From NCBI RefSeq assembly GCF_027409185.1, contig NC_084469.1, positions 83,053,918 to 83,117,917 on the forward strand: 64,000 nt of DNA, read 5' to 3'. The notes beneath the pieces are model-generated. The model was not told the DNA's origin, did no database searches, and saw only the letters and a list, made by a program, of their open reading frames with translations. The position numbers were made by a program, and so were the translations under genes. This stretch comes from Cynocephalus volans (taxonomy: Eukaryota > Chordata > Mammalia > Dermoptera > Cynocephalidae). Shown here piece by piece: positions 1 through 64,000 of this stretch (position 1 is its first letter; each line of letters begins with the position of its first letter).

Positions 1-509
1 AGAGATTTGTATATTCCCTGCACTCATATATGCATATAGGAAGATGAAGAGGGTACGAAGGGTGTAGACCGGCTAGGCATGGAGAGCAAAGAGATAATCT
101 TGAATATACAAAATATATGCAAAACACATCTGTGGTTTATCAGTAAATTATTAAAATGTTCATTTTGAGTGCTAAGATAACAAGGGTTCCCAGAGAACAA
201 TAATCTATATATTTATCCTATGTATCATCTATATGTAATAAAATACACAGTATCTTCAAGCAACTCTGAAATTTAAATTACATCATTAACTTCAGATGAT
301 AATTTCTTCAGATGATTTCTTCATTTTAAAATTCCCTTTTACTCCTCCACTGATACGAACTAGATAGATGCTACTAAAGAAAGGACAAGATACTCCAATA
401 CATTCTCAACTTTGTATCCCTAATGCTGGCACATAGGAGGGTCTCAATAAATAATTATTGAATTGAACTGGGTGATCCACAAGATTAGGGGGAGGCTTTC
501 TTGAATTCT

Positions 510-679
510 TTTTTTTTTTTTTTTTTGACTGTAGTAGGTAGTTCTTTGTTTTTGTTTTTTTTTATTTTTTTTTATTTATTTATTTATTTTTTTAAATTTT
601 ATTTTGTCGATATACATTTTGGCTGATTATTGCTCCCCATCACCAAAACCTCCCTCCCTTCTCCCTCCCCCCTCCCCCG
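510..679 (-). mobile_element. 5'-truncated young L1 (3' end only)
   Basis: Read on the minus strand, this is the G-rich polypurine tract and 3' end (ATCGACAAAATAAAAT) seen in the full-length L1, followed by an A-rich tail. The 13-bp duplication TTTCTTGAATTCT flanks it at 497-509 and 680-692. It is a recent, strongly truncated insertion of the same family. Confidence 0.92.
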
Positions 680-1494
680 TTTCTTGAATTCTCTTGAGCA
701 GAGTTAATTGTTCCATCTTCGGCATTCTTGCAGTACTTAAATAACTTAATGACTTAACAATAGCTCTTGCTTATCACAATACATCTTATTTTCACTATCT
801 GATTAATGTGTTATCTCCCATACTACACTGGACACTGATCCATAACAGGGACAGTATTTAGTACATAGTAGATGGCAGTAAATGTTTGGTAACAGGAAAG
901 GAAAAGGAAACAAGCTGACAAAAACACGTTTTAGGAAACTTTTAGCGACCAGTTGACAAATTTATTCTCACAGGCTACCCTATTGCCACTACTACCCCAT
1001 CCACAATCCTCTGATTTAATGATGAAGTCCCACCCCCTCAGCAAGATTCCCATGATTAGTCAAGTTGGGAAACTTATTGTACTCACTTTAGAATGAATAC
1101 ATGTTAACAGTTATAATTAAAAAAATTTGAATACACTATATATGACTCAGCACTTTAAGCATCTTCAAGATCAATAATATCTCCTTGAGAAGCAAAGAAA
1201 AAAAAGTTAAACCATGATTTGCTTTTCTGTACAATTCTTCCATGCAGAGCAATTTAAAACATTAAGGAATAAATGTTTCCTTAATAGAGTAATGAATAAA
1301 TTATGACACCTCCATTCAATGAAGTATCTTGAAACAGTTAAAGGAATGAGGCAGATCTATTTGTAATATCATGAAAAACCAAAAAGCATAGTGTGAAAAA
1401 TGTAATGTCACAGAACAAGACATTCACAGCATAATCCTATATGTTACAAAACTAAACAATAACTATAAATGTGTAATGTTTGCAAATGTATACA

Positions 1495-1855
1495 AATGCT
1501 CCTCAACTTACAATGGGGTTACACCCTGATAAACCTATCATAAGTTAAAAAGATCATAAATCAAAAATGTATTTAATACACTTAACCTACCAAATATCAT
1601 AGCTTAGCCTAACTTAAACACTCAGAGCACTTACATTAGCCTATAGTTGGGCAAAATTATCTAACACAAAATCTATTTTATAATAAAGTGTTGAACATCT
1701 CCTGTAATTTATTGAATACTGTTACTAAAAGTGAAAAACAATGGTTATATGGGTACTTGAAGTATGATTTCTACTGAACGTGTATTGTTTTCACACCATC
1801 ATAAAGTTGAAAAAATGTTAAGTGGAACTGTCGTTTAAGTCAAGGAGCTTCTGTG
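1495..1855 (-). mobile_element. Tigger-like DNA transposon relic
   Basis: About 360 bp with the pattern CTCAACTTACAATGGGGTTA at one end and TAAGTGGAACTGTCGTTTAA at the other, and the internal TTATAATAAAGTGTTGAACA stretch. This pattern is known from an old pogo/Tigger-type repeat of placental mammals. Assigned from memory of the pattern. Confidence 0.55.
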
Positions 1856-2330
1856 TGCATATACAGATAACTAAGTACTTTAAAAATCCTAGAAGGATAC
1901 ACACTAAATTGTTAAAAATGATTACCACTAGGTAGAGGAGAGTGGCTTTTACTCTACATATTTCTATTTGTCTAAATATTATATAAGAAAGTATTCATTT
2001 ACTACTTGTATAATTTTTCTAAATGGGGGAAATTTTGAATGCCTAACTACTATGCATTGTTCAAGATAGTTTATACAAATCACATTTCATTGTCCTGACA
2101 GTGTTGTGAGGCTGGTACTAAATTGAGGCATAGAAAAGTTATCAAATGGCAGACTGAATTTGGACGCAGGGCTTTCTGAAGACAAACTGTGTGTTCTTTT
2201 TTCCTTATACCATAAAACCTCACAACAAATGTTTCACTGAGAAGAATTAAGAGCTCTTAAACCTTGCTTTCATTTTCTACCTTATACAGCAGACTACTCC
2301 AAAACTATATATGTATATATACACACATAA

Positions 2331-2410
2331 GAGGGGTCTTCAAAAAGTTCATAGAATGATTTGTATTGTCATTTAATTCCATTTTCCATGAACTTTTTGA
2401 AGTACCCTCA
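2331..2410. mobile_element. Mariner-type MITE (palindromic, about 80 bp)
   Basis: Near-perfect inverted repeat: GTCTTCAAAAAGTTCAT at the left and ATGAACTTTTTGAAGTAC at the right, closed by a short loop and flanked by TA-rich sequence. No coding capacity. Fits a tiny mariner-derived element. Confidence 0.75.
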
Positions 2411-4339
2411 TATATACTTTTACTTACTTAATGACTCCTATTTATTTATTAGTTCATTTGAGCCCTCAAGTTTGTAAGTCTATATATTTCTCCATGGTGA
2501 GTAACAAGCTGGGTAGGAAACATTTTAAATATAAAATATGAAATGGCAAATATGCAATAACACAACTTTATAAAAAGAAAGCAAAATTTGTCTATTCAGC
2601 TTATCCAAATAAGATATGAAAAGGCCATTCCACCATTCCCATTTTATTTTTAATAAGAAGGTATTAAGTTCTTCTAGTGACCTTTAGAGAAGGAGCACAG
2701 CCTATAAAATCTATTTAAGGATATTAAACCTGGTTGATGTTTCATGTGTTGACCTTATGAATACCAATCACTCAATTAGCTATTTCATTTTCCTTCCTTA
2801 TTTTTAGTCTAGTAGAGTAGCTTGCCATAATGTACTATGATTTTGTATGATTTATGTGAGGTCAGAGCTGTATTCCAACAATTCTCATATTTCTAAAAAG
2901 TTTTTGGAACTCCATTTTAGGAGAAAAAATGCATTCACAAGTGGCACAAGTTATTTAATGTTCTCAACAGTGTTTGTTTTTTCACTGCAGTAACCCCATT
3001 GCCAACAGTGGCTGGCACATAGTGAGCGCTTAATAAACATTTATTGCACAAATGAAATCACCATCCTCTATGCCTAAACTTTGCCAAAAATTCCACAGAA
3101 GCAACTGCAATGAATAAAGTGATTCATTAGGGCAGATGAAATTAAGACTCCTTCATCAATAACCTAAACTGAGACCATAAAGTAATTCAACTTGTTTTGT
3201 TCTGTTCTGTGCTATTCTGTTCTAATCTTTCATTGCTTACAAAGGGGGATGTGAACTAAGTCATAAAAAGAGATGATTAAAAAATTATGTGAGGAATGGC
3301 AGCACCACTAGAATAAACATATGGAGCATTACAAGGGGATTATTTTATAAAGGATAATACTAACACGAACATCCAAGATTTCTCCAGAGAAACCCAGAGT
3401 CATTATTTCATACTTATACTACCAAGTGTTTAAATTCCAAACTTCTAAGACTTAAATGATAGAGCCTTAATTCACTATTAATTGAATCACATGGCGGGGG
3501 AAAAGGACATCACTATACACCATTCTTAATCTTTACAAGTAGTATTTAATTTTATCATGTCTTCTGTTATTGTAGTGAAAAAGCATGTGACATTAGGCAT
3601 TTTGCTGTGTCATGTGTAATTCCACACAAGTCCTATAGAAATAATACTTTCAAGCCATTTAGCACTTTGTAAAATGGACCCAAACTATTTCCATTTTTCA
3701 TTTACACTTTGATGAAGCCTGGTCTATATTCTTGTCTTGGTAAAGTTCAGCAATCCATTTAATATAAATGTTATTACTACAAATTAAAAATTGTCCTGAT
3801 ACTACTTTGTATAATAGACATGAATATAGAAGTCTTGAATGTTAATTTTAAAAAAACACAATAAATTATGAATTAGCAAAATAAGCTGACTGTAAACAAA
3901 AATATTTATAAACAGAATAAAACTAGAAATACTAGAGAAAGACAGTATAGTTTGTAGGTAATGAATGCTAGTTAATTTTCTTCCCATCAAAATGCAATAG
4001 AGTTTAGATCATTGGCTAAGTAAAACACAGCAGAGATGGCATTAACCTTTCCTACACTATACTTCTGTACAACCCCTAGACCTCAGTGATTTGCTCCAAT
4101 GCTGTCCTGAGGGTCTGTGATGAGGAACTGCCTTTTGCAAAAACCCACCTACAATGTAATCATTAACTGACCAAACTTTTTTGTATGAAATCCAAACCAC
4201 ATCTTTCACAAGCCAACTTTCACTTTTTAGTGAATAATGTTAAACCTAATGTTCAATGAAGTAAAAGAGGTCTCCAAACCACCAATCCCACTCCCCACCC
4301 CAGCCCCCAGAGGATCAACAAAACTCCTGGAGGTAGACT

Positions 4340-4510
4340 TTTTTTTTTTTTTTAAAGATGACCAGTAAGGGGATCTTAACCCTTGACTTAGTATTGTCAG
4401 CACCACGCTCTCCCAAGTGAGCTAACCAGCCATCCCAATATAGGGATCCGAACTCATGGCCTTGGTGTTATCAACACCACACTCTCCCAAGTGAGCCCCG
4501 GGCTGGCGCT
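4340..4510 (-). mobile_element. tRNA-Ile-like dimeric t-SINE
   Basis: On the minus strand two tRNA-like units lie head to tail, each with an A-box-like TGGCTCAC or AGCTCAC segment and a B-box-like GGTTCGGATCC or GGTTAAGATCC, then an A-rich tail. It is flanked by GGTAGACT at 4332-4339 and 4511-4518. Confidence 0.85.
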
Positions 4511-4550
4511 GGTAGACTCTCTTAATACCTAAGAGGCTATGGAAAGATCA

Positions 4551-4718
4551 CGGGGGGTTTTTTTGTTGTTTTTTGGGGGGGGGGGGTTGTCCTTTTTTTG
4601 TGACCGGGCTCAGCCAGTGAGCGAACCAGCCATCCCTATATAGGATCCGAACCCGCGGCGGGAGCGCTGCTGCTCTCCCAGCGCCGCACTCTCCCAAGTG
4701 AGCCACGGGGTCGGCCCA
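4551..4718 (-). mobile_element. t-SINE with shortened second unit and C/A-rich tail
   Basis: The minus strand has a complete first tRNA-like unit (B box GGTTCGGATCC), then only the start of a second (GGTTCGCTCACTGGCTGAG) ending CGGTCAC. The tail is an unusual mix of A and C homopolymers. An imperfect TSD is seen (AAGATCA at 4544-4550 and 4719-4725). It is adjacent to the previous SINE in the same orientation. Confidence 0.82.
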
Positions 4719-4734
4719 AGATCATGGGTTTTGA

Positions 4735-4925
4735 AAACAGAAAGAACTGGGCTGCAATCATAGCTACATCACTTTGCAACTTTCAGGATTTGGGCTCTCT
4801 CTGAGCTAGGTCTTCTTATCAGAAAAGTGGGGGAAATTATATAACCTTATAGGGTTGTTGTGAGACTTAAGTGAAATATTTGAAGTAAAGCAACTAGCAC
4901 AGTGCATACTAAAATACTAATTGTC
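4735..4925 (+). mobile_element. MIR SINE relic
   Basis: Fits the MIR order: a GAGCTAGG/TCTTATCAGAAAAGTGGGG segment, TATAGGGTTGTTGTGAGACT, then AAAGCAACTAGCACAGTGC. Confidence 0.6.
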
Positions 4926-6964
4926 TTCCCTTCCCCACCTTAAACTTTATTTCCTCCAACATTTAGGACAGAACTGGGCACAAAACAGGAAATCAAGGAA
5001 TCCTTGATTAATTTGCTTTGTCAGGTTAATATCAGAGTCATCTTGTTCTGATGGAACAAGATGGATGCTCCCACATTGTGATTTTTAAATCAGCAAATTA
5101 AATAATAAGTAATTTTTAAGAAACAGAAAAAGATAACTGAGTGGAATAAATGTGATATTAAATTAGCTTTGGATTGCTACAGGTAGTTTAGTACCTATGT
5201 ACAGGAGCTATAGAACATCAAGATTAGCACTTTCTTTAACCATGCCAGAGGAAAGAATATCACTCAGGGTTGAAGAGAGAAAAAAACTCCATTAAAATAT
5301 GGCCCTGTGCTACACAGGAGTGATGCTAACAGGTCTTCAAGCAAAATTTTATGACCAAAATAAATGATTATTTCTGAAGCATGACTATTCAGAGCTAACC
5401 TTAATTTCACTAACAACCTCCAAGCCAGCTGTAGAGCCAACTATCAAACATCGCAGAAAAGCATGTTGTCCCTGTGGGAGAAAAAGCAAACTGAAGACCC
5501 TAAGGAGTGGAATCAAATCTCTCATTAAGAAGTGCAGAATGAGCATTAGGCTACCACATCCACACTATAGTGAAGATATTAAAATCTAAATTTATCTACA
5601 TTCTAACATATACATTTAAAATTACAGAACTGGTATACTAAAATAGGCATTCTTTGAGGTCTAATTCATCACACAATACACTATTCAGACCATCTAGTTT
5701 GGCTTAAAATTCTTCATGTGTAGTTTAAGTGTAGCTTAACTTTACTGTATTTTTTATGAACTGTTAGTTTTTTATGTAACACAAAACTGAAAGAATGTGA
5801 CTCTGGGTGAACACCAAGGCTATTAAAATTTTGCTACACTTTAATTTTCATTATAATTTAGTTATAAGCATTTTATTATAGCAAAAAATTGAACTGAAAA
5901 CTGGAGTCATGACAATGGATACTTAAGGTATTCAGTTTATACTAATGCAAATGAAACTAACCTACTTCTGTAACATGAAACTATAATGGAAATCAGCCTT
6001 GAAACTTAGTTTTCTGTAGTTAACTTGAAAACTGCTTGTTGTTTCCCCTACTTATCAAAGAAAATTATATTCTATTACTTGAAGCACCTACCTCCATTTT
6101 TATGTTCATTCTGTAAGACTGCTGAATCTTATCTCACAATACCACCTAAGGAAAAATAATTTCTAAAGCCAGTGTTTAGGGGCATCATTCTGTTTTAAAT
6201 GATAAGCTGCATGAGATATGAAATGGGTTGGAAGGACCCCAATCTCCCCATCATCACTAACAACAACCTACACAAAGACCTTCAAGCAATCAGCACTTGA
6301 GTTTCTCAAAGAAATACTTGTGAAAAAATGAATTGAACTGGAGTTGGGGGTGGAGGGAATCAGCTTAACTTCTAGTGCTGAACAATTATGCCCCTCATTT
6401 CCATTTAATTGGCTGGGCAACTCTCTGAAAATGGAAGTAGACATTACATCCTGAAGCAGAGCTCCCTACTGAACTGTGGACTACATGATCCTCTGATATA
6501 GAAGGGATCACCAAATATAATGACTATAATCACATATGGTAAAGAGACTAGAACAAGATGTGAATATACAGTCATTTCCAATAGCACGTGTTAGAAAATC
6601 TAACTTACGTTATTAATATATAGCAATGACCTAAAAATGGTAGTCCTTAATTGGGCTCAGCTGAGTAAAAGGATCTGGGTTAGGTAAACCCAGACCAGAA
6701 GTGACAGCTTGGAGTAGACTGGCAAACCAGCAAAAGCAGAGCCATACTTAGTGAAAGAAGGTCAGAAACAGCCAGGAGCACACCTAGGAAGCATGGGGTT
6801 GTGCCCAGTGGGAGTCAGGGATGCAGATAATGACATATTTATCCAAAGACGAAGTCCAGGATTGGAAACATGAGGATGCTTAATTCAGATCCCTAGATCT
6901 ACAGTCTAAATTACAAGACAGAAGAGATAAGCATGTTACAAAGGACTGCTGTTCAACAAATATG

Positions 6965-7130
6965 GTGCTACAGATAGACTTTTGCTCCTCAAAATGCAAG
7001 CCATCTACCAGTATCAAGGGCCTTGCCTGGGAGCTTGATATGATGGCAGACTGTTGGAGCCTATCTCAGACCTGCTGAATCAGAATCTGCATTTTAGGGA
7101 GACTGAGGGCTCAATAGAGGTAGTACATCT
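6965..7130. repeat. Possible MER5-type hAT relic
   Basis: Contains CTTGCCTGGGAGCTTGATAT and CTGAATCAGAATCTGCATTT, which recall the MER5 nonautonomous hAT pattern. Weak. Confidence 0.35.
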
Positions 7131-7854
7131 ACCTTGGAAAAGATGAGAGAGACAGGAAAGGAGGGAAGAAGAGAGGATGTGAGATGTTGAAGAAGCCAAA
7201 GATGAAATCAAAGAGCAGCCTTATTCTTTAAGGGAAATCCAATTTTACAACCTCTAAAAAGTAAGACTGCGAACCAACCGAAACAGCTTAAATATCAGGA
7301 CAACATATTGTTCATCAAGGCTTGCTTCAAGTCCGTTGTACCACTGTACTGACAAACCCAAAACTATTATCAACTCAACTCTGTGCAATCCCAGCTAGTT
7401 CTCCATCTTGCAAGTCTGCTTAAAATCACCCAGCCCAGTCCCTAAAACCCCATATACTCCCCTTACTCCCCTGAAATCAATGATTGAGTGCCATAATATT
7501 CTGAAGCAGAAAGGAATATTAACAAGCATCTGGTCTAAGCATCTAATTTTAGGGAAGAAATTCACAATTTGCTCAAGAATGCAGAGTGAATTAAGAGCAG
7601 AACCAATACCAGAAACAAGATCTCCAGACTTGCTGTTCAGGGGGCTGATGCTTTTTGAAAATTTGCATTCATTATTTTGGTCTCTGTGTCCTGGACAAGG
7701 ACATTGCTTTATGCTACTATAATTCACTGGTACAGAACACCATGATTAGTGGGAGCTGTTAATACACAACATGCCAGACTGAACATAAACATTAATTTTA
7801 ACCAAAGAGCTCAAAAAGGTAAAGAATAACATAATAGCATTATTATCAGAATCA

Positions 7855-8070
7855 TAATAAAAACACTTAACACTATCTGAGCATCTACCATGTGCAAAGT
7901 GCTGTGTTGAAAGTTTTATATTCATGATTTCATTTAATCCTCACAATAATCCTATTAGGCATGTACCATTACTATTCCCATTTTAAATTTTAAAAACAGA
8001 ATGAGTTTTAGTCACTTATTGAGGGTCACACTGCCAGCAAGTGGAAGAGTTAGGATTTAAATACTGAAGT
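7855..8070 (-). mobile_element. MIR SINE relic
   Basis: Plus-strand landmarks CATCTACCATGTGCAAAGTG, ATTTAATCCTCACAATAATC and GGGTCACACTGCCAGCAAGT follow the reverse-complement MIR order. Confidence 0.65.
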
Positions 8071-9289
8071 ATTCTTTGTTCCTTTGTTTCAGGTAGAGCA
8101 AAACAAAAAAGGTGAGTATATAATCATTCTTTCTGGTCTTCTCTTAAAATTTTTATTTAATTATGAAAATAATACAGATTACATCAATATATAATCTGTT
8201 TTTAAGGTAACATTTAAATCAGAAATACTGCTTTAGTAACAATTTTTCTCAAAATACAAAGGTGTTTTCTAATTCTGGTATTGATCACGGCACTTTGTCC
8301 ATGTCAGTCAGGTAAATGAGCTGTTTCAGTTGTCATATCACTTATGCACTTGCCCTTTACCTAGATTCCACTTCCTTATTTCCATTTCAATAACATATTA
8401 GTTCAAGACAACTGCAATACACAATAACAAAAAGAACTCTCTTCTATAACTTAAATACGTAAAACTGCTAGACTCTGATCTGAAGAGGTCTAATGTGAAA
8501 ACCTGGAAGTTTTTCTCTAGTGCATTATTAAGTATTGTGTTTAAGACTTTTCCAGAAATAGATTTAATATACTTTGTTATTCTGAAAAATTTTGTACTTA
8601 CTCTAAATGGCAAGATTTAGGAAGCTAATTTTTCCCTATTCCATTTAAAACTGTATTATTTTACTCCCTTTCATTATCATATTCCTGAAATTTAAATGCC
8701 AAGGTCAAATTCCTTTGTATGTTAGGTAAAGTCTACACTGTGATAGCCAAGGCCTATTAAATAGCATTGACCTTCTCTGTGCATGAAAGAACAAACATGC
8801 TACTGATGACTTACATTTTGATAACAATGTAGATGAATAATCTATGTGATTTCTTCCGTTTTTCCTTCTGGGAAAGTAAAAATCAGTACACAGAGATTGC
8901 TCATGGTTTTTAAGCAAGGGGCTAAATCAGTCACAGCCATGCAATTTGGCCTTGGAGATGTTGTCCACGGTTTAAAAGAACAGCCAAGAGTGCCCTCACC
9001 AAGTCACAAAGTTATTATACACTTAGGTCATTATTTTGCTTCATTTATTGAATTTCTTCTTTGAACCTGAATTTTGAGCCTTTTGGACTTAATCAGTGAG
9101 GGAATTTTTTTTTTTACTATGAATATATGTTCCTATTCAAAAACTACAGGAAAATAAATTCACCGAATTTATTCACCAAATAAAAAGGCAAAATAATTAG
9201 ACAACATAGAATGCTGTAAAGTTCATTCTGTACCAAAATTGCACTAATTCTTTCAGCATGATTCATTAATTCATTCAACTTTCATTCTT

Positions 9290-9900
9290 ATTCATCGGTG
9301 TGCTCCTAGCATCAAGCCCTATATCAGGGGCTATTGATACAAAGCTGCAACAGACCTTGTCCCCAATCTGAGGGATTTCATAGCCTAGCAAAGGAGATAG
9401 ATATATAATTATCTAATAACAATACAGTGACATCAGAGCTAAAGAAGCATGTATAAAAAGCCATGAGAACTAGGAGAGCAATTACTTGAAGTCTGGGATG
9501 CAGAAAAAGGGATTGTCAAAAAAATACGTAAAGACAAAAGAGACCATTGGAGCAGAATAAAAGATTATGGAGTACACCAAGCTTCCAGAGAAAAGCTATT
9601 TAACAAAGAGGGAATCTCATGATAAAGGTGCAGAAACCAGTAGAGAAACCCACCTAGGAGCTACAGGTAGATGAATAATGTTGTAGCAGAGAATGTAAGT
9701 AAGAGGAGAGACTGGAAAGGTATCCAGAAGTCTAAGAGCAGACGATGCTGAACAGCAGATTCCAGGTTTGGATTTTATCCTATAGATAATGGAGAACCAC
9801 TGGGGTGTCACATGATCCAGACTTCAGAAAGATGTCTGTTGGGAGTGCAAAGGACTGCTAGAAAGGGGATGAGCCCTACGCACAAGAATCCAGTTTTGGT
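9290..9900 (+). mobile_element. Ancient LINE (L2-like) segment
   Basis: Shares order and wording with 20510-21540: a 'GGGGCTATTGATACAAAG'-type start, 'ATAGCCTAGCAAAGGAGAT', then 'GGTGTCACATGATCCAGAC' and 'ATGTCTGTTGGGAGTGC'. Degenerate and non-coding. Confidence 0.45.
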
Positions 9901-12079
9901 CAAAACAATCATCCTAGGGCCTTGAATTAGACAGTGACAGCAGGAATGCAGAAGGGAGAAAATATTCAAGAAATATTGAAAAGGTAGAATAAAAAAGACT
10001 TAGGGAAAGCTTAAATTTGGTATAGGTCTTGAGAACAAATATTAGTATCATATAGTGAAATAGAACATGAAGAGTCCAGTGATAAACTCTAACCCTCAAA
10101 TAGTTTTTTTATTCCTTTAAATTATAACAACTAACTTTACATCCTGCCAGCATTTTTTATCCTTGCAGTTGTTGAGCAAATGATTATCATCAAAGCTACA
10201 AGCCTATTGAGAATTGGGATTAAGTGGGTATAACAAATTAATTGAGTTTCATGTGTATTTCCATGAAAACAAGGTAACATAACCAAACAAAAGGAGCTCC
10301 AAACGAATACAAACAACATATAAAAATTCATATAAAAAGATTCCACAAGCAAATTACCCTCAGAAATATGCAAATTAAGAAAATAAGCTCTTATTTTAAA
10401 CACCTTTGTATTAAGGATATTTAACATGAAAACATCTTTTTTATCAGTGGACCATTCAAAAGCTGCTTAACACAAATAAAAGGTAAAGATCTTACATTTA
10501 AAATCAACATGCTTATACAAAGCCACATTTAAAAGGGGATCTATTTGGAAAAACTGTCAGGGAAAAAGAACATCAATGGAAATGATTAATGTTCTCTATC
10601 AATGCTTATCACAATACTAAATAAAATTATGTCTAAAGATTATTTTTAAGATAAATATTTTTAAAATAAGATACAGTTTTACACATTATTTAGAAGCATG
10701 AAAGTTTGCTGAGTTAAGAGAAATATGACCCAAAGGGGCATGTATCTTTTCCCTACACTTAGCAAAGCCTCATGATACACAGTATATTTTCTCTAAAGAT
10801 CTAGGTTTCTCACTATGAATGTTCAAATGAAGTCACCTAAACAAATCTAAAACACTAAATTGGTCAAAGCCTAACAATGCTGCCCACTTTGGAATCATTT
10901 AGTCATAGGATGCTCTGTTGTTCAATATTTATTAAATATATTTAATATATTTAAAGGAGAGAGGAAAAAGTAAGGCCATCTACATTAAGATAGCAAGATT
11001 TATGGTCAATTACAGAGAGAGCGCGAGAGAGAATGCTAAGATTTGAGCTGTGCCAAATTTCCATCCTCAAAATATAAAGTAAATACTTATATCAAAACAT
11101 TTAAAATCAAAGATCACAGTAATTTAGAGGTTTAGTCTCTTGCTCTTAATTTTTGAAGAGTCAGACCTACACAACTGCCATTTTAGTTACAAAGATGGAA
11201 ATTCAAGACATAGATATATTCGGAAAGCAGGGGAAAAAATCAGACTGAAATCATGCTAAATCAGGGGCCATTAAAAGTTTAGATGTGATTTATAAAAAAT
11301 GAATAAGCTGCCCTACAAACTGAAAATCCATGGACAAAACAGTCCACTGACTGAAGCCACAAGCCACGTTCATTCTTTTCAACTACTGATGATTCATAAC
11401 TCTAACCAAACATCAGATATTCACAACCAAGTTTACAAAATTAATGTAATCACATGAATAAAATGAATTTAAATATATAGAAAATTATTCACTGGTTCAA
11501 CTGCTGGAGGAAGATAGAAATGTAATAAAAAACACATGTGTTAAGCAGCTGATATAAGTATGTTTTCAAAACATACCAGGAAGTTAAAACAAGTAATTGT
11601 CCAAAGCTCAACTGCCCAATCCCAGACCCTTTGCCTATCCTATCTGATCTCCATTCACAGCTTTGGCAATAAGAATTGATCTATAATCCAAACAACAGCA
11701 GGATTGTTCATCTCCACTACCAGGGCCATATGTTTTAATTCCATTTTTATTATTATTATTTTTTTTTTTTTTTTAGTTCCGTTTTTCCACAAACTTTTTG
11801 AAGTACATTTGTATTCGCAAATTTCAGTTCTGAACTGTAAGACTTGCATCTTAAATGGCCAAAAAGGAGGCTCATGTAAGTGGTTTGAGGTTACTGATAG
11901 GAAAAGGAATAAAACAATAAGCTTTTTAAAAGTTATATAACAAATTAAAAACTAATGATGTATATTTTGAAAGACAAAAAGAACACATAACATATATAAG
12001 AACCTATAAAAATGACCAGTATCAATTATACACTTTAAAAGATTCTCAGATGTTGATCAAAACGTAAAGAATCAGTTAG

Positions 12080-12335
12080 ACAGGAGGAATAAGCTTTAGT
12101 GATCTACTGCACAGAATGGTGACTATAATAAATAATCCTGCAATATATATTTCAAAAGTGCTAAGAGTAGATTTTAAATGTTTTTACCACAAAGAAAAAG
12201 TATGAGGTGATGAATTTGTTAACTAGCCTGATCTAAATATATATTATATACATAAACATATATCGAAACATCACATTGTACCCCATAAATATATAAAATT
12301 ATTATTAGTCAATTAAAAATAACATTTAAAAAAAA
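12080..12335 (+). mobile_element. Older L1 3' UTR fragment
   Basis: Contains the generic mammalian L1 3' UTR pattern (a TGACTATAATAAATAAT-type stretch, then a gap-rich match to the ACATTGTACCCCATAAATAT end). It lies about 160 bp upstream of the full-length L1 and is clearly more diverged. Confidence 0.65.
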
Positions 12336-12504
12336 GAAGTTCTCACTGTGGTTTTCGGAAGTCACTTAACGTATAGGTACCATATCTGCTCATCTATAAA
12401 AACCAACTTCCTCAAGAAAATTTGTGAAATATGTACTGAAAGAGAAGAAAGCTATGAAATCAAGAAGTTAAAAGAGAAAAAAATTCTTTATAAAGGATTA
12501 AGAG

Positions 12505-14037
12505 GGTTTCAAGATGGCGGCGGCTGCGGCGGCTGGGGCGGAGTAGCTGAGGTGGAAAAGGTGGCCACTGGGCCTCAGGCAGCCGGGAAACTTGTGGACC
12601 TTCCTCTGGCCATCTCTTAAGGGAGGACTGCTGCTGCTGGCCGGTCGTGAGGGCTCAACGCCACTTTGCCCCCGGCAGGAGAGGCTGCCTCATTTACAGG
12701 CAACAGCTTTGAAGTGTGGAGCAGGAAAAGAACTGATTCTTAGCTGCAAAAGCGAGTCTTGAAACAGGGAACACGGCGCCAGGGCTGCTGTGGATGCAGC
12801 CAGGATCCCGGAGGCTGGGGCCGCACTGAAGGCGGCCAGCTGCCCTATCCAGGATTCGAGGTTTCAGGCCGGCATTAAAGAAGATTCCTGGGAGCGCCCG
12901 AGCGGCGCCGCGACTGAACAGCCCGAGGCGGCAGCGCCGAGAACACGGAAGGCAACAAACCAGAGACAGAGCGAGCGCCCGACCTGGCACAGCACTGTGA
13001 GTGATCCCTGGCACAGCTCTGTTCGGGGGGTGGTTGCCCACCCGGCTCCCGCCTGCACCACCAGGCCACTCACTGCCCCAGTGCTGCCTCCATTTTCCCA
13101 GGTGCGGGCAGCTCCGCCCTGATCGGCCATCACTGAGCCCATTTGCTTGGCCTGGCGCGGGGCTTTCCGGACCCTGCGGGCCAGCCTCCTCTCCCACTCC
13201 CTCCGCGGTTCTCTGGCGGGGCTGGGGGTGTGGGGCGTCCCGACCAGTGTTGGGAGGGCTAGGAAATACGGGCGGGCCGACTGTCACTCCACCACACCCT
13301 GGACTCCGGCCCCGGTAAACTTCCTGTTACTGGGAGGCAGATACCATCTCTGCGACCACCAGTTTGGAAAAAAGCCTAACGAATTTCTGGTTGGGAATAG
13401 TGTGGTAGGAGAGTTCCCAGGTCCGCTAGAACCTGCCGGAGAGCAGGCTGCAGGCGGGCACTAGACTCGGTTTATACCGGGGGGATACAAAGGTGAGCAA
13501 GACCCGAGAAAGATCTACACAGTGCTACAAAGGCACCCAGAGAGACCGGTCGTCTGTGCCTAGCAGAAACCTGGTAGACTTCCTGGGCGAGGCGGTGCTG
13601 AGCAGGGTCTTGAAGGCCCAGCTGATAGACGAGGGGTGCAGAAGACACACCCCAGCCCAGCACAGTGTGCACAGAGGGGGGAGACGTGCGGCCAGGGAGG
13701 CGGAGACTCGACAGAAACCACACACCCGGTGGGGTCGCCACTGCACGATCTAACAGCCTGGGCCAGAGCACACGGAACGGGGAGAAGTCCTGTACAGAAA
13801 GTGAAAGCTCAACAGAGATCACACACCCTGTGGTGCGTGATCCACCAGCCCAGCAGAGTACAAGCTGACCAGAAAGGTGGATCCCCGGAGAAGCCCAAGA
13901 CCCGAGGCAACCACACACACAAGACACTAGAGGCCAACTGAGCAGTCACGGCGGGAGCCATACCAAATTGGCAACCACAGCAACATCCTAGTTAGTCATT
14001 AGTCTCAAACCAGTGGACTGTGAAACCCCCTGCCACA
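12505..14037 (+). promoter_or_regulatory. L1 5' UTR with internal promoter
   Basis: About 1.53 kb, rich in G, C and CpG, in contrast to its AT-rich surroundings. It starts GGTTTCAAGATGGCGGC. The AAGATGGCGGC at 12511-12521 is a strong YY1-type motif at the position where L1 elements of other mammals place the YY1 site that fixes transcription start. Toward the 3' side, 13604-13925 contains degenerate direct repeats of about 100 bp (cores near 13704, 13806 and 13902). No known regulatory element other than the YY1-like site is assigned. Antisense promoter activity is known for human L1 but is only a possibility here. Confidence 0.8.
12511..12521 (+). promoter_or_regulatory. YY1-like site at L1 5' end
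   Basis: AAGATGGCGGC lies 6 bp inside the 5' end of the element. In human L1 a YY1 site near +13 directs accurate initiation. The equivalent role here is inferred from position and sequence. Confidence 0.65.
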
Positions 14038-15019
14038 ATGAATAAACACCAAAAAAAAGACACCAGAAATACAAAAAAATCAAGAAAGTACACCACCAAA
14101 AGTTAATAAATCTCATACTCTAGATCCTATAGAACAAGAAGCCCTTGAAATAACTGACAAGGAATTTCGAGTGATAATTCTAAGGAAACTGAATGAGATA
14201 CAAGAAAACTCAGCTAGACATCATGATGAAATGAGGAAAAGTATACAGGATCTGAAAGAGGAAATATACAAGGAAATCAATGTCCTGAAAAAAAATGTAG
14301 CAGAACTTGCTGAACTGAAGAAGTTATTCAGCGAAATAAAAAACACAACGGAGAGTTTAACCAGCAGGCTTGTCGAAGTTGAAGAGAGAACCTCTGAACT
14401 TGAAGATGGGCTGTTTGAAATAACACAAGCAGACAAAAAGAAAGAAAAAAGAATCAAGGACATGGAAGAAAATCTGAGAGAGATATCAGACAACCTCAAG
14501 CGCTCAAATATCCGAGTCATGGGTATTCCAGAAGGGGAGGAAAATGGAGATTCCATTGAGAACATATTCAACAGAATAGTGGCAGAAAACTTCCCAGGTA
14601 TAGGAAAAATCACAGATCTTCAGATCCAGGAAGCTCAACGATCTCCAAATGTATTCAACCCAAAAAGGCCTTCTCCAAGACATGTCATAGTCAAATTAGC
14701 AAAACTCAGAGACAAAGAGAGAATCTTAAAAGCTGCAAGAGAGAAGCGTCAAATCACCTATAAGGGAGCCCCAATCAGGTTAACATCAGACTTTTCATCA
14801 CAAACCCTAAAAGCTAGAAAGGAATGGGATGATATTTTCAAAATACTAAAAGACAAAGATTGCCAGCCAAGAATACTCTACCCTGCAAGGCTATCCTTCC
14901 GAAATGAGGGGCAAATAGTATATTTCTCAGACAAACAAAAACTGCGGGAGTTCACTACCACAAGACCACCCTTACAAGAAATCCTCAAGGGAGTACTGGG
15001 TTTGGTTCCTGAAAAATAA
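14038..15019 (+). pseudogene. L1 ORF1 (RNA-binding ORF1p), frameshifted near its N-terminus
   Basis: The ATG at 14038 opens a very basic 22-codon frame that stops at TAA 14104-14106. The rest of ORF1 is open in the next frame and runs to the TAA ending at 15019. From start to stop is 982 nt. Removing one base gives exactly 327 codons including the stop, so a single extra T at about 14103-14104 is the simplest explanation. The long frame encodes a Lys/Glu-rich coiled coil (roughly 14130-14500), an RRM beginning SNIRVMGIPEGEE, and the C-terminal domain with ILYPARLSFRNEGQIVYF and the TTRPPLQEIL segment. ORF1p forms trimers that coat L1 RNA and are needed for retrotransposition. The first ATG in the long frame is at 14231 (262 codons), which would lose the basic N-terminus and part of the coiled coil. 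Sequencing error is an alternative. Confidence 0.85.
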
Positions 15020-15206
15020 CTACCACTGCCATAAAAACCTAAGAAAAATCTAAACCCGCTAGTACAATAAAAATGGCATTCATGAAGAGAAAACAAGCTA
15101 ACAAAAACACTATCTACAACCTAAGGAACCAACAAACAAAGAAACCAAACAGTAAATCAGAAAGCAAGGAACAAAAGACACCTAAGACAACCAAACAACC
15201 AATAAA

Positions 15207-18200
15207 ATGCTAGGAATAAATCAACACCTTTCAATAACAACTCTTAATGTTAAAGGCTTAAATTCCCCAATTAAAAGACACAGACTGGCTGACTGGATCA
15301 AAAAGCAGGACCCAACTATATGCTGCCTACAAGAGACCCACCTCACCCATAAAGATTCACACAGACTAAGAGTGAAAGGATGGAAAAAGATTTACCATGC
15401 AAACAGAAAAGAAAAACGAGCTGGAGTGGCTATTCTTATATCTGACAAAATAGACTTTAAACTAAAAACCATAAAAAGAGACAATGAGGGACACTACTTA
15501 ATGATAAAAGGACTGATCCATCAAGAAGACATAACAATCATAAATATGTACGCACCCAATGTTGGAGCAGCCAGATTTATAAAACAAACTCTATTAGACC
15601 TAAAGAAGGAAATAGACACTAATACCATAATAGCAGGGGACCTGAACACTCCACTGTCAATATTAGACAGATCATCTAGGCAAAGAATCAGTAGAGAAAC
15701 ACAAGATCTAAACAAGACTCTAGACCAATTGGAATTGGCAGATATCTACAGAACATTCCACCCAACAACCTCAGAATATTCATTCTTCTCATCAGCACAT
15801 GGATCATTCTCCAGGATAGATCACATATTAGGTCACAAATCAAGTCTCAATAAATTCAAAAAAATTGGAATTATCCCATGTATCTTCTCAGACCACAATG
15901 GATTAAAACTAGAAATTAATAACAAACAAAACTTTGGAAACTATACAAACACATGGAAATTAAACAGCATTCTACTTAATGACATATGGGTCCAAGAAGA
16001 AATCAAGCAGGAAATCAAAAAGTTTATTGAAACTAATGAAAACAATGATACATCATACCAAAACCTGTGGGATACTGCAAAAGCAGTATTGAGGGGAAAA
16101 TTTATTGCATTAAATGCTCACTTCAGAAGAATGGAAAGATGGCAAGTGAACAACCTAACACTTCACCTTAAAGAACTAGAAAAACAAGAACAATCCAATC
16201 CTAAAGTTAGCAGACGGAAAGAAATCATTAAGATCAGAGCAGAACTGAATGAAATTGAAAACCAAAAAACAATTCAAAAGATCAACGAATCAAAAAGTTG
16301 GTTTTTTGAAAAGATAAATAAAATTGACAAACCATTAGCATGGCTAACAAAAAAAAGAAGAGAGAAGACTCAAATAACAAAAATTAGAAATGAAAAAGGC
16401 GATATTACAACTGATTCATCTGAAATACAAGGAATCATTCGAGACTACTATAAACAACTATACGCCAACAAATTTGAAAATCTGGAGGAAATGGATAAAT
16501 TTCTGGACACACACAAGCTCCCAAAACTGAACCGTGAAGACGTAGAAAATTTGAACAGACCAATAACAATAAAGGAGATTGAAGCTGTTATCAGAAGGCT
16601 CCCAACAAAGAAAAGCCCAGGACCAGATGGATTCACAGCAGAATTTTACCAAACATTCAAAGAGGAATTGACACCGATTCTTTACAAACTATTCCAAAAG
16701 ATTGAAACAGACGCAAATCTCCCAAACTCATTCTATGAAGCAAACATCATCCTGATACCAAAACCAGGTAAAGATATAACCAAAAAAGAAAACTACAGGC
16801 CGATATCCTTGATGAATATAGATGCAAAAATCCTCACTAAAATACTAGCAAACAGAATACAGCAACACATACGAAAAATTATTCATCACGATCAAGTGGG
16901 ATTCATCCCAGGGATGCAAGGTTGGTTCAACATACGCAAATCAATAAATGTGATACACCATATTAATAAACTCAAACACAAGGACCATATGATCATCTCT
17001 ATAGATGCTGAAAAAGCATTTGATAAAGTTCAGCACTCATTCATGACAAAGACCCTCTATAAGTTAGGTATAGAGGGAAAGTATCTCAACATAATTAAAG
17101 CCATATATGACAAACCCACTGCCAATATCATCCTGAATGGGGAAAAGCTGAAAGCTTTTCCTTTAAGAACAGGCACTAGACAAGGATGCCCACTCTCACC
17201 ACTTCTATTCAACATAGTGTTGGAAGTACTAGCCAGAGCAATCAGAGAAGAGAAGGAAATAAAGGGCATCCAGATTGGAAAAGATGAAGTCAAACTGTCC
17301 CTGTTTGCAGATGACATGATCCTATATATCGGACAGCCTAAAACCTCTACAAAAAAACTGTTGGAATTGATAAATGATTTCAGCACAGTAGCAGGATACA
17401 AAATCAACACACAAAAATCAGTAGCATTTCTTTTCTCCAATAGTGAACATGCAGAAGGAGAAATCAAGAAAGCCTGCCCATTTACAATAGCCACCAAAAA
17501 AATAAAATACTTAGGAATTGAGTTAACCAAGGAGGTGAAAAATCTCTATAATGAGAACTACAAACCACTGCTGAGAGAAATTAGAGAGGATACAAGAAGA
17601 TGGAAAGATATTCCATGCTCTTGGATTGGAAGAATCAACATAGTGAAAATGTCCATACTACCCAAAGTGATATACAAATTCAATGCAATCCCCATCAAAA
17701 TTCCAAAGACATTTTTCTCAGAAATGGAAAAAACTATTCAGACATTTATATGGAACAATAAAAGACCACGCATAGCCAAAGCAATGCTCAGCAAAAAAAA
17801 TAAAGCTGGAGGCATAACACTACCTGACTTTAAGCTATACTACAAAGCTATAATAACCAAAACAGTATGGTACTGGCATAAAAACAGACACACTGACCAA
17901 TGGAATAGAATAGAGAATCCAGAAATCAACCCACACACTTACTGCCATCTGATCTTTGACAAAGGCACCAAGCCTATTCAGTGGCGAAGGGACTGCCTCT
18001 TCAGCAAGTGGTGCTGGGATACCTGGATATCGATATGCAGGAGAATGAAACTAGATCCATACCTCTCACCGTATACTAAAATCAACTCAAAATGGATTAA
18101 GGATTTAAATATACACCCTGAGACAATAAAACTTCTTAAAGAAAACATAGGAGAAACACTTCAGGAAATAGGACTGGGCACAGACTTCATGAATACGACC

Positions 18201-19034
18201 CCAAAAGCACGGGCAACCAAAGGAAAAATAAACAAATGGGATTATATCAAACTAAAAAGCTTCTGCACAGCAAAAGAAACAATTAAAAGAGTTAAAAGAC
18301 AACCAACAGAGTGGGAGAAAATATTTGCAAAATATACATCTGACAAAGGATTAATATCCAGAATATATAAGGAACTCAAACAACTTTACAAGAAGAAAAC
18401 AAGCAACCCAATTAAAAAATGGGCAAAAGAGCTAAGTAGGCATTTCTCTAAGGAAGATATCCAAATGGCCAACAGACATATGAAAAAATGCTCAACATCA
18501 CTCAGCATCCGGGAAATGCAAATCAAAACCACATTGAGATACCATCTAACCCCAGTTAGGATGGCTAAAATCCAAAAGACTCTGAACGATAAATGCTGGC
18601 GAGGCTGCGGAGAAAAAGGAACTCTCATACATTGTTGGTGGGACTGCAAAATGGTGCAGCCTCTATGGAAAATGGTATGGAGGTTCCTTAAACAATTGCA
18701 AATAGATCTACCATACGACCCAGCCATCCCACTGTTGGGAATATACCCAGAGGAATGGAAATCATCAAGTCGAAGGTATACCTGTTCCCCAATGTTCATC
18801 GCAGCACTCTTTACAATAGCCAAGAGTTGGAACCAGCCCAAATGCCCATCATCAGATGAGTGGATACGGAAAATGTGGTACATCTACACAATGGAATACT
18901 ACTCAGCTATAAAAACGAATGAAATACTGCCATTTGCAACAACATGGATGGACCTTGAGAGAATTATATTAAGTGAAACAAGTCAGGCACAGAAAGAGAA
19001 ATACCACATGTTCTCACTTATTGGAGGGAGCTAA
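15207..19034 (+). CDS. L1 ORF2p (endonuclease-reverse transcriptase), intact 1275 codons
   Basis: A single open frame of 1275 codons, the same length as human L1 ORF2p and with matching residue numbers. The APE-type endonuclease (1-239) keeps N14, E43, Y115, D145, N147, D205, S228, D229 and H230; position 192, Thr in human, is Ser. The reverse transcriptase region carries the FADD box at residues 700-703 (D702, D703), preceded by [16 protein letters not shown]. The C-terminus has the cysteine-rich segment [18 protein letters not shown] and ends FSLIGGS. The protein nicks target DNA and copies L1 RNA at the nick. Translation depends on the L1 transcript and, in known L1s, on unconventional reinitiation after ORF1; the 187-bp spacer is longer than the human one. 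No stop or frameshift is seen. Activity is untested. Confidence 0.96.
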
Positions 19035-19267
19035 AAATTAATATATAAATTCACACACACACATACACACACACACACAAACCGGGGGGGGGGAAGAAGA
19101 TATAACAACCACAATTATTTGAAGTTGATACAACAAGCAAACAGAAAGGACATTGTCGGGGGGGAGGGGGGAGGGAGAAGGGAGGGAGGTTTTGGTGATG
19201 AGAAGCAATAATCAGCTACAATGTATATCGACAAAATAAAATTTTAAAAAAAAAATAAATAAATAAA
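19035..19267 (+). other. L1 3' UTR with polypurine tract and A-rich tail
   Basis: About 230 bp. A CA-repeat run (19052-19080), a G run (19082-19093), a G-rich polypurine tract (19156-19191, many GGG runs), the family 3' end ending ATCGACAAAATAAAATTTT, AATAAA at 19235-19240, then A/T-rich tail. G-rich 3' UTR tracts able to form quadruplexes are a known shared trait of mammalian L1s. Confidence 0.85.
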
Positions 19268-19999
19268 TAAAGGATTAAGAGATAGTCATATTATCTATGG
19301 CTTCCCCTTCCATTTATAATAAAATCCAAATATCTTCAAGGCTCCCAAGGCCCTGCTTGTCCCAGCCCTTCTCCTCTTACCCCTTCCCATCATTCACAAT
19401 GCTTTGTCCACAATGGCCTTCTCAGTGCTCCTCAAATACCCAGTTCTACCTAGCCCCAGGATCCTAGCCTACAGACTTGCTCACCCCAATTTCTGTCTTT
19501 ACTCCTATTTCCTCCTTTAGCTTAAATGTCACTTCCAGAGAGGCCTTCCTTGAAGTCTTCATCCCAGTCCTGCAGGAAATGGGAAGCTAATGAGTGGTGT
19601 TGAGAAAGGGAGTAACAAGGGTCAGTTATTCATTTTGGAAAAATCACCCAGGCAGCAACTTGTAGGAGGTATTGACTAGGGAGGTAGTACAATGGGAGTT
19701 GATGACTACGGACAGCAAAGTTCAGTAGGACATAATTTGAGGAGTCCAGAAGAGAAAAAAATTGCATGTATGCAAAAACACTGATCACCTTGAGCTCTGC
19801 ATTGAGTTCCGTAAGGTTAAGAGCTCTGTAACACTGGTACTATGTATTACAAACTTTCTAAGACATCAGAGGGGTCCAGTAAACATTAGTTAATTTTAAA
19901 TGAATGAGAGAAAAATAGTGAATATCAACAAGATGTAAATAGTAATCTCTACCATTTACTTATGGAGTAGTAGGCACCATAGTTGATGAAGAGAAGGAA

Positions 20000-20205
20000 G
20001 GTGGCAGTGGAGCAGAGGCTCTGCCAGAGTTTGTATCCTAGCTCTGTTATTCATTGTCTGAGTGACTTTTAAATTACTTTACCTCTTTGTGTTTTGATTT
20101 TTTCAAAAGAGGATAGTAATCATACTTACATTATTGTAAGATTTAAACGTAAAACACTTAGAACACTACTTGTTACATTTATACTCAATAAAGATTAGCT
20201 GCTTG
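20000..20205 (+). mobile_element. MIR SINE relic
   Basis: Follows MIR order: TCCTAGCTCTGTTATTCATT, TGACTTTTAAATTACTTTAC, then ATACTCAATAAAGATTAGCT. Confidence 0.6.
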
Positions 20206-20509
20206 TCACTACTGTCATCATCAATATGATAATCATTATTGCTATTATTAGTACTACTACTACCACTACTATTTACTTCATAGACATTATTTCATCTTCA
20301 CAAAAGAACTTATAAGGAATAGACTGTTATCTCCACTGTATAATGAGGAACATTAGGTGCAAAAGCAGTTCACATAGTTTGTAACAGTACTTGTATTTAA
20401 GACTAGTTATATGAATCTAAAGTTTATATACTAACCACATTATGACACTGTTTCTCAAAAGGGACAGAAAGGACTCAGGCATGGTAAATAATAGGATTTT
20501 CTAAGCAAT

Positions 20510-21540
20510 ATGATTTACTGAAGATTTATTATGTTCCAGGCACTCTTCTGGGATCTAGGGGTTCAGCAGTGAACAAAGCAGATTAAGTCTCTGCTTCAAT
20601 ATGGCTTATATTCTAATGGATGGAGATGGACAGGAGAGCTAACAAAGAAAAAAATATCAAATAGCGAGAAGTACACTGCAGAGAATTAAAATTAAGAGGG
20701 ATGTGTCTGGGGGCCACTTATACTGAGTGGGCAGAAAAAGGCCTTTCTAAGGAGGCTAAGTTTAAGATGAGAACCTAAAAAACAACTAGAGAAACAAGCT
20801 ACCCAAATAACAGTATAGAGAGCCTCCAGGCAGAGGAAATAGCTACCACAGAGAGCATAAAGTGCAAATGAGATTGTGCCTTAGGAACCCAAACCAAGCC
20901 AGCATGGCTGAAGAGCAGTGGAAGAGAGGGGCATTCCATGAGGAGGCTGACAAGGCAGGCATGGGCCAGGTCACTCAGTGCTCTGTCACCCAAGGGAAGG
21001 AACTGTGGATTTTATGCTAAGGTAATGAAGGATCCAATGGGAAGATCTTAAGCAGGAAAGTGACATGAGCTGACATATATTTTTAAAAGATCCTCTCACT
21101 GCAGGGTAGAGAACAGATTGTAGTGGAGACAAGAAATCAGGATATTTCAGTAGTCTGGATCAGAAATGCAAGTGTTTTAGACTATGGACGTGGGAATACA
21201 ATGGGAGAAAAACAGATGTGGTATACATTTTAGAGATGGAGTAGAAAGGATTTACAGATCAACTGAATAAGAAGAGTGAAGAAAAGAGAGGAATAACCCC
21301 TGTATTTCTAGCTTGAGTAGCTGGAAGAATAATGGTTTATTTACTGAGATGGAGAATATTTTAAGGAGGAACATGTTAGGAATAGTAATACGAGTAGAAA
21401 ATAAGAATCCTGTTTTGGCCAGGTTATATTTAAAATGCCCATCATATACCCATCTGGAAATTCCCAGTAGGTACCTGGATCAGAATCAGGAATTCAGGAA
21501 AGTTCCTCGTACTCTTTCTCTGACTACAGGAGAAGATTGA
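20510..21540 (+). mobile_element. Ancient LINE (L2-like) segment
   Basis: Long collinear pattern of a placental-wide old repeat: TTATTATGTTCCAGGCACTC, GTTCAGCAGTGAACAAAGCA, AAAGGCCTTTCTAAGGAGGC, GGCATTCCATGAGGAGGC, AGTGACATGAGCTGACATAT and CAGTAGTCTGGATCAGAAAT. Its open frame at 21313-21540 is a by-product. Family name from memory and not certain. Confidence 0.5.
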
Positions 21541-22254
21541 AGATAAAACAGCAAGAAGAGAATAGTTTTTAGAATGTACAATGTCAATATTTGTAACAAT
21601 CTAAAGCAGTCAGACAAGGTGCTATGCTCTTCATGAAATAATTTCACTTATGAAATCTCAAGTATCATCTTTGCTGAGCATAATGACACAGAAAGAGAAT
21701 AAGCTTACAGGTCAATGAGATTTATGCCATAAGAGTTGTTATATCAGATTTTCCAAAATCTTATATAATTACAGGGCAGGACATAGGAAGAACAGATCAG
21801 AGCTCCCAGCAGGATACAATTTACACATGCTTCTCAAAATTCCATCCTACATGAAGGGAGCCCTCTGCATATCCAATGTAAGAAAAAAGTATCCTCTAAC
21901 TATACATAAAATAACAACTGCTCTACCTGCTCCCTAATAGGAGTTTCCATGGAAACTGTCAAAAACAATTTCTTTATAGCTATAGTGATTACTGACAAAA
22001 ATGATATGGATTTAGAGCAAAATGAAAGCCAAATTATAAAATGAAACTGACCATTAGATAACACAGCTCTATTATTAGATTCTGGGTAATCTGATTCAAG
22101 TTAATAGTATTTTAGCATGACAGGTTTTCTTAATCAAACGGCTACTCTGAGGTTAGATATCAAAATGAGAGAATGAGATAAGAAACCATATCTGTTACTC
22201 TTCAATATACATCAGCAATATTGTAAAAGACACATTTTTAGGAAAGATAAGAAT

Positions 22255-22445
22255 TAAAATTTATTGAGTAGCTACTAAATATCAAGTGGTTTGCATATAA
22301 CATCTTGATTAATCCCGACAATAATCTTTCCAGGTAGGTTTTATTACCCTAATTTTTACAGAGAAGGAAACAAGTCTCAAAAAGATGTAAAGTAACAAGC
22401 TGAGATCAAATAGGTAGTAAACAACAGAGCCAGGATTAAATACAG
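22255..22445 (-). mobile_element. MIR SINE relic
   Basis: ATTTATTGAGTAGCTACTAA, a TTAATCCCGACAATAATC segment and an ACAGAGCCAGGATTAAAT end match the reverse-complement MIR order. Confidence 0.6.
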
Positions 22446-22920
22446 GTATAACTGAACACAATGTATACTCTTTCATTAGGCTCCTAAAGAGGGCCACAAC
22501 TCACAGGAATCCAGGAGCCTCAGGCCTATGGTCTCTTCAAGCCACAAGAACCTTTTTGATTAGTTAGCTGTTAAATTAGGCTGAAAACAGGCTGCCATAT
22601 AAACGTCTAAAATGAATAGTGTCAGACATGTAAAATAAAAGTTGAGTGTTGCCCAGACTATAAACAAAACTTTACCAGATACTGATATACCCATCAAATC
22701 AAATTAAAAGAAAAGAAAATGAATCAAAGAACCTAAAAAGAAATAAGTAAAGGAAAAAACTCAGGCCACATGTTGAGAAACCCACTTATCAGATGCAGAT
22801 AAACTTAGGGAGCCGAGACAGAGATAAGCTGATGAATCATTTTAAGGAAAAAAATTCTTAAATTATCTTGTCATTTAAGAATAAAAGCAAAATGCTAAGC
22901 CATTTCCTACCTCATTACAA

Positions 22921-22994
22921 TATGAGGGTATTTCAAAAATTTTATGGAAAAATAGAATTAAAAAATAATAGAAACTTTTTGAAGTACCTTCATA
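22921..22994. mobile_element. Second copy of the mariner-type MITE
   Basis: ATGAGGGTATTTCAAAAATT at the left and AACTTTTTGAAGTACCTTCA at the right form diverged inverted ends around a short centre, as at 2331-2410. Confidence 0.7.
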
Positions 22995-24389
22995 TGTTAT
23001 ACCCATTACTCCAAATAACTGAACTTTAATGACAAGGTGATTGCTACAGAGGACCAACTCTTCTAATCTAATATACTGTATAACTGTAGTGGCCACATGA
23101 GAAATGGAAGCAATCTAAGGTATTGGATGCTATATTCCCTCCTTAAATATTCATTTATTAATTATTTAATAATTATTTATTTTGGTTGCTGAATTTCTTT
23201 ATAAATGCATTGTCTTATACATATTACTCCAGGGTTCTTTAAAGAAAAATCTGGATATCTGGATCTCTCTTTTGATTTAAACAGTCAAAACAAATTACAT
23301 TCAACCACAGCACACACTGACACATTAGTAGTCAGAGCACAACTCAAGTACACACACAGAAATGCAGGACTCACACTAAATTCAGTAAAGAGCAGAAACA
23401 AAGAAAAAATGGAAAGTAGAAATATACCAAGAGGAATAAGTAGGGTTAAAATACATAAAACAATCCAGGTATGTTGAAAACTAAAATTCCAAAATCAAGA
23501 TGCTTGCTTTCATTTTTGGCAATACTGGATAGTTTCTAGTCAGAAGTAACAGTCAAAAGCTCAGCTGTGAAACATAGCACATGCTTTAAAATTATCATTA
23601 AATGAAAACACGCAATAAAACACTCTCCTGCAATGACAGTTCAAGGCACTACAATAAAGGGAAAGCAAATCATTTCCAACATGAATGTAGTATTTCTAAA
23701 TTAGTAAATAAATTATAAATGCAAATCACTTAGAGTATTTATTATTTAACAGATAAGTTTTAAGTCTTTCATTACATTCTTACTAAATTTTGGTTAGAGA
23801 AACCCCCCAAAAAAGTAATTTATAAATAATCACTTTTTAAAATGGATTATAAAAAGCTTCTTGTATATGTCTTCAAATACTCTATGTAATGTTAAAGCAC
23901 AGATATTGGAATTTTCAGGGCTATTGATGCATAAAAGCATATCTTTAGCATTCTATTACCCCATTACTACTGAATAACTACACTAGTGCTGAAAACCCAA
24001 CAAACAATTAGTAGGAAAGCCAAGATGGAAAACAGCCTGGTGCTTAAAAAGAAAAAATAATATAGCCCAGAGATGTATGTCCTCTTGTTCTTTGAGTTCA
24101 AAGATAAGATCAGAAACCAACTGGCATTGCTACATATAATATTTTGTCATTTAGCAGATGACAACTAAAGGCAGGGATCATTTTTGTTCCTTTAAGTATA
24201 AGCTTTGTTTTCTCCTGTTTGATGGATTTTTCCTTAAGTTGTTTCCTATTTCATTTCTTCAAGATTTTCCTCCTCTGTCTTTCAAAACAGGACTTCAAAT
24301 ATAAATGGAAATGAAGGAGGGGAATAGGAGGAGACTACTTCTGAACGGGTTACCATGAAGCCAAAAAGAAAGTTTTCACTCTCACTATT

Positions 24390-24418
24390 GGTGGGGGTGC
24401 GGGTGGGGGTGGGAGGGT
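24390..24418 (+). repeat. G-rich tract with quadruplex potential
   Basis: Five G runs of three or more separated by one or two bases (GGGGGTGCGGGTGGGGGTGG core) in PHKB intron 1, on the strand opposite to PHKB transcription. Confidence 0.75.
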
Positions 24419-25049
24419 GTTTCATCTCACAATTCCCTGTTAATGAGTCCTGAGACTTGAATATTCTGCTTAAGACATATTAAACACAAAGCAGCCTCTT
24501 GCGAACAGGCTTTCCCAGTCTTTCTGACATATAACAGGTATTAAATGGCCCAAGGTAGTCACAACCTATAGAAAAGAGCCCTAAAGACTTCATTTCAGCT
24601 ATGCCGCCACTTAAAACCTGCTGCTTCTTCTGTAAATGAGACCGAATACATCCAAAGCCCTGGGTTCCTGAAAGGAATCCATACATGGTCATTTCTGGGT
24701 CCATGAACCACTCTAAAATTGTTTTCAAGATCTTGTTCACTCATCTAGGGAGCAATTCCACAGTTTTCATCCAGCTCTCAAAGGGGTGCATCAACACAAC
24801 AGTCTAAGAGCCACTGTGCCAAGGTCTCCTCCAGCCCTTACACCTAGAAGCCATGGCACAAAGCACATGTATGTCTTTGAAACACAATCATCTCAGGACC
24901 TGGGGCAAGTTGCTTCCTGTCTATGAAAATGCACATGATAATACCTACTTCAAAGGGAGTTAATGAAGAGTAGATAATTGGGACATTGGCCAAAAATTTC
25001 TAATTTATAAAAGTTACTTCCACTATGCAAGAAGAGAAAAATCATTTAA

Positions 25050-25165
25050 GAAGCTACTTTACATACTCATTTTACAACTGAGGCTCCCAAACACTAAGAA
25101 ACTGCCTGAGGTCAAAGAGCTTCTAAGTGTCAGGGCAGGAGCTCCTCTCTGCCCTTCTCATGCCC
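25050..25165 (-). mobile_element. MIR SINE fragment
   Basis: CTCATTTTACAACTGAGGCT followed by AACTGCCTGAGGTCAAAGAG and a GTGTCAGGGCAGGAGCT end: a short reverse-complement MIR core. Confidence 0.5.
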
Positions 25166-27596
25166 CACACCACAAAAAAACACAGCAGGCTACATTCAAA
25201 ATACAATACAAACCTGGGCCTAATACTAGCAGAAATGGTGCCCAGGCTTGGGCTGACCGAAGAGTAAATAAAATCAAAATAATACCTTATGATAACATCA
25301 ACCTCCAGAAACAAAGGTATTTAAAATTACCAAGTGACCTTTTAAGGGTCTACACACTTACCAGACCTCAAGAAAGCAGGTGGAGAGGAGACGACTGCAT
25401 CAGGTGAGCTGGCCATTTCAAATTGTTGACTCTAATCATAAGCGTCGTAGGCTAAACTACAGCAATTTTAAAAGTGTTTAGTGAAGGTTAGAAGCAATCG
25501 GCATTAAATTAATTGAAAGCAATGCAAGCAGTTATTAACATGATGCAGTGCACAACAAAGGCAACAATTAAGGATCATTATAATTTTATTTTCTCTTTTA
25601 TGACTTGAAAATTTGATTTTCTTTGCTTCGATAAATTACATTTGCTTATATGGGTCAGGCAGCAAATACATAATATCCATTTATTAAACATTACATAAGA
25701 ATAGCATCCCTTTATTGTGCAGTGAAGTCATTATGCTACTATGTAACAATGCTCAGAACTCTGCAGTGGAGTCTATACCAGAATCAATTTAGTTTAAGTT
25801 TCAAACAAAGCTGTTTATACATTCTTCTAAAAGTAACAAACAGAATCAAGTTGATTGTTTTTAATAACACAGGAGGTAAATGATTCAGTGGAGAAACTTT
25901 AACATCTATTCTTCACAGAGTTATCGGAAGAATCTGAAACCTCAATAACTATTAATTTGGAGGAATGAGTTCAACTGGTATCTCTTTTTACTACTATGAT
26001 GTAAACATATAGGAACACCCAACATTGATACTATTCACTTAACTACTTTGCACATAAAGCTGGATTTAAGTGACTGCATTCAACAACAGCTAAATAAAAC
26101 TTGAAATTTTTTTCAGTTAAGAAAAGAGAAGGTTTTCAAAGCTTACTGTTAAGACATGCATTTCAGAAGAAACAAGTAAAGATTGGAGAAGAAAACTCTA
26201 CGTGCTTTTGAAAGGAAAAAGAAATGAAGCAAAAATATATGTTGGGGGCAGTGCTCAGTTCCCTGTAAGAAAACTCTGGTTACTCTTTGTCCAGACATAA
26301 ACAATCCAATAACACTTTTTATAACCTAGATAGCCACATTGTTAGTAGCCAACTCAACATTACTAAATGACACCAATTTTTTTTAAAAAGTGTTAAACAA
26401 AACTTCATGTGACTATTCCAAGTAACTGTATTGGCTGTAAAATGTACTAAGAGTCACTTTTTGAAAAATTTTCATACTTTGTAGGTGGTGTTTTTACTAT
26501 AACCCGAAGTAAACAAGTGCAGAACATTTTTTAAAGTTTAAAAACAATAAAATTGTCAACAAAGATTGGGTGTTATGATTTACGACATTAGATACTTTCT
26601 CCAAATTAAAAAAAAAAAAAAAGTGCAAAACAGATAACAAAGAACTTCATAAATGGGAAAGGCCCAAAGCATAATGGGGACACATTAGCTGAGGGGAAAA
26701 AAACCCTCTTCATATCAATGCGAATAGAGTTAATTTTCCTAGGCAATGACTTTCACATCCCCCAATAATGACATACAGTTGTCAGTCCTTTAAAAGGGAA
26801 GGTTCTAAGTTAAGACTTGTCATTCCACCACCTTTCCTGTTTATGGGCACACTTTTTGCTCAAATATTCCAGCCAGCCAGGAGTAAGGGAAGTTTCACTC
26901 CAAACTCTCGGAGAAGTTAGCCACAAGAGCTAACTTTAAAGTCGTGACTCTGCAATTTGAACAAGTCAGTTCAGGACACTTGAACTGTTTCAACTGCCTG
27001 CACAGCGTCCTCTGACCTCTGCGGCCTTGGGCGCCACAACTGAAAACTATGTGACCTGGGACCACTTGCCTGGGGAAGGGATCCACGTCCTTCAGAGCCC
27101 TAACTATGCTCAACGTGTACCCACTGCGCGACTCGAGGCCCTATCTAACCTCAATTTCTGCCACACGGATAACGGGTTGGGCTTAGAACTAGTGGAAAAT
27201 GTAAAAGGGGTATTTGAAACAGGGCCAGATCGTAGTAATAACTAAGAACGAAGCTACCTGACTTCTGCGGACGTGCACACATAAAAACACACTCCCTTTC
27301 CCAAGAATGCGTTGCCGCCTGATTTCTAAGGCGGAAGACTCCGAGCTAAATCGGGACCGCAGCCTACTTTCTGAGGGGAGATACACACGGAGTACAGTTA
27401 GGACGGCCACCTAATTTTTAGAGGTGGGAAAGGAAGCGATATCAGGAGCACGGACGGGCCTGCCGCCTGCTTTCTAAGGGGAAACGCGGGGCACAGGTTC
27501 ATTTCCTGGACTCTCAGCTGCCTCCCGCCCAAGGTGCTTGAGAGGAAGCACCACCCAAAGTGAGGGGGTAGAAGACGGCGCGCCAGTCAGCCAAAC

Positions 27597-27672
27597 CTGA
27601 GCGCTTGGCCCGGGCTCTCCGCTCCAAAACCTTCCAGCTCACTTCGGCCGTGAGCCCCGCCGCCCCCGCCAT
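27597..27672 (-). CDS. PHKB: PHKB first coding exon (phosphorylase b kinase regulatory subunit beta), partial gene
   Basis: Read on the minus strand, an ATG at 27672 opens 25 codons plus one base, beginning [17 protein letters not shown] and ending AKRS, followed by a donor (CAG|GTTTGG) at 27597/27596. This matches the known N-terminus of the beta subunit of phosphorylase kinase. That subunit is a large regulatory scaffold in the (alpha beta gamma delta)4 holoenzyme, which activates glycogen phosphorylase in the cytosol. The basic KRS at residues 23-25 adjoins the region of the known protein kinase A site near residue 26, which the next exon would complete. The next exon was looked for on the minus strand down to position 1 and not recognised, so intron 1 appears to exceed 27.5 kb. 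Its head-to-head placement with ITFG1 is the conserved mammalian arrangement. Only about 25 of roughly 1090 residues are here. The identification rests on the N-terminal match plus synteny. Confidence 0.9.
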
Positions 27673-27769
27673 CGCGCTCGGCCGCCGGCTTGGCCACCGC
27701 CTCCAGTGTCGCCTGTCAGCATGGCCCGCCGCCCCGCCTCCCCGCGCGACACTGTCGGGAGGCGCCCCG

Positions 27770-27779
27770 GCCGGAAGTG
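27770..27779 (+). promoter_or_regulatory. ETS/GABPA-type site (GCCGGAAGTG)
   Basis: The decamer GCCGGAAGTG is close to the GABPA/ELK consensus ACCGGAAGTG and lies about midway between the two ATGs. Sites of this type are enriched in mammalian bidirectional promoters. Binding is inferred, not shown. Confidence 0.6.
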
Positions 27780-27983
27780 AGCGTAGGGGCGAGCTTCACC
27801 TTAACTCCACTGACTTCCTAGCTAGCGTCAGAGGGGCGGCCCCGGGGGAGAGTGAGAGAGGAGCCGGTGCCAGCTTGTAGGCGCCTCGGGGCTGAGCGCT
27901 TTTTCTCTCGGCTGGTGGCGCGGTGCTTTGCGGTTGCCGTCAAGCACGGAGCTGGGCCGGCGGGCGGGGGCCGAGGGGCTGCC

Positions 27984-28191
27984 ATGGCGGCGGCGGGCCG
28001 GCTGCCTAGCTCCTGGGCGCTATTGGCGCTGCTCCTTGTGGGGCTCGCGCTGCTGGGAGTCGGGCCGGTCCCGGCGCGGGCGCTGCACAACGTCACGGCC
28101 GAGCTCTTTGGGGCTGAGGCCTGGGGCACCCTGGCGGCCTTCGGGGACCTCAACTCCGACAAGCAGACGGACCTCTTCGTGCTGCGGGAAA
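27984..28191 (+). CDS. ITFG1: ITFG1 exon 1 (signal peptide and start of first FG-GAP blade)
   Basis: The ATG at 27984 has a good Kozak context (GCCATGG) and opens 69 codons plus one base, ending at a GTCAGT donor (28192). The protein starts MAAAGRLPSSWALLALLLVG, with a long Leu/Ala/Gly hydrophobic stretch ending near VPARA: a signal peptide of about 33 residues. The sequon NVT follows at residues 36-38. The segment AAFGDLNSDKQTDLFVL is the first FG-GAP/VCBS-type motif, with an Asp/Asn-rich Ca2+-loop pattern. The family member is ITFG1 (TIP/LINKIN), a type I membrane glycoprotein of about 610 residues with a beta-propeller-like ectodomain, linked to cell adhesion and T-cell modulation. The same frame is open upstream to a GTG at 27852, but the ATG matches the known protein start. 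Identification is secure because the later exons follow in order and in phase. Confidence 0.96.
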
Positions 28192-29894
28192 GTCAGTGCT
28201 TGCCGGGCCCTCCCTCTGTCCGCTGTCCGTGTGCCCCTCCCATTGTTCCCCACACCCCTTACCCCGATGGCCAGTCCTCCTGCATTTCCTGTCCCTTCTC
28301 TCCCAGCCCTGGGGCCCTCCCTTTATCTCCAGCATTCCTGACAGCTTGCCTTTTTCTTCCATTTTTTCCAACCTCGGGGCCTGACCCGCCCACCCCACAA
28401 TTTGACCCACCCCCAAAAGCCGTGAGTACAGCCCAGTTGTTTTTTTCTTGGGAAGCCCGCGGCCTTACCCACGCACCTTCTCCTCCCCCATGGTATCATC
28501 TGCTTTCTAAAGCCTTCCTAATTCCCAGGAGTCCTTGTAGCTTGCCTCCTACGTTCGTTCCCAAGGCCCTTCGTTCCCCTCTGCTTCACTTCAATCTTTC
28601 TTCCCCTTTGATGAGCAGGTAAAGAGACAACTTGACAGTTTCTTATCATAGGAGACTTCTCTCAGCCTCCTCGCTTACTTAATTCACCCGCCCCTCCCTT
28701 TGTCAGGGTCCCAGCTTTCTTGAAACTACTGTGCCCTCTCAAGGTCCTAAACACTACACAGCTCACACAAGCATTTTGCAGGGACCGCTGGCAAACCCAA
28801 TGCATACTTGGGGAAGCATTCTCAAACTACAGACTCTTTTCCCTCCTGTTTTGTGTGTGTGTGTGTGTGTGTGTGTGTACACCTGGCCATTCCTCACCTT
28901 GGCCACCACCCTAGTCTTCCAAATCTCTGCTTTCTTTGCTAACTTGTGGTTCTTGGAAGTTCTTTGTTTCAACCATCACTAAACTAACTTGTAAATCTTG
29001 ATGCTAACAATGGGTATTAAGGGGTTTTAACATTCTTGAGTATCCATAGAAGCAGGTGCTGTGTAAAGGTCAAGGCCATGAAGGAAGGATGTGAAAAGCT
29101 GGCATAGAGCTTGACTGACAGAATCCTGACCCAGACTTTTTGGGGCCCTTGCTAGGACCCCAGAGCCTCTTGTGCATCCTGGATAGTCTCCGTATCTTTG
29201 AATGACACCCTGTATTGCAAGAAGGGCACATACTGCCAAACCTGTGTCTACTCCGTCCAAAGTGGATACAGAAACTATTTGACTTTAAAGATGGCCTATA
29301 TTTGATTAGACAATTTCAAAAGTCTGTCCCAGTGAGTGCTAATTAAGCTCCGAGAATGCATCAACCTGGGGGATGTTACCATAGGAGCCATAGGAAGAGG
29401 GGCTTGGAGGATTCAGCTTTTTCTGCTTACATGCTTAATCATGTCCTTGTTGTCAGATACCTACAATGGGAGTTCGTTTGTTGGTGCCATACTTCTGCAT
29501 GATGAAGTAAACAGCCTTATAAGGGGCAGCATTGGTAGGTTCAGGGAAGACAAGTCTTGACATACAGTATAATTATAAGGCATGTTCTTTATATGTTTCT
29601 TTTGAGTCAAGCAGTTTGACTGCTGGCAGAATCCATTGGCTTGAGTTCATCTTGATCAGCTACATTTTCCATGTTCATCCTTACTGTTTCTCTGCTGCTT
29701 TCAACATTGAACATGTGATATATTGTTAGGCATCCCCAATAGACTAGTAGGATTATCCTTGAGAGGGCAGATGTACTGGAATAGAATTAAAAAGTTTTTT
29801 TGTTGAGAACAGTGCCCAGAAAGCTTCTTGTAATTACTGATTGGATGTCTTACCAGGAAATATTTTTCCAATATCATTTATTTGCTTCTTTTAG
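28192..29894 (+). other. ITFG1: ITFG1 intron 1
   Basis: Begins GTCAGT and ends CTTTTAG. The first 430 bp are pyrimidine-rich and happen to stay open in the exon 1 frame to a TAA at 28620. It also contains a (TG)n tract at 28852-28878 and otherwise unclassified unique-looking sequence. Confidence 0.85.
28852..28878 (+). repeat. (TG)n microsatellite
   Basis: About 13 uninterrupted TG units in ITFG1 intron 1. Confidence 0.95.
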
Positions 29895-29967
29895 GAAATG
29901 ATTTAATCGTCTTTTTGGCAGACCAGAGTGCACCCTATTTTAAACCCAAAGTAAAGGTATCCTTGAA
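29895..29967 (+). CDS. ITFG1: ITFG1 exon 2
   Basis: This 73-bp exon sits between an acceptor (CTTCTTTTAG) and a donor (GTAAGT). Joined in phase to the single base left over from exon 1, it encodes about 24 residues beginning R-NDLIVFLADQ and ending KVKVSL, with AA carried into the next exon. It completes the strand pattern after the first FG-GAP motif in the extracellular propeller. Phase and content match the ITFG1 family. No oddity is seen. Confidence 0.95.
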
Positions 29968-32900
29968 GTAAGTACAAATGTTTTTGTTTCTCTAAAGCAT
30001 TAGTACTTAGTGTAATAATGTATATGCAATAGCTGGTTAGATTGTCTTTGAAATCAGTCTTACTTTTACCTGTGGTGGTGTGATACAAAACCATTAGTTA
30101 TAAGATATGAGTAGCAAATAATTCCTTAGGAAAAAATAGAGTACCAGAGTTTAAAGATGACTTAATTCTAGAAAAATTAGTAATTTTGAGTAGATTAAGG
30201 TTTGTTCCTATATAAACACTATTCATTTCCTTGCAATGTAATGTGCTTTCTTGCATGTGTTGGGATTTGTCCTTCACTCTGAGTGTGTCTGTGAGAACAG
30301 GTCACTCACAAGAGACTCATGGTGTCAACCATGTGTTATGTGTGGGAGAAGAGGAACCTAGTTTGCAGTGGGAAAAAGATCAATGACTTCTAATTTTTTT
30401 GTTTATTGACTAATATAGATGGTGGAGTTTTTAAGGTTGATTTTGAAGGGATTCAAATCAGGGGTTTGAAATTATCTGAAATTTTTCAATATTCAAGTAA
30501 TAGTTCTTATTTTTCTTTTGTATGGTTGGCATTGCATGAAACAGTGACCTCCAATGATAGTGAACCAACACAATTTTGAAACTACAACAAGCAAGGATTG
30601 TTTGCTGTTTGAATTCAAGGAGGAAGAGATGGGTCAGTGCAGGCCAAAGTGGCCGCTTCCAGAGAGTCATGGAAGTTGAGTTTGGCCTTAGTATGAGTAA
30701 AGTTTAAGAGAGAGTGCTCAAGTTTGGGAACACAGCATTTACAAGAGAGCCAGTAAAGCACCATGTTATGAAGAAGGGGTGGAAAGATTTGCCTGACAGA
30801 GGTGGAGGAGGATACACTTTGGAAAGTTATGAACTAGGCAGATGAAATCAGGGCAGACTAAGAACCATCATAAATATCAGAAAGAGTTTAAACTCAGTCC
30901 CATGAGAAGAAGGGAATAATTACAGGTCCTTGTGCAAAGGAGAGATGATGAAAACAGTATTTTAAATTGAATTACTTGTTAACCATGTACAGGATGAATT
31001 GGTATGTAGATGAACAGAGACTACTTAGGAAACTTTTTAAAAAGTTCCTCTGTGGGCCGAGCCCGTGGCGCTCGGGAGAGTGCGGCGCTGGGAGCGCAGC
31101 GACGCTCCCGCCGCAGGTTCGGATCCTGTATAGGAATGGCCGGATCCTGTATAGGAATGGCGGGTGCACTCACTGGCTGAGTGCCGGTCACGAAAAAGAC
31201 CAAAAAAAAAAGTTCCTCTGTGGACTAATTAGTGCTCAGACGCTACAATATTTAATGTAAAATCAAATACATGTAGGGAAAAAAATGGCCTTGAGAACAT
31301 AGAGACGAAAGTTATAAATTGATAAATAGGAACTTATGCCTCTTGAGAAATGTTTCTGGATACTGGATGTGAGCATGCTTGGAGTGGGGAAGGAATAGAA
31401 GTTGATAAATATTATCTATAAGAAATGAACTAACTGCCTAGAAGTGATTTTTCTTGAAAGATTAGAAGTTAAGGAAATTTGTAGGATATAACAGGCTTGA
31501 ACTCTGCTAAGTTGAAACAAAAATCTGAATTAATGTCTTTTTCTTTGATTAATGTAATGTTAATTGTTTTATATTCTTTTAAAATTTAGGAACTCTTTTT
31601 TGTATTTTAATTTAGAATATTTTTCAAAGTAAAAATAACTATTCTTTACCCTTTTTCTCCCCTACTTTTCTGTTCCTCTCAGATCAACCACTTTTAAAAC
31701 TTTTAGCTATTTCTTCTGATGTTTATTTTCATATTTTAAAATAAATTTTTATACTGTAATTTCTTGAATTACCATTTTTTAATCTTTATCTCTTGATTTT
31801 TTTTGTTAGCGTAGATAAAGATTTAGCATATTTAATTATCTCCATTGTCCCAATACAGTTATATCATAATTTTTAGTTAAATTAGTAATTGTTGTTTATA
31901 TTTTAACTTTGTAGTTTTTATGGACTTCAGAGCCTGTAGTGTACATTATTTTATTTCTTGTACAGTTTTCCTCACCTGGAGTAAATTTTTTTTTTTTTCC
32001 AAAATACTCTGCGTAGTTTTCTGTGTACATATCCTTAATTTCTTTGCAGATGTTTCATTCTGTTGGCCATATGATCATCATGCATTTTTGTTTTTGCCAT
32101 TGGGTCCTCTCCACTCCTGTCCAATCTGGATTCATTCTCTAGGCCTTCTGCAGACATACTATTTCGAGACTTTCCCTTTGCTGTTCTTTGTTCAATCCCT
32201 ATTTCTTGGATCTTGTGCCATTTTTGTCTTCACTTCTCATTTACTTCAATGAAGTGTGTCCCTCAGGAAGTTCCTGAGAAAAGATGCATGTTAGGTCCTT
32301 GCACGTCCAAAAACTTTTTCTGCTCACTCTTTACATTTTAGTTGGCTTAATGTCTTCTAGCTTCATGGGTTGCTGTTTTAAAATCCAATCCTATTTTTTC
32401 TCCTAATCCTTCCAGTGTAACTTGTTTTATTTTTGATTTTGGAAGCTATTAGAATCTTTTCTTTATCCCTTTTGCTCTGATTTTATGGTGATGTGCTTTG
32501 GTGTAGATTATTTTTCTTTTATTATGCAAGGGATTAGGTGGCCCTTTCAAACGGGAGGCCTCAGTGGAGGCTTTTTGAAATATTCTTATATTACTTCTTT
32601 GATAATTTTTGTCCTTCTTTCTTTCAGTAATTTCTATCAGTTGGTTATTGGTCTGCCTGGGTCCATCCTTTATTCCTTTAGCTTATCTGGTTGTTTTTTG
32701 TTGTTGTTTTTGTTTTACTTTCCAGGAGTTTTCTCAACTTTCTCTTCTTAGCCTTCTATTAATTTTTTATGTTAGCTATTATATTTTTAATTTCCAAGGT
32801 TTTCTTTGTTCTCTTACTTTTGTTTTCTCTTAGCATGCTATTTTATTTTAATTGACACACTTTCTTCTGTCTCAAGTGTAACTTTGAAATTTTCTTTGGT

Positions 32901-34040
32901 TCTCTTCATTAGCTCTGATTTCTTCAGGTTTTTTATTACTATTTGTTCTAGCTCTTTTTAATATTCATTTTTCTTCAAAAGGCAGTTATCTATTCATATT
33001 TATGAGTAAGGCACTAAAGAGCTAATTGGAAATGCTTTCCCTGGTAGGACTTCTCTACTCTTTCTTGCCCCGTGTCTATACTCCTGACTGGCCGATTCTA
33101 GGAATATGGTAGGTAGAGCTGGGGCAAGGGTCAAACTGTTCCTTTTGTAGACTTTCCATTAACTCCCTGTTTTTAGCAGAAGGCCAAAATTTTATCCTTT
33201 TCTGTAACTTAAGTCCTTAATGCCTGAGACTTTCCAGAAATAAACCACTCGGTTCTTGCCTTGCTGAGTGAGAGGGAAAAGGGACTATCACTGATGCATT
33301 TAGAAAATAGTTATCTATAGCCTAATTGGAAATTTGCTGTTTTGCTATTTGCTCTAAGTAGAATTAAATATAAGTTGAATTTAAGGCCAGTGTTTTTGAT
33401 TGGGTCACTCAGACAATTATGACAAGACTCCAGGATGTTAAATTTTCAAGGTTAATATAATTTGAGATTTATTTTATTAGCAGATATATAAAATTAGTTA
33501 TATATGTTTGGATAATATGTTGCCAGGTTTGATAAAAATGTATTTCCTACTGTGAATGTTGACTACCTTTCAGAAATAAAATGATTGTTTAATTTTCACT
33601 GTAAATTTTAAATCTACATTAAAAAACACTAAATATTTCATAAAAAATATCTTTTAATAAAATCACAGGGATATTTCTTGCTGCTTTAGCAATTAATTAT
33701 GAGCCTCCATTTGTTATAAACACCATTCAAATGTCTTGGTGTCCTTGATAAAGGAACTAAATAAAAGGACAGTGTTAGTCACTGCTTCAACATAAACAAG
33801 TTTTCCTTTGATATATTTTAGATTTATATTGTTTCTTAAGACTAGACTGCATTCATTCTGAACTCTTTTGTAGACCAAAGAGGTTTACGTACATGAGGGA
33901 TGATAAAATAATTAAAGAAGAAAGTGAGATTAATTGGTTCTGTAAAATTTTAAATTGAAAATATTTTTGTATGGTAGAAATATAGAGATGTTCTTTTCTA
34001 ATAACTTGTTTGAATATTTTTAAATGCTTGCTTCATTTAG
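29968..34040 (+). other. ITFG1: ITFG1 intron 2
   Basis: Between a GTAAGT donor and a CATTTAG acceptor. It contains one t-SINE (31056-31208), probable L2-like sequence around 30640-30960, and a T-rich stretch (31550-32960) resembling very old, unclassified transposon sequence. Open frames there (for example 31920-32252) are low-complexity Phe/Leu-rich and show no recognised domain. Confidence 0.85.
31056..31208 (+). mobile_element. t-SINE with internal 21-bp duplication
   Basis: Same subfamily as the element at 4551-4718 (ends GAGTGCCGGTCACGAAAAAG plus A tail). The TSD AAAGTTCCTCTGTGG is perfect at 41041-equivalent positions 31041-31055 and at 31209-31223. A perfect 21-bp tandem duplication (31120-31140 and 31141-31161) repeats the B-box region. 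Confidence 0.92.
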
Positions 34041-34186
34041 GAATCACAGTGCATTGATAACAAGTGTGGTGCCTGGGGATTATGATGGGGATTCACAAAT
34101 GGATGTCCTTCTGACATATTTTCCAAAAAATCATGCCAACAACGAATTAGGAGCTGTTATCTTCTGGGGACAAAATCAAACATTAG
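34041..34186 (+). CDS. ITFG1: ITFG1 exon 3 (second FG-GAP motif)
   Basis: This 146-bp exon follows the acceptor CTTCATTTAG and ends before GTGAAT. The split Lys codon (AA|G) leads into NHSALITSVVPGDYDGDSQM. The sequence DYDGDSQMD is a textbook Ca2+-binding DxDGDxxxD loop of a VCBS/FG-GAP blade. The exon continues to FWGQNQTL, which contains the N-glycosylation sequon NQT, and hands one G to exon 4. It adds 48 full codons and leaves no frame conflict with either neighbour. Confidence 0.96.
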
Positions 34187-35548
34187 GTGAATTTATTTTA
34201 AGAGTTTTTAATATTTGTCATTGGATAAGAAAGGTATATGTACCAAAAATATTGTTCTGGGATCAGTTCCAAAATGCTGTACTTGGATGTCAGTAATTGT
34301 AAAAAAATTTTTTAAAGTTTATTTTCTGATTTTTCTTTTTCAACCAGGACCAGTCTGGGGTCAGTTCGAGAGAACAAAATCTGCTCTTGCTAGCTTAAAG
34401 AAGAGAGAGATTACAGTGTTTTAAAGGTTTCCAGATTTATTGAGATGGCTGAAGAACAGACTCTAGATTGAGCTTTCAGGAGCAAAATCCCAAGTACCAT
34501 CAAGGAAGCTACTACCTCATTTAACTATCAGAAGTGGCCAGTTGTATAGCAGCTGCCAGAATGACGCTGTGCCTGCTATGATTCTCACCAGCAGAATGGA
34601 TGCTGCACGAGGCCTCTTGATATTCCCAAATTCAGTGAGCAGACATCGAGGTAGAAATAGCAGAAGCACAGCTTTTGCCTCACTCATGCCTTTAAACCTC
34701 ACAGTGTTTCTGGGCTGACAAGTTAGCTCAGTTGGTTAGAGTGCAGCCTTATAACCCCAAGGCCACGGGTTCAGTTCTGGTACTGGCCAGCCACCAAAAA
34801 AAAAAAAAAAAAAAAAAAACCTCACAGTGTTTCTGATTGGCAAGGCTTAACTTTTATTTAGCATCTCAGATGCAAGGATATGTGGGAAATGCTGTTTTTG
34901 GTTTCTAGTCTCCCCAGTACAGGAAAGCACAAAAAGAGTTGAAGTAGATGTTGAGAGTAAGTCTGCCATATTCATTAACAAACCTTCAAGTCTTATCTGA
35001 AAAGCCAATTAATTATACCTAAATAGATAACTTTGTCCATGGAGCCAGATTTCAAGGGAGACAAATGGAGTTGTGTTTCTGTCACGTTTAGCGTTATGAG
35101 CTGTAATCTCAATATTTTATATTCATTCAGTCAATAAGAATTTAAAGAAGGAGTACCATATACAAAGCACTGTATGATAAGCATGGACATTTCAGAGTAA
35201 GGTAGTTGATTGTGCATGTTTTGGCTTCTTTTCCCAAAACTTTGTTAATCGCCAACTGCTCTCTCATGCTAAATTGTATAGAGAACTCAGCTAAGAGATT
35301 TTTAGGTGGGTGCCTCAGAAGGAAGTTATCGTAATAGTGGTCTTCACTGTAGAATGAACTCTCCCGATATTTTATCTTTATAAGTTTCATGTCCATTTAA
35401 ATTAGATTTATAATGTCTCATTAATGATAATAGTTGGAATAAATTAGAGATGAATCTTGAAAAGAATAAAAGAATATTTTCCCTAAGTGAAGATATCAAA
35501 AGTAACAGAAAATGCCTGATAATTTATATATATATTCTCTTTTTACAG
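34187..35548 (+). other. ITFG1: ITFG1 intron 3
   Basis: A 1.36-kb intron containing one monomeric t-SINE (34713-34816). The rest shows nothing recognisable. Confidence 0.85.
34713..34816 (+). mobile_element. Monomeric tRNA-Ile-like SINE
   Basis: A single tRNA-Ile-like unit: A box TTAGCTCAGTTGGTTAGAG and B-box-like GGTTCAGTTC, ending GGCCAGCC, followed directly by a poly-A tail of about 27. Perfect 19-bp TSD AAACCTCACAGTGTTTCTG at 34694-34712 and 34817-34835. Long perfect TSD and pure tail suggest recent insertion. Confidence 0.93.
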
Positions 35549-35606
35549 ATCCTAACAATATGACAATACTCAATAGGACTTTTCAAGATGAACCACTAAT
35601 TATGGA
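35549..35606 (+). CDS. ITFG1: ITFG1 exon 4
   Basis: A short 58-bp exon with acceptor CTTTTTACAG and donor GTAAGT. With the G from exon 3 it reads D-PNNMTILNRTFQDEPLIM plus GA. Two N-glycosylation sequons are visible (NMT and NRT), as expected of a heavily glycosylated ectodomain. Phase at both ends fits exons 3 and 5. Confidence 0.95.
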
Positions 35607-36886
35607 GTAAGTATGTGCTTGCTTGCTTTGGAATGATTTTAAACTTAAACACATAATAAAATCTTTACATAGGAAACTACTTTGTTAGTAGTACTCAAAT
35701 TGACACTAAATTCTCTCTCCCTTAAAGCTGATAGGGGCTTATACTCTTGATTACATGATATTTATTTGCCGTGATAGAGGAAAGAGAAAAATGAAATTCA
35801 TCATGTTGTGAAAAGGAAGAGAGTTGTGTTTTTGCTTCACTAGCTTAGAATGTGTTCATTATGGACCTTTGTTCTTGTTAGCCATGTCGTTACTCAAAGA
35901 ATTTAGATAGCTGTTTTTGAGTAAAACTGTTATGCTTGATTGACGAATATGAAAGATACAGTGTTTCCTTCAGAAATTTAGAAAGATTTTTATATTAAGG
36001 AGAAATTTTTGTCCTTGTTATAACTGTTGTTTTGTGTTCTCATTTATTTCCTAAAAATACACTCCTGTAACAGGATAATTAAATCCAAATTTCTGGTAGG
36101 GTATTTTGGTAATGAGGTAGAAATCATTCTTGGAACTAAAGCAAAATATGGCCATATTTTTTTTTTTTTTTACCATTACTGCCTTTCTTACAGTTATTAA
36201 AATCATAGTCATTCAGCAATAGGTCAGTGGCCAATAGAAATCTGAACTATAAATCCAAGGATTAATCTTCTGAAAGGTACTCAGCCTGATTTCTATTATA
36301 GTTGTGAATTTTTTTTATTTTTGTTACGATGTTCAATGACCAGTATAAATTTTTTAACAGCTAGGGATTTTTGAGGGGAGTTTATTGCTCCTAAGCCCAT
36401 CTAAATTTTGGTCATGATTCTGAAATAAGTTTCTAGTAATTAGAGCTGTCTCTTTATTACTCACTAATAGACTAGCTTATGGAGAAGTTATAGACATTGC
36501 CAAAATCTCATAACAGAAGTTTATTTCTTGCTCATACTACATGTGCAGTTTGGGTCAGCAATTGGCTCGGCTCTATGCCATCTCTTGGAGAGTCAGACTG
36601 TCAGAGGCCTCTCTGTCTTTGTAGCTGGGCCATCTGAAACACGTGTTCTTCTCATTGTCATGGCAGGCTTAGAGACGGCTGGAGGATCCAGTAACAAAAA
36701 TCAAACACTGTGCTTTGGAAGTAACACATGTCACTTGTGCTGACGTTTTATTGACCTCAACTAGATATTGCTGAACATTCTAATGTTTACCACACCTCCC
36801 AAAAGTTTTTTTTTTTTTTAACTTTTAAAACTAATTAGAGGTGAGAATTTAATAGTTACTTAATATTGTAAATGTTTTCTTTTCAG
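35607..36886 (+). other. ITFG1: ITFG1 intron 4
   Basis: A 1.28-kb intron. The stretch 36455-36790 looks like an ancient interspersed repeat of uncertain family, with a less AT-rich block inside AT-rich sequence. Nothing else is recognised. Confidence 0.8.
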
Positions 36887-36961
36887 CTTCAATGGTGATC
36901 TAATTCCTGATATATTTGGTATCACAAATCAGTCCAACCAACCACAGATACTATTAGGAGG
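36887..36961 (+). CDS. ITFG1: ITFG1 exon 5 (third FG-GAP motif)
   Basis: A 75-bp exon preceded by TTTTCAG and followed by GTGAGT. It completes an Asp codon and reads FNGDLIPDIFGITNQ, then ends in a Gly-Gly turn (GGA GG|G). DFNGDLIPD is a third, slightly divergent Ca2+-loop/FG-GAP motif. It is followed by an 18.9-kb intron full of transposons. Confidence 0.95.
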
Positions 36962-39900
36962 GTGAGTAAATATGATTATAACCATGTAATTAATTGAATG
37001 TATTGTTGCTACTGCAGGGACTGTGTGTCTATATGAATGGAGTGCTTTAACCATTGGGAAAAAAAAATTGTTCATTGGAAATCCTTGCTCTTAAAGATTT
37101 TTAAAAGAGCATTTGGTCAACATAAGCTTTCTTAAACCTTTCAGGTTTGATCTACAACTGCTTTCTATATAGACACAGCTTGTTTCTTTTAATTCCCTGG
37201 AAATTAGAGATATAAACTTTCCAAGTCCCGATTAAACGTTGGTTTATTAGATGTTTTTGGAAATGGAAAGATCTAATTTAAATAGGATGGATAGCTGCAG
37301 TCTTGATTGGATCCTCCACTTTAGTCATGTTAGCTCCCAGACTTTAGTTGGTAAGCTGTGTTTCTTCTTTCCTTCATTTGTTCAGTGAACAATCAGTAAT
37401 TGCCTAAAAATGTAAGCACTCCTCCTCTAAGCTCTGAAACTTTTCGGTGTGTACTTTATCCTTGAGCAGTATGTATGTTAGTCCTCTCTCATTATCCAAG
37501 CATGCAATCCTTTGGAAAAACTGTCTGAAATCTTGCAACTCAAAAATCTCTGTTATAATTACTCTGGATTTAAATAGAACTGTCCTCCTAGCATAAGAAT
37601 TCATCATGACAAGATACTTTTCATAAGATATCTTCAATCTGCTTAATTTTTTCTGTTTCTGATAAGGCAAAATTTAGTTCAACAGTACAGAACACATTTA
37701 TTTACTCCTCTGACTTTCTGGAAAGTGCAGAGAACCACCTTTATCAATCTGTCTTCTGCAACTACATGGCAATCTAATGAATTTTCTCTCTATGTTTTGT
37801 AGAATTAGTGTGTTTTTATGATTAGTTTTCAAAATGTGATTCATAGGCATACGGATGCATAAATTATCAAAATTTAAGGTATTGTGAAGAGAAACTATCA
37901 TATTTCTTAACACTGTTTTCTGGAGGTTTTCAGTAAAGAATATGGGTGTTTTGATTCTAGTCATAGTGAACTTTGAAAGAATTATTGTGAATTTTGAATG
38001 AGAAATCTGTTTGTTTTGTCCCAAACTCTGAAAAATATCTGGAAGAGACTCCTGCTTTAGACACAAATTGAATGGAGATTCTGATTTGCTTTTGTGGCCA
38101 TGTCTAGGAGGAACTCAGGATGGGTGGGATGAGGTGAACAACATAGGCCACTCCACTCCCACCACAGCTAGTTGAGACTGTTCAGGAAACTGTGTCCTTT
38201 CTTTTCCTCTGTTCAAAGGCAGATGTGATTGAGAATGTGGTGATGACTTCTGTCCTGGTTCATTTCATGTTCATCTCCATTTTGGTCAAAGAAATAATTG
38301 GAATATCTTTAATTTGATATAGTTTGGCTTTTAGAAATTAAAGCTTGCGAAACAGCTTTTGTTGATATTTCAAAAAGTAAAACTTTTAATATCTTTATGG
38401 AGTTTTTAATTTAATCTATAAGAAAACTATTTAAATGTCATGTGATAGTATCATAACTTATTTGTTCTGAATTCTATATTAGATTTTTTCTCTGATCCTT
38501 CTTGAAAAAGTATGGCTTTTAAAACTTACTATGCCTAAACACATGTTCACTTGCATTATTTATGTATTATATTCTGGTATACTCCAATATACTGGAATAG
38601 TACTCTGGTATTTTATGATATATCTCATTTAAACTTCAGTTACACATTAAACTATAGTAGCTAACCATACTCTAAGTGACAAATTTGAATCCAAGATTAT
38701 TTGTCCTGATGCCGATTTAAAGAATGAAGTTATATAAATTGACAGAAAAGAATTTTTGTCGATAGCATTGTTAGGATGACTGTAGCCTAGCAGTATCATG
38801 ATTCAGACAGCAAAAAGCTGAACATGTTTCTGTGGGAGCCAACATTAATATGTTACTAAAATAAGATAAATATATTCAGTTTTATAAACAATAGACACAG
38901 GCATAGACACGTAAGTGAAAAAACTATCAGGATCAACATTTTGGACTATTCATATGACCTTGATTGGCAGCCCAATCCTATTTATCAAGGAGTCTAAACT
39001 CACTTGATTTATCCAGAAATCTGTGTTTTGCAACTTAAATATTATGCTTTATGGGTATACCATACCCAAGATCACCTTAAATTTAATTACATTTGGCCAG
39101 CACCTTAGTTTTAAGGGAAACTTGTAGTGGTCTTTATTAGAGTGCTAAATGCTTCCATAGGATTGTGCTGGAAAACCCAGGCCTATACTTGGCCCAGTAC
39201 AGACATGGAAATCAGAGGTTTCCCACAGTTAAAACTAGCACAACCAGTTTGTCTGGAGTAAAGGTGCAAATGCTCAGTCTAAGCAGACAGTGGTAATACG
39301 TAGAAGTAACCCTTGTAATTGGTGTAGTGGAGTTTATCTGACAGAGAAAGGAAGGGTGCTAAATCTACTGAAGTGCAGGAGATAATTGAAGTGTGTTAAA
39401 TGGTCAAAGGTGAGGCTTCAGTTTGCACCTCAACTTTACTTTATAATGACTTGAAATAATGTAATAATGTGCCACATTACTTAGAAATAATACCTAGCTA
39501 TTAAGTATTAGAGCACCTTCTGCCAGTGATGTGAGATTATTGTTAATGAGCATTTTCTATAGGAGGGTATTTGAAACTGCTGTTACATAAGCATTCAAAA
39601 TATTGTTTTTAGTATTGAAGTGAAAACACTTGTGTGTGTAATTTTAATCAAGACCATATATCATGTTGGTCAAATCTTCTATGACTCACATATTGAGTTC
39701 AAACACATTTCTGGACCAGGCCCAAGTTGTATACTTGGAGATATTAATGTTAAGTATGTGACAGATATATACTTTCCCAAAACTCTGTTTACTTCACAAA
39801 TGATTGCATGAAAATTTTGAATGTAATAATAGTGGCACTAAAAGTAGCCATTTTTAACTGTTAGTTGTGGTGGTAGGTTTCTTCCCTCTGTTATCAGAAA

Positions 39901-42900
39901 AAACTCTATCCACTATTTAAGTATAGTGAGCTATTGTCAATCTGGAAGGACTAAATCACTATTTTCCATCTAACATTTCACTTATTCTCACTTTCTAACC
40001 AATGACTGATTTAATTAATCATCCTTTATTTTTACTGCTGATTTTATTTGTTTGCCGATGCATTTCATATAATATTATAAATATTTATCTTAATGAAATA
40101 ATAATATGATGTATCACTTAAATCTATTGAGTAGAAAGAATATGAAAATTATGATGAGTTGTATAACAGAAAATAAAACCAAATAATCCTCAAGGCGCAG
40201 CTTTTAACTTTGTAATCAGCATTGGTACTCATAATCTTAACCAAAAAAGGTGGCTTTGAAATGATTCATGTTTTCATAGGTTTCCCCTTCCTTTCTCACC
40301 CCATATACCATTTATATTTTTAATGCTGTTGTTAAAAGGAATCCATTAGAACTTGAGAAATCAGGTTTTTATCAGTATTTCCATGGAAACATTACATCAG
40401 TTTTCTAACTCTTCTCTTTTCCTAAAGAAACTTTGCTATTGGAGATAAATTGATTTATTATCCCAATGTTTCTCACCCAAGCCTTTTTCTTTTCAAAATT
40501 ATACCACAGAGATAGTGAAAAGCTTTTGGCAGATGACTTAAATTTTTATATGCTGTGATTATTTGAAGTGGCATGACATAATTTCTTAAGGATCCATAAT
40601 TTTGATTCCTGGAGTCCCACCAGATGCTTTTGAGGGGTCAGTTAAATGACCGAAGATTCTCTGGTGATTTATCATACTGCTTTGTTTTGGATGCTAGTTG
40701 GTAGTATTATATTTAAATTAAATTTTGTTTGTTTCTAAGTAAATGGTTTAAGATGTTGCCCTCAAAATTTAGTCATCTTGCTTTTATTTAAATCTTAATT
40801 TTTGCATGTGTATTTATAGTAAACATTCAGAAAGATATTATCCTTTTGAGAAAAGGATAGTTTTATGCTTTCTATGCAAATAAATTTGATAGTAACACTT
40901 CATCATAAAGGTAATAATTGATAATATTTAAAAGTGTCTTGAATTCAGCATATTTTTCTTAGCATGTATCAGAATTATGTGTCTTCCTTTGAGAGGAAGC
41001 CATTTTGTTTTATCTCATTAGTATTTGCATATGTATTATAAAAGAGTTCATTTTAAAACTGGTATAGTTAGAAAAAGTCATTTATACAGCAGACTTTGAA
41101 TAAGATTAGTATATATTACAATTTCAATGTAGGGTAAAATGCATCAGAATCATTTATACATTTATAATTTCTGAAAATATAGGTTAAGTCCTCTTTTATT
41201 AGATTCATTTTGCATTTTTTAAAAGTTTATGTGCTGTTGAAAATGCCCTATAAATACTTGATTCTTAACAGTATGAAGGTCTAAGTTCTGTGCTCTAGTT
41301 CCTGAGTGAGTTACATGGTAGTCCTGAGTGGAGGTGTGGGTTCATTTGTGGGCTTATGCTTCTTCACATTGCCTGCTCATTTGTAGTATCTGCCTGTCCT
41401 AGGAGCCAGTGCTGCTAGTCATGTCTCTTAGGTGTAATATTACTGTTGCATACCCTGTAGAGGTAGGAGTATTGAGACAAAGTACAGATATGGCTGAAAA
41501 AAATCTCCATATTTCCTCTTATGAATATAAGATGTTATTGCTGAGAGGTCCTTAAGATTTTAGGCAAATCACCTTCTTGATCCTTGGGTTTCATAGCTTT
41601 TCTTATCTAAAATTGATGTGTCTGAGAATGTACCTATTTTCACTGTAACTTTCTTCTCCTTCATATATATTCCTTACCCTTCTTAAATCTTACCAATGGT
41701 GCATTTCCTGGTGAGTAAAAACCCATATGCACCAAACACAGGGGAAACCTCCTTTTATGGGTAATCCAGATATCCGAAATAACAGAACATCTAGTCTTTC
41801 TATTTCTTATATGTATTTCTCTTAATGTGAAGCTTGACTGCAAAAGCAGGCATTTTGGTTCACATAGAGATAGCCTAAATTAAGATGTACTAGAATGGAG
41901 TCATAGTAGAAAGACATTTTGTTTTAATGACTTTGCCTCTTTCGTCCCTTGACTATTGTGAAAGAATCAATTATTATTGTTGAGAGAGCCAAGCAAAGAG
42001 AGCATCCATAAGAAACACCGAATTCCAAAAGGCAGATCTTTCAGCTATTCTTAGTACTCTATCCCTAGGACACATCATTAAATGGAAAGAAGTTACCTTT
42101 CATTCCAAAGTAATTTTGGATGATGACAATGATTGTTTTCAGTGTGACTGGAATGTTCTCTAAGGCTAAAACATTTTTGTAATTTCTTTCATATTAGACA
42201 TGCATTTTTCTGTAATGTAGCATTATATTTTATCAAATCACATCAAGAAAATTCCATTTAAAGTTAACCATCTTATGAAATTTTATCTTTACTGTTTTCT
42301 GTATCATATTAATTAAAAATAAATTTACATGCTGGTTTCTGAGCCAAATAATTTTTTGCAGTATATAGCTTTCCCTTTTATTAAAGTCACAGGAAAAGTT
42401 TGCTGTGTTTGATGAAATGAGAAAGAAATGGTATTATTTCTGATTTTTATTCTCTATTTTTATTTAATTACTCCAAAATCCAGACCCAGAGTTCAATGCG
42501 CAAACACATTTACTGAAGGACTATTATGTCATTTATCATACAAATTGTAACAAATTATTTTGCTGCATTACATTGCATTGCTATAAGTTAACTAATAATA
42601 AATAGGATGTTGTTTTATGATCGGGGTTTTATAACCTATTTTATAAAAATAGATAAATGAATTTTATCAGAATTGCATTATTTTAATCTTGACTGCTTTT
42701 GGTTAATAATCTATCCTACACTATATATTCTGTAATTTTGTAGTATTTTTTATAATATTCCTTGAAACACTTAGGTTTTTTTATTAAGACATAATTGATT
42801 ATATATATTTGCGGGGTACAGAGTTGAATATCAATATCCATTCACAATATGTAATGATCAAATCAGGATAATTAGTATATTCATTATTAGAAAATGTGAT

Positions 42901-45900
42901 CATTCATTGTGACCCTTAACCAATTTCTTGTGAACCGTTTTCCCCCTCCACCTTTCCCACCTCTAGTCTGTTCTTTTTGAAAAGTTTAATTTATTATTGT
43001 GATTTTTGTTTCTTTCTTGCTTTCTGTTTTTTTAATTTATTTATTTTTTAGCTCCCACTTATGAGAGAAGACATGAGGTATTTCTCTTTCTATGCCTGGC
43101 TTATTTCACTCAACATAATTTTCTTGAAGCTCATCCATGTTGCTATGAATGGCAGAATTTCATTCTTTTTTTATGGCAGTGTAATATTTCATTGGGTGTA
43201 TATACCACATTTTTCTTATCCAGTCATCCATTGATAGACATTTAGGTTGGTTCCAACTCTTGGCTATTGTGAATAGAGCTGAGATAAACATGGGAGTGCA
43301 GGTATCCCTTCAACAAGATGATTTCCATTCCTATGGGAATCCCACCAGCAGTGGGATTGCCAGATTGTATGGCAGTTCTATCTATAGTTGTTTGAGAAAC
43401 CTCCATACTGGCTGCACTAATTTACAGTCCTACCAACAGTGTAGGATGGTTCCCCTTTCTCTGCATCTTCACCAGCATTTGTTATTCTCTGTCTTTGATA
43501 ATAGCCAGTCTAACTGGGGTGAGATGGTATCTCAGGGTAGTTTTGATTTGCATTTCCTAGATGCCTAGTGATATTGAGCATTTTCTCGTGTACCTGTTGG
43601 CCATTTGTATGTATTCCTTCGAGAAATGTCTATGCAGCTCCTTTGCCCATTTTTTATTCAGGTTAATTGTATTTCTACTGTTAAGTTGTTTGAGTTCCTT
43701 GTATATTTTGGATATTAATCCCTTGCTGGATGCATAGTTTGCGAATATTTTCTCCCACTCCGGTGTCTTTTCTCTCTGTTTGTTAGTTGTTTCTTTTGCT
43801 GTGCAGAAGCTTTGTAGTTTGATATATCCCGTTTGTTTATTTTTCCTTTTGTTGCCTGTGATTTGGGGGTCAAATTCATGAAGTCTATGCCCAGTCCTAC
43901 TTCCTGCAATGTTTCCCCTATGTTTTCTTCTAGGAGTTATATAGTTTCAGGTCTTATATTTAAGTCTTTAATCCATTTTGAGTTGATTTTGGTATATTGT
44001 GAGAGTTACGGGTCTAGTTTCATTCTTCTAACATGGATATCCAGTTTTTCTCAGCACCATTTATTGAAGAGGCTGTCCTTTCTTCAATGTATGTTCTTGG
44101 CACCTTTCTCAAAGATCAGCTGGCTGTAAGTATGTGGATTGATTTCTGGGTTCTTTATTCTGTTCCATTGGTCCATGTGTCTTTTTCTATGCCAGTACCA
44201 TGCTGTTTTTGTTAGTATAATCTCCAGCATTATTTTTTTTGCTCAGGATTGCCTTTGCTATTTGTGGTCTTTTATTGTTCCATATGAATATTAGGATTGT
44301 TTTTCTATTTCTGTGAAGAATGTCTTTGGTATTTTGATGGGGATTGCATTGAATCTGTAGATCACTTTGGGTAGTATGGACATTTTCACAATGTTAATTC
44401 TTTCAGACCAAGAACATGGAAAGTCGTTCCCTCTTTTTGTGTCCTCTTTAATTTATTTCAGTAGTGATCTGTAGTTCTCATTGTAGAGACCTTTCACCTT
44501 CTGGGTTAAATTGATTCCTGATGTATTTCTGATGATTACTGTAAATCGGCTTGCTTTCTTGATTTTTCTGCTAGTTCACTATTAGAGTATAAAAATGCTA
44601 CTGATTTTTGTGTGTTGATTTTGTATCCTGCAACTTTACTGAAATTGTTTATCAGCTCTACGAGTTTTTCGGTAAAGTCAATAGGTTTTTCTAGTTATGA
44701 GGTTATGTCATCTGCAAACAGGACAGTTTGACTTTGTCTTTTCCAATCTGGATATCCTTTATTTCTTTCCTTTGCCTGATTGTTCTGGCTAGTACTTCCA
44801 ATACTATGGTAAATAGGAGTGGTGAGAGTGGGCATCCCTGTCTTGTTCTTGTTTTTAAGGGATTTTTCCCATTCAGGATGATATTGGTGGTGGGTTTGTC
44901 ATATATGGCTTTTATTGTGCTGAGATACTTTCCTTTTATATTTAATTTGCTGAGAGTCTGTATCGTGAAGGGATGTTGAATTTTGTCACTTTTTGTGCAT
45001 CTATTGAAATCATATGGTTTTTGTCCTTGGTTTTTGTTGATGTGGTATATCACATTTATTAATTTGCATATGTCGAATCATCCTTGTATCCTCAAACCAT
45101 CCTTGCATCCTCAAACCATTCTTACATCCCCAGGAAGAATCCCACTTGATCATAGTGTATAATTTTTTTGATGTGTTGCTGTATTCTGTTTCTTAATATC
45201 TTGTTGAGGATTTTTGCATCTGTGTTTATCGAGAAAGTAGACCTGCAGTTTTCTTTTTTGTTGTTGTATATTTGTCTGATTTTGGTATTAGGGTGATGCT
45301 GGCCTCATAGAATGAGTTTGGGAGAATGGCCTCTGTTTCAATTTTTTTTAAATAGGTTTAAAAGGATTGGTGTTAATTTCTCTTTAAAAGTTTGATAGAT
45401 TTCAGCAATGAAGCCATCCAGTCCTTGGCTTTTTTCTATTGGAAGACTACTAATTGCCACCTCAACCTCATTGGTTGTTACCAGTCTGTTCAGGTTTTCT
45501 GTTTCTTCTTGGTTCAGTCTTGGTAGTTTGTATGTGTCTAGAAATTTATTCATTTCCTCCAGGTTTTCAAATTTGTTGGCATATACTTGTTCATAATAAT
45601 CTCTAATAATTCTTTATTTTTCTGTGGTATCGGTCATGATGTCTCCTTTTTCATTTCTGACTTTTATTACTTGGGTCTTCTTTCTCCTTTTTTTAGTTAT
45701 TCTAGCTGGAGGTTTATCTATTTTATCTCCTTGAAAAACTAACGTTTTGTTTTATTGATCTTTTATTTATTTATTTATTTTTGGTCTCTATTTCATTTAG
45801 TTGTGCTCTGAGCTTCTTTCCATCAACTAATTTGGGGATTGGATTGTTCTTGTTTTTCTAGTTCTTTGAGGTGTAACATTGGGTTGTTTATTTGGAGTCT

Positions 45901-46552
45901 CACTGTTCTTTTGTTGTGTTGCAATAAACTTCTGTCTTAGTATTGCTTTTGCAGTACCCAACAGGTTTTGGTATGATATGTCTTTATTTTCATTAGTTTC
46001 AAGAAAATTTTTAATTTCCTGTTTAATTTCTTCTTTGACCCATGGGTCATTCAGGAGCATGTTGTTTAATTTTCATGTATTTATGCTGTTTCCAAAGCTT
46101 CATTTTTATTGATTCCTAGTATTAATCTATTGTGGTCTGGAAAGATACTTGAAACGATTTCAGTCTTTTTAAATTTGTTGAGTCTTGATTTGTGATCTAA
46201 CATGAGCCCTATCCTAGAGAATGTTCTGTGTGCTGATGAGAAGAATGTATATTCTGTAGCTGCAGGATGAAATGTTCTGTAGATTTCTGCCAAATCTAGT
46301 TTTGTCTAAAGTGTAGTTATAATCCAGTTTTTCTCTAATTTGTTACCTGGATGCTCTCTCCACCCCTCTGAGAGAGGGGTGTTGAGGTCCTCACCTATGA
46401 TTATATTGGGATCTATCTCTCTCTTTAGGTCTAAGAGTTTTTGACTTACCTATCTAGGTGTTCCAGTGTAGGGTGCATCTATATTTATGATTGTTACATT
46501 TTCTTGCATGATAGACCCGTTAGTCATTATATAATGACTTTTCTGCTACATT

Positions 46553-48026
46553 TTTTAATCTTATTTTTTATCTTATTTTTTAAAATTTACTTATTATTAT
46601 TATTTTACGTTCTAAGATGTTGCTGCAGAGCAGTTGGGGAAGGAGGGGAAAAGGGATGGGAATAAGGTGGGGAGAGGAGGACAGAGGGAGTGGGGAGTGT
46701 GGTCGCGGCCTGTGGGACCCTCCTCATTCCGTCAGGGGAGCCCAAGGGGCTTCCAGCGGTGGCTGAGTTATGGCTGGCAGGATGCAGACATCAGGGAAGA
46801 TTGGCTGATGCCCCTCACTGCCCCAGCTCAGGAGTCTGTGGTTCTTCCACCAGTGACCTGGTGGTTCTCGCTGAGCTGGATCTGGATGTCGAGGGCATGG
46901 CTGAGGCCCTCAACACCCCCATTCCAGCTTGGGAGCCCATGGTGCTTCCTGGTGGGTCAGTGGTCATCACTGGGCTGGATGTGGACATCATGGGGGAGTG
47001 GCTCGGGCCTTCATCCTCCTACCACCCCAGTTTGGGAGCCTGGGGGGCTTCTGGTCCTTCTACATTTTATAGGTGTTCTTTACTGGTGTTAGACCTTTAC
47101 TGGTTAATATCAGAACTTTGTCTCTGATCTGTGGGGTTTTTAATTTTTCTTTCAGTTTTGTGTTGGATTATTTGCTATTCCCACCATTTAAACTCTGCCC
47201 TGGAACTAATTTATTATCCTTTGGTTATTTCTAAAATGGGGGAACTAAGTGTGGAAACCAGCCCTTGAGACCTGTGGTTGAGTTAAATTGCTGCTTTGCT
47301 GATGATTCTGAGAAGACTTTTTGTGCAGCTCAGGTTTTAATTGTTGACCTTGTAAGCACTTCAGGGTCTTGTGAGGTCTGGTATACCTGGGTTGTGTGGA
47401 AACTCTGGTCCAGGCTTGAGTCTTTTCAGCAAACTACACCCCATGCAGGTCTGCATTCCTGACTAGTCTCCACTGAGTGGGACTGTGCTGATTGGAGGGC
47501 AGATCAATTGTCCATGCTGTTCCCCAGTGTTCCCCAGTGAGCCAGTCTCCCCCACTCCTTGCACTCCAAAACACTACCCATGGGATAGTCCATATGCTGG
47601 TCCCTCGCGATGACTCACTGTTCTGAGTGGCTCCTTTTTTCAGTTCTTGTGGCGCCTCACTCCTATGTGGTCCATGGGAACCCTGTTAGTGGACTTGCTG
47701 GCCTAGGGGCCACCAAGGCCCTCTTCTCCCATGTAGCCTCCAAGCAACTTCACACAAAGGGTACAGAAGTGGCTTTTGCCAGCTCTTGCTCTGTGTGCAC
47801 ACTGGGGCCAGTCTTGAAGTGTTTGGGGGTCAAAACAGTTGGAGTGGTCTTTTCTTTCTCTCATCGTGGCTTTTCCCACCTTCATGAACTCCATTCGTCT
47901 CTCCTCTTCCCGTGAGCTCTAGCAGCCCTAGCTTGGCAGTCATTGCTTTTTAATAGTTGTAAATTGGTTGATTGTGGGAGAGTGTGACGCTGGGTACCAT
48001 CTATTCTACCATCTTGATTGGAAGTC
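46553..48026 (-). mobile_element. SVA-like composite retroelement (L1-type 5' end, VNTR, unique 3' end, A-rich tail)
   Basis: A 1474-bp block inserted in the old L1 and flanked by the 11-bp duplication TCTGCTACATT (46542-46552 and 48027-48037). On the minus strand it begins GACTTCCAATCAAGATGG, which shares CAAGATGG with the L1 5' end. About 0.95 kb of non-coding sequence follows, then a tandem repeat of about 95-103 bp (units starting on the plus strand at 46736, 46831, 46931 and 47034), then a unique 3' end (ACTGCTCTGCAGCAACATC) and an A-rich tail (46553-46612). It has no open frame of its own. The same 3' end and repeat unit recur at 57737-58003. These are the marks of a non-autonomous, L1-mobilised family. 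Its name, if it has one, is unknown to me. Confidence 0.75.
46736..47060 (-). repeat. Tandem repeat (VNTR) of about 100 bp inside the composite element
   Basis: On the plus strand, units begin with GGGAGCC or a variant at 46736, 46831, 46931 and 47034 (spacings 95, 100 and 103 bp). Each continues with a GG-CTTCC-like segment and a GGCTGGATG or GCTGGATCTGGATG core. About three and a third copies, diverged from one another. Confidence 0.75.
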
Positions 48027-49409
48027 TCTGCTACATTGCTTTTTAAGGTATTAATCTCTTTGTAAATTTCCTCCTTCATATTTTGGATAGGTTTTCTCAT
48101 TTTGTTCTGCTAAGTGAGTCTTCTTGTATCTCATTGTGTTTCTTTAAGATTGTTCTGAATTCCTTTTCAGATATTTCAAGGTTTTCTTGCTATTTGGGGT
48201 CTGGTACTTGAGAATTACTTTTTTCTTTGGCGTCATATTTTCTTGTTTTTTCTTATTTCTACTATGCCTACATTGATGTCTGGTCACCTGATGAAGCAGT
48301 AGTTTCTTCTACTACTATGGAGTGACTTTTGAAGAGAGAGCATGTTTTAGTTTTGGTTCTGGGTAGACACAGTAGTGTGGTCTCTGTGTGGTTACTTCTG
48401 CTGATTCAAAGTCAGAATTGTCTCTGAGTGCCTCTGTGGCCTGGGCACTGGGGCACTCAGTAGCTTCTTGCTGAAGTGAATGACACTGTGTTGGGTCATC
48501 GATGTTGGCAAGATCATGAGTTCCTGGGAGAAATGCCTAGGTGCCCTGTTGCTCCTTGGGCAAGGTAAGTGTCTCCGAGTTAACTTGTTGGCCCCTCAGC
48601 TATTGTCCAGTGACCCTGCTAGGTGTACTAGGGTATACTGTTGCTCCTCAGCTTGAATGGGTAAGCCTGGGTGGGTATATCTTTCTTCCAGGCAGAGGCT
48701 CCTCCTGAGTCCTTGCTGCTCCCAGTTGGGGGATGGGTTGGTGGTGGCTGGGTGTGTTATTCTGTACTCTATTTGGCTATCCTAAGTTTCTGCACTCACC
48801 AGTGGTTCTGCGCATGTGTGCCTCTGGGTCCAGACAGTAACATGGGCTGCACAAGTAGTTCCCACCCCAAGGGGCAAGGGGCTGCGCTCGTTCATCTCTT
48901 TCCTCATGCCTAGTAAAACACAGTAACACTCGTATCTGGGTGAGGTGGATCTGGTGGCACCCAGGCTGGGTGGCAAGAGCCACAGGGTCTGCAGTGAGGA
49001 ACAGGCTGAATTGCTGTGCAGGGAGACAGGAGCAGCAGTAGCAGGAGGGGCCATGTTGGTAGAGGCCATGGTGGGAGGGGCTGCTGATGGAGCCATGTGG
49101 CCGCAGTGGCAACAGGGAGAGCCATGAGGTGGGAGGAACAGCTGTGGGAGCGGTGGAGGCTGGGGCAGCAAGACAGGCAGTCACTCGGGCACTGGACATT
49201 GGCTGCAGTAACTACAGCATTGTTAGCAGCCAACACATGTTAACACATGTATTAGAATTTTTAAAATGAGTCAAACTCTTTCTGGCAGAAAATAACTTTC
49301 ATTAGTAGAATGATTTGACAGTAAGGACTGGCTTTGCTAATTGGGTTATATGTCAGACATTTTCCCTAAATTAAATGATCTAAATTAGCAACTTTAAATT
49401 TTTTCTTAT

Positions 49410-49690
49410 TTTTTTCAATTTTTTATTATGAAAACTTTCAAACATACAAAGATAGAGAGACTGAGACTGTGAGTTTGCGTATACTGCTCCTATCACCCAG
49501 CTGCAACAATTAGCAATTTATGGCCAGTAATTATTTTACCTACACATTTTTCCCCTATTTCTCTATTTTCATACCCCTTCCTCAGACATTTTTAATCTAT
49601 AAATATTTCAATATACATCTCTAAAAGATTAAGATTTTTTAAAAATACATAATCACAACACATTTATCGCACCTAAAAATATAAGAATAG
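49410..49690 (+). repeat. Ancient interspersed repeat, same family as 56690-57240
   Basis: Shares in order with 56690-57240 a TTTATTATGAAAACTTTCAA-like start, a CAACAATTAGCAATTTATGG-type segment, an AATATTTCAATATACATCTC-type segment and an ending with CACCTAAAAATA. Family not named with confidence. Confidence 0.5.
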
Positions 49691-52600
49691 CTTCTTAATA
49701 TTAAATTTGTGGGGGGATTTTGATGAAAACATATTTAAAGCATATAATAAAGAAACATTTTATTAAACCATATAATATTGGCAGAGATGCAATAAAGAAA
49801 TTTTCCAAACTGTTAGTATATCTGGTTAAACAGGTGCCTCTAAATGAGGAGTAATTGGTATAGCTAATAGTTATTCGATAAATCTTGATAATGCTTTTGT
49901 TATACTATCAAAAATTGAAAAAGTAAATGGCTCTAATGAATGGATTATACATCCTTTTGCAAGTTAGTGGCTTTCCAATTCCTTGTGTTCAACAGCTTGA
50001 AGGAAGACCTAACTGATAGAGCAATAAAAATTGTTTTTGGTGATACATAACTAGGTGATTTTTGATATATGACTACAGAGAAGTTCAAAGAATTGAGAAT
50101 CATTGCTATAATTCTATGGTAGATTTTATTCCAATCTACCTATTTATATGAGCAAGTTTTCTTAGCACTTATATGTATAAAAATGAGAAGTAGGAATAGG
50201 CTTTATGCTGAATCCTATCTCATCTAGTAATAAGGCATAATATTTGTAAGGACAAATAAATTAGTATATTTTAAAACTCTATTCATTCTTAAAAATGCAT
50301 TTCCTGTAAAATTTTACCTTTGGCTTATAGTTATTAAAGTACATAGTATGTGTTTTTATCAGTTATATACTAATAGTTAAAATAGTTCAGCCTCAAAGAG
50401 ATTTTTTTTAGAGACTGAGATCCATAAACAAAACCAATTTAAATACCAACATTAACTTATAGACCAGTTCGTAGACATACTTTTGTTTAGAGAATTATAG
50501 CAGAGTTGTCACTAAAAAGACAAGATATAAAAGCATTTGACATCATGATTCTCTAAGAAAAATAGACTGAAAGTACAAATTCCAGTATAAAATAAGAAGA
50601 TGTACAATTTCTGAATATTAAAGAAGACCTTTATTGTGTTTTTGGTTTTGGGGGTTTTTTTGGATTTTTTTTTGGTGGATGATGATGGATGATGATTCAA
50701 TACTGTATTTATATTCCACTGGATATATTTTTTAAAGTAATTTTATTTTCAGTTTTTAATTCTAATAGAGGAAAAGCTTACCTATTTTACAACTGTTTAA
50801 GCCAATGAAAACATTTAATTTTCTTAGAAATTATTTAATGTGATAGGCAGTACATAGTTTTTCAAAATTCTTTTGGAGCATATCTGAGTAAAAATTAAGA
50901 CCACTGAACCAGAGAACTAGGCAACTTGGAGAATCAGATTCTTCTTCATGACAGACCTGTCTCCTAGTAACTGCTTTTACCTAGGTATCTTAATTCAGTG
51001 TAAACTGATTATTGAAGAGTGGGTAGATTAGCAGTCATTTCAAAGAGCAGTTACCATAGGCAACTAAAAACTACAGTTGACATTACTTTTAAATTCATCC
51101 TTTGATAAATGTTGTTCTTCGAAATTAAGAGTGATGATGGTCACAAATTAAAACACTTTGAATAATTATGCTTCCTTTGGGGAAAAGCTAATAATTGGAG
51201 TTTTCTACAGAGGTCAAGAAATGTCAGCAAATAGACTCAACATGGCTTAGAACTGATTGCTTTTTTATCTCTGCTGTTACTTCCTTTGTAACCAGAGCAG
51301 TTTGTCTTTGTGACCTTAGCCTTCAAATGGAGTTAGGCACATATATGAGAATATTACAATTTATGTGAGTACAGTTGCTTAAAAAATATGGTATCTTCTT
51401 ATTGCTGAAAAACTATAATTCATACAAAGAGCAACTTTAGAGGTAAAAAGAGAAGTTTTCAATTGTAAATTTTTTAACGTTTTAATTCTAATAGACAAAT
51501 GTCTATTAGACATCTTCAATTTTGATCCATCTTAAAATGTACCACAAAAAGAAACAACAACTTTTCCATTCTCCCCCACACCTTTTGGTACATATCAGAA
51601 TGGTAAATAGACACTGCATAAAATGAATTCTAAGAGTCAGCTACAGCCTTTTAAGAGATGTTGTAAAATAGCAGAGCATAAGCAACAAATATAAAACTTA
51701 AAACACTGTGAGTAGCATGAATATTGATTTGAAATGTTCAGAAATGCAAGAAAAAAGTTAATATTTTGTTAGGACTTGCAAACTCAAAGATATAGAGGGG
51801 CCAAGAAGGAAACCAAAGTGAGTGAAACAGCTTGGTAAGATTGGAGCTTCAGCTGCCTGTAGGCACTAGTTCTGTCTGAAAAGGGCCAGTTGGTTGCCAG
51901 ATCTTCTGATATTTCAAGAGAAGCTGGAAATCCAGATTTTGATGTGGGATCTGATTTTTTTTAAAAAAAATAAGTTTTAACAGTGAATTCAACATTTTTA
52001 AACGGAATATATGGGTCAAACAAAAAACACCTTTATGCTGAATTTGGCCTATAGTCTGTCCCTTTATGACTTTTGCTTTTTCACTGTTCTAGATTCTTCT
52101 CTTCAAATATACATTTGGTTAAATAGCTTCTAGGACAAACTGTTACAAGTTAGTTCAGTTTTTCCAAAATTCTAGCTATAACTTATTTCAAAATAAGCCT
52201 ATTAAAAATTTTATAGGGAATGAGATCAATAACTGCTCAGATAGTAAAGACATGAGCCACATGATCAACCTCATTGAGCTCAACTCTGTAAAAGCCTGTA
52301 TTTTTAATTCCATTTGGCATGTAAAACAAATTTGTTAGGAACATTAAGAAAGTCTTCTGAAATGACTTGAGAATCTCTAGCCCTAGTCTGATTATTTTGT
52401 TAGTAATTAAAAATACCTTAATGCTGCAAAATTATAGAACCAATGAATAAATGGCCAGGGAATGGGCCACTATTAAACTAGATTTAATTGAAACGTTTTA
52501 AAGATTTCTAACCTTGTTTAGTATGAAAGAATAATAAAATGAGTTGTTTGGCATAAATTATCCTACAACAAATGCTAAATGCAATTTCTTAATTTATTTT

Positions 52601-53008
52601 AGATTTTCTTTATTACCATGGCCTTATATTACGGTATTTTTAAAAATAACAAAATTAGTTTTTATGAATACTGCTTAGTTTTGATTTTACTGTCTTGTGT
52701 AGGTTAAAGTGTATTTAGGCCCAGTGTGTGCTAAAATGAGTGTAGAAAGAGGTTATTGGGAAGAGGTTGCTGTTTGTAGAACACAGACACTTTGCATAGA
52801 GAAAATTTTTCTGATGAATGCTTATTCTTTTTTCCATATTCTACCTGCCAAGAACAAATTAGTCTATGTGTGTCTCTGATTTCCAAAGATATCAAAACCA
52901 AATTCACAAATACCTTGTTAGCTATCCAGCTAATTGGATACCGTGATAATAATAACGTTGCATTTAGCTTTAAATTGCTCTTTGGAGATGGCATATTTAT
53001 GGTTTCTT

Positions 53009-53174
53009 TTTTTTTTTTTAAAAAGATGATCGGTAAGGGGATCTTAACCCTTGACTTGGTGTTGTGAGCACCACGCTCAGCCAGTGAGCGAACCGGCCAT
53101 CCGTATATGGGATCCGAACCCGGGGCCTTGGTGTTCTCAGCACCACACTCTCCCGAGTGAGCCACGGGCCGGCC
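53009..53174 (-). mobile_element. tRNA-Ile-like dimeric t-SINE
   Basis: Minus-strand dimer as at 4340-4510: GGCCGGCCCGTGGCTCAC start, first B box GGGTTCGGATCCC, second unit beginning GGTTCGCTCAC with GGGTTAAGATCC, then tail. Perfect TSD CATATTTATGGTTTCT at 52992-53007 and 53175-53190. Confidence 0.93.
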
Positions 53175-53699
53175 CATATTTATGGTTTCTTATCGGACTG
53201 GAACATACTACTATGGAAGAAAATAGCAAATTCTGAATAGAGAAGAATAAGAGATGCTAATTAAGAGTATCATTCAGTCCTGCCCTTTATTTGCTAACCA
53301 CTTCATGGGAGCCAGGACCTGGATAGGCAGTGTAGATACAAATATGAGTCAGGGTTTCTGGAGGAGCTTTATACTGTAAAAGAAAACATTCCTAAAGTAG
53401 CTGTAGTGCACACCAAAGCGCTCTTAGTGGAGAAAAGTATAATAGAAAAATAGTAAGAGAAGAGAAGCTGATTTGAGTAGGGCTTGATAGATAGGAATGC
53501 CTTTGACAGTGTGATATTTTCAACTGATGAGGAATTGTGGACATACGGTTTTATTTAAACTTACTCTTCCTTCGTTAGTTGATAGTAGTCTACCGGTGTT
53601 ACCTTCTGGTTTTGATAATTACATTATGGTTGTATTTTATATACATGTTAAACATTAGAGGAAACTAGATGAGGGATACAGGGGAACTTTGTGCTATTG

Positions 53700-54470
53700 T
53701 TCTTTTTAATGAGGTAACGTTCACATAACGTAAAACTAACTGCTGTACTTGTCATAGAATCTCTAGTTGTGTAAGTTATAAGGTGCACAATTTAGTATGT
53801 TTTGTATGCTTAGTACATTTACAACATTGTGCAGCCATCAGCTCTATTTAGTTCTAATACCTTTTCATCACTCCAAAAGGGAACCCTGTACCCATTAAGC
53901 AATCACTCTGCCTTTCTCCTTCTCCTCAGCCCCCAGCAACACTAATCTCTTCTCTGTCTCTATGGATTTTTTTTTTTTAATGCAGTCTAGAAATCTCCAT
54001 CTTTAAGTCAGGAGTCACTCATATACCATTTATAATCAGAATTTTTCAGAGGTATTCCTTCAAATCAGGTTTTGATGTAGTTATAAGATTTTTTTTTTCT
54101 GTTTGTCTTTTTGACATTGAGTCGTAAAACTTCTTTATGTAGTCTGGATACTAGATCCTTATCAGAGATATGATTTACAAATATTTTCTCCCATTCTGTG
54201 AGTTGCCTTTCCACATTTTTGGTAGGGTTCTTTCATGCACAAAAGTTTTCAATTTTGATTGGCCTAGTTCATCTTTTTTTTTCTTTGTTCCTTATTGTTT
54301 GGGTATCATAACAAAGAATCCATTGCCAAATCCAAGGTCATGAAGATTTATCCCTATATTTTCTTCTAAGAATTTTTAGTTTTAGTTCTTTGAAACATCT
54401 TGAGTTATTTTTTTATATATATATATATGGTGTGAAGTAGGGATATAAATTCATTCTTCTGCATGGTCCA
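53700..54470 (-). mobile_element. Old L1 fragment (3' UTR and ORF2 end), minus strand
   Basis: Matches by pattern an old L1: 3' UTR with the TACATTTACAACATTGTGC stretch (about 53700-53960), then ORF2 C-terminal sequence (AATATTTTCTCCCATTCTGT and neighbours). Heavily mutated with no usable frame. It faces the plus-strand fragment that starts at about 54680. Confidence 0.65.
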
Positions 54471-54486
54471 AAACTTTGGAATTAAT

Positions 54487-54601
54487 TTTGGCGGTTTTTG
54501 TTTTGGTTTTTTTGGTGGCTGGCTGGTGCAGGGATCTGAACCCTTGACCTTGCTGTTCCAACACCATGCTCTTAACCCACTGAGCTATCCAGCCAGCCCT
54601 A
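54487..54601 (-). mobile_element. Monomeric tRNA-Ile-like SINE
   Basis: Minus strand reads GGCTGGCTGGATAGCTCAG with a tRNA-Ile-like body and B box GGTTCAGATCC, then an A/C-rich tail. Short TSD GAATTAAT at 54479-54486 and 54602-54609. It sits exactly between the two head-to-head L1 fragments. Confidence 0.85.
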
Positions 54602-54679
54602 GAATTAATATTTGTAGAAGAGAATCATCATTATTCTTCACAGTTACAGAAAAGCATCTATGATTTTAAATCATTTGTT

Positions 54680-55805
54680 TTCTGAAGAATTAAAGACATA
54701 AATATAAGAACTAAATTATGAAACTCTTAGGAGAAAACAGGTTAACCTTCATGACCTTGTCTTAGGCAATAGATTCTTAAATATGTACCAAAAGAACAAG
54801 CAACCAAAGAAAAATTAGATGCATTGGACTTCGCTGAAATTTAAAAACTTGTGCTTAAAAGGCCACTATCAAGAAAGTGAAAAGATAACCCACAGACTGG
54901 GAGAAAATTTTGGCAAATCATATAGTGGAAAAAGATCTAATGTTTAGAAAATATAAAGAACAATTGCAACTCAACAATAAAGCAATAAATAATACAGTTT
55001 AAAAAATGAGCAAAGGATTTGAGTACACATTTCTCCAGAGCAGATATACAAATGGCCCGTAAGCACAGTAAAACATGTTCAACATCATTAGCCATCAGGA
55101 AAATAAAAATCAAACCATAATGAGATACTACATCACACCCTCTAGTATGGCTGTAATAAAACTAATATACAATAATAAGTGTTGACAAAAATATGAGATA
55201 TTGGAACCCTCCTGAATTGCTGGTGGGAATGTAAGATGGTGAAGCTGGTTTGGAAAACAGATTGACAATAACTTAAACATACACTTATTTTATGACTCAG
55301 CAATTCCACTCCTAGGTGTATACCCAAAAGAATTAAAAATATGCTTTCATATAAAAACTTGTATGTGAATATTTGTAGCAGCCAAAAAGTGGAAACAAGC
55401 CAAATGTCTATCAACAGATGAATAGATAAACAAAATATGTAGCTGTACAATGGAAGATTATTGAAGGACTGAAGTATTAGAAAAAGGGCTGAAGTAGTGA
55501 TACATGGATGAACTTGATCACACTATTCTAAGTAAGAGAATCCAGACAGAAAAGGTCACATATTGTATGATTCCATTTATATTAAATGCATAGAGATAGA
55601 AAGCAGGATTAGTATTTGCCAGGGGATAGAGGGAGGGAAATGGGGAGTGACTCATGAGTACAGGATTTGTTTTTATGGGTGATAAAAATGTTTTGGAGTT
55701 ACATAGTAGTGATGGTTGTACACTGAGCATACTAAAAACCATTGAATTGTACACTTTAAAAGAGTGAATTTGATGGCAAAATTAATCAATAAAAATACCT
55801 AAATT
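54680..55805 (+). mobile_element. Old L1 fragment (ORF2 end and 3' UTR), plus strand
   Basis: Recognisable ORF2 C-terminal landmarks in order: ACAGACTGGGAGAAAATTT, ATGAGCAAAGGATTTGAGTA, AATGAGATACTACATCACAC, CTCCTAGGTGTATACCCAAA and CAACAGATGAATAGATAAAC. They are followed by a 3' UTR ending near 55800, only about 95 bp before ITFG1 exon 6. Broken by many stops. Confidence 0.75.
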
Positions 55806-55898
55806 TAAAAAAATGTTCTACATGCAGAGAGTTTGTATTTTAAAACAATGCTTATTTTATGTTTAACTGAAGAAAAGTATTTTTATTTTATTTTTTAG

Positions 55899-55993
55899 GA
55901 ATTTATCATGGCATCCTGCATTGAACACTAAAAGTAAAATGCGAATGCCACATTCTCATGCATTTATTGATCTGACTGAAGATTTTACAGCAG
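55899..55993 (+). CDS. ITFG1: ITFG1 exon 6 (last coding exon in the window)
   Basis: A 95-bp exon with acceptor TTTTTTAG (a weak AT-rich tract) and donor GTGAGT. It continues the GG|G glycine and encodes NLSWHPALNTKSKMRMPHSH, then AFIDLTEDFTA plus one base. NLS is a potential N-glycosylation site. The six exons sum to 655 nt, or 218 codons plus one base, with all junction phases consistent. The next exon (expected to begin D-LFLTTLN in this family) was not recognised between 55994 and 64000, so the following intron is at least 8 kb. Confidence 0.95.
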
Positions 55994-56329
55994 GTGAGTT
56001 GCATACTTGTATAAATGTGAAATATTTGTTTTGAACTACCAATAAATACTTTGTATTTATTCACTAATGAACTGAATGTTAAAACCAAGCTGTTAAATGG
56101 TTATAAAAAAGTCAATGATATTGGAAACATGGCTGTAATAAATAAGTCTTTGGTTGTCTTTGTTGTTTATTAATAATTACCTTAAAATTTTAATTCTCCA
56201 CTTTTTATGAATTCCTGATAATTTGGACATATGTTGCCAGATGTTTCTTTCCTTTTCCATTTTAAATTTTTTGACTAGTACTATAAATTGAAGGAAAAGA
56301 AAAATATTTATCTCATGTACAAAAAAATG

Positions 56330-56670
56330 GAAGTTGAAAGTAGAATAATGGTTCCCAGGGACTGGGAAGGGAGAAGGGAGAGGGAGATGAAAAAAGGCTA
56401 GTTGATGGGTACAAAAGACAGCTAGATAGAAGTAATAAGTTCTAGTATTCAAGAACCCAATAGGATGACTAAACTTAACAATAATGTACTGTATTTTTCA
56501 AAATAGCTAGAAGAGAAATTTGGAAAATTTCTAACACAAGGAAGCGATAAGTATATGAGGTGGTAGATATCCGAATTACCCTAATTTGATCATTACCCAT
56601 TGTATACATGTTTCAAATTATCACATGTACTCCATAAAAATGTAGAATTATTATACATCAAAAAAACAGT
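56330..56670 (+). mobile_element. L1 3' UTR fragment
   Basis: Shows the GGACTGGGAAGGGAG and ATAGGATGACTAAACTTAAC landmarks and ends TTATACATCAAAAAA, the standard order of an older mammalian L1 3' UTR. Confidence 0.75.
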
Positions 56671-56689
56671 TAAAAAATACTTATAGAAA

Positions 56690-57240
56690 ATTTTAAACTT
56701 AGAAAAGTAGGCAGAGTAATATAAAATAGGCACATTAAATCATCACTTACCTTCAACAGTTATTAATTTATGACCAATCTTGTTTTATCTGTATACTCAC
56801 CCGCAAGTCCTTGCCATCCCAGATACTTTTAAGTGAAATCCTAAACATATAATTTCATTTGTAAATACTTCAATCTGTATCTCTAAATGATAAAGATTTT
56901 TTTATTTGTAACCATCAGAAGATCATTTTGAAACCTAAAAAAAATTAATAATTTCTCAATATCATCGAATATATCTAGTCATTTTTCAGAATGTCCCGAT
57001 TTCCACCTAAATGTTTTTATCAAATTAGGAGTTAAAGAAGGTTCATGTAGATGTAGAAAAAACATCATCTCTGTTGTAGAATTTCTCAGTCTGGAGTTTT
57101 CTGATTGTATCGCCATGTTGTTAACTTGTTACTCTGTCCCTGTATTTTCCCTAACCCAGTAGTTAGCTTTGGAGCCTTGATCAGAATCAGATATCTTTTG
57201 GGAGAAGGTTGTGTCAAGAATTTTTCCTAGATGTTGCTGT
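56690..57240 (+). repeat. Ancient interspersed repeat, longer copy
   Basis: Collinear with 49410-49690 over its first 300 bp and extends further (to about GTTGCTGTGTAGTTC). Non-coding. Family uncertain. Confidence 0.5.
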
Positions 57241-57736
57241 GTAGTTCAGCTCATTAAGAGACACAGAATTTATGTTCTCTTTTGTGATGTTAAGATTAAT
57301 CAGTAGCTTCAGTTTTCCTCAGCATGGAGCATCCACTGTGATGCTTTCCAGTAGTTTTAGCAGGTATTGATATTTGTCAGGTCCATTATTTCAATGGGAG
57401 TTGGCACGCTAAGTCTGTCACTCCTCTGCTTGTATTATTAGTTGGGATTTTGTAGTTTAAAAAAGGAACTCTCATTATCATCTCTTTAGTCACCCAGAGT
57501 ACAGTTAAGGTAGGCAAGATAAATGATTTTTTTCACTCCTTCCTCCCGTTTTTTTTTTTTTTTTTTTTTTTTTACCAGTTTTCAAACCTGATCTGGTTTT
57601 GCAGTAACGTTTTTATACAATGTACTAAATTGCAAATGAGTTAAGCAGGCCTGGTGGCTGCTAAAAGTAATAAAACATACTTCCTTTAAAGTATTCCATT
57701 ATTACTGGATTGATTTTGAGTTTTGCTAGAGCTTTT

Positions 57737-58003
57737 CCTTTTTAAAAAAAATTTTATTTATTATTATTATTTTTTACATTCTAAGATGTTGTGGAGCAGT
57801 TGGGGGGAGGCAAAGAGGTGAAAGGGGTGGGGGATGGGGAAGGAGAAGAAGCAGGGATAGGAGGACATGGTCTAGGCCCATGGCACCCCCCTGATTCTGG
57901 TAGGGGAGCCTAGGGGACTTCCGGAGGCTGCTCATTAGTGGCTGGATGCAGACTTGGCATGGTGTGGATGAGGCCCTGGGTGCTTCCAGCAGCGATAGAG
58001 CAT
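57737..58003 (-). mobile_element. Second copy of the composite element, 5'-truncated
   Basis: Shares with 46553-47040 the A/T-rich tail, the CATTCTAAGATGTTG-type 3' end, the GGGG-rich segment and one tandem-repeat unit (GGGAGCC at 57904). It stops inside the repeat at about 58003. Imperfect TSD TAGAGCTTTT / TAGAGCATTT (57727-57736 and 58004-58013). This shows that the 3' end is a true family end. Confidence 0.75.
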
Positions 58004-59169
58004 TTTCATTATTCAGATAACATTTGCAAAGTTAAGAAAATTTTGATGTCCAATACACTATGGATTTTACTGATTTAAAACAAACAAAACCATAAATTTA
58101 ACTTTTTGGCCAGTAAGTTTCTTATGGTTTTAAGATGTTAGATTCTTGAGTATATGTTTAGGCTGGAAAGAGAAGAGAGTTTAAGAAAACAGGTTATTTT
58201 TAGTGTGGCTTATCTAGTATGCTAAATCATATATAAACCACAAAAATAAAGTATTGAGAGCATAGCCGTGGAAGTTGTCTTGAAAGTTCATTTTTCAAAA
58301 TCAGGAAGTTCTGTGGTTATAGGCTCATTTTCGTTTATCTCATTACTGTTATACACACATGCACACACACACGAACTTTTTTTTTAACAATTCTTTTTTA
58401 GGAAAACTCTTATCTTGTGAGGTTTAAAAAACTTAGTTACTTTTAGTTCAGTAGTATTAGACTTCCTTAAACAACATTGACTTTGCATTTAAGTAATTTT
58501 TAAAGAATGCTCAGGTATTCTTGCACAATCAGCAAAATCTACCTTATTTTTTGCGATCGAGTTGTGATTTTGAGCTAAACAATCTATTGTATAAAATGTA
58601 AAGGAATTGTCTCTGATGAGTAATCCTTTGGAAGTTAACTTAAAATGTATGAGGAAGTATTAAAATTCTAATTATTAAAATTGTGTTATTCAAAACTCTC
58701 TCTCTGCTTTTGAAACCATTTCAGCAAACATTTATTGAGTTACCTGCTCTGTGCAAAGCCCCCTACTGTTCATTATGTGAGACACAAAGATAAAAAGAAA
58801 TGCCTTCAGCTATCAGAGAGTTTTAGTTTACTGGAAGAAGCTGATAAGTCTAGCTGTGATATGTGGTAGAATGAAATAAGTGCTTATTAGTTATAAACTG
58901 CTATGTAGTAACAAGGAAGGTAGGAGGAGGTAGTCCCACTATTTGGGGAACTTTAGTGTCCTAAACAGTTCAGCTAAGAATTTGGCAAAAAAAAAAACAA
59001 AAACAGGTGAGTTATACAGTTCTCATTTTCCGTAGTATACTTATTCCTTAGGACATATAATGCTTTTCCAAACAATAAGATCTAGAAGAAATTCTTAATA
59101 TAAGTGGGACTTCCTGTGGGAGACAATACATGTAATATAGTAAATGAATTCTAAATAGCAAATACTTTT

Positions 59170-61320
59170 TTTCTTTTTTTACATTTTTATTCATTAATTT
59201 TTTAAAAATAATTCCTGAAACAGTGTAACTTTTAGTAACTCCTGTCCACTGTATGGTCATAACATAATTTATTTAACTAATCCTTTTTTTGAGAAGTTAA
59301 GTTGTTTGCAGTTTTTCTTTTTGGTTTTTTGGGTTTTTGTGTTTATTTTTACTACGAATAGTGCTTTGGTGTCTTATTTTGTGTACATCTCTCATAAGTT
59401 TCTCAAGGAAAGTTCCTGAAAAAAGAATACGTGGTTAAACAAGTATAAACATTTTTAAGGAGGTGAAACATGGCAATGTTGCTAGAAGAAAGGTTTATGA
59501 GAGTGCTTGTTTCTCCCACCTTTGCCAATACTAGATATTACCTTTTTTTTTTAATTATCAACAATTTGATGGGTGGAAAAACTGGTATTTCATTATGATT
59601 TTGATAAGCCTTTCTCAGATTGTTATTGAAATAGAATTTTTTTTTTTGTTATATGTGAGTTGACCATTTCTGAGTTTTCCTTTATGGATTGCTATTTTCC
59701 CTTATGGATTGCTGGCTCTTCCTAAATTCTCTACTTTGGTTTAAAGTTGTTATTCTGCCAGCCAAGATTTTTTGTGCAGCCACTGGCAATTCTGACTCAT
59801 TTCTGCTTATAGCTTTCTAAATCATCTGCAAGGATTCAAGTTATTTAATGTTCATATCATTATGTATCATAATCTGATCATATTGTGATCTTCTCATTCA
59901 CTTCAGTAATCCATTTCAAGAAAATAAAGTCTGACTTTTAGTCCCTGGGCCCATCCTTCCATGCACAGCAGAAATGGCCATTGATCACCAAGAGCAGACT
60001 GTTGCATTCCTTTCTTGCTGCAAAAGAAAGTCAGCCTGGCCATCTGTTCAGCTCATTTTATAACTAAAGAGTAGGCATCTGCCTTCAAAAAACAAAGACA
60101 AAATATTAGAGTCCAGGTCCTTTCTAACAATGGAATCTGTATCAGAAGTCCAGTTGCAAAAGAAGGTATCTACATATGAATGACCTAGGACATGTGGACC
60201 ACTAATCTCTCTTGATAGTCTTGATTTGAGAGAATTTGATTTTAGACAAAAATGTATTTGAGTTGATGGGTGCGATATATACTTAGGCAACCATTGTTAA
60301 TTTGGCTATAGAACTTGAAAAAAATAGTTCAGAGCCTAATGTTTGGGAGGGAGTCTTTCGCATTTTTGAGGCCATGAAAATGACTGAGTTCTGAAATGGC
60401 AAACTTACCATAGTAAGAATAGAAGGGTAGGAACTCAATATTTGTTTTATTTGCTTTTGAATCATTAAAAGTAGCATGATTATAGTAAGAAGTTAAAAGA
60501 GTTGAAAAGTGTATAAAGGAGAGGAAATCACTGTCTTCAGTTTCTGTTTCCTGAAATCTTCTGTGCAGATACACATTCATTTTCCTTTTTATTCAAATTC
60601 AATTGTATGTATGTAATTATGATTCTGTCTTAATTCAGATATATTAGCATATCAGTACATATGGATTGACCTGGGTTGTTTTAATAGATTCAAGAGATTC
60701 CATTATACAGAGATACTATAATTTAATTAAATATGCATCCGTTGGTGAATATTTGCATATTTTTTCTTTGCAACTTTGCTCCATGAAGCATTTTTTCAAA
60801 TACATTTCTATGTTCTTGTGCAAATGTAGGAGTATTAGGTATTGCCAGCACTTCAATTAAGGCTGCATATGTGCCTTTTTCCCCTTAAATATCTTTTATC
60901 ATGGAATATTACATATATACTAAAGAGGATAAAGAATAAACTAGCTTAACAAAGAATTAAAACTTTTCTTTTTATTTTAATAAATATTGCAGTTTCCCTT
61001 CAGAGGCAGTACCAATTTAGATTTCCACAAAGTCTATAAAAGTACTATTCTTTCCAACACTGGGTATTTCCTATCCCTTGTTTTTTTATTTTTATTTTTT
61101 AAATTTATTGTGGTTAAATATATATGACATTTTAAGCATTTTAAACATACAATTGCATGGAATTAAGTACATTCACAATGCTGTGCAACCACTACATCTA
61201 TTTCCAAAACTTTTTCATCATCCTAAATATAAAATCTGTACTCATTAAGCAATAACTTCTCGCCATTTCTTCCCCTATTTCTGCTAACCTCTAATATACT
61301 TCTGTTTCTGAAATTTTTTT
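59170..61320 (-). mobile_element. Degenerate old L1-type fragments
   Basis: Several stretches (59170-59700, 60600-61080, 61090-61320) show L1-like ORF2 or 3' UTR patterns on the minus strand. 61090-61320 resembles 53700-53960. Boundaries and subfamilies cannot be fixed by eye. 59700-60600 shows nothing clear. Confidence 0.45.
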
Positions 61321-61329
61321 TTCTTTTTC

Positions 61330-62450
61330 TTTTTTCTGAATTGACCCATGATAGTTGTATATATTTATAGAGTACAATGATATTTTGGTACATTTACACT
61401 GTGTGCAATGATCATATCAGGGTGTTTAGCATATCCATCACCTCAAATATTTGTCTCCTCTTTGTGTTGGGAACAATCAACATCCTCTCCACTAGCTACC
61501 TGCAGTTACTACAGTAGTTTGGTGTTAACTGTAGTCTCCCTATATTGCTATAGAACACTGTATCTTATTCTTCCTATCTCTCTACATTTTTGTATCCATT
61601 GACCACCCTTCCCCATACCCTCCTCATTCTTCCCCTTACTGCCTCTACTCTACACTTCTGTGAGATCAACTTTTTTGGCTTCCACATATAAGTGAGAACG
61701 TATGGTATGTCTCTTTCACTGCCTGGCTTATTTCACTTAACATAATTTTTTTCAAGCTCATCCATGTTGCTGCAGATAGCAGAATTTTCTTCTTTTTTAT
61801 GGCTGAGTAGTATTACATTGTGTGTATATACCACATTTTCTTATCCAGTCATCCATTGATAGACATTTAAGTTGGTTCCAACTCTTGGCTATTATGAATA
61901 GAGCCAAGATAAACATGGGAGTACAGGTACCCCTTCGACTTGTTGATTTTCTTTCTTTTGGATATATACCCAGTCATAGATTGCTGGATTATATGGTAGT
62001 TCTATCTGTAGTTTTTTGAGAAATCTCCTTACTATTTTTCATAATGGCTATACCAATTTACATTCCCACCAATGTATAAGAGTTCTCCTTTCTCTGCATC
62101 CTCGCCAGCATTTATTTTTTGTCTTTTTGATAATGGCCAGTCTAACTGGGTTGAGATAATATCTCATTGTAGTTTTGATTTGCATTTTTCTAATGATTAG
62201 TGATGTTGAGCATTTTTTCATATACCTTTTGGCCATTTGTATGTCATCTTTTGAGAAAAGTCTGTTCAGCTCATTTGCCCATTTTTTAATTGGATTATTT
62301 GTTTGACTTCCTGTTGTTTGAGTTCCTTGTATATTCTGCATATTAATCCCTTATGGGATGTATAGTTTACACATATTTTCTGCAGATTGTCTTTTCACTC
62401 CATTGGTTTCCTTTGCTGTGCAGAAGCTTTTTAGTTTAATATATCCTTTG
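61330..62450 (-). mobile_element. L1 fragment (3' UTR and ORF2 C-terminus)
   Basis: The minus strand encodes a partly open ORF2 C-terminus (62048-62341) with [20 protein letters not shown] and the cysteine segment [20 protein letters not shown], followed by 3' UTR toward 61330. The cysteine cluster has lost residues kept in the young L1. Intermediate age. Confidence 0.85.
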
Positions 62451-62459
62451 TTTTTTTAA

Positions 62460-63000
62460 ATGTTTATTTATTAATTATAGGTTATTTTAGGTATATGGAA
62501 AAATGTATATGAAGTACTCTAAATGTTCACATTTTTGTCAGTTTCGTATGTGAAAAATCGTGTCTTGTTTTGAATTGCCTTTCTCGAGTTATGTTATTAA
62601 TCTTAAAGAGCTTTTTATGTACTTATTGGCCATTTAAAATTCCTTTTGTTGCAATTGCCTGTTCATGTACTTTGCCCACTTTCCCATTAGAATTTTTTAA
62701 AATTTATTTATAAAGTTCTTTGTACATGAAGGAAGTTACTCCTGCTTTGTAATATATGCTATACATATCTCCAGCTTGTTGTATAACTTTTTACTTTGTA
62801 TGAAGTATTTTTGGTTTTTGCCATATAGAATTGTTAGATATTTACTAATCAGATTTGTCTTTTCTTTCATGGTATCTGTGTTTTGTGTCATGCTTGGAAA
62901 ATGCTGTTTGTATGTTAAATTTTTAAATTCAAACAATTTTTTAAATATGTTTTGGTAGTTTTACATTTAAATCAGCTACACTTGGATTTTCTCTTTGATA
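62460..63000 (-). mobile_element. Very old L1 ORF2 relic
   Basis: Contains minus-strand ORF2-like landmarks (TTATTGGCCATTTAAAATTC and TTTGCCCACTTTCCCATTAG on the plus strand) in a degenerate context. No frame remains. Confidence 0.5.
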
Positions 63001-64000
63001 TTATGGTTATATCTTAGATATTCATCTCTCTATTTTGATGGCCCTGTAGATTCTTTATTCAGCAGCACAGACCTTCTAATATCCTGCCTTGCTATGAAGG
63101 AATTAATTCCTGCACTTACTGCTTACCTATGTCCTCCCTTATAGACCATGTTGGTCAACTTTCCTTCTTATAAGTTTGTCATAAATAAAAGGAACAGTCC
63201 TAATCATTGGTCATTTAAATAAGACACTTATTGCATTTAAAAGAGAGAAGACTTATTTTAAAAAGAATATTATATATACTGACTTTAAAAATTTAACAAT
63301 GTGTAACATAGGTGTACAGAGCGAATTTATTGTCTTCGTTTTCTGAAATCAGTAGAGGAGGGTTCTATCCTTGGGCATGTGTGGGAAAAGGGAATTTAAA
63401 CTTGTCAGTTAAAATTATCTCAATCTTTAGGGTTTTAATTTAGTCTTGTTGGCATAAATTTTGAGTTTTTCTGGATCTTTTTCTATTTTCCCTCTACTAG
63501 CAAAAATAGCAACTGGGTTAGCCTAGGGATAGGCTTAAAAGTCTTCAAGTAATTGGAAAGAGAGGTATTTTTATCTGCCATGAGGTCCTTGTGCTACTTC
63601 ATTGCTGGTTCTTGTGTACCAAGTGTCCTGTTGGCATTTGCTGCTGAAGTTGGTAGCTGTACACCTCCTGATCTCTTTTTCTGGCTCAGTTAGAGCCAAA
63701 TAGTCTACCTTGGCTGACTTGGTTCTGCCTTGGATCTCCTTATTCTTATCGATTCCTCTGAATCTCTGCTCCCTCTCTCTGCGCCATGGACTGTCTATCT
63801 CCCATCCTCTACCATGGTATTAATTTGCCTTGTACTGTAGTAGCCTCTTGGAACGTCAAATGGCCCTCAACCTGGCTACCTTTCATGTATATCATAGGAG
63901 ATCTTGAGTCCCATCTGTACACACGAAAGTCTAGGAAAGTTTGAAAATACTAGATTAGACCCTGTACTCTGTTTTTTCTGTGTCACTGAGGAGAACCCAT

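Follow-up and report, generated by a model that had tools for sequence, protein, structure and literature searches.

The window analysed here, a stretch of 64,000 nucleotides of the Cynocephalus volans genome (C18:83053918-83117917), contains on its minus strand a composite retroelement of 1474 bp with both ends present, which has been inserted into an older L1 (Table 1). The 11-bp target-site duplication (TSD), the A-rich tail and the L1-like leader with CAAGATGG are all located where the first-pass annotation had placed them. The same annotation had described about 3.3 tandem units of 95-103 bp in the centre of the element. Tandem units are indeed present, three near-whole ones and a partial fourth, but the near-whole units have 92-103 bp and the consensus unit has 105 bp. 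Because the units have diverged, the VNTR is not reported by Tandem Repeats Finder when the window is analysed at the default threshold. As delimited in Table 1, the 5' domain extends slightly past the fusion, since its last few bases (from GACCAG onward) are VNTR-side sequence. The absence of any open frame, which had also been claimed, holds for the sense strand, on which the element contains no ORF of at least 120 aa, but not for the other strand. Two antisense ORFs of 152 and 145 aa cross the VNTR (46634-47127, plus strand), whose 105-bp unit is a multiple of three; these ORFs are probably incidental. Inside the element we found no similarity to ORF1 or ORF2 of the L1s in the window and no match to tRNA or SRP RNA. 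The sole Rfam match in the window, to the tRNA model, lies outside the element, an observation with little power to exclude an Alu-like part.

Table 1. Positions of the composite element and its parts, the L1 that it interrupts, and the second family copy in the window
Feature	Position	Strand	Basis
Composite nonautonomous retroelement, both ends present	46553..48026	-	Inspection, genome search, end mapping of copies
5' domain, a complete L1 5'UTR, begins GACTTCCAATCAAGATGG	47052..48026 (element 1-975)	-	Collinear with L1 5'UTRs that lead into ORF1
VNTR unit 1	46938..47040	-	Unit alignment (coordinates converted from locus)
VNTR unit 2	46844..46937	-	Unit alignment
VNTR unit 3	46743..46834	-	Unit alignment
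Partial fourth unit, opens the 3' domain	46701..46742	-	3' consensus aligned to unit; bounds by reading
Pyrimidine-rich tract	46636..46700	-	Read from sequence; other copies compared
Unique 3' terminus AACTGCTCTGCAGCAACATCTTAGAACGTAAAA	46603..46635	-	Inspection, genome search, terminal 20-mer count
TAA/A-rich tail	46553..46602	-	Read from sequence
TSD, 5' copy, native L1 ORF1 sequence, AATGTAGCAGA	48027..48037	-	Inspection, duplication scoring
TSD, 3' copy, AATGTAGCAGA (plus strand TCTGCTACATT)	46542..46552	-	Inspection, duplication scoring
Target, 5' part of older L1 (5'UTR, ORF1 start)	48038..49220	-	71.7% to ORF1 of the L1 at ~12505-19268; 5' limit by eye
Target, 3' part of the same older L1 (ORF2 to 3' end)	42800..46541	-	76.5% to ORF2; 3' limit by eye
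Second family copy, 5'-truncated inside the VNTR	57739..57995	-	Self-comparison; bounds by eye

The target L1 reads as ORF1 up to 48027 and as ORF2 from 46541, and the approximately 1.2 kb from the middle of ORF1 to the start of ORF2 are missing between the two flanks. The joined flanks were searched in the genome as an empty site, resulting in 1,110 candidates, of which 40 were scored. Apart from two hits that represent the locus itself, all of these (38) end at query base 90-92, at the edge of the TSD, so that a shared deletion is not seen among them. The deletion begins within 0-2 nt of the TSD. In this one case it either accompanied the insertion, with its edge corresponding to the second-strand cut, or it fell there later by chance.

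A second copy of the family in the window matches the element with 71.6% identity over 218 bp (E 1e-19, window self-comparison). The repetition of the 3' end reported for 57737-58003 is therefore real, but the bounds given in Table 1 are better. By eye, this copy is bordered on both sides by the imperfect duplication TAGAGC(A)TTTTC(C/A). The terminal 20-mer, with up to three mismatches allowed, is found at only these two places of the window (0.01 expected), and the 3' domain is, as previously noted, without a match to the L1s in the window. A family of just two copies, as judged from the window alone, was considered and overturned by the genome search.

The window also contains a young-looking full-length L1 (12505-19268) with a GC-rich 5'UTR and an ORF2 that is open over 1275 aa. 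It is flanked by a 13-bp duplication, AAAGGATTAAGAG, at 12492-12504 and 19269-19281 (by eye), and its ORF1 frame starts at a GTG (14171) so that ORF1 may be broken. Copies of a tRNA-derived SINE, partly dimeric, are found at 4338-4507, 4608-4718, 31053-31146, and 53006-53176; we take them to resemble the colugo CYN SINE. The tRNA-Val predicted by ARAGORN and the Rfam tRNA match, both at 4357-4432, are located inside a SINE and probably do not represent a tRNA gene. The ORF at 27852-28622 contains what is presumably exon 1 of ITFG1, in which case the element would be in or near the first intron of this gene and antisense to it.

Copies in the genome

The genome (2.81 Gb in 130 contigs) was searched with the whole element, with its 3' 141 bp, and with the 271 bp preceding the VNTR. 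These queries gave 12,291, 1,495, and 4,265 first-look candidates, respectively, and in each case all 40 candidates that were scored match, the element's own place included. Except for the element itself, the main pieces of the whole-element matches have 77-85% identity. The 38 loci obtained with the whole-element or the pre-VNTR query represent 37 distinct copies (L039 is the window copy again), and all 38 have the 5' domain, the middle part, and the 3' end in the same order, with arrays that are in some loci too short or too diverged to match that of the window copy. In total, 51 distinct copies with both ends were assembled out of 68 loci. The 17 dropped loci comprise the window copy twice (L009, L039) and 15 copies with a truncation, an interruption, or an end beyond the limits of the locus. 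The order is constant in all 51 copies: a 5' domain of about 975 bp, the VNTR, a pyrimidine tract, a unique 3' end, and a TAA/A-rich tail. The consensus of their 5' ends is GACTTC(C/T)GATCAAGATGGC. Because the copies were picked by score, the set is biased toward the best preserved ones.

The 25-mer of the fusion point between 5' domain and VNTR occurs, with up to three mismatches, at 5,003 places in the genome (2504 + 2499), compared with a single place for the reversed control. By inspection, the L1 consensus differs from this 25-mer at five positions, and L1s should therefore rarely be counted. Given 5,003 occurrences of one fusion point and an order that is constant in 38 of 38 loci, it is hardly conceivable that an L1 5' fragment, a minisatellite, and the end of a pseudogene were brought together by chance. 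The element in the window is one among several thousand old copies of a composite element. The 25-mer test is passed by 38 of the 51 well-preserved copies, and the pre-VNTR part is kept in 20 of 30 loci that were chosen on the 3' end. Extrapolating from the 5,003 fusion points and these two fractions, the family total is perhaps near 10,000. Sixteen of the 30 loci (the query's copy included) reach the 5' end, 12 are short, and in two the copy continues past the locus boundary; these are the best-scoring loci, and the full-length share has to be read accordingly. In viral contigs the exact 3' 20-mer has no match, and an exact 17-mer of the 5' domain is found in one contig (L082), which is taken as chance.

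The 5' domain, the array, and the 3' end

The first-pass annotation had recognised an L1-like leader at the 5' end, to be compared with the L1 5'UTRs nearby. The match to an L1 5'UTR extends over the whole domain and not just over the leader, but neither of the two long L1s in the window has this 5'UTR. In the degenerate L1 of locus L069, a 5'UTR collinear with the whole 5' domain is followed by stretches matching ORF1 and ORF2. The homologous join of 5'UTR and ORF1 in L1s was searched as a pattern and found at 145 places in the genome (control 0). Twelve of these loci were fetched, and all match the 5' domain at least in part: the alignment spans the full domain in five, reaches position 817-900 in three, and covers less than 60% in four (L076-L079). 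The L1 5'UTR consensus and the element consensus are identical at 839 of 959 positions (87.5%). They diverge at CTAGAAG, where the L1 goes on toward ORF1 and the element continues into the VNTR. The 5' domain is an entire L1 5'UTR, and degenerate members of its lineage are still present in the genome. At the break point the L1 reads CTAGAAGAGGTAGCAG. Splicing was considered as the way in which the 5'UTR was fused to the VNTR, but the bases kept at the fusion do not fit a GT donor. Within the 150 nt at the start of the copies, uninterrupted pyrimidines extend over at most 11-16 nt. The three types of L1 5'UTR in the window (12510-14035, 48270-49225, and that of the element at 47052-48026) have no mutual match at E 1e-3, suggesting that L1 promoters have been replaced repeatedly.

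A tree was computed from the 51 composites and nine L1 5'UTRs, with the short L076-L079 omitted. The composites form one group (100/100) that is placed beside five L1s and apart from four, L069 among them, in a tree whose bootstrap is unsettled and whose root is only drawn. Since the 51 composites are a single clade, one fusion probably founded the family, a single event being the simplest reading. Against the overall account of the family stand the failure to find the exact donor L1 (the stem of the composites is 0.11 long and the L1 consensus lies 12.5% away) and the motif AAGATGG near the 5' end, which only 29 of the 51 copies keep.

An L1 5'UTR as the 5' half would also be expected if the element were an internal-deletion derivative of one L1 that has lost both ORFs. 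In that case the VNTR and the 3' end would have served an L1 lineage as its 3'UTR, and the search for such an L1, which could be rare or extinct, was short of exhaustive. However, among the 30 loci selected by their 3' end there is not one with an ORF2 that continues into the VNTR within a single element. An L1 adjoins the copy in three loci. In two of these (L027 and L033) ORF2 resumes beyond the copy, which has therefore inserted into an L1; the third (L017) has, directly next to the copy, a young L1 with a 3'UTR and A-tail of its own. The L1 in L069 has an ordinary 3'UTR. Similarity to the VNTR or the 3' end is also absent from the 3' regions fetched for five donor-like L1s, of which two (L084, L087) have an ordinary G-rich 3'UTR like that of L069, one is filled by a young L1, one is without an L1 match, and one is unclear. 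Taken together, an internal deletion is improbable, and the fusion of an L1 5'UTR to the array remains the preferred reading.

The consensus unit of the array is 105 bp long and GC-rich, and 105 whole units have on average 82% identity to it. Counting partial matches, 13, 12, 14, 5, 4, and 3 copies contain one, two, three, four, five, and six units, respectively, and the span from the middle part to the 3' domain ranges from 15 to 707 bp over the 51 copies (in at least one of them, L041, the span includes a SINE). Tandem Repeats Finder reports the array in only 12 of the 51 copies. Position-specific units were considered and rejected, because the identity of first units to first units (0.783) is no higher than that of any units between copies (0.785) or of units within a copy (0.788). 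That units are as different within as between copies suggests an array that was near-homogeneous in the source copies and diverged after insertion. An origin of the unit from L1 was also rejected, as the unit has no match at E 1 to the 5' consensus of the element or to the two long L1s in the window. With the 3' consensus as query, all matches are C-rich or A/T-rich.

The 3' domain consists of the partial unit, a pyrimidine tract of 27-68 nt, AACTGCTCCACAACAACATCTTAGAATGTAAAA, and the TAA/A-rich tail. AATAAA or ATTAAA is present near the 3' end in 39 of the 51 copies, a count from an A/T-rich tail and without a control. Among the 30 loci selected by their 3' end, ten begin within the array or within the 3' end itself; the possibility that they carry an alternative 5' domain on the same VNTR and 3' end was considered and rejected. 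Within up to 800 bp upstream of these ten loci and of the second window copy nothing is common at E 1e-3 except VNTR-like bits of 20 and 35 bp. Duplications are visible by eye in about six of the ten, so that these loci look like ordinary 5' truncations. One copy (L041, G000:C2:187245304 region) carries a dimeric SINE at the end of the 5' domain just before the array, with CACCTATA on either side. This SINE was thus active after the copy had been inserted.

Insertion, origin, and age

TSDs with a score of at least 11 were found in 22 of the 51 copies compared with 2 of 255 mismatched flank pairs, and at score 12 in 14 copies compared with one control. The excess is weak at score 8 (33 of 51 versus 77 of 255), and 29 of the 51 copies have no TSD at score 11 or above. 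The 22 TSDs are 11-18 bp long and 19 of them begin with A, which is partly forced because the A-rich tail adjoins. The first-pass annotation had proposed an independent composite family of SVA-like design, which should be recognisable by many genomic copies with a common 3' end, a variable number of VNTR units, and L1-type TSDs. All three have been found, and the proposal is supported by the copies, their fixed order, the TSDs, and the L1 5'UTR. The element very probably belongs to a composite retrotransposon family, non-LTR and nonautonomous, that arose independently; one fusion probably founded it, and L1 would have mobilised it.

In the founding event, the complete 5'UTR of an L1 lineage would have been cut at CTAGAAG, just before ORF1, and joined to GC-rich 105-bp units in tandem, with a pyrimidine tract and a short unique 3' end closing the array. 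The L1 5'UTR is a putative internal RNA polymerase II promoter starting at the first base of the element, so that each full-length copy would carry its own promoter. The RNA of the element would be polyadenylated at its own 3' end and bound in trans by L1 proteins. Insertion would proceed by target-primed reverse transcription, generating the A-rich tails, the 11-18 bp TSDs, and the 5' truncations, and the array would gain and lose units.

The 5' domains have a mean K2P distance of 10.7% from their consensus, and of 8.4% outside CG, TG, and CA sites. If neutral sites in mammals change at about 2.2e-9 per site and year, a divergence of 8.4% would correspond to near 40 million years; the true mean divergence is likely higher because the copies were chosen by score. 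The family is old and probably inactive today. The 3' core without the tail has a K2P distance of 20.6% (0.206), compared with 10.7% (0.107) for the 5' domain, and this difference speaks against the proposed origin. Much of the divergence of the 3' core is located in the GC-rich partial unit and the pyrimidine tract, which align poorly, and the last 30 sites have 8.1% (0.081).

Comparison with known retroelements

An autonomous L1 is not present, given neither a sense ORF of at least 120 aa nor any ORF similarity. HAL1 (half-L1) elements are L1-derived and nonautonomous and have kept ORF1. The composite element, in contrast, has no similarity to the ORF1 of the window L1 or to ORF2, but the VNTR and another 3' end in their place. 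Neither tRNA-derived nor 7SL-derived SINEs fit, as no tRNA or SRP match was obtained in the element. LTR elements have LTRs and a duplication of fixed length (4-6 bp), whereas the composite element has A-rich tails and TSDs of variable length (11-18 bp).

The 3' parts of the VNTR composites comprise HERV-K, L1/Alu, PTGR2, or FRAM. LAVA has its L1 portion in the 3' part, in contrast to the element, in which L1 contributes the 5'UTR and stands at the 5' end. Like SVA, the element is nonautonomous, has a central, GC-rich, and variable VNTR, an A-tail, and L1-type TSDs, and is present in thousands of copies. Unlike SVA, it has a whole L1 5'UTR as 5' domain, a unit of 105 bp, and the pyrimidine tract on the 3' side. 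Its full-length share (16 of 30 best-scoring loci) resembles that of SVA in the human reference, for which the accessible part of PMC10681720 gives 1927 of 5107. The LAVA, PVA, and FVA families of gibbons, as described in the available sections of PMC4432496, are likewise VNTR composites with family-specific 3' ends that are moved by L1, and the element resembles them in having its own 3' end. However, they have the CT/Alu-like 5' part of SVA, which according to the same sections is carried by all four hominoid VNTR-composite families.

The common design of a composite with a central GC-rich VNTR and L1-type insertion could indicate that the element is a member of the hominoid SVA/LAVA group or shares an older ancestor with it. 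However, it lacks a CT-hexamer/Alu-like 5' part, all 51 copies beginning with the L1 5'UTR instead, its unit has 105 bp compared with 30-50 bp (PMC4432496, in part), and its host is not a hominoid. Such a relationship is very improbable. The element works like SVA and LAVA but is not a member of their group, from which it is set apart by its structure and by the published descriptions as far as available. The VNTR composites are called hominoid-specific (PMC4432496; PMC7353768, each in the portion available). SVA2 of macaque and gibbon, a VNTR-bearing relative of SVA, was used to establish the ancestral repeat units (PMC4432496, same portion), and its presence in macaque qualifies the phrase, which that paper applies to the four composite families.

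Chimeras of L1 with other RNAs have the foreign sequence 5' of L1 and are single insertions, as far as described in the accessible text of PMC13174262, in which the word colugo does not occur. In contrast, the fusion described here became a replicating family and has the L1 sequence on the 5' side. By analogy to such chimeras (PMC13174262, in part), the founder may have arisen by a fusion involving L1 RNA. In the titles and beginnings of abstracts among the matches listed, from a search that covers subscription literature thinly, no VNTR composite outside hominoids is named. The search returned no paper on VNTR retrotransposons in colugo and none on LINE-1 or transposable elements in Galeopterus variegatus. 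We consider the chances slightly in favour of the family being a second, independent invention of a VNTR composite outside hominoids, made by a single fusion of a complete L1 5'UTR with an array of GC-rich 105-bp units and without an Alu-like or CT-hexamer part.

If this is true, a GC-rich VNTR together with a promoter would be a recurrent and selectable recipe for hijacking L1. An independent family allows asking which features of SVA matter, and because L1s with the donor-type 5'UTR and ORF1 are present in the same genome, the promoter and the fusion can be compared side by side. The designs of the element and of SVA have only the GC-rich array and the L1-type insertion in common, and the array is therefore the prime candidate for what makes a good L1 substrate.
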